Assembly: GCA_021847485.1 (NCBI GenBank)
Contig: JAJZRA010000012.1
Location: 1-37,859, forward strand
Source: a bacterium
Lineage (GTDB): Bacteria; Elusimicrobiota; Elusimicrobia; Elusimicrobiales; UBA9959
Length of the DNA stretch: 37,859 bases
Direction: 5' to 3'
Below are positions 1 to 37,859 of this stretch, piece by piece. Within the stretch, counting starts at the first letter, position 1. Each line of letters opens with the position of its first letter. The notes under the pieces are model-generated. The model made no database searches, was not told where the DNA came from, and saw nothing but the letters and a program-made list of their open reading frames with translations. The translations under genes were made by a program, and so were the position numbers.

Positions 1-83
1 CTCCGCTTGCTCAGAGCCCGGGCCGCCCGAGGCCCCTGCGAAGGCATACCCTCGCCAGGCCCCCGACTTCGCATCTCGCGCAT
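1..83 (-). CDS. possible 5' part of an unrecognised gene, cut by the window edge
   Basis: Downstream of purC on the minus strand an AGGAG box (91-95) lies 7 bases before an ATG (81-83), and the frame stays open to the left edge (27 codons). The predicted start reads MREMRSRGPGEGMPSQ and is rich in Arg, Gly and Pro. I do not recognise it. The good ribosome binding site is the main support. Against it, the stretch is GC-rich and contains an inverted repeat (TGCGAAG at 37-43 with CTTCGCA at 67-73), so it could be a non-coding structured element. Confidence 0.3.
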   Translation of the reverse strand, partial: MREMRSRGPGEGMPSQGPRAARALSKR

Positions 84-110
84 TTCAAATCTCCTCATAT
101 AAGAAAGAAG

Positions 111-136
111 GAGCCGGGTGGCAGTTCACCCGGCTC
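111..136 (-). terminator. hairpin terminator of the purE-purC operon
   Basis: A perfect 10-bp stem (GAGCCGGGTG at 111-120 with CACCCGGCTC at 127-136) has a 6-base loop and overlaps the purC stop codon (126-128). On the minus strand it is followed by a pyrimidine-rich tail. On the plus strand it is followed by a T run near 142-147, so it could work in both directions. Confidence 0.65.
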
Positions 137-995
137 CGGTTATTTTTTGCAGGGCTTCCTCGTATTTTTTGAGGGTGCCCCGCACTACTTCGGCGGGCAG
201 TCCCGGCGGGGTGGACCGCTTGTCCCACCCGCTGCCCTCCAGCCAGTTCCGGACGTACTGCTTATCGTAGCTCTCCGGGCTGGTCCCGATCCTGTACTTC
301 GCGGCGTCCCAGAACCGGGAAGAATCCGGGGTCAGCGCCTCGTCTATCAGTATCAGCTCGCCGTCCAGCAGGCCGAACTCGAACTTGGTGTCGGCCAGCA
401 GTATCCCCGCCTTCTCGGCGTGGGCGGCGGCGAACTTGTAGAGCGCGAGGCTGGCGTCCCGGACCTTCTCGGCGAGGCCCGGCGGCAGCGCGGCGGCCAT
501 GACCTCGAAGGTCACGTTCTCGTCGTGGCCTTTGTCGGCCTTGGTGGTCGGGGTAAAGATGGGCTCCGGCAGCTTCTGGGCCTCTTTCAGGCCCGCCGGC
601 AGTTTTATGCCGCAGACGCTGCCCTGTTTCAGGTATTCCTTCCAGCCCGAGCCGGTGATATAGCCGCGCACCACGCATTCGAAATCCACCCTTTTCGTGC
701 GGTGCACCAGCATGGCCCGGCCGCGCATGTAGTCCCAGTCGAAGCCGGCGGGCGCGGTGACGAGACGCTTTATCTCGTCGATATCCGTGGAAACTATATG
801 GTTCTTTATGATGTGCCTGGTCCGGTCGAACCAGAAGGAGCTTATCTTGTTGAGGAGGGCGCCCTTGCCGGGCACCGGGGTGGGAAGGATGAAATCGAAG
901 GCGGAGATGCGGTCGGACGACACTATCAGGAGATACTTCTCCCCCGCCGCGTACAGGTCGCGCACTTTCCCCTGGTGTATCAACTTCAGCTCCAT
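126..995 (-). CDS. purC: phosphoribosylaminoimidazole-succinocarboxamide synthase (SAICAR synthase)
   Basis: PurC joins aspartate to CAIR with ATP to give SAICAR in cytoplasmic purine synthesis. Family motifs are visible along the 289-residue protein: an N-terminal HQGKVRDLY nucleotide loop, DRISAFDFILP, VRGYITGSGW, the substrate-binding stretch PIFTPTTKADKGHDENV, and the C-terminal LADTKFEFG and DEALTPDSSRFW motifs. The length fits the longer (~300 aa) class rather than the ~240-aa class common in bacteria. I place the start at ATG 995. An earlier in-frame ATG at 1001 directly abuts the AAAGGAG box (1002-1008), while the ATG at 995 has a normal 6-base spacing. It lies 45 bases downstream of purE, so the two form an operon. 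The stop codon sits inside the terminator hairpin. Confidence 0.95.
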   Translation of the reverse strand: MELKLIHQGKVRDLYAAGEKYLLIVSSDRISAFDFILPTPVPGKGALLNKISSFWFDRTRHIIKNHIVSTDIDEIKRLVTAPAGFDWDYMRGRAMLVHRTKRVDFECVVRGYITGSGWKEYLKQGSVCGIKLPAGLKEAQKLPEPIFTPTTKADKGHDENVTFEVMAAALPPGLAEKVRDASLALYKFAAAHAEKAGILLADTKFEFGLLDGELILIDEALTPDSSRFWDAAKYRIGTSPESYDKQYVRNWLEGSGWDKRSTPPGLPAEVVRGTLKKYEEALQKITGAG

Positions 996-1040
996 GCTCA
1001 TCTCCTTTGCCGACGCTCAGGTAGACTGCAGGCCCGCTGA

Positions 1041-1556
1041 CTACTTCATCGATTCCAGATACTTCTTGTAGCCGATCTTACCGAGTCGGGCGTTCTTGAT
1101 GAGGACTTCTTTCTTCATGTTTTCCCGGTAAGACTTGAATCTGTTCCTCAGGGCCTTCTCTTTGACCGAGAGTATCTGCACCGCGAGCAGGCCCGCGTTC
1201 CTGGCGCCGTTCACGGCGACGGTGGCCACCGGTATCCCGGCCGGCATCTGCACTATCGAGAGCAGCGCGTCCAGGCCGTTCATCGGCGTAGCGTCCACCG
1301 GCACGCCTATCACGGGCAGCGGGGTGGCGGCCGCGAGCACGCCCGGCAGGTGGGCTGCGCCGCCGGCGGCGGCTATGATGACGCCGAAGCCGCGGTTTTC
1401 CGCGGAAGAGACGAAAGCGAGGGCCTCCCGCGTGGTGCGGTGGGCTGAAAGTATCTTTATTTCGAAGGGAACCTTGAACTGCTCGAGGACTTTGGCGGCC
1501 GCCGACAATACTCCCAGGTCCGAATCGCTTCCCATGACGATGGCTGCTTTCAGCAT
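1041..1556 (-). CDS. purE: N5-carboxyaminoimidazole ribonucleotide mutase
   Basis: PurE moves the carboxyl group of N5-CAIR to C4, or carboxylates AIR in class II enzymes, making the CAIR that PurC uses. The N-terminal GSDSDL phosphate-binding motif, the SAHRT motif with the catalytic His, AAGGAAHLPG and PVIGVPV are all present. Its 171 residues match the family, with a Lys-rich C-terminal tail. The start at ATG 1556 lies 5 bases after a GAGG box. The GTG at 1562 overlaps that box and is unlikely to be the start. It is the first gene of the purE-purC operon, and a promoter (1597-1625) gives a leader of about 34 bases. I cannot tell class I from class II; no purK is visible in the window. Confidence 0.94.
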   Translation of the reverse strand: MLKAAIVMGSDSDLGVLSAAAKVLEQFKVPFEIKILSAHRTTREALAFVSSAENRGFGVIIAAAGGAAHLPGVLAAATPLPVIGVPVDATPMNGLDALLSIVQMPAGIPVATVAVNGARNAGLLAVQILSVKEKALRNRFKSYRENMKKEVLIKNARLGKIGYKKYLESMK

Positions 1557-1596
1557 ACGCACCTCAAACCGGAAGTGGAAGTATTACGACACGGAT

Positions 1597-1625
1597 ATTC
1601 TACGATTTTAAATCCCCCCGCACAA
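1597..1625 (-). promoter_or_regulatory. sigma70-type promoter of purE-purC
   Basis: On the minus strand TTGTGC (1625-1620) and TAGAAT (1602-1597) are exactly 17 bases apart, about 40 bases upstream of the purE start. Both hexamers are near consensus. Confidence 0.6.
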
Positions 1626-1627
1626 AT

Positions 1628-1675
1628 CCGGGGGCTTACCCTCCGTCGTAAAACAGGAGGCCGTCCCGCCCCCGG
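1628..1675. repeat. nested inverted repeat between divergent purE and Rrf2 genes
   Basis: CCGGGGGC (1628-1635) pairs with GCCCCCGG (1668-1675), and inside it CCTCC (1640-1644) pairs with GGAGG (1656-1660). It lies between the two divergent promoters with no T tract on either side. It could be a protein-binding or structural element; its function is unknown. Confidence 0.4.
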
Positions 1676-1698
1676 AAAAATCGCGGGTCTTTGGGCCC

Positions 1699-1727
1699 TT
1701 GACAAGCCGCGGACATATTGGTATAGT
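1699..1727 (+). promoter_or_regulatory. strong sigma70 promoter of the Rrf2-hcp operon
   Basis: A perfect -35 TTGACA (1699-1704), a 17-base spacer and TATAGT (1722-1727) are present. The bases before the -10 read TGG, making an extended -10. Transcription should start near 1734, about 28 bases before the ATG. The -10 lies inside an inverted repeat (1719-1734). Confidence 0.85.
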
Positions 1728-1734
1728 TATACCA
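1719..1734. promoter_or_regulatory. putative Rrf2 operator over the -10 box
   Basis: TGGTATA (1719-1725), a GT centre and TATACCA (1728-1734) form a perfect 7+2+7 inverted repeat covering the -10 and the probable transcription start. A dimeric regulator bound here would block polymerase. The encoded Rrf2 protein is the obvious candidate, which implies autorepression and control of hcp. The half-site is not one I can match to a published Rrf2 site. Confidence 0.55.
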
Positions 1735-1761
1735 GATTACCAGATAGGAGCCAGAACGAAC

Positions 1762-2166
1762 ATGCAGACCATACTGAAGATCTCAGAAGCCGCGGCCATA
1801 GCGCTGCACGCCGTGGACTATATGGCCGGGCGCCCCGGCCTGTGCTCCGCGCAGGACATAGCGCGGGACCTCGGCGTTTCCTACAACCACCTCTCCAAGG
1901 TGCTGCAGCACCTCACGAAGGCCGGCTTCGTGCGGCCGGTGCGCGGCCCCAAGGGCGGCTTCACCCTCTCCCCCGCCGGCCTCAAGGCCACCGTGCGCGC
2001 CGTCATGACGGCCATAGACGGCCCGGTCCAGATGCACGCCTGCCTGATGGGCGCCAAGGTCTGCCGCCACAAGGACTGCCTGTTCGGCCGTTTCCTGGCC
2101 GACACCAACCGGCGTTTCGAAAAAGTGCTGGACCAGAAGATCTCGGAGTTCTCTAAGCGGAAGTGA
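1762..2166 (+). CDS. Rrf2 family Fe-S transcriptional regulator (NsrR/IscR-like)
   Basis: This 134-residue protein has the Rrf2 layout: an N-terminal winged helix-turn-helix (about residues 8-75, with SAQDIARDLGVSYNHLSKVL as the recognition region and the GPKGGF wing), then three cysteines (C94, C101, C106; C-x6-C-x4-C) placed like the cluster ligands of NsrR and IscR. The start at ATG 1762 has a GGAG box 11 bases upstream. A TTG at 1699 in the same frame is part of the -35 box and cannot be the start. hcp follows after 34 bases. In other bacteria NsrR controls hcp in response to nitric oxide, so an NO-sensing role is likely but inferred; a redox or Fe-S status sensor is also possible. Confidence 0.88.
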   Translation: MQTILKISEAAAIALHAVDYMAGRPGLCSAQDIARDLGVSYNHLSKVLQHLTKAGFVRPVRGPKGGFTLSPAGLKATVRAVMTAIDGPVQMHACLMGAKVCRHKDCLFGRFLADTNRRFEKVLDQKISEFSKRK

Positions 2167-2200
2167 TTTAGGTTAGGAACAACACTTAAGGAGAAAGATA

Positions 2201-3844
2201 ATGAGCGACAATATGTTCTGTTACCAGTGCGAGCAGTCGGCGAAGGGCACGGGCTGCACCGTGCAGGGCGTCTGCGGCAAGGACCCGGAGACGGCCAGGA
2301 TGCAGGACCTGCTGCTGTGGCAGGCCAAAGGCATAGCGCAGTACGCGCACGCCGCGGCCAAGGCCGGCAAACGCGACCGCGCCATAGACGTCTTCGTGGT
2401 GGAGGCCCTCTTCACCACCGTCACCAACGTCAACTTCGACGCCAGGAACATCGCCGCGCTGGTGCAGAAAGGCCAGCAGATAAAGGAGAAGGCCCGGACC
2501 CTCTCCGGGAACCCCAAGCTGGACGGCCCCGCGGCCTGGGTCCCCCCCGCCGACTACAAGGCCCTGCTGGCCGAAGCCCCGGAGAAGGGCATACAGGCCC
2601 GCCAGAAGGCGCTCGGCGCCGACGCCGCCGGCCTGCAGGAGCTGCTGACCTACGGCCTCAAGGGCATGGCCGCCTACGCGGACCACGCGCTCATCCTGGG
2701 GGTCGAGGACGAGAAGGTGTACGCCTTCTTCCACGAGGCGCTGGCCTTCCTGACCAAGCCCGCCCCCACGGTGGACGAGCTCGTCGGCTACAACATGAAG
2801 TGCGGCGAGGTGAACCTGCGCGTGATGGAACTGCTGGACAAGGCCAACACCACGGCCTACGGCCACCCGGTCCCCACCCCGGTGCGCGTCAACCCGCTCA
2901 AGGGCAAGGCGCTGCTGGTCAGCGGCCACGACCTGAAGGACCTCGAGAACATCCTTAAAGCGACCGAGGGCAAGGGCGTCAACGTCTACACCCACGGCGA
3001 GATGCTGCCCGCCCACGGCTACCCGGCCTTAAAGAAGTACAAGCACCTGGCCGGCAACTACGGAGGCGCCTGGCAGGACCAGCAGAAGGAGTTCGACAAG
3101 TTCCCCGGCTCCATCGTGATGACGACTAACTGCATCCAGAAGCCGCTGAGCGGCTACAAGGCGCGCATCTTCACGACCGGCCTCGTGGAGTGGCCCGGCG
3201 TGACGCACCTGAAGAACGGCGACTTCGGCCCCGCCGTGCAGGCCGCGCTCGCGGCGCCCGGCTTCGACCAGGACGGCGACCCGAAGACCATCCTCGTCGG
3301 CTTCGGGCACAACACCGTGATGGGCGTGGCCGGCAAGGTGATAGACGCCGTCAAGGCGGGGCAGATAAAGCACTTCTTCCTCGTCGGCGGCTGCGACGGC
3401 GCCAAGCCCGGCCGCAATTACTACACCGAGTTCACCGAGAAGGCCCCGAAGGACACCGTGGTGCTGACGCTGGCCTGCGGCAAGTTCCGCTTCAACAAGA
3501 ACGAGTTCGGCGACATAGGCGGCATCCCGCGCCTGCTCGACATGGGCCAGTGCAACGACGCCTACTCTGCCATCCAGGTGGCGGTGGCGCTGGCCAAGGC
3601 GTTCGGCGTAGGCGTCAACGAGCTGCCGCTGTCGCTCGTGCTCAGCTGGTACGAGCAGAAGGCCGTCTGCATCCTGCTGACGCTGCTGTTCCTCGGCATA
3701 AAGAACATCCGCCTCGGGCCGTCGCTGCCGGCCTTCGTGACGCCGGCGGTGCTGAAGGTGCTGGTGGAGAAGTTCAACATCATGCCGATCACCACCCCCG
3801 AGAAGGACCTGGAGGCCATCCTCGGCGCGAAAGCGCGCGCGTAA
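2201..3844 (+). CDS. hcp: hybrid cluster protein (hydroxylamine reductase)
   Basis: Hcp is a cytoplasmic Fe-S enzyme that reduces hydroxylamine in vitro and is linked to nitric oxide detoxification and protein S-nitrosylation. The N-terminal motif C7-x2-C10-x8-C19-x5-C25 is the 4Fe-4S pattern of Hcp from anaerobes. All expected hybrid-cluster ligand regions are visible in order: SGHDLKDLEN (His), THGEMLPAHGYP (Glu), TTNCIQKP (Cys), GGCDGAKPGR (the persulfide Cys), LACGKFRF (Cys), MGQCNDAYSA (Cys) and WYEQKA (Glu). At 547 residues it is the usual size. AAGGAG (2188-2193) lies 7 bases before the ATG. It is the second gene of the Rrf2-hcp operon and ends at a very strong terminator. No hcr reductase gene is adjacent. 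Confidence 0.96.
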   Translation: MSDNMFCYQCEQSAKGTGCTVQGVCGKDPETARMQDLLLWQAKGIAQYAHAAAKAGKRDRAIDVFVVEALFTTVTNVNFDARNIAALVQKGQQIKEKARTLSGNPKLDGPAAWVPPADYKALLAEAPEKGIQARQKALGADAAGLQELLTYGLKGMAAYADHALILGVEDEKVYAFFHEALAFLTKPAPTVDELVGYNMKCGEVNLRVMELLDKANTTAYGHPVPTPVRVNPLKGKALLVSGHDLKDLENILKATEGKGVNVYTHGEMLPAHGYPALKKYKHLAGNYGGAWQDQQKEFDKFPGSIVMTTNCIQKPLSGYKARIFTTGLVEWPGVTHLKNGDFGPAVQAALAAPGFDQDGDPKTILVGFGHNTVMGVAGKVIDAVKAGQIKHFFLVGGCDGAKPGRNYYTEFTEKAPKDTVVLTLACGKFRFNKNEFGDIGGIPRLLDMGQCNDAYSAIQVAVALAKAFGVGVNELPLSLVLSWYEQKAVCILLTLLFLGIKNIRLGPSLPAFVTPAVLKVLVEKFNIMPITTPEKDLEAILGAKARA

Positions 3845-3854
3845 GATCAGTATC

Positions 3855-3898
3855 GGGCAGAGCCGGAGTGGAGAGACTCCGGCTCTGCCCTCATTTTT
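3855..3898 (+). terminator. strong rho-independent terminator after hcp
   Basis: A perfect 15-bp stem (3855-3869 with 3876-3890) with a 6-base loop is followed by TCATTTTT. It starts 10 bases after the hcp stop. Confidence 0.93.
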
Positions 3899-3919
3899 GA
3901 GCCCCGGGACGGGAGGTGA

Positions 3920-4036
3920 GGCCCGGCTTTAGAGCGAAGCATGATCATGCTTCGCGTCCGGGCCGCAAGGGCGCAGGCGGTTTTCCGCGCAAGCAAAACC
4001 GCCGAGCCGGGGCCGCGCAAAACCGCTATGCGGTTT
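3920..4036. repeat. cluster of nested palindromes
   Basis: A 22-base perfect palindrome (3934-3955, centred on ATGATCAT) is nested in GGCCCGG/CCGGGCC arms (3920-3926, 3958-3964). It is followed by GGCGGTTTT (3976-3984) paired with AAAACCGCC (3995-4003), then AAACCGC (4020-4026) paired with GCGGTTT (4030-4036). No gene fits here. It resembles an extragenic palindromic element, but no second copy was seen in the window. Confidence 0.7.
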
Positions 4037-4067
4037 ATGCGTGGCAGACCGGCGCCCGGCTCTTTAC

Positions 4068-4073
4068 TATAAT
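4068..4073 (+). promoter_or_regulatory. consensus -10 box placing the start site at the ATG
   Basis: A perfect TATAAT lies 6 bases before the ATG at 4080, so transcription should begin at or beside the start codon (leaderless mRNA). No Shine-Dalgarno sequence or clear -35 is visible. Confidence 0.55.
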
Positions 4074-4079
4074 ATCCCC

Positions 4080-4835
4080 ATGCCGCCGACAAAAGTTTTC
4101 CTTGAGAAGACGTACCGGGAGATGAACAGGCCCGAATACATCCACCCGGACCCGCTGGAGTTCGTCTGGCGCTATAAGAGCGCGGCCGACCGCGAAGTGG
4201 TCGGCCTGATAGCGGCCTGCCTGGCCTACGGCAACGTCAACCAGATCCTCAAAAGCGTCGAGAAAGTGCTGGCCCCGATGGGCAAGTCCCCGGCCGCCTG
4301 GCTGAAGACCGCGCCGCCGGCGGAAATAAAGAAGGCGCTGGCCGGCTTCAAGCACCGCTTCACCACCGGCGCCGAGATGGCGGTCTTCCTGCTCAACATA
4401 AAGCGCGCGCTGGCCGACCACGGCTCGCTCGAACGGCTGTTCCTCGCCGGCTACCGCGAGGAGGAACCCACCGTGGAGAAGGCGCTCTACCGGTTCGTAG
4501 ACGCTTTCAACGCCCGGGCCTGCGCGCCCACGCTGACGCCGTGCACGGAGCTCAAGAGCTCCTTCAAGCGCGTGAACCTCTTCCTGCGCTGGATGGTCAG
4601 GAAGGACGCCGTGGACCCCGGCGTCTGGTCCCGCGTCTCCCCTTCCAAGCTGATAATCCCGCTGGACACCCACATGCGGCAGGTCTCGATGAACATGGGC
4701 ATCACGCGCCGCAAGGACACGTCCATGAAGACGGCGGTGGAGATAACCGGCTATTTCGCTGGGCTGGAGCCGTCGGACCCGGTGAAGTACGACTTCGCGC
4801 TGACGCGGGCCGGCATCCGCGGCAACAACGTCTGA
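4080..4835 (+). CDS. TIGR02757/DUF2400 family protein
   Basis: The 251-residue protein belongs to the TIGR02757 (DUF2400) family, whose function is not established. Conserved family stretches are seen: YIHPDPLEF near the N-terminus, AACLAYGNVNQI, the central FKRVNLFLRWMVRKD, SPSKLIIPLDTHM, and PVKYDFALTRAG near the C-terminus. No signal peptide or membrane segment is apparent, so it is probably cytoplasmic. I chose ATG 4080; a GTG at 4041 in the same frame lies within the palindrome-promoter region and precedes the TATAAT box. The mRNA is probably leaderless. It is monocistronic, with the oxidative-defence operon starting 81 bases downstream on the same strand. Confidence 0.85.
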   Translation: MPPTKVFLEKTYREMNRPEYIHPDPLEFVWRYKSAADREVVGLIAACLAYGNVNQILKSVEKVLAPMGKSPAAWLKTAPPAEIKKALAGFKHRFTTGAEMAVFLLNIKRALADHGSLERLFLAGYREEEPTVEKALYRFVDAFNARACAPTLTPCTELKSSFKRVNLFLRWMVRKDAVDPGVWSRVSPSKLIIPLDTHMRQVSMNMGITRRKDTSMKTAVEITGYFAGLEPSDPVKYDFALTRAGIRGNNV

Positions 4836-4916
4836 TTTTTTAGTAGAATAATTGGACTCTCTTATCACTGCCGGTGGGGGCCGGCGGCGGCTCACATATA
4901 ATCTAAGGAGGACAGC

Positions 4917-5489
4917 ATGGATCTTAAAGGTTCCAGGACCGAGAAGAATCTGCTCGCCGCTTTCGCGGGCGAGTCGCAGGCGCGCAACCGCTACACGTAT
5001 TTCGCGGGCGCGGCCAGGAAAGAGGGCTATATCCAGATAGCCAACGCTTTCGAGGAGACCGCCGGTCACGAGAAGGAGCACGCCAAGCGCTTCTTCAAGT
5101 TCCTCGAGGGCGGGGACGTGACGATCACCGCCAGCTACCCGGCCGGCAGGATAGGCGACACCGCGGCCAACCTGAAGGCGGCGGCCGCGGGCGAGAACCA
5201 CGAGTGGACCACGCTCTACCAGGATTTCGCCAAGACGGCCCGCGAAGAGGGCTTCGAGCCCGTGGCCAGGACCTTCGAGTCCATATCCGTGGCCGAGAAG
5301 TACCACGAGGCCCGCTACCTCGGCTTCCTGAAGAACGTGCAGGAAGGCAAGGTCTTCAAGAAGGACAGGAAGGTGACCTGGCGCTGCCAGAACTGCGGCT
5401 ACAACCACGAGGGCGACGCCGCCCCCGAGGCCTGCCCGGCCTGCGCCCACCCGAAGGCTTATTTCGAACTGCTGGCGACCAACTGGTAA
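4917..5489 (+). CDS. rbr: rubrerythrin
   Basis: Rubrerythrin reduces hydrogen peroxide in the cytoplasm of anaerobes using electrons from rubredoxin. Residues about 1-145 form a ferritin-like four-helix diiron domain (E19 in AGESQARNRY, EKEH at 52-55, AEKYHEA near 126-132). The C-terminal 35 residues form a rubredoxin-like iron site with C157-x2-C160 and C173-x2-C176. Length (190 aa) is typical. AAGGAGG (4905-4911) lies 5 bases before the ATG. A TATAAT at 4897-4902 is nearby but would start transcription within the Shine-Dalgarno sequence, so the operon promoter is uncertain. It is the first of five same-strand genes for peroxide and superoxide removal. Confidence 0.95.
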   Translation: MDLKGSRTEKNLLAAFAGESQARNRYTYFAGAARKEGYIQIANAFEETAGHEKEHAKRFFKFLEGGDVTITASYPAGRIGDTAANLKAAAAGENHEWTTLYQDFAKTAREEGFEPVARTFESISVAEKYHEARYLGFLKNVQEGKVFKKDRKVTWRCQNCGYNHEGDAAPEACPACAHPKAYFELLATNW

Positions 5490-5499
5490 AGGGGATATT

Positions 5500-6048
5500 A
5501 TGGACGAGAACACCAACCAGGACGAGAAGAAAGAGACCGTCAAGCGCACGGTCACGATGCAGGGCCGCCCGATGGCCCTCGCCGGGGACGAGATCAAGGC
5601 CGGCATGCCCGCGCCCGACTTCAAGGTGATCGACAACGACATGCTGCCGATGAAGTTCTCCCGCACCTACGGGGGCAAGGTCGCCGTGGTCATAGCGGTG
5701 CCGTCGCTCGACACGCCGGTCTGCGACCTGGAGACCCGCCGCTTCAACAAGGAGGCCGAGGCGCTCGGCCCCGACGTGGGCGTGCTCGTGGTCAGCATGG
5801 ACCTGCCGTTCGCGCAGAAGCGCTGGTGCGGCGCCGCCGGCGTGAAGGCCGTGCGCACCTTCTCCGACTACCAGAAGGCGGACTTCGGCAAGGCCTGGGG
5901 CGTGCTGCTCAAGGACCTGCGGCTGCTGGCCCGCGCGGTGTTCATCGTGGACAAGGACGGCGTAGTGAAGTACGTCCAGCTGGTCCCCGAGGTCACCAAG
6001 GAGCCCAATTACGACGAGGCCCTGGCGGCCCTGAAAGCGCTGCTCTGA
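5500..6048 (+). CDS. tpx: thiol peroxidase (atypical 2-Cys peroxiredoxin)
   Basis: Tpx reduces hydrogen peroxide and organic peroxides with thioredoxin as donor. The 182-residue protein has the peroxiredoxin fold signature PSLDTPVCDLETRRF, with peroxidatic Cys75 and the conserved Thr72. The resolving Cys110 is in KRWCGAAGV, the position expected for Tpx-type enzymes. An N-terminal hydrophilic extension of about 15 charged residues precedes the VTMQGRPMALAG start typical of Tpx. It follows rubrerythrin by 10 bases, with a GGGG-containing ribosome binding site. A cytoplasmic location is likely, as there is no signal peptide. Confidence 0.93.
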   Translation: MDENTNQDEKKETVKRTVTMQGRPMALAGDEIKAGMPAPDFKVIDNDMLPMKFSRTYGGKVAVVIAVPSLDTPVCDLETRRFNKEAEALGPDVGVLVVSMDLPFAQKRWCGAAGVKAVRTFSDYQKADFGKAWGVLLKDLRLLARAVFIVDKDGVVKYVQLVPEVTKEPNYDEALAALKALL

Positions 6049-6078
6049 TCTTAGAATAAGGGTTACAAGGAGGGAATT

Positions 6079-6459
6079 ATGGCTGAAAGAAGGGAAGTTT
6101 ACAAGTGCGAGGCCTGCGGCAACATCGTGGAGGTGCTGCACGGCGGCCCCGGCGTGCTGGTCTGCTGCGGCTCCGACATGAAGCCGATGTTCGAGAACAC
6201 CGTGGACGCGGCCAAGGAGAAGCACGTGCCGGTCATCGAGAAGACCGACAAGGGCGTCAAGGTGAAGGTGGGCGCGGTGCCGCACCCGATGGAAGAGAAG
6301 CATTTCATCGAGTGGATCGAGCTCGTCGCCGACGGCAAGATCTTCCGCGAATATCTCAAGCCGGGCATGGCCCCCGAGGCCACGTTCTGCCTGTGCTTTA
6401 CGCCGAAGACGCTCGAGGCCCGCGAGTACTGCAACCTGCACGGGCTCTGGAAGGCCTGA
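6079..6459 (+). CDS. dfx: desulfoferrodoxin (superoxide reductase, 2Fe type)
   Basis: The enzyme reduces superoxide to hydrogen peroxide without making oxygen, taking electrons from rubredoxin. The N-terminal desulforedoxin domain carries C10-x2-C13 and C29-C30 for centre I. The catalytic domain has the expected centre II ligands: H49 in EKHVPV, H69 in PHP, H75 in EEKHF, and C118 and H121 in [10 protein letters not shown]47 is the conserved glutamate. At 126 residues it is full length. AAGGAGGG precedes the ATG. Its stop codon overlaps the start of the next gene (ATGA-type), indicating translational coupling. Rubredoxin, its likely donor, is two genes downstream. Confidence 0.96.
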
Positions 6460-6947
6460 TGGCCTCGCTGGCCTACGCGGAGGCCCTCAGGGCCGCTGTC
6501 AGGGTCGAGGAGAACGGCGTCCGCTTCTACAGGAAAGCGGCCGCCGGGGCACGCGACCCGGAAGCGGCCCGGGCCTTCGCCAGGCTGGCCGATTTCGAGG
6601 AGGAGCACCGCGGCTACTTCGCCGCGCTGTCGCTGGAGCTGGAGCAGCGGGAGAGCCTCTTCGTCAACGACCCGGACGGCAAGTTCGCCGCCTCGGTCCG
6701 CGGCCTGGCGGACTCCGGCGTCTTCGCCCTGGCCGGGAACCCGGAGAACTTCTTCTCCGGGGATCCCGGTACCCGCGACGCCGTGAAATTCGCCGTCTCG
6801 ATGGAGAAGGACTCCATCGTCTTCTACCTGGGTCTCCAGGAGGCGATGGCGGACAGGGAAGAAGCCGAAAAGGTCGGAGGGATCATAAAAGAGGAGCTGC
6901 GGCACCTCGCGATCCTGTCCGACCTGCTGAAAAAATTTAAGGATTAA
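6459..6947 (+). CDS. ferritin-like diiron protein (rubrerythrin-type, no rubredoxin domain)
   Basis: This 162-residue protein is predicted all-helical with two ExxH-like pairs: E-E-H in ADFEEEHRGYF (about residues 45-55) and EELRHL near the C-terminus, plus ENGVRFY and MEKDSIVFY carrying further Glu ligands. This is the ferritin-like/rubrerythrin diiron arrangement, but the C-terminal rubredoxin-like iron site is missing. It starts at ATG 6459, overlapping the desulfoferrodoxin stop, and rubredoxin follows after 18 bases. A role in peroxide reduction or iron handling with the neighbouring proteins is likely, but its substrate is not shown by sequence. Confidence 0.82.
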   Translation: MASLAYAEALRAAVRVEENGVRFYRKAAAGARDPEAARAFARLADFEEEHRGYFAALSLELEQRESLFVNDPDGKFAASVRGLADSGVFALAGNPENFFSGDPGTRDAVKFAVSMEKDSIVFYLGLQEAMADREEAEKVGGIIKEELRHLAILSDLLKKFKD

Positions 6948-6965
6948 GCTCACCAGGAGGAAACC

Positions 6966-7127
6966 ATGAAGAAATACGTCTGCAAGCTTTGCGGCTACGT
7001 CTACGATCCCGCCGTAGGGGACCCGGACAATAACGTCCCCCCCGGCACGGCCTTCGACAAGCTGCCGGAGGCCTGGGTCTGCCCCGTCTGCGGCGCCGGC
7101 AAAGAGGAGTTCGAGCCCGAGAACTAG
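6966..7127 (+). CDS. rubredoxin
   Basis: A 53-residue electron carrier with one FeS4 site. [15 protein letters not shown] gives C6-x2-C9, and [13 protein letters not shown] gives the second C-x2-C pair. The conserved aromatic and GT-x-F positions of rubredoxins are also present ([13 protein letters not shown]). CAGGAGG lies just upstream of the ATG. It ends the defence operon and is the natural electron donor for rubrerythrin and superoxide reductase encoded upstream. A bidirectional terminator follows. Confidence 0.95.
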
Positions 7128-7145
7128 TTCCGGACGCGACGCGTT

Positions 7146-7176
7146 AAAAAGGCCGGGAGCGATCCCGGCCTTTTTT
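7146..7176. terminator. bidirectional terminator between convergent genes
   Basis: AAAAAGGCCGGGA (7146-7158), a 4-base loop and TCCCGGCC followed by six T (7163-7176) form a symmetric hairpin with A and T runs on its flanks. It ends the rubredoxin operon on plus and the glycosylase gene on minus. Confidence 0.92.
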
Positions 7177-7712
7177 CATTCCCCTTCGAGCAGGGCCCGG
7201 CGCCAGGCCCGCAGCTTGGCGGCGTAACCCAGCGAAGCGTGGGCCGGGCTTGTGGACGGCAGCAGGCGGCGGCGCAGGCCGGCCGGGGCCGGCGGCAGGG
7301 AGGGCAGGACGTGCCGGCGGTAACATTCCTCGGCCTTGGCGCCGTTGAAACAGACCAGCGATATCCGCGGATGGGCCGACAGGAAACCCGCGATATCGTT
7401 CGCCTCGGCGGTGGCGCGCCTTATGGCGGCGTCGGAGCTGCCGGGCCTGACGCAGGAGGCCAGCACGTCCCAGAGCGCAACGCCGTTGCGCCGGAGCAGC
7501 GATAGCCGCCGCCGGTAAGACAACGGCCCCCGGGCCCCGAAGATATCGAGCATCAGCGGCCAGAAGGAGTTGCGGGGATGGGCGTAGTATTCCCCCGCCG
7601 CCAGCGAAGCCGCGCCCGGCATGCTGCCCAGCACCAGCACCCGGGCGCCGGCCCCGGAAACGGGAGCGAAAGAACGCACCCTGCACCCGCGCTTAGTATC
7701 GCCCGTCCTCAT
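7176..7712 (-). CDS. DNA-deoxyinosine glycosylase-like protein (uracil-DNA glycosylase superfamily)
   Basis: The protein resembles the hypoxanthine-DNA glycosylase branch of the UDG superfamily, which removes deaminated purines from DNA. Signatures are the N-terminal VLVLGSMPG followed by YYAHPRNSFWPLM, a central GVALWDVLASC, LVCFNGAKA, and the C-terminal LPSTSPAHAS loop. The start is uncertain: in-frame candidates are ATG 7730, ATG 7712 and GTG 7679, none with a strong ribosome binding site. Homologues usually begin just before the F-A-P-V segment, favouring 7712 or 7679. It is a single gene, divergent from the small membrane gene, and its stop lies inside the shared terminator. Confidence 0.8.
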   Translation of the reverse strand: MRTGDTKRGCRVRSFAPVSGAGARVLVLGSMPGAASLAAGEYYAHPRNSFWPLMLDIFGARGPLSYRRRLSLLRRNGVALWDVLASCVRPGSSDAAIRRATAEANDIAGFLSAHPRISLVCFNGAKAEECYRRHVLPSLPPAPAGLRRRLLPSTSPAHASLGYAAKLRAWRRALLEGE

Positions 7713-7713
7713 T

Positions 7714-7722
7714 TGATATAGT
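7714..7722 (+). promoter_or_regulatory. extended -10 promoter giving a leaderless transcript
   Basis: TGA followed by TATAGT (7717-7722) is an extended -10 element. The ATG at 7729 follows after 6 bases, leaving no room for a ribosome binding site, so the transcript probably begins at the start codon. Confidence 0.5.
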
Positions 7723-7728
7723 TTGTTC

Positions 7729-7941
7729 ATGCCCGAGATCAGCGACTGGAAAGCCGCGGGAATGGCCCTGGCCGCGGCGGCCGCCTGCGGCGCCTACCTC
7801 TACCGCGCCATGGCGCGCCTGCAGGGCCGCGGGGAGGACGGGGACGGCGGCCAGCTGACGGATATCCTGGTCATCGCCGCGCTCGTGCTCTTCACCGTCT
7901 ACCAGCTCAAGCAGGCCTTCCTGCCGCTGATAGAAAACTGA
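7729..7941 (+). CDS. small two-span membrane protein, unknown function
   Basis: The 70-residue product has two hydrophobic segments, about residues 10-28 (AAGMALAAAAACGAYLY) and 47-66 (ILVIAALVLFTVY), separated by a short Gly/Asp-rich polar loop (RLQGRGEDGDGGQ). I do not recognise the family. The ATG at 7729 is favoured by the TATAGT box 6 bases upstream. Its start shares the CATG tetramer with a possible start of the divergent glycosylase gene. Its stop (7939-7941) abuts the stop of the convergent glycosyltransferase in the palindrome TGATCA. Confidence 0.65.
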   Translation: MPEISDWKAAGMALAAAAACGAYLYRAMARLQGRGEDGDGGQLTDILVIAALVLFTVYQLKQAFLPLIEN

Positions 7942-9660
7942 TCATTTCCCGGACGCCCGGTCGTAGAGGCAGTCGGCCTCGGCGTTGCGGCCCTCGCGGT
8001 CGAACATCGCGGCCAGCTTCTCCATCCCGTCCCTGTCCCCGGTAAGGTCATAGAGGAAGATCGAATAGCCCGCCGTGAAGACGGGACGCCTGGACTTCAG
8101 CCAGGCGAAGCTCCGCTTGTCCGGATAGTAGGTGCCCTGCAGGTTGGTGGCCGACACCGCCAGCAGCACGTCCTTGAGGCCGCAGACCTTCGCGCCGGTC
8201 CCGGTCAGCTCCACGTTGGACACGACGCCGAGCGGGACATAGCCGATGCCGTAGCTTTCCGGGCGGGCCACGCCGAAATAGGAGAAGACCACCGGCGGGT
8301 TGCCCCGGGACTTAAGGTAAGCCGCCAGCCCCTTCACGTCCTGCCCCCAGTCCAGGTTGGAGTCAACGAAGTACCGGTAGCCGCCGGCCGGCCCGCCGGC
8401 GAGCTCGTTGAAATAGGCCAGGAAGTGCGGCGCCGCGCGGAGCACGGAGGCGGCGTTCAGGGCCAGCAGGGCGCCGACCAGCCACGCGCCGCGGCGGGCC
8501 TCCAGCAGGCGCGCCAGCGCCAGGCCCGCCAGCGCGGCCAGGAAGGGCATGACGGGCATGATGTGGCGGTAGCCTATCTGCACCTTGGTATTGAGCGAAG
8601 CCGCGAAGTAGACGGCGGGCGGCAGCAGCAGCCACAGGTAGTCCTTGCGGAACCTCTTCACGGCCAGCCAGGCGCCGGCGAAGGCCGCGCCCAGCGCGAC
8701 GAGCGGGGTCTTGACCGCGAGCGCGGCCGGGAAATACCACCAGACCCCCTGCACGGTGTAGCTCCCCATGGCGAACGAGGAGCGGCCCTGGCCCAGGCGC
8801 TTGAGCGTCTCGGACAGGCCGGAGAAATAGAGCGGCAGGTCGAACTTGTAGATCAGCGCCACGGTCAGCAGACAGACCGCCAGGTAGAGCGCTATATAGC
8901 CCAGCAGCGCAGAAAGCTTGAGACGCGGCCAGCGCAGGTTGTCGGCTATCCAGAAAGCGGCCACCAGCGGAGGGACCACGAACATGCTGAACTTGGAGGC
9001 CATGGCCAGGCCCGCGGCGAGGCCCGCCGCCGCCGCCCGGAGCCTAAGCTCGCCGCCGGCCACGAAGAGCTGCTTCTTGCCGCCTTTGGCCGCCGCTTCC
9101 ACCGGGGCCGCGGCCGTGAACCGCCAGGCCAGGGCGAACGAGGCCAGGTAGAAGACGGCGGCGGCCGCGTCGGTGGTCACCAGCGCGTCGTTGGAGATGA
9201 AGACCGGCATCAGCGCGAAAACGGCCAGCGCCAGCCAGGCCGCGGCCGCCCCCTCCATGCGGGAGACGAAGGACCACAGCAGCCAGGCCAGCAGGGCCGT
9301 CCAGACCAGGAACGTGAAGACGCGGCCGGTGTCCAGCAGCTTCTCCGCCGGGACCGTGTTCTGGTAGAGGAACAAGTCGCCGTAATGATAAGGCAGCGCC
9401 CTTAAGAAATAAGGATGCCCCGAGAACGCGCTGGGCCGCAGGGCCAGCAGCGGCAGGGCCGACAGCATCTCCGAGAGCGGCGGATGGTCCATGATGTTCA
9501 TCGCGTAGCGGCCGGTGGCCAGGTAGGAGTAGCCGCTGGCCAGGTGGACCGTCTCGTCGTAGGTGGGCGCCGCCGAGCGGATGAAGGCGAGCCCCCCCAG
9601 CAGATGGAGGACCAGGGCCGCCAGGGCCAGGACGCGGGGAACTCGGTATCGGGTGTCCAT
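7942..9660 (-). CDS. family 39 glycosyltransferase (PMT-like integral membrane protein)
   Basis: The 572-residue protein is a polytopic inner-membrane glycosyltransferase of the GT-C/PMT_2 type that uses polyprenyl-phosphate sugars as donors. The first periplasmic loop has the APTYDETVHLASG motif with the Asp-Glu pair used for catalysis in this superfamily, followed by MDHPPLSEML. About ten or more hydrophobic segments follow, with RHIMPVMPFLAAL in the middle, and the C-terminal ~130 residues form a soluble domain. The acceptor cannot be read from sequence. I chose ATG 9660; a TATCAT (9676-9671) lies 10 bases upstream. An ATG at 9708 would add a poor 16-residue extension. Confidence 0.8.
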   Translation of the reverse strand: MDTRYRVPRVLALAALVLHLLGGLAFIRSAAPTYDETVHLASGYSYLATGRYAMNIMDHPPLSEMLSALPLLALRPSAFSGHPYFLRALPYHYGDLFLYQNTVPAEKLLDTGRVFTFLVWTALLAWLLWSFVSRMEGAAAAWLALAVFALMPVFISNDALVTTDAAAAVFYLASFALAWRFTAAAPVEAAAKGGKKQLFVAGGELRLRAAAAGLAAGLAMASKFSMFVVPPLVAAFWIADNLRWPRLKLSALLGYIALYLAVCLLTVALIYKFDLPLYFSGLSETLKRLGQGRSSFAMGSYTVQGVWWYFPAALAVKTPLVALGAAFAGAWLAVKRFRKDYLWLLLPPAVYFAASLNTKVQIGYRHIMPVMPFLAALAGLALARLLEARRGAWLVGALLALNAASVLRAAPHFLAYFNELAGGPAGGYRYFVDSNLDWGQDVKGLAAYLKSRGNPPVVFSYFGVARPESYGIGYVPLGVVSNVELTGTGAKVCGLKDVLLAVSATNLQGTYYPDKRSFAWLKSRRPVFTAGYSIFLYDLTGDRDGMEKLAAMFDREGRNAEADCLYDRASGK

Positions 9661-9764
9661 ATTCAGGGATATGATACAAAACTTGCCCGGCGCGGCGGCC
9701 GGGGGCATAAGCGGCGTTTCTAATTGTGATAAAATATACTTATACCGTTCTCAAAGGAGCGAAC

Positions 9765-10256
9765 ATGAAAATATTCCTCGCAGCCCTCATCATCTCCGCC
9801 GGCGCGGCCGGCGCCTACGCCGCCGACCTCTCGTGGCTCTTCAGCGGCAACGGCCGCAAGGTCTCGGTCTCGGAGCTGGTGGCGTCCGTCCCCGCCCCCG
9901 CCGCGCAGGAGGGCGAGAAGCCCGGCAACTGCACCTTCCCGGTAAACATCAAGCCCGACGAGGCCCATTACTTTCTCGAGGTCAAGAAGCCGATCGTCAT
10001 AGACATCCGGACCAAGGAAGAGTACGACGCCGGCCACCTGGAAGCGGTGAACATGCTGATGGACTACTACGCGCCCGACTTCAAGGAGCAGCTCGCCAAG
10101 CTGGACAAGGACGCCAAGTACTTCATCTACTGCCGCACCGGGCACCGCACCGGCATCACCCTCGGCATCATGCATAACATGGGCTTCACCGACATCCACG
10201 ACCTGGACGGCGGGATAAACGCCTGGATCGCGGCCGGCTGGCCGGTGGTCAAGTAG
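9765..10256 (+). CDS. secreted single-domain rhodanese-like protein
   Basis: A signal peptide (MKIFLAALIISAGAAGAYAA, cleavage near residue 20) is followed by a single rhodanese domain (about residues 60-160). The active-site loop is C123-R-T-G-H-R, and the DIRTKEEYDAGHLEAVNM motif of the domain is intact. Rhodaneses carry sulfur as a cysteine persulfide. Its periplasmic location suggests sulfur transfer or thiol chemistry there; the donor and acceptor are unknown. AAAGGAG (9753-9759) fixes the start at ATG 9765. A TATACT (9735-9740) is a possible -10. It is monocistronic, 163 residues, and ends at a bidirectional terminator. Confidence 0.88.
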   Translation: MKIFLAALIISAGAAGAYAADLSWLFSGNGRKVSVSELVASVPAPAAQEGEKPGNCTFPVNIKPDEAHYFLEVKKPIVIDIRTKEEYDAGHLEAVNMLMDYYAPDFKEQLAKLDKDAKYFIYCRTGHRTGITLGIMHNMGFTDIHDLDGGINAWIAAGWPVVK

Positions 10257-10274
10257 GCTTCCGCCCGCGCCAAG

Positions 10275-10306
10275 AAAAAAGCCCGCCTGAGCGGGCTTTT
10301 TCTTTT
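10275..10306. terminator. bidirectional terminator
   Basis: An A run plus GCCCGC (10281-10286), a CTGA loop and GCGGGC (10291-10296) followed by TTTTTCTTTT lie between the convergent rhodanese and ABC permease genes. Confidence 0.9.
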
Positions 10307-10324
10307 CCCCCGGGCCGGCGCCCG

Positions 10325-11617
10325 TCACTCGTAGCGCAGCGCCTCCACCGGGTCCAGCCGGGAGGCCTGGTAGGCCGGGTAGAGCGAGGCCAGGAAGCCG
10401 GTCAGCACGGCCACGACGATAGCCGCGAAAGGCATCCACCACTGCAGCAGCATCATATCGGTGTCGCCCTTGGAGGCCAGGTACTGGATGCCCGCCATGC
10501 CGAGCAGGATCCCCGCCACGCCGCCGAAGAAACCGATCAGCATGGCCTCGATGATGAACTGGGTCATGATGTCGCCGCGGGAGGCGCCGATGGCGCGGCG
10601 GATGCCTATCTCCTTGATGCGGGAATAGATGGTGGCCAGCGTGACGTTCATTATGCCGATGCCGCCGGCGAGGATGGCTATCGCGCCGATGATCAGCACC
10701 GTGTACATGTCCCGCTGCTTGTCCGCCAGGCGCTCCTTTATGATCTCGCGGTAGTCTTTGATCTCGAAGCGTATGCGCCCGCCGTGGCGGGCCTTGATGA
10801 ACTTGTCGACCTTGCGCTTGTAGGCGCCGATCGTGGCCTCCTTCCCGGTGTCGATAGTGATGTCGTCGACGCCGCCGGAGCTCCAGGCCCAGCCGTTCAG
10901 GAAGCGCTGGGAAGTGGTGATAGGAACCAGCAGCGACGGGTCCCAGTTGCTGACGCCCATGAAGTACTTGGGGTTCTTCTCCGCCGGCGGCTCCCGCAGG
11001 ATGCCGACCACGGTGTAGAGGTTGTTGCCCAGGCGGATCGTCTGGCCCAGCATGTCGTTGTGCTTGATATAGTCCTGGAACTTGTCCCGCCAGCCGTAGA
11101 ACTTGTACCACTTGGGCTTCTTCATCCAGCCGCCGTCCTCGATGAGGACGCAGACGCGCGCGTAGGTGTCCAGGTCGTGCTGGTTGAGGAACCGCCCGCG
11201 CAGCTTATAGACCCAGCCGCGCTTCTTCCATTCCGTCGTGATGCCCTCGACGACCTTCTCGTCGCTGAACTGGCCGTGGGAGAGCTCGACCCACTTCTTC
11301 AGGCCGGGCGAGACCATGTAGAGGCCGGGGAACTCGGAGCGCACGGCCAGCGCGTCCTCCAGCGTGATGACCGACTTGGCTTCCTTGGCGTCGAGGGCGC
11401 TGTCGGAGCCGCCGTTGCGCTTCATCTCGACGGTCATGCGGCCGGGGCCTGCCACCTCCAGCGCCTTCTTAGTGCGGGAGGTCATCGCGTAGATCAGCGT
11501 GAGGCTGTACATGATGGAGATGACGCCGATCGAGATCGAGAAGAACGTCAGGAACGAGCGCATCTTGTGGCTGAAGATCTCCAGCGTGCCGGTGCGTACC
11601 GCCTCCGAGAACCTCAT
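10325..11617 (-). CDS. MacB-like ABC transporter permease (FtsX family)
   Basis: The 430-residue protein has MacB/FtsX topology. One membrane helix lies near residues 20-45, followed by a large periplasmic domain (about 46-305). Three C-terminal helices follow from about residue 308, with the MNVTLATIYSRIKEIGIRRA coupling motif and the closing YPAYQASRLDPVEALRYE. Such permeases do not pump through a channel but drive mechanotransmission to a TolC-type exit duct. Its start overlaps the ATPase stop by 4 bases. It ends the four-gene TolC-HlyD-ATPase-permease operon and is followed by a terminator. The substrate is unknown; peptides, lipids or toxic small molecules are all possible. Confidence 0.9.
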   Translation of the reverse strand: MRFSEAVRTGTLEIFSHKMRSFLTFFSISIGVISIMYSLTLIYAMTSRTKKALEVAGPGRMTVEMKRNGGSDSALDAKEAKSVITLEDALAVRSEFPGLYMVSPGLKKWVELSHGQFSDEKVVEGITTEWKKRGWVYKLRGRFLNQHDLDTYARVCVLIEDGGWMKKPKWYKFYGWRDKFQDYIKHNDMLGQTIRLGNNLYTVVGILREPPAEKNPKYFMGVSNWDPSLLVPITTSQRFLNGWAWSSGGVDDITIDTGKEATIGAYKRKVDKFIKARHGGRIRFEIKDYREIIKERLADKQRDMYTVLIIGAIAILAGGIGIMNVTLATIYSRIKEIGIRRAIGASRGDIMTQFIIEAMLIGFFGGVAGILLGMAGIQYLASKGDTDMMLLQWWMPFAAIVVAVLTGFLASLYPAYQASRLDPVEALRYE

Positions 11618-12279
11618 GGCTCTATCCTCCCGTCGCGCACCTTTATGGTCCGGCCGGCGGCCCTGGCCAGGTTCAGGTCGTGCGTCACCATCAGGATGGT
11701 CAGCCCCGCGGCGTTGAGCGAGCGCAGCAGGTCCATCACCTCGAGGCCGGTGCGGGAATCCAGGTTGCCGGTCGGCTCGTCGGCCAGCAGCAGGACCGGG
11801 TCGTTGGCGAGGGCGCGGGCTATGCCCACGCGCTGGCGCTCGCCGCCGGACAGCTCGAGCGGGGTATTGTCGGCCTTCCCCTTCAGCCCCACCTTCTCCA
11901 GCAGGGCGCGGGCGCGCTCCGCGGCCTCCTCCTTGGGGACGCCGCGGTAGAGCATAGGCAGGCGGACGTTCTCCGCGGCGGAGAAGCGCGGCAGCAGGTT
12001 GAAGGACTGGAAGACGAAACCGACCGTGCGCAGGCGCAGGTCGGAGCGCTCGGCGTCGTCGAAGCGGCTGACGTCGCGGCCCTCCAGCAGGTAGCGGCCG
12101 CCGTCGGGATTGTCCAGCAGGCCGAGGATGTTTAGCAGGGTGGATTTGCCGCAGCCGGACGGGCCGGTGACGGCCGCGAACTCGCCGCGGCCTATCTCCA
12201 GGTCTATCCCGCTCAGGGCCTGGTAGCCCTGGCCCTTCTTAAGCGGGTAGGTCTTCTGCAGGTTCTCGCACTTGATCAT
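11614..12279 (-). CDS. MacB/LolD-type ABC transporter ATPase
   Basis: A 221-residue ATP-binding subunit with all motifs in place: Walker A GPSGCGKST (39-47), Q-loop Q91, signature LSGGERQ (143-149), Walker B LLLADE (163-168) with the TGNLD D-loop, and the switch His in VTHDLNLA. The sequence type matches the LolD/MacB subfamily that pairs with FtsX-like permeases. It is separate from the permease, unlike E. coli MacB where the two are fused. It starts 15 bases after the HlyD-like gene and overlaps the permease start. Confidence 0.93.
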   Translation of the reverse strand: MIKCENLQKTYPLKKGQGYQALSGIDLEIGRGEFAAVTGPSGCGKSTLLNILGLLDNPDGGRYLLEGRDVSRFDDAERSDLRLRTVGFVFQSFNLLPRFSAAENVRLPMLYRGVPKEEAAERARALLEKVGLKGKADNTPLELSGGERQRVGIARALANDPVLLLADEPTGNLDSRTGLEVMDLLRSLNAAGLTILMVTHDLNLARAAGRTIKVRDGRIEP

Positions 12280-12294
12280 CTTGCAGGTCCGGGT

Positions 12295-13287
12295 TCAGGA
12301 GCCGGTCCGCGGGGCCGCGCCGGCGGCCGCGGACTTGGCCGCCGCCGGGGGCGTCTCGTCCAGGGTCAGCGGCTTCTCGGTATAGACGGTGTCGCCTTCC
12401 TTCAGGCCCCCCAGGATCTCGACGTCGGTCTCGTTGCGCAGGCCGACGCGCACGTCCAGGCGGCGGGGCTTGGCCTTGGGCATCTCCACGTAGGCGAAGC
12501 GCTGGCCGCGCTCCTCGAACAGGCCGGAAAGCGGCATCTTCAGAGTGTTCTTCCTCGAGTCCATCACGGTCTCTATCCTGGCCGTCATGCCGGGACGCAG
12601 GCCGGAGTCGCGCTGGTCCACGTCCACCTCGACGCGGAAGCTCTTGACCCCGCTGCGGTCGTCCTTCTCGGCCTTCGGGGCGATCATGCCGATGCGGCCG
12701 CTGAGGTCCAGCGAGGGCAGCGCGTCCACCGAGACCTTCACCTTCATGTTGCGCTTGAGCTTGAGGACCTCCATCTCGCTGACGTTGAGCTTGACCGCCA
12801 TGCGCGAGATATCGGCCACCTGCACCAGGCAGGTGGCGTTGCCGTAATCGGAAAGGCCGGTGATGCGCTGGCCTATCTTGACGAGAGTGTCTTCCTGGCC
12901 GTAGCCCTGGCCCGGGCAGCGCATGACGACGCCGTCCATGGGCGCGGTCACCTCCACCGGCAGGAACCTGTCCGCCTCGCTCTGGCCGGGCTGGACCACG
13001 GCCAGCTTCTGCCCGCGCTTGACGGCGTCGCCTTCCTTCACCAGCACGTCCTCCACGCGGCCGCCGACCCGGGCCATCACCTCGACCATGGTCTTGGGCA
13101 CGATGTCGCCGATGTCCTGGAACTTGACCTCGACGTCCCCGCGGGAAACGTTCACCTTGTCTATCTCGGCCTCTATATCGGAAGTGCCCCGGTACAGGCG
13201 GTAGCCCCACCAGCCTCCGCCGGCCAGGACGGCGGCCGCCGCCGCGTAGATAAGCGCTTTGAGCACCGCGTGCCGGTATCTTTTCAT
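12295..13287 (-). CDS. HlyD/MacA-type periplasmic adaptor protein
   Basis: The 330-residue membrane fusion protein has an N-terminal membrane anchor (about residues 8-30), followed by a barrel-sandwich (lipoyl-like) domain split by a very short hairpin (VKEGDAVKRGQKLAVVQPGQ, then PVEVTAPMDGVVMRCPGQ). A beta-barrel domain with VSEMEVLKLKRNMKVKV and a membrane-proximal domain (LRNETDVEILGGLKEGD) follow. These link the inner-membrane permease to the TolC-like channel. The C-terminal tail is Ala-rich. The short coiled hairpin is unlike the long MacA hairpin, so contact with the channel may differ. Confidence 0.88.
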   Translation of the reverse strand: MKRYRHAVLKALIYAAAAAVLAGGGWWGYRLYRGTSDIEAEIDKVNVSRGDVEVKFQDIGDIVPKTMVEVMARVGGRVEDVLVKEGDAVKRGQKLAVVQPGQSEADRFLPVEVTAPMDGVVMRCPGQGYGQEDTLVKIGQRITGLSDYGNATCLVQVADISRMAVKLNVSEMEVLKLKRNMKVKVSVDALPSLDLSGRIGMIAPKAEKDDRSGVKSFRVEVDVDQRDSGLRPGMTARIETVMDSRKNTLKMPLSGLFEERGQRFAYVEMPKAKPRRLDVRVGLRNETDVEILGGLKEGDTVYTEKPLTLDETPPAAAKSAAAGAAPRTGS

Positions 13288-13303
13288 AAGAGCTCCGTTA
13301 CCT

Positions 13304-14593
13304 TCATTTCCACAGCTGGCGGCCTGCGGCCTTGTCGTAGCCGGCGCGCGCCAGCAGCATGTCGTAAAGGGAATTGGCCTGCTCGCTCTGGGCCTGCAGC
13401 AGGTCGTCCTGGGCGGCGCCCAGGTCCAGGATGCCGGCGCGGCCCTCGCCGTAGCGCTCGTTGACGATCGCCAGGTTCTGGCGGGCGATGCCGGCCTTCA
13501 GCGTGGAGACCTCGTAGCGCTTGATGGCCGTCTCCAGCGCGAGGCGCGCGGAGAGCAGTTCCCTGCGCACCTCCAGCTCGGCGTCGGCGAGCGCGCGCCG
13601 GGCCCTGGCGAGGGCGGTGTCGGCCTCGAAGGAGGCCTGCCGTTCCGAGAAAGTGCCCGGCCCGAGCGGCAGCGACAGGCTCAGCATCAGGTAATAGTTC
13701 GGGTTGACGGTCCCGGCGGCCGGCCGGCCCAGCGAGCCTATGCCCCGCCGGTCGTAATAGGCGTCGGCGGAGAGGTCGGGGAAGCGGTCGATCAGCGCCC
13801 TGCGGGCGGAGTAGCGGGCCCGGTCCAGCTCCAGCCGGTAGACCAGCAGCTCGGGGCGATGGGCCAGCGCGTAAGACACGTCCCCCTCGCCGGAGACGGG
13901 CTCGGTGGAGCCGGAGACCACGTCGGCGAGGTCGGTCCCTGCGCCGGGGTCCAGGTAGAGCGAAAGGTTGAAGTCCATCACCGAATTGCGGTAGGTCTCG
14001 GCGGCGGAGGCCTCCGAGAGCTGCACCGAGCGCAGGTTCAGCTCGCTCTTGAGCACGTCGGAATAGCTCTTCAGGCCTTCCTGGTAGTAGCGCTGCACCT
14101 TGTCGTACTGGGCCTCGTAGGACGCCAGGCTGTTGCGGACCACCTCGAGCAGCCGGCGCTTGCGCAGCACGCCGTAGTAGACGGCGAGCGCGTCCAGGGC
14201 GGCCCGCTGCCGTTCCTGCCAGAGGCGGTAGCCGCCGGCCCGGCTGTAGGCCCGGCTGGAATCGAGCGCCAGCCTGTCTTTGAAGTTGTTGTAGAGGTTG
14301 AGCGTCGCGGTCACCCCGGCCGTGACGTCGGCGCTGCGGTAGCGCAGGCGCGGGGAGTTGTAGGCTGAATAGGGCGTGGCCGCGGCCCCCACGGTAACGG
14401 CGGGCAGCCAGAAAGCCGCCAGGTCCGAAACGTAGCGCCCGCGGGCGATGTCGGCGTCCTCCGAGGCTTTGCGCACGTCGTGGGAAACGCGCAGGACCTC
14501 CGCCATGTAGGAGTCGGCGGTCCAGGAGGCGGCGCAGGCGGGCGCCGCCAGCAGGCAGACCAGCAGGATGCGGGAACAGAGCCCTTTGCCCAT
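13304..14593 (-). CDS. TolC-family outer membrane efflux protein
   Basis: The 429-residue protein begins with a signal peptide (cleavage near residue 21, after ACA) and has the two-repeat architecture of outer-membrane efflux proteins. Long amphipathic helices lie at about residues 30-60, 125-190, 225-240 and 330-400, with AGILDLGAAQDDLLQAQSEQ as the typical helix of the second repeat. It forms the exit duct of the tripartite system encoded next to it. First gene of the operon; the adaptor follows after 16 bases. The start at ATG 14593 has no ribosome binding site, but TATCAT lies 6 bases upstream, suggesting leaderless translation. Confidence 0.88.
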   Translation of the reverse strand: MGKGLCSRILLVCLLAAPACAASWTADSYMAEVLRVSHDVRKASEDADIARGRYVSDLAAFWLPAVTVGAAATPYSAYNSPRLRYRSADVTAGVTATLNLYNNFKDRLALDSSRAYSRAGGYRLWQERQRAALDALAVYYGVLRKRRLLEVVRNSLASYEAQYDKVQRYYQEGLKSYSDVLKSELNLRSVQLSEASAAETYRNSVMDFNLSLYLDPGAGTDLADVVSGSTEPVSGEGDVSYALAHRPELLVYRLELDRARYSARRALIDRFPDLSADAYYDRRGIGSLGRPAAGTVNPNYYLMLSLSLPLGPGTFSERQASFEADTALARARRALADAELEVRRELLSARLALETAIKRYEVSTLKAGIARQNLAIVNERYGEGRAGILDLGAAQDDLLQAQSEQANSLYDMLLARAGYDKAAGRQLWK

Positions 14594-14599
14594 AGCGAT

Positions 14600-14608
14600 A
14601 TGATACCA
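14600..14608 (-). promoter_or_regulatory. extended -10 promoter of the efflux operon
   Basis: On the minus strand TGG directly precedes TATCAT (14605-14600), an extended -10. The tolC-like ATG follows 6 bases later, the same spacing as at 4068 and 7717. There is no -35 match; that region is the glnA terminator hairpin. Confidence 0.45.
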
Positions 14609-14613
14609 AAGAA

Positions 14614-14627
14614 CCGGGCAGCCCCGG
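14614..14627 (-). terminator. weak terminator of glnA
   Basis: CCGGG (14614-14618) and CCCGG (14623-14627) form a short stem. On the minus strand it is followed by TTCTTT, just after the glnA stop. The stem is short and read-through into the efflux operon is possible. Confidence 0.45.
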
Positions 14628-14634
14628 CTCCGGG

Positions 14635-16083
14635 TCAGAACCGGTGCCAGAGCTGCTGCGTGGTCACGTCGTGGTGGAACACCACCTCGGAGGTCTTCAC
14701 GATCGTGCCGAGCTCCTTCGGGCTGCGGTCCGCGGCCGCCTGCTTGTGCGCCGCGTACTTCTCGTGCGGGAGCTCGCCCATCACGCGCCTGACGAACTCG
14801 CTGCCGCGGAAGATGCGGATCGCGTCGTAGATATTGCCGGGCAGGAACCGCACCCGGTCGCGCTTGCCCTCGTCCTTGGCGAGCGGCTTCCCGTAGAGCG
14901 CCGTGCTCAGCAGAGCGAAGAGGGCGAGGTACGGGTTCGCGTCGGGGGCCACCGACCGGATCTCCAGGCGGGCGGAGCGCTCGTTGCCCGCCGGGATGCG
15001 GATCATCGCGCCGCGGTCCACCGAGGAGACCTTGATCTGGTTGGGGGCCTCGAAATGCGGATCGAGGCGCCGGTAGGAGTTGACGCTGGGGTTCAGCACG
15101 AGCGAGAGCTCCTGCGCGTGGTTGAGGATGCGCGAGACCACGTCCCAGGCCGCCTTGGAGAGGCCGTCCTCGCCCTTGGCGTCGTGGAAGACGTTCTTGC
15201 CCCCTTTCGAGAACGAGAGGTTGAGGTGCATGCCGCTGCCGTTCACGCCGGAGACGGGCTTGGGCAGGAACGTGGCGGTCATGCCCATGTTGGCCGCCAC
15301 CTGCCGGCAGACCAGCTTATAGAGCTGGACCAGGTCGCAGGCGCGCACCACGTCGGCGTGGGAGAAGTTCAGCTCGAACTGGGACGGGGCGACCTCCGGG
15401 TGGTCCTTCTCGTTGCGGAACCCCATCGCGCGCTGCGCCTCGGCCGCCGTATCGATGAAGATCTTGAGCGGCGCCAGCGGCAGCGAGTGGAAGTAGCCGC
15501 CGCTCGAGATCAGCTCGAACCCGGTCCCCTCGTTGTAATGCTGCTCGGCGTTGAGCCCCTTCACCACGAAGCCCTCCACCTCGGCGGCGACGTTGGCGGT
15601 CAGGCCCCTGGCCCGTTTCATCTCCGAAGCCAGGGCCCGCAGGCGCGCCCGGAAATCCGACTCGTAGGGCGTGCGGTCGCGGTTGAGGACGGTGCCGAAC
15701 ATGATCACCTTGCCGGGGCCGAAGACGTCGGACGGCAGCCAGACGATGCTGCCCCAGTCCACCGCGAGGCGCAGGTCGGACTCTTTCTGGGCGGAGAAGC
15801 CGCGGATGGAGGAGCCGTCGAAGGTCAGGTTGTCGTTGGACTTCAGGAAGTACTGCTTGTCGTAGTCCAGCATGTGGAAGCGCCCCTCGATATCGGTGAA
15901 GCAGACCGTTACGGCCTTAAGGCGCTTCTCCTTCTCGAGGTAGCCGCAGTATTTCTTCTCCAGCTCGGCGGGCGTCAGCCTGGCGGCCGCCTCGGCGGCG
16001 TCCAGGTTCAGCGTTTCGAGCTCATCGTAGGGGATCTCCAGGAAGTTCTTCAGGGCGGGGACGGCGGCGGTCTCTTTGGCCAT
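14635..16083 (-). CDS. glnA: glutamine synthetase (type I family)
   Basis: GlnA makes glutamine from glutamate, ammonia and ATP. The 482-residue protein has the N-terminal beta-grasp region with FDGSSIRGFS, then catalytic-domain motifs: EVAPSQFELNF, NGSGMHLNLSF, NPSVNSYRRLDPHFEAPNQI, and RLEIRSVAPDANPYLA. The second position of the MHxH loop is Asn, as in Firmicutes-type enzymes. The adenylylation motif NLYxLPPEE is not present; the nearest stretch reads LPGNIYDAIRIF, so control by adenylylation is unlikely. An AGAGGA box and a good promoter lie upstream. It is monocistronic. The sequence is divergent enough that a GlnA-like gamma-glutamylating enzyme cannot be ruled out. Confidence 0.86.
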   Translation of the reverse strand: MAKETAAVPALKNFLEIPYDELETLNLDAAEAAARLTPAELEKKYCGYLEKEKRLKAVTVCFTDIEGRFHMLDYDKQYFLKSNDNLTFDGSSIRGFSAQKESDLRLAVDWGSIVWLPSDVFGPGKVIMFGTVLNRDRTPYESDFRARLRALASEMKRARGLTANVAAEVEGFVVKGLNAEQHYNEGTGFELISSGGYFHSLPLAPLKIFIDTAAEAQRAMGFRNEKDHPEVAPSQFELNFSHADVVRACDLVQLYKLVCRQVAANMGMTATFLPKPVSGVNGSGMHLNLSFSKGGKNVFHDAKGEDGLSKAAWDVVSRILNHAQELSLVLNPSVNSYRRLDPHFEAPNQIKVSSVDRGAMIRIPAGNERSARLEIRSVAPDANPYLALFALLSTALYGKPLAKDEGKRDRVRFLPGNIYDAIRIFRGSEFVRRVMGELPHEKYAAHKQAAADRSPKELGTIVKTSEVVFHHDVTTQQLWHRF

Positions 16084-16122
16084 ATATCCTCTTTTTCCGG
16101 GCTGATCTCAACTGATAACTTA

Positions 16123-16151
16123 AATATACATGAAATTATAATAAAATTCAA
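16123..16151 (-). promoter_or_regulatory. promoter of glnA
   Basis: On the minus strand TTGAAT (16151-16146), a 17-base spacer and TATATT (16128-16123) lie in the only strongly AT-rich stretch of the window (16084-16183). A second TATAAT lies between the two boxes, so overlapping promoters are possible. The leader is about 33 bases. Confidence 0.65.
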
Positions 16152-16183
16152 GGTCTATAATATATTTTTCCTAAAAATAAAAA

Positions 16184-16205
16184 GAGACCCGCCGGAGCGG
16201 GCCTC
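16184..16205 (-). terminator. terminator of the 14-gene operon
   Basis: GAGACCCGC (16184-16192) and GCGGGCCTC (16197-16205) form a 9-bp stem with one mismatch-type pair. On the minus strand it is followed by TTTTTATTTTT. It lies 22 bases past the last molybdopterin-subunit gene. Confidence 0.88.
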
Positions 16206-16227
16206 TTTTCGATCACTACCCCCGGGT

Positions 16228-18537
16228 TCAGGCGGTCTTCTTCAGCGCAGCCAGCACCTTCTCAGGAGTGAACGGAGCGTCGAACAGCCTGGCCCCGCAG
16301 GCGGCGTAGACGGCGTTCGCCACGGCGGGCAGCGGGCCGTTGATGCCGATCTCCGAGACCGACTTCGCCCCGAAGGGCCCGTTAGGTTCCCAGGTGGGCA
16401 CCAGGAAGGTCCTCACCGGCGGGGTATCCGCGGCGGAGAGGATCTTGTAGCGCCTGAACGAGGCGTTCAGCGGCGTGCCGTTGGCGGAGAACTCCATGGC
16501 CTCCGAGAGCGTGTGGCTGATGCCGTTGACCACCGCGCCGTCGTTCTGGCCCTCGGCCAGCTGCGGGTTGATGGCGGTGCCGCAGTCTATGCAGGAGACG
16601 TAGTCGAGGATGCGGATCTTCCCGGTCGCCGTGTCCACCTCCACCTCGGCGAAGTTGGCCTGGAAAGGCGGCGGCGACGTGTGGGCGTAGTGCGAGGCGG
16701 TGGCGGCTATCTGGTGCTGGTCGTAGTAGTACAGCGAGGTGTTGGCCACCTCGGACAACGAACAGGACGCCCCCTTCCGGGAGACCGCGCGGCCGCCCTC
16801 CAGGCGCAGGTCCTCTTTCTTCTCGTCGAGGATCTTGGCGGCCACCGCCAGGATCATGTCGCGCACCTTCTCGGCGGCCTTCTTGGCGGCGCCGCCGGAG
16901 ATGAACGTGGTGGAGGAGGCGTAGGCGCCGACGTCGAACGGGGTGACGTCGGTGTCGGAGGAGGTCACGATCATGTCCTCCGTCTTCACGCCGAGCACCT
17001 CGGCCGCGATCTGCGCGAGGATCGTGTCGGAGCCGGTGCCCAGGTCGGCCGCGCCGACGAGCAGGTTGAACGAGCCGTCCTCGTTCATCTTGATCGTGGC
17101 GGAGGCCATATCCACCTCGGGGATGCCGGAGCCCTGCATCATGCAGGCCACGCCGACGCCGCGGCGGACCGGGCCGGTCTGGCCGGCGTACTTGGCCCGC
17201 TTCTCGGCCCACTTGATCTCGTCCATGCCCTTCTGGATGGCCTCGAACAGGCCGGTGGACGTGATGACCTGCTCGACGCCCTCGCGGCCCTCGCCCATGG
17301 CCTTGAAGACCGGCGAGCCCTCGCCGAGCTTGATGTAGTTCAGCTTCCGGAACTCCACCGGGTCCATACCGATCTTATCGGCCATCATGTCCATCAGGCA
17401 TTCCCACGCGAAGAAGCCCTGCGTGGCGCCGTAGCCGCGGTAGGCGCCGGCCACCGGCATGTTGGTGTAGACGCTGCGGCCGACGAACTTGATATTGTTC
17501 TTGACCCGGTACATCGGGATCGTGTGCGAGCCGGAGCACATCATCACGGTCAGCGCGTGGCTGCCGTAGGCGCCGGTATTCAGCGTGATCTCCATCTCGG
17601 CGTCGGTGATCGTGCCGTCGTTCTTCACGCCGGCCTTCATGCGGCAGACCGCCGGATGGCGGGTGCGCGAGGAGATGAAGGTCTCCTTGCGGGTGTATTC
17701 CAGCTTGACCGGCCTGCCGGTCTTAAGGGCGAGCGCGGCCACGATGTCCTCGAGGACCTCCTGCTTGGAGCCGAAGCCGCCGCCGATGCGGGGCTTGACC
17801 ACCCGGATCTTCTTGACAGGTATCTTCAGGGCCTGCGCCACGATGCGGCGCACGTGGAACGGCACCTGCGTGGAGGTGCGCAGCACCAGGCGCCCGAAGT
17901 TGTCGAAGTGCGCTATCGAGACGTGGGGCTCTATCGCGCAGTGCTGCAGATAGGGGATGCTCCAGCTGTGCTCGAAGACGTGGTCTGCCTCCTTGAACCA
18001 TTCCCCGTTCTTCACCTCGAAGTCGAACTTGGCCGCGATGTTGCGCTTGGCGTCGGGGATGTTCTTGGAGTCGGGCTCGTCGTGGATGACCGGGGCCCCG
18101 TCCTTCATCGCGTCGAAGACTTCGAGCACGGCCGGCAGCACCTCGTAGTCCACCTTTATCTTGGAGACGGCCTCCCGGGCGGCCTCGAGGGTCTCGGCGG
18201 CCACGGCGGCCACCCTGTCGCCCACGTAGCGGACCTTGTTGTCGAGCGTGTAGGTGTCGTAGGGCGACGGCTCCGGGTAGCCCTGCCCGGCCGTAGTGTG
18301 CGGCACGCGGGGCAGGTCCTTCCAGGTGAGCACGGCCTTCACGCCGGGCACCTTCAGGGCCGCGGAGACGTCTATCTTCTTTATGCGGGCGTGGGCGTGG
18401 GGGCTCCAGAGCAGCTTGGCGTGCAGCAGCCCCTTGAACTCGACGTCGTCGGTAAAGGCCGGCTCGCCGCAGGCCAGGCCCAGGGCGTCCATCTTGCGGA
18501 CAGGTTTATTGACTACTTTGAGGTTCTTGGCGTCCAT
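16228..18537 (-). CDS. molybdenum hydroxylase large (molybdopterin) subunit, set 1
   Basis: The 769-residue protein is the molybdenum-cofactor subunit of a xanthine dehydrogenase-family enzyme. The N-terminal a/b hammerhead domain (about 1-125) is followed by the first cofactor domain with RIGGGFGSKQ, then GAYRGYGATQGFFAWE, and the second domain with AADLGTGSDT. Near the C-terminus NGPFGAKSVSEIG holds the presumed catalytic Glu729. It lacks the AYRCSFR loop of CO dehydrogenase. The family hydroxylates purines, aldehydes or aromatic heterocycles; the variant active-site loops prevent naming a substrate. It ends the 14-gene unit, after its own FAD and 2Fe-2S genes, and a terminator follows. No signal peptide, so it is cytoplasmic. 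Confidence 0.9.
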   Translation of the reverse strand: MDAKNLKVVNKPVRKMDALGLACGEPAFTDDVEFKGLLHAKLLWSPHAHARIKKIDVSAALKVPGVKAVLTWKDLPRVPHTTAGQGYPEPSPYDTYTLDNKVRYVGDRVAAVAAETLEAAREAVSKIKVDYEVLPAVLEVFDAMKDGAPVIHDEPDSKNIPDAKRNIAAKFDFEVKNGEWFKEADHVFEHSWSIPYLQHCAIEPHVSIAHFDNFGRLVLRTSTQVPFHVRRIVAQALKIPVKKIRVVKPRIGGGFGSKQEVLEDIVAALALKTGRPVKLEYTRKETFISSRTRHPAVCRMKAGVKNDGTITDAEMEITLNTGAYGSHALTVMMCSGSHTIPMYRVKNNIKFVGRSVYTNMPVAGAYRGYGATQGFFAWECLMDMMADKIGMDPVEFRKLNYIKLGEGSPVFKAMGEGREGVEQVITSTGLFEAIQKGMDEIKWAEKRAKYAGQTGPVRRGVGVACMMQGSGIPEVDMASATIKMNEDGSFNLLVGAADLGTGSDTILAQIAAEVLGVKTEDMIVTSSDTDVTPFDVGAYASSTTFISGGAAKKAAEKVRDMILAVAAKILDEKKEDLRLEGGRAVSRKGASCSLSEVANTSLYYYDQHQIAATASHYAHTSPPPFQANFAEVEVDTATGKIRILDYVSCIDCGTAINPQLAEGQNDGAVVNGISHTLSEAMEFSANGTPLNASFRRYKILSAADTPPVRTFLVPTWEPNGPFGAKSVSEIGINGPLPAVANAVYAACGARLFDAPFTPEKVLAALKKTA

Positions 18538-18558
18538 CGTTATTCTCCGTAGGAAAGA

Positions 18559-19074
18559 TCAGCCGCGCTTGCGCTTGCCGCCGGCGAGGCGGGCGGAGGC
18601 GTTCTTCACGGCCTCCACCTGCTTTACGTAGCCGGTGCAGCGGCACAGGTTGCCGTCCAGGGCCTTGCGGATCTCGGCCTCGGTCGGGCGCGGGGCCCGG
18701 TCGAGCAGGGCCTTGGAGGACAGGATCATGCCGGGGATGCAGAAGCCGCACTGCACGGCGCCGGCCTCCACGAAAGCCTCCTGCAGCGGGTGCGGGTCCC
18801 GCACGGTGCCGAGCCCCTCTATCGTGGTGAGCTCCCCCCCGTGCGCGGCCACGGCCGGCACCAGGCAGCCCAGCACGGCCCTGCCGTTCAGGATGACGGT
18901 GCAGGAGCCGCAGTCGCCGGTATCGCAGCCCTTCTTGGTGCCTTTCCAGCCGTGCCGGCGCAGCGCGTCCAGCAGGAACTCTCCGTTCTTCACGGACAGC
19001 TCTTTCAGCTCCCCGTTGACGGTCACGGTTATCTCGAAATTGCCTTTCTTGGTCTCAAGGATGTCTTTCTTCAT
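18559..19074 (-). CDS. molybdenum hydroxylase 2Fe-2S subunit, set 1
   Basis: The 171-residue small subunit passes electrons from molybdenum to FAD. The plant-ferredoxin-like domain has C50-x4-C55-x2-C58 and C70; the helical domain has C109-x2-C112 and C144-x-C146 in NLCRCTGY. All eight cluster ligands are present. The N-terminus carries about 12 extra residues and the C-terminus a basic tail (GGKRKRG). It starts 8 bases after the repaired end of the FAD gene and is followed by the large subunit after 21 bases. Confidence 0.95.
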   Translation of the reverse strand: MKKDILETKKGNFEITVTVNGELKELSVKNGEFLLDALRRHGWKGTKKGCDTGDCGSCTVILNGRAVLGCLVPAVAAHGGELTTIEGLGTVRDPHPLQEAFVEAGAVQCGFCIPGMILSSKALLDRAPRPTEAEIRKALDGNLCRCTGYVKQVEAVKNASARLAGGKRKRG

Positions 19075-19082
19075 GGTTCACC

Positions 19083-19890
19083 TCAGATAGCGGCCGCGAA
19101 GCGGGCGAGCAGGCTGGCCGACGCCGCGGAGACGTAGTCCCCGGCGCGCGCGGCGTCGAGGTCGGCCGCGAAGGCCCTGGCGGGGTCCTCGCCGGCCAGC
19201 AGGGCCTTCTCCGCCGCGGGGGGCGCGGAAGGGCCTGGGCGACAGCGCGCCCACGGCGACGCGGGCCCGCGAGAGCGCCTTGCCCCTGCGCTCGGCCGCG
19301 AAGAACAGCGTTACGTAGGATTCCCAGCTGGAGTCGGTCTTCGCGAGTTTCACGAACTCGCACTTCCACTTCTTCGTCGCCGCCGGGATCACGATCTCGG
19401 TGATCAGGCAGTTGGAGCCGGGGCGCAGCAGCGGGGCGGCGGCATAGAGCTCCTCCAGCCCGAGCAGCCTGGAGCCGCCCTTGGCCTGCACCCTGACCCT
19501 GGCGTCGAGGCCGAGCAGCACGACCGGGAAGATATTGAAGGAATGCGGCCTGGCGACGTTCCCTCCGATCGTGGCCATGTTGCGGATCAGCTGGCTGGAG
19601 CACTTGGCGGCGGCCGCCGAGACGATGCCGCCGGCCCAGCCGCGGCAGAGGCGGTCGCGGTCGATCTCGTCGAACGTGGCGCCGGCCCCGATCACGAGGT
19701 TCCCGCCCTGCAGCTTTATGCCCTTCAGCGGGAGGTCCTTCAGGTCCAGGTAGGTCTCGACGGAGTCCGGCAGCGTCTTGGCCACCAGCGTGCCGCCGGC
19801 GAGGGCCAGGGCCTTGTACTTCCGGTCGAGCAGCAGCGCGAGCGCGTCCTTCACCGAGGACGGGCGGGCGTAATACTTGATGTTCTTCAC
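19083..19890 (-). CDS. molybdenum hydroxylase FAD subunit, set 1, with a one-base frameshift
   Basis: The FAD-binding subunit passes electrons to the final acceptor. LAGGTLVAKTLPD and RNMATIGGNVARPHSFN are the two FAD-binding motifs. The start is a GTG at 19890 with AGGAGG 7 bases upstream. After about residue 222 the frame changes: read as given, the protein ends at 19078 in an Arg/Gly-rich tail unlike the family. Removing one base from the six-G run at 19218-19223 restores a normal C-terminal domain (FRAPAAEKALLAGEDPARAF, then a helix ending LLARFAAAI) with a stop at 19083, 268 residues in total. This may be a sequencing error, a recent mutation, or slippage. The rest of the gene looks intact. 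Confidence 0.85.
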
Positions 19891-19916
19891 GGCAATGCCT
19901 CCTGAGTTCCGATGCT

Positions 19917-19933
19917 GGCCCGCCGGGCGGGCC
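19917..19933. repeat. perfect GC hairpin between the TldE-like gene and set 1
   Basis: GGCCCGCC, a single G, and GGCGGGCC form an 8+1+8 inverted repeat that overlaps the end of the TldE-like stop codon. There is no T tract, so it is not a standard terminator. It sits in the largest gap (42 bases) of the long operon and could protect or cleave the mRNA. Confidence 0.55.
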
Positions 19934-21648
19934 TACTTAGCGAAATAGGGATGCGGCAGGTACGGCGGCCGGTCCGGCTTGGCTTCTGTCGGCTTCAGCT
20001 CCATCTCCTGCACCAGCAGCGCCTCGGGCGCCGCTATCGAGGCCGGCACGAGCCCGCGGTTATAGTAGAACGGCCCGGCCTGGTAATAGTTGTAGACCTG
20101 GTCCTTATCGGAGGCCAGCGTGATGTCGCGCAGCGCGCGGAAGGTGACGCCGGACCATTCCGAGGGGCCGAGCGGCGTCTCGGAGCCGTCTTTGACCGAG
20201 ACCTTGTAGGCTATGACCGGGTCGGAGAGCAGCTCGCCGTACTCCCTGGAGGTCTCCGGGTCCACGCGGCGCACCAGCACCGCGTAGTCCAGCCCGTTCT
20301 CCGCGGCCAGCTCCAGCAGCTTCTTCTTCAGCTCGGCCTCCGGCGCGCGCTTGGCCGGCAGGAAAGAAAAGAAGACGTTGCCGGGGCGGGGCGTCGGGAA
20401 CTCGGCGACCGAGCCGCGCGCGTGGCCGTTGGAGGCGCGGAACTCCTTGACGGGGGAGCGGTCCATGTAGAAGTTGACCAGCTTGCCGCCGCGGACCAGC
20501 TCCAGCGGCGCGGGGCGGACGCCCTCGTTGTCCACCGGGTAGCTGCCGGCGAGCGCCGTGCCGTCGTAGGAGTTTTTCAGCGGGTCGTCGGTCACGCCGA
20601 CGAAGGCCGGCAGCACGCGCATGCCCAGCTTCTTGGTCAGCTCGCCGGAGGCGATGTAATAGCGGGTCCAGTCGTCCTTGTCGGCCCACGGCGCGCGCGG
20701 GAAAGAGACGTTGGCCACGAACAGCTGGTTGAGGAACTCGGCCGCGGCCTGCCCCTCGAAGAGCACCGGCCCCAGGTAGACCTCGGCGGTGGAGGCGTCC
20801 ACCAGATAGCTCATCTCCCGGGCGAAGGCCTCCGTCCGGGCCGCGAGGTCCGCGTCGGAGGGGACCGCGGCGAGCGAAGGCCAGAGGAGGTCCTCGCTGT
20901 CCGAGATGCGCAGCCCGGTCCTGTCCTGCACGGTGGCGCGCACGCTCAGCGTGACGTCGTCCCAGCCGCGGCGGAACCGCGTGCCGCCGCTGTCGGCGAA
21001 ACGGGCGGTGCGCATAGCGAAGCCGAACGAGACCTGCGAGTCCTGGACGGCGGGGTATTTGCGGAAGACCGCCGACAGCGCCTTCACGCGCTCCCGCCAG
21101 GCCGGGGCGTCGAAGGCTTCGGACGGGCGGGCGTCGTCGAAGAGGCGCACGCGGGGCTCCGGCGAGAGGTCGCCGTAGATCTCGGAGATGTTCTTCTTGG
21201 TCCGGTAGGCCTTCTTCTGCGAATACTTCTCCAGGGCCTTCTTGTACGCGTCGTCGCTCAGCGACCAGAGGCCGAAGCGCAGCGCGTCGTAGCCGGCCTC
21301 CTCGCTCAGCTGGGACCCGGCCGGGGAATAGGAATTGAAGTCCTGCCCGACGTACCAGGTATTGTCGAACGCGGCGCTGCCGACGCGCACGTCGGCGGCC
21401 ACCCGGCGGGAGACGTCGGAAGAATCGTCCAGCAGCGAGCCGAAAGAGGCCGACAGCGAGGTCTCGGTGGAGTCCACCACGTAATAGGAAACGTAGTAGG
21501 GCCGGTCCAGGCTGTCCATCTTAAGCCGCCGGACCGTGCGGTCCAGTTCGTCGGTCATGGCCTTGAGGACGCGGTCCCCGGGCGCGGCGGCGCGCGCCGG
21601 GGCGAGGACGGCGAGGAGGCAGGCGGAGGCCAGCAGGAGGCGTTTCAT
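19933..21648 (-). CDS. secreted TldE/PmbA-like protein lacking the metal site
   Basis: The 571-residue protein begins with a signal peptide (MKRLLLASACLLAVLAPARA) and is otherwise a TldD/TldE-family protein. It shares the layout of the gene upstream, including the SPVKEFRASNGHARG stretch, equivalent to SPIRNFPESNGHGRR there. Where the active partner has HExxxH, this one reads GQAAAEFLNQLFV, so both His ligands are lost, and the C-terminal Cys ligand is also missing. In E. coli, TldD (active) and TldE (inactive) form a heterodimeric protease, so this is probably the non-catalytic subunit of an exported version. Its ATG follows the TldD-like stop after one base, so the two are probably made together. 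Confidence 0.85.
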   Translation of the reverse strand: MKRLLLASACLLAVLAPARAAAPGDRVLKAMTDELDRTVRRLKMDSLDRPYYVSYYVVDSTETSLSASFGSLLDDSSDVSRRVAADVRVGSAAFDNTWYVGQDFNSYSPAGSQLSEEAGYDALRFGLWSLSDDAYKKALEKYSQKKAYRTKKNISEIYGDLSPEPRVRLFDDARPSEAFDAPAWRERVKALSAVFRKYPAVQDSQVSFGFAMRTARFADSGGTRFRRGWDDVTLSVRATVQDRTGLRISDSEDLLWPSLAAVPSDADLAARTEAFAREMSYLVDASTAEVYLGPVLFEGQAAAEFLNQLFVANVSFPRAPWADKDDWTRYYIASGELTKKLGMRVLPAFVGVTDDPLKNSYDGTALAGSYPVDNEGVRPAPLELVRGGKLVNFYMDRSPVKEFRASNGHARGSVAEFPTPRPGNVFFSFLPAKRAPEAELKKKLLELAAENGLDYAVLVRRVDPETSREYGELLSDPVIAYKVSVKDGSETPLGPSEWSGVTFRALRDITLASDKDQVYNYYQAGPFYYNRGLVPASIAAPEALLVQEMELKPTEAKPDRPPYLPHPYFAK

Positions 21649-21649
21649 G

Positions 21650-23350
21650 TCAGTTCCCCCCTTTGCCGCCGTCCGTGAACGGAGGCTTCAGGACCGGCGG
21701 GCGGGCGTTGGATTTCTGGACCTTCTCGGATTCCATCTCCGAGAACAGCAGGCTCGGAGAGACGGCCGAGACCGGCACCCAGCCGGACTCGGCGCCGCAG
21801 GAGCCGTCGAAGACGGCCGGGTCGTCGCCGGTCTCCACGATGCGGGAGAAGGTCTGCAGCGGCGTGCCTATCAGGTTCAGCCCGCGCACCGCCTCGTCCG
21901 GGCGGCCGTCGGGGAAGACCTTGTAGGCCATCGTCGCCTGCACGGAAAAGCTCTGCGGCAGAGAACGCTCGGTGATCGTGAAGCCGCCGGAAATGTCGGT
22001 GACGATGAGGCCGTAGGGCTTCTTGTCCTTCTTAACCTCCTCTATCAGCCTCTCGCGCAGGGCCTTGTAGGGAACGGCCCGGCTCGAGACCACGATCAGG
22101 TTGCCCTGCCTGGCGACGGCGCCGTGCCCCTCGGAGCGGCGGCCGTGGCCGTTGGATTCCGGGAAATTGCGGATCGGGGACCGGCCCATCAGGAAGCCTT
22201 TCAGCACGCCGTTCTCCACCAGTACGGCCCGGCGGGCCGGGACGGCCTCGTCGTCGTAGCGGTAGTAGCCGCGCAGGAACTGGCCTTTCACGTCGTAGAG
22301 TGTCGGGTCGTCGTAGACGCTGAGGAAGGCGGGCATGATCTGCTGGCCCACCTTCTTGGCGAAGGTCTGGCCGGACTCCTCGCTCTTCTGCCGGTGGCCC
22401 TCCAGGCGGTGGCCGAGGATCTCGTGGAAGAAGACCGCGGCGGCGCGGTTCTGCAGGATGACCGGCCCGGAGTAGGGCTGCTCCGGAGGGGCCGCGCGCA
22501 GGGCCGCGAGCTCCGCGATGGAGGCGTCGATGTCCTTGGCGATCACGGCCTCGGCCGGCATGTCCGAGGGCTTGTCCGAATCGTAGATCTTCATGCGCGA
22601 CAGCTCCATGCCGTCGGCCGTGCGCGTGTAGAGGGAATAGATCAGGCGCACGTAGGTGTTGCCGGTGACTATGGAAGAGCCCTCGGAGTTGACCATGTAG
22701 CGGTTATTGGTCTCGACGCTGAAGCGCAGGTAGGAGTCGTAGATGAAATCGTATTTCTTGAAGCGTTCCGAGAGCCGGCGCAGCATGTTCCTGAAGGCGG
22801 CCTTGTCGAAGGCCGGGAAGGACGCCGGGCCGTAATAGACGCTGGCCGGCGACGCGGAGAAGTCGTCCGACTTATCCTCCTCCTCGGCGGTCACGCTCTT
22901 GTTCATCCTGACCTTGGCGTACCGGTCGAGGGCGGTCTTGTAGGCGCGGTCGGTCAGTCCCCAGATCTCCGCGCGCAGCGGGGCCGGATCGTCCTCCACC
23001 GGCAGGGAGGCCAGTTCCTGCTTCTTGGAGTTGGTGTAGGCGTAGTCGCCCTTGACCTCGTGGGTGTTGTCCAGCGCCGGAGAGCCGACGCGGGCGTCCA
23101 CGTCCAGCTGCCGGGCGCGGCGTGAATCCTCGCTGAAGACCGCGCCTTCGGAGGCCGAGACGCCGTAATAGCGCTTGTCGTAGACCTCGTAACCCAGGTA
23201 GTAGAGGGGCGCGGACTCGGCGTGGGCCAGCGTCGAGGTGGAGCGGGCGAGCTCCGCCTTCAGGGCGGCCAGCAGCGGGTCGCTCTGGGCGGCCTGCGCC
23301 GCGGCGGCGCAGGGGGACAGGAGCAGCGTGAGGGTAAGGATCTTCTTCAT
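21650..23350 (-). CDS. secreted TldD-like zinc metalloprotease
   Basis: The 566-residue protein has a signal peptide (MKKILTLTLLLSPCAAAAQA) and a TldD-type protease core. The HExxxH motif is intact (H309, E310, H314 in FFHEILGHRLEGHR), and C518 in DGSCGAESGWVPV matches the third zinc ligand of E. coli TldD. TldD/TldE proteases work in the cytoplasm in E. coli; here both members carry export signals. I chose ATG 23350, which begins the signal peptide and has a CGGAG box; an upstream GTG-type start would bury it. It follows the set 2 FAD gene by 17 bases. Its target is unknown. Confidence 0.88.
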   Translation of the reverse strand: MKKILTLTLLLSPCAAAAQAAQSDPLLAALKAELARSTSTLAHAESAPLYYLGYEVYDKRYYGVSASEGAVFSEDSRRARQLDVDARVGSPALDNTHEVKGDYAYTNSKKQELASLPVEDDPAPLRAEIWGLTDRAYKTALDRYAKVRMNKSVTAEEEDKSDDFSASPASVYYGPASFPAFDKAAFRNMLRRLSERFKKYDFIYDSYLRFSVETNNRYMVNSEGSSIVTGNTYVRLIYSLYTRTADGMELSRMKIYDSDKPSDMPAEAVIAKDIDASIAELAALRAAPPEQPYSGPVILQNRAAAVFFHEILGHRLEGHRQKSEESGQTFAKKVGQQIMPAFLSVYDDPTLYDVKGQFLRGYYRYDDEAVPARRAVLVENGVLKGFLMGRSPIRNFPESNGHGRRSEGHGAVARQGNLIVVSSRAVPYKALRERLIEEVKKDKKPYGLIVTDISGGFTITERSLPQSFSVQATMAYKVFPDGRPDEAVRGLNLIGTPLQTFSRIVETGDDPAVFDGSCGAESGWVPVSAVSPSLLFSEMESEKVQKSNARPPVLKPPFTDGGKGGN

Positions 23351-23367
23351 GAAAGAGTTCTCCGGTG

Positions 23368-24210
23368 TCAGCGGGCCAGCGACAGGAGGGCCCGCTCCAG
23401 CAGGACGCCGCACATCTCGCGGCGGTACTCGGCCTCGCTGCGGGCGTCGGTTATCGGGGAGACCTCGGCCTTGACCCGGGCCGCGGCCTCCACGGCGGTG
23501 CCGGCGGAAAGAGGCCGGCCGGCCAGCCAGGCGGAGACGCCCGCGGCGTACAGCGGCACCGGCGCCACCGAGCCCAGCGCCACCGAGGCGCTCTTCACGG
23601 CTCCACGCTCCAGTTCGGCCGCCACGGCCACGGCGGCCTTGGAAATACCGAAATAGGAGCGCGGCCCCAGCTTCAGGTAGGCCCCGGCGTGCCGGCGTTT
23701 CGGGACTTCGAAAGCGGTGATCAGTTCGTCCCTGCGCAGCGCGGTACGCTTAGGGCCGGTGAAAAGGTCTTTCAGCGGCAGGCGGCGGCGCTTGCCCTTC
23801 AGTTCCAGGCGGACGAAAGCGCCCTCGGCCACCAGCGCGCAGACGCCGTCCGCGCAGGGGCTGGCGTTGCCGGCGTTGCCGCCCAGCGTGGCCATGTTGC
23901 GCAGGCTGGGGCTGGCGAAATGGGGTATGGCCGAAACGAGGACCGGGCACCAGCGCCTGACGGCGGCCGAGCGCTCGAGGCCCGAGATCTTCTCCCCCGC
24001 GCCTATCACCAGCGCGGCGGCGGTCTCCTCCACGCCCGCGAGTTCCGGCAGGTCGCTTATGTCCACCCAGCACTCGGACCGCTCGACCCCGGCGTTGTCC
24101 GCCGTGACGATGTCGGTGCCGCCCGCCAGGTAGCGGCGCGCGGCCGGCAGGCCCGGCAGGGTCTTCCAGAGCTCTTTCAGCGAGGCGGGCTTTACGATGA
24201 TGTCAGGCAT
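23368..24210 (-). CDS. molybdenum hydroxylase FAD subunit, set 2
   Basis: The 280-residue FAD subunit has YLAGGTDIVTADN and RNMATLGGNAGNASPCAD, the two FAD contacts, and an intact C-terminal domain (SVALGSVAPVPLYAAG, then ITDARSEAEYRREMCGVLL). This C-terminal ARSEAEYR segment is typical of xanthine dehydrogenase FAD subunits. Its start overlaps the 2Fe-2S gene by 8 bases, so the two are translationally coupled. It is clearly different from the set 1 FAD subunit, so the two sets are separate enzymes, not a recent duplication. Confidence 0.93.
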   Translation of the reverse strand: MPDIIVKPASLKELWKTLPGLPAARRYLAGGTDIVTADNAGVERSECWVDISDLPELAGVEETAAALVIGAGEKISGLERSAAVRRWCPVLVSAIPHFASPSLRNMATLGGNAGNASPCADGVCALVAEGAFVRLELKGKRRRLPLKDLFTGPKRTALRRDELITAFEVPKRRHAGAYLKLGPRSYFGISKAAVAVAAELERGAVKSASVALGSVAPVPLYAAGVSAWLAGRPLSAGTAVEAAARVKAEVSPITDARSEAEYRREMCGVLLERALLSLAR

Positions 24211-24679
24211 TTTTCTCGTCGCGGGCCTTCTCCACGGCCGACAGCACCTTCTCGTAGCCGGTGCAGCGGCACAGGTTGCCGGTAAGCTCCAGCTTGATGT
24301 CCTCCAGCGTGGCGCGCGGCTTGCGGCGCAGCAGGGCCTCCGAGGCCACTATGAGCCCGGGCGTGCAGAAACCGCACTGGACGGCGCCTTCGGCCATGAA
24401 CGTCTTCTGCAGCGGGTGGAGCCCGCCGGCCTTCCCCTTGATGCCCTCTATCGTCACGAGGTCCTTGCCGTGCAGCTGCACGGCCATCATCAGGCAGGAA
24501 TTTACGGCCTTCCCGTCCACCAGCACCATACAGGCCCCGCATTCCCCCTCGCCGCACCCTTCCTTGGTGCCTTTCAGGCCGAGGTCCTCGCGGATGAACT
24601 CAAGCAGAGAGCGGGAGGATACGACCTCCCGCTCCACTCGCTCTCCGTTGACGGTGCAGGCCAGACGGAAACTCTTCAT
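24203..24679 (-). CDS. molybdenum hydroxylase 2Fe-2S subunit, set 2
   Basis: This 158-residue subunit has all eight ligands: C42-x4-C47-x2-C50 and C62 in the ferredoxin domain, then C102-x2-C105 and C137-x-C139 in the helical domain (VQCGFCTPG, NLCRCTGY). It matches XdhC/CoxS-type small subunits closely. It starts one base after the stop of the CsgG-barrel gene, which separates it from its large subunit. Confidence 0.95.
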   Translation of the reverse strand: MKSFRLACTVNGERVEREVVSSRSLLEFIREDLGLKGTKEGCGEGECGACMVLVDGKAVNSCLMMAVQLHGKDLVTIEGIKGKAGGLHPLQKTFMAEGAVQCGFCTPGLIVASEALLRRKPRATLEDIKLELTGNLCRCTGYEKVLSAVEKARDEKNA

Positions 24680-24680
24680 G

Positions 24681-25874
24681 TCAGAACTTGCTGCCCACGC
24701 CGAGCACGAACCTGGAGCCGGTGAACGTGACGTTGTTGGTCACGCCGGCGTAGCCGCCGTTGAACGAGGTCGAGTTCATCTCGGCGCGCCATTCCAGGAA
24801 GAACGTGGTGCTGTCCATGTTGAAGCGGACGCCCACGGGGACCCTGAACATGAAGCCGACGGCGGTCTCGTTGAGCAGGGCGTTGCGGACGTCCCGCAGG
24901 ACCGAAGACTTGATGTTGTTGATCGACAGGCCGAGGCCGAGACCGAAGTAGAACTGGGCCTTGGTCATGGTCCTCAGCAGCAGGTCGCCGCTCATGCCGA
25001 CCGAGGTCACGTCCAGGTAGCCGGCGGGGATCACGGCGTTGTAAAGGATGGTGTTGTTCACCACGGTGCCGCGCTGGGAGTCTATGTAGTGCCTCGAGAC
25101 GGAGAACTCGAAGTCGCCGCCGAACGCGCCGTTGCCGTAGCCGCCGACGCGGAAGCCGATCGGGCCGGCGCCGCTGGTCAGCAGGCCGGTCTGCTTGATG
25201 TTGCTGCGGTAGGCGTCCCAGGTGATGTCGGTGGTCTGGGTGCCGGCGCCTGCGATCACGTCGAAATAACCGTATTCATTGGGGCCGCGCGCCCGGGCGG
25301 CCTGCTTTACCATGGGCTGCGAGGGCTGCTGGTAGGCCTGGGGTTCGGGCTGCTGGACCTGCTGCGCCTGCTGGGGAACGGCGTTATCGTCGCCGATCCA
25401 GTTCTTGTCCAGCGTGACCTGCGAGGCGCCTATGGCCTGCGCGGTCTCGGTCTTGATCAGGCGGGCGTTGACCTCTATCTGGCCGCCGGAGGTCTGCACC
25501 AGCGTGCCGGTGATTATGGCCTCGACGCCCAGCAGCTTGCCCAGCTGCTGGGTGGAGTTGGCGTCCATGATGCCGGAGGACTGCAGCTTCAGCTCGTTCA
25601 TCACCTTGTCCAGCGCGCTGCGCTCGATGACCTCGAACTTATGCATGTTGATCATCTTGACCGCGAGGCGCTCGGCGATGACCGAGCCGTCCTTGCTGGC
25701 CTTGTCCTTCGTGTCGGCGTAGGAGAACGGGATGATCGCTATCTTCTTGCCCTGCACCGAGGCGCCGGCCTCGGTCAGCTCGCGGGCGAGCTGGTCGTAC
25801 TTGTCCTCCGCGCGGGCCCCGGCGGCGAGCGCCAGCAGCAGCACGGCGAACAACGCTTTGGTCATGTTCTTCAT
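24681..25874 (-). CDS. CsgG/FlgO-like domain fused to an outer-membrane beta-barrel
   Basis: The 397-residue protein has a signal peptide (about 1-22) and a CsgG/FlgO-like domain at about 40-158 (KKIAIIPFSY, FEVIERSALDKVMNE, LGKLLGVEAIITGTL). A Gln/Pro-rich linker follows at about 165-190. From about residue 200 there are alternating strands with Gly and aromatic residues, ending in GVGSKF; a terminal Phe is the usual signal for barrel assembly. I infer an outer-membrane anchor with a periplasmic CsgG-like domain. I do not know this combination from a described system. It lies between the set 2 large subunit and 2Fe-2S genes with gaps of 11 and 1 bases, so it is co-transcribed with a cytoplasmic enzyme. 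Confidence 0.78.
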   Translation of the reverse strand: MKNMTKALFAVLLLALAAGARAEDKYDQLARELTEAGASVQGKKIAIIPFSYADTKDKASKDGSVIAERLAVKMINMHKFEVIERSALDKVMNELKLQSSGIMDANSTQQLGKLLGVEAIITGTLVQTSGGQIEVNARLIKTETAQAIGASQVTLDKNWIGDDNAVPQQAQQVQQPEPQAYQQPSQPMVKQAARARGPNEYGYFDVIAGAGTQTTDITWDAYRSNIKQTGLLTSGAGPIGFRVGGYGNGAFGGDFEFSVSRHYIDSQRGTVVNNTILYNAVIPAGYLDVTSVGMSGDLLLRTMTKAQFYFGLGLGLSINNIKSSVLRDVRNALLNETAVGFMFRVPVGVRFNMDSTTFFLEWRAEMNSTSFNGGYAGVTNNVTFTGSRFVLGVGSKF

Positions 25875-25885
25875 TAGTGTCCCTC

Positions 25886-28186
25886 TTAACCCTTCCTGAT
25901 CTCTTTCCAGATCTTTTCCGGCAGCAGCGGCACGGACCGCACCCTGGCTCCGCAGGCGTTGCGGACCGCGTTGGCCACCGCCGGGGCCACCCCTATGAGC
26001 GGCACCTCGCCCATGCCCTTGGCCTTATAAGGGCCTTCGGCATAGGGCTTTTCTATGAAAGTTATATCATATTCGGGTTTATCTGCGGTAGTGGCGATGA
26101 CGTAATCGGTGAAGTTGGGGTTCACCATGATGCCGTTCTTGTAGACCAGGTTCTCGTAGACGGCCCAGCTCATGCCCTGCAGGATGCCCCCCTGCGCCTG
26201 GCCCATGGCCAGCCCGGGGTTGACGATCCTGCCCACGTCGTAGGCCGCCCAGACCTTGCGCACCTTCAGGACGCCGGTGCGCAGGTCCACGTCCACCTCG
26301 GCGGCGTCCGCGGAGTAGGAATAGATGACGTAGGCGTCGCCCTGGCCGTCCTCGTTCTTGAACGAGGTGCGCGGCGCCGTGTACCAGCCCTGCTCGCACA
26401 TCTTCAGGCGGCGGCTCCAGCAGCCGGAGACCACCTTCTTGAATTCCACCGACTTGGCCCCCATCCTGAAGACGCCGTTGGCCGCGACCATGGGCAGCGA
26501 GGCGTCAGCCCCCTCCGCGAGGAGCAGGTCGTAGGCGGTCTTGAAGATCCTCTCGCGCAGCGGCGTGGCGGCGTCGATGATGGCGTTGCCGCTCATCAGC
26601 GTGGTGCGGCTGGCCACGGTGGGGCCGGAATCCGGCACCTTGGAGGAGTCCACCTCCTCCACGCGGACGGCCGCGTAGGGCGCGTTGAGCGTCTCGGCGG
26701 CGATCTGCGCCAGCACGGTCAGCGCGCCCTGGCCCATTTCGGTATTGCCGACGCTGACCCCGACGGAGGAATCCTTGTAGATGTTCACCATCGCGCCGGC
26801 GCGGTCCAGGTAGCGGCCGCCCGCGCCCAGGCCCACGCCGTAATAAGCCACGGAGAAGCCGATGCCGGAGGCCACGTCCCCCTTTACGGAGGGGCTCTTC
26901 CATTTCCTGTCCCACCCGGAGCGCCGGCGCACGGCCTGCGCTATCTCCGCCAGGCCGCAGCTGGAATTGAGCTTCTGGCCGGTCACGGTCCTGTCGCCGG
27001 GCTTGAGCAGGTTCTTCAAGCGGAACTTCAGCGGGTCCATCCCGACCTTGGCGGCGAGCTCGTCGATGAGCGACTCCTGCGCGAAGCTGATCTGCGGCTG
27101 GCCGAAACCGCGGAACGCGCCGCAGGGCACCTTGTTGGTGGCCGCGGCGTAGGTCCGGATGTCGACGTTGGGGACCTTGTACGGGCCGGCGGCGTGCACG
27201 GTGCCGCGCCACAGCACTATCGGCGACAGCGTGGAATAGGCGCCGCCGTCCAGCACGTACTTGACGCGGCAGGCGGTGATGCGCCCGCTCTTGTCGGCGG
27301 CGTAGGCCACCCGGGCCCAGCCCGGATGGCGCTTGGACATGCTCTGGAAATCCTCTTTACGCCCGTAGATCAGCCTGACCGGGCGGCCGACCTTGGCCGC
27401 GCAGATGGCGGCGTGCGAGGCGACGAGCGCCGGCACGTCCTCCTTGCCGCCGAAGCCGCCGCCGGTGACCGTCTGCAGGATCTTGATCTTGTGGTAGGGC
27501 TGGGCCAGCGCGGCGGCCACGGCGTCGATCACGTAGAACGGGCACTGCGTGGTGCTGTGCACCGTCATGCCGCCGCCGGGCTCCGGCACGGCTATCGCGC
27601 CCTGGGTCTCGAGGTAGGCGTGCACCTGGTAATTGGTGCTGAACTCCCCCTCGACGGTATAGGCGGCCTTCCTGAAAGCCTCGTCCACGGAGCCGTTCTT
27701 TATCCGGTAGGTGGAGAAGACGTTGTCCTCGCCGTGCACCCTGGGCGCGCCCTTCTCGAGCGCCTCCAGCGGGTCCTCCACGAAGGGCAGCTCCTTGTAG
27801 CGCAGCTCGACGAGCGCGGCGGCCCTGCGGGCGGCCTTCTCGGACGCGGCTACGACCAGAGCGACGGTCTCGCCGGCGAAGCGGGCCTCCTTCTCCGGCA
27901 GGAACGGGTAGTCCTGCATGACGACGGGCCATTTATTGACGCCCTTGATGTCCTTGTAAGTGACCAGCGCCGCGTAGCCCGGCACCTTGCGGGCCTTAGC
28001 GTCGGAGATGCCGTCTATCCGGATATGGGGCCTCGGCGAGCGCACCGCGGCGGCGTAGAGCATCCCGGCGAAGTCCCGGTCCGCGGCGTACCGCGCGGAA
28101 CCGACGGCCTTGATCTCGGCGTCCTTCCTGGGCATAGACTTCCCGACGTAAGAGAGCTTTTCCATGGTCTTCCCGGTCCTTTTCAT
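25886..28186 (-). CDS. molybdenum hydroxylase large (molybdopterin) subunit, set 2
   Basis: The 766-residue large subunit looks like a canonical xanthine dehydrogenase-family member: GGGFGGKED, GAFRGFGQPQISFAQE, GNTEMGQGALT and the catalytic KGMGEVPLIG with presumed base Glu727. The FRGFG loop is nearly the one of true xanthine dehydrogenases, making a purine substrate plausible but not certain; 4-hydroxybenzoyl-CoA reductase-like enzymes share parts of this pattern. The ATG at 28186 overlaps the XdhC stop. A second ATG at 28165 begins MEKLSYVGKSMPRKDA, the usual family start, and has an AGGA-like box, so it may be the true start. Assembly needs XdhC, encoded just upstream. Confidence 0.92.
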   Translation of the reverse strand: MKRTGKTMEKLSYVGKSMPRKDAEIKAVGSARYAADRDFAGMLYAAAVRSPRPHIRIDGISDAKARKVPGYAALVTYKDIKGVNKWPVVMQDYPFLPEKEARFAGETVALVVAASEKAARRAAALVELRYKELPFVEDPLEALEKGAPRVHGEDNVFSTYRIKNGSVDEAFRKAAYTVEGEFSTNYQVHAYLETQGAIAVPEPGGGMTVHSTTQCPFYVIDAVAAALAQPYHKIKILQTVTGGGFGGKEDVPALVASHAAICAAKVGRPVRLIYGRKEDFQSMSKRHPGWARVAYAADKSGRITACRVKYVLDGGAYSTLSPIVLWRGTVHAAGPYKVPNVDIRTYAAATNKVPCGAFRGFGQPQISFAQESLIDELAAKVGMDPLKFRLKNLLKPGDRTVTGQKLNSSCGLAEIAQAVRRRSGWDRKWKSPSVKGDVASGIGFSVAYYGVGLGAGGRYLDRAGAMVNIYKDSSVGVSVGNTEMGQGALTVLAQIAAETLNAPYAAVRVEEVDSSKVPDSGPTVASRTTLMSGNAIIDAATPLRERIFKTAYDLLLAEGADASLPMVAANGVFRMGAKSVEFKKVVSGCWSRRLKMCEQGWYTAPRTSFKNEDGQGDAYVIYSYSADAAEVDVDLRTGVLKVRKVWAAYDVGRIVNPGLAMGQAQGGILQGMSWAVYENLVYKNGIMVNPNFTDYVIATTADKPEYDITFIEKPYAEGPYKAKGMGEVPLIGVAPAVANAVRNACGARVRSVPLLPEKIWKEIRKG

Positions 28187-28986
28187 TCGGTGACGCGCAT
28201 ATGCGCGCCGTCGCGCTTGTAGTGCAGCTTGATGACCTCGGCCAGCACCGAGACGGCGATCTCCCCCGGGGCCTTGCCGCCGAGGTTGAGGCCTATCGGC
28301 GAATGCACGCGCCTGTCCTTCAGCGGGTAAAGCTTCTTCCTGGCCAGCAGGCGGTAGATCTCCCGCACCTTAGGCGCGCTGCCGATCATGCCGATATAAG
28401 GGGCCTTCGTGCGCATGACCTCCTCCAGGCATTCCTTGTCCAGCGCGTGGCCGCGCGTGACGATGACGACGTAGGTGTCCTTGTCCACGCCGGCGGCCCT
28501 GACCGCCTTGTGCGGGAACTCGTTGATGATCTTCAGCGCCTGCGGGAAGCGCTCGGGGTTGGCGAACTCGGTCCGGTCGTCGGCCACCATGTAGGGGTAG
28601 CCGGCCAGCCGGCAGGCCTCGGCTATCTTGACCCCGACGTGCCCGCCGCCGAGGATCAGGACCTTGAAGGGCGTCCTGTAGACGTCTATGTAGACCTCCA
28701 TGTCGCCCATGCAGATCATGCCGGTGTTGCCGCCCGGCTTCAGCGCGAAAGTGAACTTGCCGCCCTGGCCGGCGGCTATGCACTCGAGGGCCTTCTTTAT
28801 GGTCAGCGCCTCCATGGCGCCGCCGCCGACGGTCCCCTCTATGGAGCCGTCCTCGTAGACCAGCATCTTCGCGCCGGCCTCGCGCGGCGTGGAGCCGCCC
28901 ACCGAGATCACCGTGACGAAGGCCGCGGCGCGGCCGGAATCGATGGCCTCGGCCAGCATCTTAACGAGGTTCTTTTCTTCTCTCAT
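28183..28986 (-). CDS. xdhC: XdhC/CoxI family molybdenum cofactor chaperone
   Basis: XdhC-type proteins bind the molybdenum cofactor, help give it its sulfido ligand, and insert it into the apo-enzyme. The 267-residue protein has the N-terminal XdhC/CoxI domain (VISVGGSTPREAGAKMLV, EGTVGGGAMEA) and a C-terminal Rossmann domain (LILGGGHVGVKIAEACR, VVIVTRGHALDKECL, YIGMIGSAPKV). It overlaps the set 2 large subunit by 4 bases. A possible -10 (TAAAAT, 28999-28994) lies 7 bases before its ATG, so it may also have its own leaderless transcript. It probably serves both enzyme sets. Confidence 0.93.
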   Translation of the reverse strand: MREEKNLVKMLAEAIDSGRAAAFVTVISVGGSTPREAGAKMLVYEDGSIEGTVGGGAMEALTIKKALECIAAGQGGKFTFALKPGGNTGMICMGDMEVYIDVYRTPFKVLILGGGHVGVKIAEACRLAGYPYMVADDRTEFANPERFPQALKIINEFPHKAVRAAGVDKDTYVVIVTRGHALDKECLEEVMRTKAPYIGMIGSAPKVREIYRLLARKKLYPLKDRRVHSPIGLNLGGKAPGEIAVSVLAEVIKLHYKRDGAHMRVTE

Positions 28987-28993
28987 GGATTCA

Positions 28994-28999
28994 ATTTTA
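28994..28999 (-). promoter_or_regulatory. possible internal -10 box before xdhC
   Basis: TAAAAT on the minus strand lies 7 bases before the xdhC ATG and overlaps the end of the cyclase gene. There is no good -35. It could give a leaderless transcript inside the long operon. Confidence 0.25.
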
Positions 29000-30553
29000 C
29001 CTTAATTTCACGGGAGCCAGCTTAAAGAGCTCCAACGGCTCGGCCTTGCCCTTGAGCGGGACCCGCCCGAGAGGCTCGAAGGAGAAGGCCCCTCCGAGCG
29101 ACCCGCGCGCCCGCGCGGCCGCCGCCCCGCTGATCACCACGTCCGTGCCGAAATCCTTAGTTTTGGCCTCGAGGCGCGCGGCCACGTTGACCGTATCGCC
29201 GATGAAGGTGTACTCGAGGCGGGAGTAGGTGCCGATATTGCCCGCCACCAGCCGCCCGGAATGGATCCCCACCCCGAACTCCACCGGGAACGGCGCCGCG
29301 CCGGAGGCGTTGAATTCCGCCAGCGCGGCCCGCATGGCCGCGGCCGAGCGCACGGCGTCGGCGGCGTAGTCCGAGGAGCCGAGCTGCGGGGCGTAGACCG
29401 CCATGACCGCGTCGCCGATGAACTTGTTGATCACGCCGTTGTGGGCCGTGATCGCCGGCGCGATATAGCCGAAATAGGCGTTGAGGAACTCCACCAGGGC
29501 CGCGGCGTCCAGCTTCTCGCTGAGCGGCGTGAAGTTGCGGATATCGCAGAACATCACGGCGGCCTCGATGTCCTCGCCGCCCAGGTTGACCTTCTTGTTC
29601 TTGAGCAGTTCGCGGGCGATCTCGATAGACATGTACTTGCCGAAGGTGTCCTGCAGTTCCTCGCGCTCCTTCAGGCCGTCGACCATCTCGTTGAAGCCGG
29701 CCTTGAGATGCGCGATCTCGTCGGAGAAGAAGATATGGGTCTTCACGAACTCGCCGCCCGCCACGCGGCGCATCTTGCCGATGAGGCCGTTCAAGGGCAC
29801 CTGGATGCCGTTGTAGACCGTGGAGACCCCGGTCAGCAGCAGCACGCCGCAGAGGAACAGCATGAGGCCGAAATCCCCGGCGAAAGCCTCCCACGGAACG
29901 CGCTTAACGAAGAGCGTGTAGATCAGGACGAACGGGATGACGGCGAAGCCGATCACGAGCGAGGAGATCTTCAGGTAGATCGGGATGGAGAAGCCCGGCC
30001 GCAGGCGGGACAGCTCCTCCGGGGAATAGAGCGTCACGATAAGTTTCTTCTGCCTGGAGAGATGGGAATCGATGTGCGCGACGAGGAGCGCGGCCTGGCC
30101 CGCGAACGCCACGCCCGACGCCGCCCAGGCCTGCCACGGCAGCGCGCCGAACAGCAGCACCGGGAAGCCCAGCGCCAGCGCCTGCGATATTACCAGCATC
30201 AGGAAAGCGTCGCGGTAGATGTTGCCCAGCCGCACGCGGATCCTGGCCTTCAGCTTCTCGTCGGGCTTACGGACATAGCTGTAGGCCGGCCGCGCCCAGA
30301 GATAGACCATCAGGACCATCGCGAGGAACGGCAGGCCGATGTTCAGGCCCTGGTGCCTGGGCCCCATCTGGACGTTCAGCGGTCCGCCGCCCATGTCCGG
30401 ATCGCCGGCCAGGGCGACCATGGTCACGCGGTAGAACGAGGAATAGATGAAGCCGAGGAACAGCGGGATGTACAGGAGGTTGAAGAACTCCTTCAGCTGC
30501 CGCTTCCGCTCCGCCGTTTCAGGATCGCCGAACAGTACGATATCGTCTTTCAT
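28997..30553 (-). CDS. membrane-bound class III adenylyl cyclase
   Basis: The 518-residue protein has about six hydrophobic segments in residues 25-250, a HAMP-like linker (about 250-300, LNGLIGKMRRVAGGEF), the FGKYMS joint, and a class III cyclase domain (about 325-510). Both metal aspartates are present (D337 in FCDIRNFTPL, D381 in NKFIGDAVMAVY). K377 is the adenine-selecting Lys, and N456 and R460 in DTVNVAARLE are the transition-state residues. cAMP production is therefore expected. Its start at ATG 30553 has a GAGGTG box and overlaps the permease stop. It lies inside the nucleobase operon, ten bases before xdhC. The ligand of the membrane part is unknown. Confidence 0.92.
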   Translation of the reverse strand: MKDDIVLFGDPETAERKRQLKEFFNLLYIPLFLGFIYSSFYRVTMVALAGDPDMGGGPLNVQMGPRHQGLNIGLPFLAMVLMVYLWARPAYSYVRKPDEKLKARIRVRLGNIYRDAFLMLVISQALALGFPVLLFGALPWQAWAASGVAFAGQAALLVAHIDSHLSRQKKLIVTLYSPEELSRLRPGFSIPIYLKISSLVIGFAVIPFVLIYTLFVKRVPWEAFAGDFGLMLFLCGVLLLTGVSTVYNGIQVPLNGLIGKMRRVAGGEFVKTHIFFSDEIAHLKAGFNEMVDGLKEREELQDTFGKYMSIEIARELLKNKKVNLGGEDIEAAVMFCDIRNFTPLSEKLDAAALVEFLNAYFGYIAPAITAHNGVINKFIGDAVMAVYAPQLGSSDYAADAVRSAAAMRAALAEFNASGAAPFPVEFGVGIHSGRLVAGNIGTYSRLEYTFIGDTVNVAARLEAKTKDFGTDVVISGAAAARARGSLGGAFSFEPLGRVPLKGKAEPLELFKLAPVKLR

Positions 30554-31788
30554 GCCCACCTCAGGAAAACCCAGTATATTATCGCATTTATCAGCGTCAG
30601 CGGCACGCCCGCGCGGGCGAACTCCAGGAAGGTGACGGTCTGCCCGGCCTTGCGCTCGGCGTTCTGGACGATGATGACGTTGCTGGCCGCGCCGAGGAGG
30701 AACATGTTGCCGGCCACCGTCGAGGCGGCCGCCAGCGCCATCAGCGCGGGCGTGCCGGCCCCGGCGTGCTTCAGGACCGGCAGGTACAGGGCGACCAGCG
30801 GCACGTTGGAGATCAGCTGGCTCAGCGCGAGGCTTACGGCCATCACCGGCCCGACGCCGGAGATATCGGCCCCGGAGCGGGCGATGAGCCCCTGGAAGAG
30901 CCCGGTGTCCCAGACCGCGCGGGTCAGGACGAACATGCCGGCGAAGAAGGCCAGGGTGGCCCAGTCCACCCCGCGGACCAGCTCGGCCCGGCGCGGGCTG
31001 AGCAGCAGGCCCGGCGCGGCGGCGGCCAGCGCTATCCACGTCAGGCGGAAATCGAGCGACGGGAACAGGGACACGGCGGCGATCTTGGCCCCTATAGCCG
31101 CAGCCAGCACCCAGGCCGTGGCCCTGGCCAGGCGGGCGAGACTTCTGTCCTTCACCGGCTCCTGGGAGTGGACCAGGGCAGCGGAGCCGAACTCGTCCCG
31201 GTAGAGCCGCCGGACCACCAGGAAGACCGCCCCGAGGTTTAGCAGCGTCGGCAGGGCCAGGTACCTGAAGAAGGTCAGGAACGGCGCGGCGACCTCCCCC
31301 TTCACGGCCACGAGCAGGTTCTGCGGGTTGCCTATCGGGCTCATCGCGCTGCCGACGGTGATGGAGAAGGCCAGCGCGAGCAGCAGCGCCTTGGGGGAGA
31401 TGGAATGCTTGCGGGCCAGCAGCAGCGCCACCGGTGTGCCGACGATGGCCAGCGTGTCGTTCATCAGGAAGGCCGAAGCCGTACCCATGAAGAAGACCAG
31501 CGTCAGCAGCAGCCCCTCCTCGGTACGGGCGCGCTTGAACACCTCGAACTTGGCGTGCGCCAGCCAGCCGCTCAGCTCGAAGACCTGCCCGGCCGCGAAC
31601 ATCCCGAAGAGGAAGAGCATGACGTCCGGGTCCGCGGCGCGCAGCGCGGCCGCCGGAGAGATGTCTCCCGACAGCAGCACGGCGGCGGCGCCGGCGCACA
31701 TGACCTGCCAGATCTGCAGGCGGAAAGCCCCGACCTGCCGGACCGCGGTCAGGACGAACACTGCGAGCAGGACGAGGACGGGGAACAT
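30550..31788 (-). CDS. ArsB/NhaD-superfamily (SLC13-like) anion permease
   Basis: The 412-residue protein has about ten to eleven membrane helices and the two inverted-repeat signatures of the ion transporter superfamily: FMGTASAFLMNDTLAIVGTP and SPIGNPQNLLVAVKG in the first half, and SQLISNVPLVALYLP with LGAASNVIIVQNAER in the second. Members move arsenite, citrate, dicarboxylates or similar anions. Because it sits between MocA and the cyclase in a purine-type operon, it may import or export a catabolic anion such as urate or a ring-opened product, but sequence alone does not show this. It starts 5 bases after mocA and overlaps the cyclase by 4 bases. Confidence 0.83.
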   Translation of the reverse strand: MFPVLVLLAVFVLTAVRQVGAFRLQIWQVMCAGAAAVLLSGDISPAAALRAADPDVMLFLFGMFAAGQVFELSGWLAHAKFEVFKRARTEEGLLLTLVFFMGTASAFLMNDTLAIVGTPVALLLARKHSISPKALLLALAFSITVGSAMSPIGNPQNLLVAVKGEVAAPFLTFFRYLALPTLLNLGAVFLVVRRLYRDEFGSAALVHSQEPVKDRSLARLARATAWVLAAAIGAKIAAVSLFPSLDFRLTWIALAAAAPGLLLSPRRAELVRGVDWATLAFFAGMFVLTRAVWDTGLFQGLIARSGADISGVGPVMAVSLALSQLISNVPLVALYLPVLKHAGAGTPALMALAAASTVAGNMFLLGAASNVIIVQNAERKAGQTVTFLEFARAGVPLTLINAIIYWVFLRWA

Positions 31789-31793
31789 CCGGG

Positions 31794-32396
31794 TCAGCCG
31801 GCCTTTACGAGGGCCTCGTAGTCCCCGGGCGTGTCGAAGTCCCTTATTATCTCAGGGTCCTCCACGTCCAGGTCGGCCGCGCGGACCGACGGGTGGTGAG
31901 TGACCCAGTGCAGACCCTCGTCGAGCGGGCCCTCGAAGCAGAGCCGCTTATGCGCGGCGGGGATGATTATCGGGTGGCCGCGCTTCAGGCGGGAATCGGA
32001 GGCGCGGAAGGCGCGCGGGATGACGATCGCGTCCCTGCGGGAGGACCAGAACTCCATTATCCTGGCGTAGGTGGAGGGCGCGATCGTCGGCTGGTCGGCG
32101 AGGCAGACCATATAGCCTTCCGAGGCGGGCGAGGCCGCGGCGAGGCCGGCGCGGAGCGAGGAGAGCTGCCCGTCCTCCGGCCTGGGATTGACCGCTACCT
32201 TCTCCCCGGCGGGCCGCCAGGCGGCGAGCACCTCGGCGGAGGCCCGGCCTAGCACGACCACCCGGTCCTCCACGCCGGCCGCGCGCAGCGCGGCGCAGAC
32301 GTGTTCGATGAAAGGGAGCCCGCGCCACGGCAGCAGGGCCTTGGGCCGTCCCATCCGGGACGATTCACCCGCCGCCAGGACGATGGCCGAGAGCAT
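31794..32396 (-). CDS. mocA: MocA-like molybdenum cofactor cytidylyltransferase
   Basis: The 200-residue nucleotidyltransferase has the N-terminal motif VLAAGESSRMGRPKALLPW (residues 6-24), CLADQP with the metal Asp, and RGHPIIIP. This is the MocA/MobA-like family. Its neighbours are molybdenum hydroxylases, which in many bacteria use the cytosine-dinucleotide form of the cofactor made by MocA, so this activity fits better than MobA. It lies 10 bases after the amidohydrolase and 5 before the permease. Confidence 0.88.
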   Translation of the reverse strand: MLSAIVLAAGESSRMGRPKALLPWRGLPFIEHVCAALRAAGVEDRVVVLGRASAEVLAAWRPAGEKVAVNPRPEDGQLSSLRAGLAAASPASEGYMVCLADQPTIAPSTYARIMEFWSSRRDAIVIPRAFRASDSRLKRGHPIIIPAAHKRLCFEGPLDEGLHWVTHHPSVRAADLDVEDPEIIRDFDTPGDYEALVKAG

Positions 32397-32406
32397 AGCC
32401 GCCGGC

Positions 32407-33780
32407 CTACTTCAGGCCCGCCCTGCGGTACAGAGCGGCCGCGGCCCTGGTCGCGCGCGCCGTCACCCGGCGCTCGTCCTCGAGGGCCAGGCGCCCGTCC
32501 TTCACGGCTATCCGGCCGTTGACGACGGTGTACTTGGTCCGGTGGGAGGCGCCGCAGAACAGCAGCGAAGCCAGCGGGTCGGACTTGGAACCGATATAGT
32601 CGAGGCCGCTCACGTCGAAGACCGCGATGTCGGCGGCCTTGCCCGGCTCGATCGAGCCGATGTCGGAGCGTCCCAGCACGGCGGCGCCGCCGCGCGTGGC
32701 CAGCCGCAGCGCGTCGCGCGCCGGCATGCCCTCCACGCCGGCCTTCACGCGCTGCACCAGCATCGCCTGCCGCACCTCGCCGAGCATGTCGGAGGCGTCG
32801 TTGGAGGCCGAGCCGTCCACCGCAATGCCCACCGGCACCTTGTGCTCCATGAACATCCGGATCGGCGCGATGCCGGAGCCCAGGCGCAGGTTGGACGACG
32901 GGCAGTGCGCGACGCCGGTGCCCGTCTTCCCCATCCGCTTAGCCTCGGCCTCGTTGAGGTAGACGCAATGGGCGAACCAGGCGTTGCCCTCCTCCACCCA
33001 GCCCACGCTCTCCATGTACTCGAGCGGGCGCATCTTCAGCGTCTTGCGGCAGAAATCGTCCTCGTCCTTCGTCTCCGCCAGGTGGGTATGCATGCGCACG
33101 CCCCAGCGCCTGGCCATCTCGGCGGTGATCTTCAGCAGCTCGGTGGTCACGGAGAACGGCGAGCAGGGCGCCAGCACCAGCCGCGTCATGCCGAACTTAC
33201 CGCCGTCGTGGTACTTGTGCACGAGGCGCTCGCAGTCCTTCATTATATGGTCCTCGGTCTGCACCACGCTGTCCGGCGGCAGGCCGCCCTTGGAGCGGCC
33301 GCGCGACATCGAGCCGCGCGTCGGGTGGAAGCGCATCCCCACGCCGCGCGCGGCCGCCACCTGCGCGTCTATGAAATTATCGCTGCCTTTCCTCGGGAAC
33401 AGGTAGAGGTGGTCCGTGCTCGTGGTGCAGCCGGTCAGCAGCAGCTCGCCCAGGCCGGCCTGCGTGCTGGCGTAGACGGCCTCCTCGTCGAGATGCTTCC
33501 AGATCTCGTAGAGATAGACGAGCCAGTCGAAGAGCTTGGCGTCCTGCACCTTCGGCAGGTTGCGCGTCAGCGTCTGGTAAAGGTGGTGGTGGGTGTTCAC
33601 CATGCCGGGCATCACGACGCAGCCTTTCGCGTCGATGACACTGTCGGCCTTCACCCGGAGGCCTTTGCCCACTTTCTTTATTTCGGGGCCTTCGATATAG
33701 ACGTCACCGCCCTTGATCTCGCGGCCCGCGTCGTCCATCGTGGCCAGCACCTCGGCGTTCTTTATCAGCAGCGTTTTCAT
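32407..33780 (-). CDS. 8-oxoguanine deaminase-like amidohydrolase
   Basis: The 457-residue metal-dependent hydrolase has the metal site of the cytosine/guanine deaminase group: H64-x-H66 in VNTHHHLYQT, H233 in MHTHLAETKDE with E236, H271 in FAHCV and D322 in VDGSASND. Long conserved stretches, such as QDAKLFDWL, STDHLYLFP, LAPCSPFSV and THHHLYQTLTR, match 8-oxoguanine deaminases, which turn 8-oxoguanine into urate; SsnA and atrazine-type hydrolases are more distant relatives. It is the first gene of the 14-gene unit. ATG 33780 has an AGAGGT box 6 bases upstream; an ATG at 33810 would lie at or before the expected transcription start. A related substrate cannot be ruled out. Confidence 0.88.
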   Translation of the reverse strand: MKTLLIKNAEVLATMDDAGREIKGGDVYIEGPEIKKVGKGLRVKADSVIDAKGCVVMPGMVNTHHHLYQTLTRNLPKVQDAKLFDWLVYLYEIWKHLDEEAVYASTQAGLGELLLTGCTTSTDHLYLFPRKGSDNFIDAQVAAARGVGMRFHPTRGSMSRGRSKGGLPPDSVVQTEDHIMKDCERLVHKYHDGGKFGMTRLVLAPCSPFSVTTELLKITAEMARRWGVRMHTHLAETKDEDDFCRKTLKMRPLEYMESVGWVEEGNAWFAHCVYLNEAEAKRMGKTGTGVAHCPSSNLRLGSGIAPIRMFMEHKVPVGIAVDGSASNDASDMLGEVRQAMLVQRVKAGVEGMPARDALRLATRGGAAVLGRSDIGSIEPGKAADIAVFDVSGLDYIGSKSDPLASLLFCGASHRTKYTVVNGRIAVKDGRLALEDERRVTARATRAAAALYRRAGLK

Positions 33781-33811
33781 GGTGAACCTCTGGTTATCCA
33801 GCGTTTCCAAT

Positions 33812-33819
33812 ATTATAGT
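33812..33819. promoter_or_regulatory. overlapping divergent -10 elements
   Basis: TATAGT on plus (33814-33819) serves the kinase gene. TATAAT on minus (33817-33812) serves the 14-gene operon. They share four base pairs (33814-33817), so the two directions should compete. The -35 matches are poor on both sides. The predicted plus leader is about 11 bases with no ribosome binding site. Confidence 0.6.
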
Positions 33820-33836
33820 AAAATCAGATTTAAGCC

Positions 33837-36398
33837 ATGATAAAGGTCGGGGACGAACTGGGCAGCCTTAAGATAACCGGCGAGCTGGGCCGCGGCGGCA
33901 TGGGCGTGGTGTACCGCGCCCACGACAAGGCGCTGCAGCGCGACGCGGCCGTCAAAATGGTCCTGCCCGAACAGGCCACGCCGCAGAGCCGGCGGCGCTT
34001 CCTGCGCGAGGCCGCCGCCATCGCGCGCTGCGACCATCCCGGTATAATCAAGGTCTATTCCTTCGGCGAGCACGCCGGCCTGCCCTACATGGCCATGGAG
34101 TACGTGGACGGCAAGCCGCTGCTGGCCTTCCTCGAACTGGCCCGCGCCATAGGCGCGGCCGGGGACGTCGAAACGCTCAGGAGCTACGGCTACGTGGCGG
34201 AGCCTTCCGGCGGCGAGGAGGACCTCCCCTATTTCCTGCGCACGCCGGGAGGCCCGCCGCTGGCCGAACCGGATTTCGAAAGCCACGCCGCGGCGCTCAT
34301 CGCCGGCGTGGCCGACGCCCTCTACGAGGCCCATTCCCTCGGCATACTCCACCGCGACATCAAGCCGTCCAATATCCTGATAGCCAGGAAAGGCCGGGCC
34401 AAGCTGGTGGATTTCGGCCTGGCCAAGTTCTCCGACTCCTCCGACATCACCACCGGCCAGCCGATGCTCGGCACGCTGCGCTACATGGCTCCGGAAGTGT
34501 TCTCCGACCGGGCCGCGGCGGAGGCCTCCGACATCTACAGCCTGGGCACCGTGCTCTACGAGCTCGTCACCCTGGAACACCCTTTCAAAGGCGACAATAC
34601 CGCCGCCTTCATACGGTCCGTGACCCAGGACAGGTGCGCCCCGCCGTCCAGGCTGAACCCCGCCCTGTCCCCGGCCCTCGGCGCGGTCATAATGAAATGC
34701 CTGGAGAAGAGGCCGGCGGCCCGCTACCGCGACGCGCGCGAGCTGGCCGACGCCATCCGCATGGCGGCCCGGCCGAAGGGCATAAGGACGCAGATAGTGG
34801 ACGGCCTCCGCGGCATGCTGCGGCCCTCCCCGGCGGAGAGCGGCAAGCCCGCCCAGGAGCCCGCCGCCCCGCCGGAGCGCCGCCGCGAGGCGGCGAAGCT
34901 GGCCAGCGAGGCCGCGCTGGCCTATTTCGTGGATTTTTCCGTCGACCAGGCCCACCAGCTGGTCTCCGAGGCGCTGAAGCTGGACCCGTTCTCCGTGGAC
35001 GCCACCGCGCTGGCGGCCGCGCTGCGGGTGCACGTCGGGAATTCCCCCGTGATCGCGCGGGCGGCCGCGCGCATGCGCCGGGCCGCCAAGGCGGCGCCCG
35101 ACGCCGGCACGCGCCTGCACGCCGCCCTTCTCGCCGACCACCTGGACGGCGCCAGGGACTGGCTGCGCAACATGGAGCATTACCTGCGGGGAGGCGCGGA
35201 GGACCCGGCCCTCATGGCCATCTGCGCCCGCGCCAGGATGAGCTCCGGCGACTACGACACGGCCATGGACTACGCCGCGCGCATAGACGCGGCCATGCCG
35301 AGCCCGTCGCTCTTCACCTGGTTCGTGGGCGCCTACCACAACGCCGCCATGGGCAGGTTCGACGCCTGGCGGGACCGGACGGCGGAGGAGATAGACCGCC
35401 ACCCGGGCAACATCATGCTGCGCTTCGCGCTGATCGAGGGCCTGATGCAGGCCGGCAAGCTCTCCGAGGCCGAGGCGGCCATGCGGGACGCGGCCGCGCT
35501 GGCCCCGAACCACGACTATTTCCCCCTGCTGCGCGCCTACCTGGCCCTGCTGCGCGGGGACCACAAGGCGGCGTGCGTCGAGCTGCGCAAGACGATGAGC
35601 TCCGGCGAGGAGGACGTGGCCGAGATCTACTACCGCCTGAGCAAGATCTACGCGCTGCGCGGCGACAAGAAGGAAGCGCTGCGCCACCTGGAGATCGCGC
35701 GCAACATGTCCCCCGACCACAGCTTCAAGTCCAACGACGAACTGAAGGCGCTGGTGGACGGCTCGGTGGAGTACCGCCCGCATTACGGGGACCTGCCCGC
35801 CGTCTGCCAGGAGGTGAACCACGAACGGGCCCGGCGCGCGCTGCTGGACAACCTCTACTCCGGCCACCGGTCGCTGGCCCAGGCCACCTCCACGATCTAC
35901 ATCGTCGCCCCCGGCTCCGACCCCGAGGCCGTGCGCTGCTGGCCGTTCTTCAACGAGGGGCGGCTCGTCCCGGTCGGCGCCACCAGGGTGACGCTGCAGG
36001 CCCTGCCGCTCTCCTCCTTCCTCGACGGCGGCGGCGCGCTGCGCGCCGATTTCCGCCGCATCCGGTCCGAATACGGCCGCTACTCCGCGGCGCTGACCTT
36101 CTCCCCGCCCATAAAGCTCCTGGCGCTGGACCCGGTAGAGGCGCGGCTGAACCTGGAAGGCGCCTGGGCCAGGCGCCAGGGCGGGACCATAGACCTGCGG
36201 CTGGACGAGATGGCCGACGGCCCGGGCTGGCGCTGCAATATCCTGGCGCTGCCGGAGACCTCGGAGCTGACGGAGCTTTCCGCCCGTTCGGACGAGGAGT
36301 TCAAGCGCGGAGGCTGGCGCTTCCTCCTCTTCAGGCGCTTCTTCTTCGACTACGAACATTTCCACCTGAAAGCGAAGATCAGGCATAAAACCGCCTGA
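33837..36398 (+). CDS. Ser/Thr protein kinase with TPR-like repeats
   Basis: The 853-residue cytoplasmic protein starts with a complete Hanks-type kinase domain (about 1-310): glycine loop GRGGMG (18-23), Lys40, Glu58, HRDIKPSN with D174, DFG at 192-194, and APE at 218-220. Between the hinge (about 87-90) and the HRD loop is an insert of about 45 residues (about 103-147, Gly/Glu/Pro-rich). Residues about 345-660 form helical TPR-like repeats ([36 protein letters not shown]). A C-terminal domain (about 670-853) of mixed strands ends [14 protein letters not shown] do not recognise it. No membrane segment. It diverges from the nucleobase operon, which it may control. Confidence 0.93.
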
Positions 36399-36449
36399 AA
36401 AGTATTAAAATCTATTAGCGACATCATCACGAGGAGCCGTTCCACTATT

Positions 36450-37859
36450 ATGAAGAAGACCATCCAGTTCCTTTCCGACGCCCAGCTCAAGAGCGAGGCC
36501 GAGCGCTGCCTCTACTGCGAGGACAAGCCCTGCCAGAAGGCCTGCCCGGCCGACTGCTCGCCCGCCGATTTCATCATGGCCGTGCGCCAGATGGAGAAGG
36601 CCGACTTCAAGCGCTCCGCGGCGCTGATCATGGGGCACAACACTTTCGGCGGCGTCTGCGGCGCGGTCTGCCCCGACTGGTTCTGCGTGAAGGCCTGCTC
36701 GCGCAAGCTCTTCGACAACCCGATCAACATCCCGGCCGTGCAGGCCACGGTGGTGCAGAAGGCCAAGGACCTGGGAGCGATGCCGAAGTTCCGCAAGGCG
36801 AAGCCCAACGGCAAAAAAGTCGCCGTGGTAGGCGCCGGCCCGGCGGGCCTCTCGGCCGCCGGCACGCTGGCCCAGCTGGGCTACAAGGTGGACGTCTTCG
36901 ACAAGGACAGGAAGGCCGGCGGCGCCTGCAACCTTATCCCGGACGCGCGCTTCCCCAAGGAAGTGCTGCGCACCGAGATAGAGTGGGTCAAGTCGCTCGG
37001 CGACATCGCCATCAAGACCGGCTCGGCCGTCAAGGACCCGGCCTCGCTGCTGAAGAAGTACGACTCGGTCATAGTGACCGCGGGCGTAGAGGAGCAGCTT
37101 AAACTGCGCATCGAGGGAGAAGAACTGGGCGTGGAAGGCCTGGAGTACCTGCGCAACACCTCGAAGTACAAGGTCAAGGGCAAGAACGTGGCCGTCATAG
37201 GCGGCGGCGCGGTGGCGGCCGACTGCGCGATGAAGGCGCTGGAATTCGGCGCGGCGCGCGCGGAGATCTTCACGCGCAAGAACATCGGCGACATCCAGCT
37301 CCCCGAGCACGAGCTCAGGGACATCCTGAAGGCCGGCGTCAACATCAACGGCCGCTCGCGCATCACCGCCATCCTGAAGGGCGGCAAGGGAATAAGGATC
37401 GTCCGCCTCGACGACAAGTCCAAGGATATCCCCGGCACGGAACAGACCCGCACCGACGTGCAGTTCACCGTGCTCGCGATCAAGAACATCCCGGTCTTCG
37501 AGGACAGGAAGCAGAAGGGCGTGTTCTTCGCCGGCGACTGCCGCAACGGCGCGGCCACCGTGGTGGAGGGCACCGCCTCCGCCAAGAACGCGGCTATGGA
37601 GGCCCACGCCTGGATGCAGGACAAAAAGGCCCCGGCCATCCCGGACAACAAGAAGAGCCATGTCATCCTGGCCGGCCGCGAGCTCAAGCCGGTGGACCTG
37701 ACCACCGACTTCTTCGGCCGCAAGCTCAAGTCCCCGTTCATCATTTCCGCGTCCCCCCACTCCGACGGCTACGAGCAGGTGAAGCGCGCCTACGAGGCCG
37801 GCTGGCCCGGCGTCGTCATGAAGACCGCCTTCGACGGGCTGGAGATCCATATCCCGTCC
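36450..37859 (+). CDS. dihydropyrimidine dehydrogenase-like fused flavoprotein, 3' end missing
   Basis: The first 470 residues are in the window. The N-terminal 4Fe-4S region has C20-x2-C23-x4-C28-x3-C32, then C70, C74, C79, C83, with Gln98 in INIPAVQ. This is the cysteine and glutamine pattern of eukaryotic dihydropyrimidine dehydrogenase. The FAD motif GAGPAG (128-133), a second dinucleotide motif IGGGAVAADCA, and FFAGDCRNGAATVVEGTASA follow. From about residue 420, ELKPVDLTTDFFGRKLKSPF and YEAGWPGVVMKT begin the FMN domain. So PreT- and PreA-like parts are fused, as in eukaryotes, whereas many bacteria encode them separately. The FAD/NADPH part is shorter than in mammals. GAGGAG lies 13 bases before the ATG, 51 bases after the kinase. 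Substrate is inferred. Confidence 0.88.
   Translation, partial: MKKTIQFLSDAQLKSEAERCLYCEDKPCQKACPADCSPADFIMAVRQMEKADFKRSAALIMGHNTFGGVCGAVCPDWFCVKACSRKLFDNPINIPAVQATVVQKAKDLGAMPKFRKAKPNGKKVAVVGAGPAGLSAAGTLAQLGYKVDVFDKDRKAGGACNLIPDARFPKEVLRTEIEWVKSLGDIAIKTGSAVKDPASLLKKYDSVIVTAGVEEQLKLRIEGEELGVEGLEYLRNTSKYKVKGKNVAVIGGGAVAADCAMKALEFGAARAEIFTRKNIGDIQLPEHELRDILKAGVNINGRSRITAILKGGKGIRIVRLDDKSKDIPGTEQTRTDVQFTVLAIKNIPVFEDRKQKGVFFAGDCRNGAATVVEGTASAKNAAMEAHAWMQDKKAPAIPDNKKSHVILAGRELKPVDLTTDFFGRKLKSPFIISASPHSDGYEQVKRAYEAGWPGVVMKTAFDGLEIHIPS

Follow-up and report, generated by a model that had tools for sequence, protein, structure and literature searches.

TldD and TldE have been studied in Escherichia coli as a microcin-processing protease whose cutting site is hidden inside a two-protein shell. 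The metal ligands of E. coli TldD are His262, His267 and Cys454, none of which is conserved in TldE, and Lys456 of TldD tethers the clamp via Glu270 and Asp272 (PMC5810440). Known TldD/E enzymes remove leader peptides and are often encoded outside the gene cluster that they serve (PMC5810440, PMC10885120). This report concerns a TldD/TldE-like pair with predicted export signals on both proteins, encoded between two sets of molybdenum hydroxylase genes in a bacterium of the order Elusimicrobiales. The stretch of DNA analysed, called the window, comprises 37,859 nucleotides (contig JAJZRA010000012.1) and belongs to a metagenome-type assembly of 2.2 Mb in 122 contigs that is 83% complete (GCA_021847485.1).

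Gene pair and metal site

The exported TldD-like metallopeptidase (D, 566 aa), the predicted catalytic subunit, is encoded at 21650..23350 on the minus strand, and the exported TldE-like partner (E, 571 aa) at 19933..21648 on the same strand. These coordinates confirm the originally reported spacing of a single base between the two genes. D carries the motif HEILGH at residues 309-314, starting at H309, and a remote cysteine, C518, that aligns with Cys454 of E. coli TldD. Among the aligned exported D proteins, H309, E310 and H314 are each found in 86 of 86, and C518 in all 85 whose sequence extends to that position. The zinc site read from the window (H309, E310, H314 and C518 in one protein) is right and is invariant in homologues.

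The corresponding residues of the window E protein are N307, Q308, A312 and Q523. Because the positions aligned with the D metal site vary among exported E proteins, the catalytic Glu, both His and the Cys have all been lost in E; the original prediction had correctly noted the missing His and Cys, and the Glu is gone as well. Scans of the operon for promoters and terminators return nothing above chance.

Export signals

Both window proteins begin with a Sec-type N-terminus, MKKILTLTLLLSPCAAAAQA in D and MKRLLLASACLLAVLAPARA in E, in which a positively charged end is followed by a hydrophobic stretch. The signal peptide of D would cover about residues 1-21 (MKKILTLTLLLSPCAAAAQAA; 23288..23350, minus strand), with cleavage placed by eye near AQA, and that of E about residues 1-20 (21589..21648, minus strand), with the cleavage site again judged by eye. 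An N-terminus is counted as signal-like if it contains, ahead of the domain, a 10-residue stretch with a mean hydropathy of at least 2.0. This threshold is reached by 83 of 86 D proteins and 83 of 85 E proteins, as against 3% of mature-chain segments, and the value for the window's own D is 1.97. In the same order, canonical TldD proteins begin directly at the domain and have no signal.

The hydropathy counts bear out the signal peptides initially assigned to both genes, and export of the two proteins is a strong prediction from their sequences, with the periplasm as the predicted location. Two other routes were considered and rejected: Tat export, since the twin-arginine motif is absent from both window N-termini, and lipoprotein anchoring, since Cys14 of D and Cys10 of E lie, by eye, outside any normal lipobox.

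Fold

AlphaFold2 models of D and E, based on 30 and 28 aligned homologues, have mean pLDDT values of 86.9 and 89.8, respectively. The D model matches E. coli TldD (5njf) with a Z score of 32.0 over 446 aligned residues (3.4 A, 20% identity), and the E model gives a Z score of 27.0 to E. coli TldD (440+ residues) and about 25 to TldE/PmbA. The remaining TldD/E/PmbA structures in the PDB search score between 23 and 31 against the models. Actin-capping-protein matches at a Z score of about 5, the first unrelated rows of that search, were taken as background. The C-terminal domain PF19289 is above the Pfam cut-off in both window proteins. PF01523 has no Pfam match at E<=1; the D model nonetheless aligns with TldD from residue 18, and the N-terminal domain is covered by both models. 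The models support a TldD/E fold over the whole mature chain of each protein. As in E. coli TldD/TldE, the two chains would form a heterodimer.

A distinct exported subfamily

The exported proteins differ from the canonical TldD proteins of the order at the residues that tether the clamp. The position of Lys456 (520 in D) is Ala or Ser in 85 of 85 exported D proteins and Lys in 28 of 28 canonical ones. At the position of Asp272 (319 in D), the residue is His in 69, Gln in 7, Glu in 7 and Leu in 2 of 86 exported D proteins, and all 28 canonical proteins have Asp. With neither tether residue conserved in exported D, the cleft may behave differently. E. coli TldD has an acidic-plug insertion (residues 216-220) that is missing from the profile of the exported subfamily; this profile has an acidic loop of its own at 156-164 (EEEDKSDDF in the window).

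The window genome also encodes a canonical TldD/TldE pair on another contig (G000, C45; locus L001, 307-1752 and 1765-3093, minus strand). Its two genes likewise lie side by side and encode one active and one inactive chain; they differ from the exported pair in having no signal peptides, a recognisable PF01523 domain and the clamp Lys and Asp. The exported TldD/E proteins are thus a distinct subfamily, a variant of the known TldD/E type, of which no description was found in the open-licence PubMed Central literature.

Distribution and inheritance

One homologue search recovered 34 loci; they belong to Elusimicrobia, Planctomycetota, Melainabacteria and Aminicenantes, apart from a few in unplaced bacteria. 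Under strict cut-offs, the pair is present in 86 of 199 sampled genomes of the window's phylum, in 30 of 199 from the phylum of the Aminicenantes locus and in 16 of 199 from the phylum of a Planctomycetaceae locus. Among plasmid records, the matches were all distant and partial and belonged to the canonical type. In about 85 homologous pairs, spread over Elusimicrobiota, Planctomycetota, Melainabacteria and Acidobacteriota, both the signals and the division into an active and an inactive chain are kept. The original remark that an exported version is unusual stands in part: export is predicted, but the exported subfamily occurs in several phyla.

Within the order, the exported pair is near-universal: 55 of 59 genomes have it in the window's own family (f1), as do 51 of the 52 sampled in the sister family (f2). 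The canonical pair is present in 44 of 46 f1 genomes versus 0 of 45 f2 genomes, which are roughly 1.4 Mb in size, so that f2 shows no TldD/E other than the exported pair. Three f1 genomes (G211, G222 and G225) have a second copy of the exported pair, for which contamination of 3-5% could account.

D adjoins E in nearly all loci, across several phyla. The D and E trees agree on their main splits, with a distance correlation of 0.93 that kinship alone would also raise. These observations support inheritance of D and E together as a pair. Two genomes of another lineage, f4 (G103 and G053; loci L113 and L114), encode an exported D and no recognisable E anywhere in the genome; here D is possibly a homodimer or has a very divergent partner.

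Genomic context and the molybdenum enzymes

All genes of the two molybdenum hydroxylase sets lie on the minus strand, as does the pair. The first set begins with the Mo-cofactor-binding subunit (25886..28186), followed by an exported protein resembling CsgG/FlgO/LpoB in its N-terminal part (24681..25874), the 2Fe-2S subunit (24203..24679) and the FAD subunit (23368..24210), which is the upstream neighbour of the pair and not a part of it. The second set consists of FAD (19078..19890), 2Fe-2S (18559..19074) and Mo-cofactor-binding (16228..18537) subunits. Its FAD gene is frameshifted near 19183-19238: homology to the corresponding gene of locus L033 runs to 19183 and resumes at 19238-19086 in another frame, as either an assembly error or a broken gene would produce. 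Adjoining this set is a glutamine-synthetase-like gene (14635-16083, minus strand) whose matches to NCBIfam families all score under the curated cut-offs and which could encode a gamma-glutamyl ligase. An adenylate/guanylate cyclase with a weak HAMP match (28997-30550, minus strand) belongs to the same gene cluster and is conserved in relatives. At another locus (L127 of genome G045), about 5 kb (about 4107-9246 as printed) separate the Fe-S gene from the FAD gene of the first set, with content other than TldDE.

The original prediction held that something in the envelope is processed as part of the molybdenum pathway, and this is not borne out. All 46 sampled f1 genomes have PF02738, the Mo-cofactor-binding domain, versus 2 of 45 in f2, and 42 of the 44 f2 genomes with the exported pair have no gene with this domain. 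The pair thus occurs in 42 genomes of the sister family that lack a molybdenum hydroxylase. Even in f1, a count by eye places the pair beside a molybdenum hydroxylase in about 22 of 45 genomes and elsewhere in about 19, a few being ambiguous from short contigs. Nine f1 genomes have a complete molybdenum cluster in which the first FAD gene is followed directly by the second with no pair at the seam, and each of these genomes has the pair at another place. None of the window's molybdenum genes is found near the pair at the loci of other phyla. Membership of the molybdenum pathway is rejected as a general explanation, and the position between the two hydroxylase sets is a lineage-specific operon arrangement.

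A narrower version, in which the pair is dedicated to the molybdenum hydroxylase pathway and processes an exported product of the cluster such as the upstream CsgG/FlgO-like protein, is quite unlikely. It would account for the retention of the position between the FAD genes across several f1 genera and in one f2 genome (G135), for the grouping of 16 of 17 linked rows with two free rows in one clade of the D tree (support 100), and for the signal peptide of the CsgG-like protein. It fits poorly with the 42 genomes that have the pair and no hydroxylase, and with the nine clusters whose genomes keep the pair elsewhere. The CsgG-like gene stays in the molybdenum cluster in many relatives and is missing in others; it is present in five of the nine clusters that lack the pair and absent beside the linked pair of G135, for which reason its product was rejected as an obligate partner. 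Moreover, the Fe-S subunits of both sets have no export signal, so the molybdenum enzymes look cytoplasmic and differ in predicted compartment from the pair.

The conserved linkage in several f1 genera and one f2 genome leaves room for some modest link in function there. Free pairs of f1, even from the same genus, sit in a part of the D tree other than the Mo-linked clade. The tree needs three changes to explain the linked arrangement, but a single clade that includes G135 is compatible with the AU test (p 0.30), and the linkage may have arisen once or more than once. The G135 locus (L087), on a long tree branch, is the only one from the f2 genomes examined with the pair inside a molybdenum cluster, and represents either an independent insertion or a transfer.

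Other lineages have other neighbours. At eight loci of a class-level group, f7 (L115-L118, L120, L121, L123 and L124), the pair lies downstream of an O-antigen-ligase-like gene (PF04932) with TPRs, and glycosyltransferases are nearby. In one f2 genus (g11) the genes flanking the pair are on the opposite strand, and at three free loci of genus g1 the gene after the pair reads, by eye, like a polysaccharide deacetylase. Such differences in context between lineages fit a free-standing two-gene unit.

Proposed function and alternatives

With a probability of roughly two in three, the pair is a Sec-exported envelope metalloprotease of the TldD/E type that disposes of or trims unstructured peptides in general and takes no part in molybdenum metabolism. 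In the proposed mechanism, the TldD-like chain would bind zinc or iron through His309, His314 and Cys518, with Glu310 acting as general base, and the catalytically dead TldE-like chain would partner D and close the chamber. If the pair works as the E. coli enzyme does, the N-terminal ends of unfolded peptides would thread into this closed chamber and be cut almost regardless of sequence. The pair's most probable task would be the clearing or trimming of unstructured envelope peptides, most likely in the periplasm. The peptidase analogy is drawn because both fold and metal site match those of the E. coli enzyme, and on that analogy proteolytic activity and a housekeeping role are the probable properties of the exported pair.

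A bolder extension of this proposal appears unlikely as a whole. In it, the undescribed exported subfamily, with its rebuilt clamp, would be the chief periplasmic metallopeptidase of the chambered type in Elusimicrobiales and in parts of other phyla, and in one family it would have been recruited beside molybdenum hydroxylases to clear the envelope peptides to which the activity of these enzymes gives rise.

It is very unlikely that the pair instead matures one specific secreted peptide, such as a RiPP-like product or an envelope precursor, in the way that TldD/E acts on microcin B17 in the E. coli cytoplasm. Leader-peptide removal by known TldD/E enzymes, often unlinked to the cluster served (PMC5810440, PMC10885120), is compatible with such a role; however, no neighbouring gene is conserved with the pair across phyla, and a pair that is near-universal in the order, usually in one copy per genome, is better explained by housekeeping. 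An exported amide hydrolase of another kind, for example an N-deacetylase acting on envelope glycans, is highly improbable. The title of a review cited in PMC10885120 names TldD/TldE N-deacetylases, and the O-antigen-ligase-like gene before the pair in f7 and the deacetylase-like gene (named by eye) after it at the three free g1 loci point the same way, but glycan neighbours are limited to those clades and the full metal site and fold match a peptidase. Finally, the suggestion that the hydrophobic N-termini are wrong starts or anchors of an ordinary cytoplasmic pair, which draws on the selection of start codons by rule, is barely credible, since signal-like N-termini persist (83/86 and 83/85) despite divergence of the mature chains to about 30-45% identity, and canonical pairs start at the domain.

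The general-disposal reading makes the exported pair a concrete candidate for the clearing of peptide fragments in the cell envelope. For this pair, gene position beside molybdenum enzymes proved misleading.

Comparison with known systems

The closest described system is E. coli TldD/TldE (PmbA) of MEROPS family M103 (5NJ5 and related; PMC5810440), which has the same fold, an HExxxH motif and remote Cys in the D chain only, and an inactive partner. The window pair differs from it in being exported, as predicted, and in that PF01523 is undetected by Pfam. Thermotoga maritima TM0727 (1VL4), Pseudomonas aeruginosa PmbA (3QTD) and Bacteroides thetaiotaomicron BT3649 (1VPB) also share the fold, with Z scores of 24-29 against both models, at a low identity of 12-20% to the window proteins. 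The occurrence of the exported form in several phyla, and its retention where the canonical form is missing, suggest that the architecture known from these enzymes also serves the envelope.

Follow-up and report, generated by a model that had tools for sequence, protein, structure and literature searches.

The window, a stretch of 37,859 nucleotides from a member of the Elusimicrobiota, carries at 24681-25874 on the minus strand a gene that encodes a protein of 397 amino acids (ATG start, stop codon included). The protein joins an LpoB/FlgO-like domain to a predicted outer-membrane barrel. The gene separates a xanthine-dehydrogenase-type large-subunit gene (25886-28186) from a 2Fe-2S subunit gene (24203-24679), with gaps of 11 bases and 1 base, respectively. 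Its coordinates, gaps, and position between these two genes agree with those given by an earlier sequence-only reading of this DNA. An antisense frame on the plus strand (24261-25877, 538 aa) is longer than the fusion gene and covers it; long antisense frames are common in GC-rich DNA. The minus-strand frame is the real one, because homologues match this frame, with 18 loci matching the fusion protein at 47-75% identity and relatives that include Elusimicrobia MAGs. At all 49 loci read, which were chosen because they match, each half of the fusion finds its counterpart in one frame, and in one of them (G152) two stops lie inside the match. The plus-strand frame was also translated and searched as a candidate gene. 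Its matches on two other contigs (C53 and C99) are antisense artefacts, because the minus-strand search finds FlgO-domain paralogues at the same places.

The minus-strand genes are ordered as amidohydrolase, MocA-like protein, permease, cyclase, XdhC, molybdenum (Mo) subunit, fusion protein, 2Fe-2S subunit, FAD subunit, TldD, and TldE-like protein. Downstream of the last gene are a second FAD/2Fe-2S/Mo set, a gene of the glutamine-synthetase family, and TolC-MacAB genes, all on the minus strand. The amidohydrolase (32407-33780) is of the 8-oxoguanine deaminase type (NF006055, 642 bits, cut-off 532). As it passes this cut-off, oxidised purines are the likely substrate, and the cluster probably handles such compounds. 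The MocA-like NTP transferase (31794-32396) matches PF12804, and its TIGR03310 score of 136.1 bits is below the cut-off of 186.45. It is followed by a CitMHS-type permease (30550-31788; PF03600, 1.1e-44), a membrane adenylate/guanylate cyclase (28997-30559; PF00211 above cut-off, HAMP below cut-off), and an XdhC-type cofactor insertion protein (28183-28986; PF13478, PF02625).

The large (Mo) subunit of copy 1 (PF02738, PF20256, PF01315) is nearest to TIGR03196 in NCBIfam (535.5 bits, below the cut-off of 783.65). The 2Fe-2S subunit (PF01799, PF00111) and the FAD subunit (23368-24210; PF00941, PF03450) complete this copy. The second hydroxylase set (16228-19890) consists of FAD (19078-19890), 2Fe-2S (18559-19074), and Mo (16228-18537) subunits, and its Mo subunit is nearest to NF043082 XdhA (703.6 bits, below the cut-off of 780). 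Neither Mo subunit reaches the cut-off of any NCBIfam subfamily. Between the two sets are a TldD-type peptidase (TldD1, 21650-23350; PF19289) with a signal peptide and an HEILGH motif, and a TldE-like partner (TldD2, 19933-21648; PF19289) with a signal peptide and no HExxxH. The TldD/TldE family is usually described as cytoplasmic; the pair at 19933-23350, with signal peptides on both members, is an exported version.

Other features of this region were also observed. The membrane cyclase is kept in most of the loci read, a hint that purine use may be linked to cyclic-nucleotide signalling. A phosphofructokinase-like gene of about 370 aa, recognised by eye, lies between the amidohydrolase and mocA in 21 loci (L004, L005, L008, and L010 among them) and is absent from the window. 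On the strand opposite the purine operon, positions 1762-7127 (plus strand) encode an oxidative-stress cluster of Rrf2, hybrid-cluster protein (Prismane), rubrerythrins, redoxin, desulfoferrodoxin, and rubredoxin.

The fusion protein begins with a signal peptide at about residues 1-23 (25806-25874), whose cleavage site was judged by eye. No lipobox cysteine is present; residues 1-30 contain no Cys, so there is no lipoprotein signal. The N-terminal domain (about residues 24-162; 25389-25805) is of the LpoB/FlgO/CsgG/TolB-N-like type and bears out the CsgG/FlgO assignment made in the sequence-only reading. PF17680 (FlgO) matches at residues 28-157 with 37.3 bits (cut-off 22.6) and is matched by 19/19 orthologues (E up to 1). 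PF03783 (CsgG) matches at residues 73-127 with 37.7 bits (cut-off 20.8), a match that spans only positions 47-100 of the 210 in the profile. PF13036 (LpoB) scores 18.8 bits, under its cut-off of 22.3. The domain is followed by the Q/P linker that had been noted, at about residues 163-198 (25281-25388), which is 47% Q+P and has pLDDT below 50 at residues 160-192. The linker measures 32-43 residues with 33-47% Q+P in the 19 orthologues, and YQQP repeats are frequent.

The C-terminal part, about residues 199-397 (24684-25280), is predicted to be an eight-stranded barrel of the OmpA/OmpW type with a terminal Phe. Sequence profiles match it in some orthologues, namely OMP_b-brl in 4/19 (best 2.3e-5) and PagL in 10/19 (best 3.5e-4), both with E up to 1. 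A PDB sequence search with the orthologue alignment gave zero matches at E 0.1. The C-terminal Phe is found in 18 of 19 aligned orthologue rows; the remaining row (L011) is shortened in the alignment, and its full frame ends in Met.

Two AlphaFold2 models were built with 19 closely related sequences (the orthologues) as input, and both contain eight long strands. This upholds the earlier proposal of an outer-membrane barrel of about eight strands ending in Phe. Model 1, of the window protein, has a mean pLDDT of 67.8, most of the barrel half being at 80-90, with strands at residues 201-221, 224-246, 251-264, 287-301, 306-327, 333-352, 356-372, and 379-396. Model 2, with the orthologue at L017 as target, has a mean pLDDT of 72.8. 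Across the two models, the barrel is mostly at 80-95 and the N-domain only at about 50-80. The barrel of model 1 matched OmpA (Z 16.0), OmpW (15.6), and NspA (15.4) by fold (VIA), and OprG was also listed (14.6). The matches of model 2 were headed by the designed barrel 6x9z (Z 16.3), with OprF (15.5), OmpA (15.4), OmpW (14.8), and AlkL (12.0) also listed. The N-domain of model 1 matched LpoB (VIA; 4q6l, Z 15.2 over 132 residues, rmsd 2.9), GNA1162 (11.1), and TolB (10.9). Model 2 returned the same three proteins (LpoB, Z 15.1 over 128 residues, rmsd 2.2; GNA1162, 11.4; TolB, 11.0).

The inward and outward faces of the barrel were assigned from strand alternation rather than from model coordinates. 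On this assignment, conservation in strands 3-7 is higher on the inward face (mean entropy 0.61-0.72 bits vs 1.02-1.68 for the outward face). The faces of strands 1 and 2 are not cleanly separated, and strand 1 is reversed (0.84 bits for the nominally outward face vs 1.52 for the inward one). R242, E256, R301, R350, E361, R363, N319, and N367 are invariant in 19/19 orthologues. Hydrophobic residues make up 17-39% of the inward face in strands 3-8, where invariant charged residues also occur. OprG, a barrel of the OmpW family, is described as largely hydrophobic inside, with conserved prolines at a lateral opening (PMC2993939). A closed, OmpA-like barrel is therefore favoured, and these sequence patterns suggest an anchor rather than a pore. 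A porin was likewise put aside, given the narrow eight-stranded barrel and its charged, invariant interior. Conservation is far higher in the N-domain than in the barrel (mean entropy 0.38 vs 1.20 bits), which suggests that the conserved job is periplasmic and fits a conserved partner.

The position of the gene was followed in 39 genomes with a strong full-length match from family f1, the family of the window as grouped in the genome search. The fusion adjoins a xanthine-dehydrogenase-type gene set in 34/39 of these genomes, keeping its place beside xdhC or the Mo/FeS genes whichever enzyme set comes after. The next gene upstream encodes the Mo subunit in 22 genomes and is xdhC in 11. The 34 include G034, where the fusion starts near a contig end and the 2Fe-2S gene lies downstream. 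In G238, the Mo subunit and the fusion are separated by a short FlgO-domain gene. Only TldD1 is found downstream in G002 and G016, in which the hydroxylase link is missing, and the fusion adjoins neither a hydroxylase set nor TldD in G026, G247, and G204. At the 11 g1 loci where the fusion follows the Mo subunit, tblastn distances were 15-26 bases upstream and 5-52 bases downstream. The neighbours at L058, L059, L065, and other loci of lower GC were read by tblastn, and at L141 and L144 the contigs are short and the match is close to one end. As a separate observation, the fusion at L014, L018, L019, and L053 is followed by a different hydroxylase set that adjoins MoeB/ThiF-like and MoaD-like genes (by eye).

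Outside f1, 0/8 fusions lie beside hydroxylase genes, and the neighbours are housekeeping-like (DUF520, pyridine-nucleotide oxidoreductase, SMC, Thi4, glycosyltransferase). The pairing with xanthine dehydrogenase genes that the sequence-only reading proposed to look for recurs within the family and is absent from the eight fusions outside it. Because all eight outside fusions have unrelated neighbours, it can be concluded that the fusion is phylum-wide, while its operon link is real, lineage-specific, and not obligatory. The same reading had named a lineage-wide paralogue with no consistent neighbourhood as evidence against itself. The fusion does belong to a phylum-wide paralogous family, but the f1 orthologous group has a consistent neighbourhood. 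Further fusions away from the cluster, outside the 39, are the divergent f1 paralogues L067 and L068 and three barrel fusions in G036 and G276. In a quick tree supported by SH-aLRT only, a branch at 99 sets the eight sequences from outside f1 apart from the rest, and the linkage needs 5 changes. This pattern fits a single gain of the operon link with later losses, with long branches that leave the deep order unsure.

Conversely, 22/27 Mo-subunit loci with a readable downstream neighbour have the fusion protein. Four Mo-subunit loci go straight to the 2Fe-2S gene without it (L061, L062, L064, and L065; genomes G005, G021, G033, and G036). In a fifth genome (G023), a PF02397 bacterial sugar transferase apparently follows the Mo gene and precedes the 2Fe-2S gene, with its own gene divided between two contig ends (L063, 11638-11904; L066, 10569-11672). 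G005, G021, G033, and G023, all incomplete MAGs, have only N-domain matches elsewhere in the genome, and G036 has two divergent barrel fusions elsewhere. Because these five enzyme loci lack it, the fusion protein is not required for the cluster.

The FlgO-type N-domain belongs to a wider family, with a match in 59/61 relatives and about ten copies in many genomes of the window's family, and it is fused to tails of 0 to about 580 residues. A simple lipobox pattern was found in 1/51 barrel-bearing frames vs 8/37 frames without a barrel match, in a comparison where related loci partly overlap and the pattern misses several likely lipoproteins recognised by eye. The sole barrel-bearing frame with the pattern (L019) also has a signal-peptidase-I-like site by eye. 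As the lipobox is rarer in barrel-bearing frames, these sequences fit a barrel that stands in place of a lipid anchor. Tandem arrangements were also seen: at L134 and L136, the barrel fusion is immediately preceded by a short protein with a FlgO domain (about 200 aa), and at L148 two divergent barrel fusions lie in tandem, remote from hydroxylase genes.

The sequence-only reading took the protein for a possible envelope port or stress sensor. As a port, it would be an OmpW/AlkL-like barrel that helps the substrate of the operon across the outer membrane. The fold matches do include OmpW, OprG, and AlkL, one family keeps the gene fixed within a catabolic cluster, and OmpW-family barrels are known from degradation operons, such as AlkL for alkanes and NahQ/DoxH for naphthalene (PMC2993939). 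However, OmpA, OprF, and NspA match equally well or better, purines are polar, and the narrow barrel has invariant Arg, Glu, and Asn on its inward face instead of the hydrophobic interior and lateral-opening prolines of OprG. The eight unrelated neighbourhoods outside the family and the five enzyme loci without the protein also speak against a port, which is therefore unlikely. A passenger gene is a possibility to be taken more seriously, although still a minority view. In this scenario, an envelope gene entered an insertion-tolerant slot in the family ancestor and has been passed down since, functionally unconnected with the purine enzymes. The four enzyme loci without the protein, the sugar transferase that seems to occupy the same slot in G023, the three genomes where the protein has no hydroxylase or TldD neighbour, and the housekeeping-like neighbours outside the family all agree with it. 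Against it, the protein stays with xdhC even if the Mo, FeS, and FAD genes that follow differ or are missing (the 11 loci with xdhC directly upstream), and most loci do not retain further neighbours from the window, such as the MacAB-TolC genes.

It is also conceivable, but improbable, that the protein is a partner of TldD/TldE, in an envelope module (fusion, TldD1, TldD2, and sometimes MacAB-TolC) whose genes are intermixed with those of a cytoplasmic purine module. TldD1 lies downstream in 22/39 loci, and TldD1 and TldD2 both have signal peptides. In G002 and G016, the fusion is followed by TldD1-TldD2 and then by OEP-HlyD-ABC-FtsX, with no hydroxylase genes on that strand; a glutamine-synthetase gene intervenes before OEP-HlyD-ABC-FtsX in G016. 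Nevertheless, no TldD1 is nearby in 17/39 loci, and genomes across the order have the TldD pair but not the fusion protein. A part in CsgG-like or flagellar (FlgO-like) machinery, to which the CsgG and FlgO Pfam matches might point, is highly improbable. It is largely ruled out by anatomy and neighbours, as the barrel strands do not interrupt the CsgG domain but make up a C-terminal domain of their own, a lipid anchor is lacking, and no flagellar or curli genes are among the neighbours scanned, which are hydroxylase, TldD, and transporter genes.

The reading preferred here, with slightly better than even confidence, is that the fusion is a barrel-anchored, LpoB-like periplasmic docking protein of the outer membrane that is co-expressed with the purine enzymes. 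The domains, fold, strand count, linker, and gene order are computed directly; from them we infer the outer-membrane location, the anchoring role, the co-expression, and the periplasmic partner. The eight-stranded barrel would fix the protein in the outer membrane and replace a lipid anchor, and the Q/P-rich tether of 32-43 residues would let the LpoB/FlgO-like domain reach into the periplasm. There, the N-domain may bind a conserved periplasmic partner or itself. In f1, co-expression would extend to the enzymes that act on oxidised purines and, in 22/39 genomes, to the exported TldD/TldE pair. A bolder and quite doubtful extension is that this barrel-tethered LpoB counterpart couples envelope or cell-wall upkeep to the breakdown of oxidised purines, where the same transcript supplies the docking protein and often the exported TldD/TldE, so that 8-oxoguanine clearance and envelope repair would be switched together.

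An LpoB/FlgO-type domain whose outer-membrane anchor is an integral barrel instead of a lipid would be of interest in the Elusimicrobiota, whose envelope is hardly studied, as is an envelope protein that a whole family keeps among cytoplasmic genes for purine oxidation. If the operon link is functional, nucleobase metabolism would be connected with the cell envelope; if not, a metabolic operon has clearly captured an envelope gene. Among the open-licence papers listed for Elusimicrobia with xanthine dehydrogenase or outer-membrane barrels, and for CsgG, FlgO, LpoB, and beta-barrels together, none describes this fusion.

Among known systems, LpoB shares the fold of the N-domain (Z about 15). 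LpoB is a lipoprotein of the outer membrane, and its globular domain is carried by an unstructured stretch of 54 residues (PMC9593243, PMC6220978). Since LpoB is built in this way, the same plan of outer-membrane anchor, flexible tether, and globular domain recurs in the fusion protein in reverse order, with a C-terminal barrel as anchor instead of the N-terminal lipid. LpoB activates PBP1B and docks on its UB2H domain, whereas UB2H is not consistently present in genomes with the fusion protein. It was found in 5/18 g1 genomes with the protein, and in 2/5 without it, and these counts do not generally point to PBP1B as the partner; the genome of the window itself is positive (C19, 35.1 bits).

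FlgO, the Vibrio H-ring protein, is an outer-membrane lipoprotein (PMC7990780). Its profile PF17680 is above cut-off in the fusion protein, and an outer-membrane association is presumed to be shared, but the fusion protein has no lipobox, a C-terminal barrel, and non-flagellar neighbours. The curli secretion channel CsgG has transmembrane strands inserted in the CsgG domain and forms a ring-shaped pore. The fusion protein resembles it in PF03783 over residues 73-127 and differs from it in its self-contained eight-stranded C-terminal barrel, its lack of a lipid anchor, and the absence of curli genes among the neighbours scanned. Barrels of the OmpA/OprF/NspA type have the fold, strand number, and charged interior in common with the fusion protein, which instead places its barrel at the C-terminus and a periplasmic domain at the N-terminus, and in which Pfam finds no OmpA-type peptidoglycan-binding domain. 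Finally, OmpW and AlkL are, like the fusion protein, eight-stranded barrels encoded in catabolic gene clusters, but their interior is hydrophobic where that of the fusion protein is charged, and the fusion protein carries an additional N-terminal domain.
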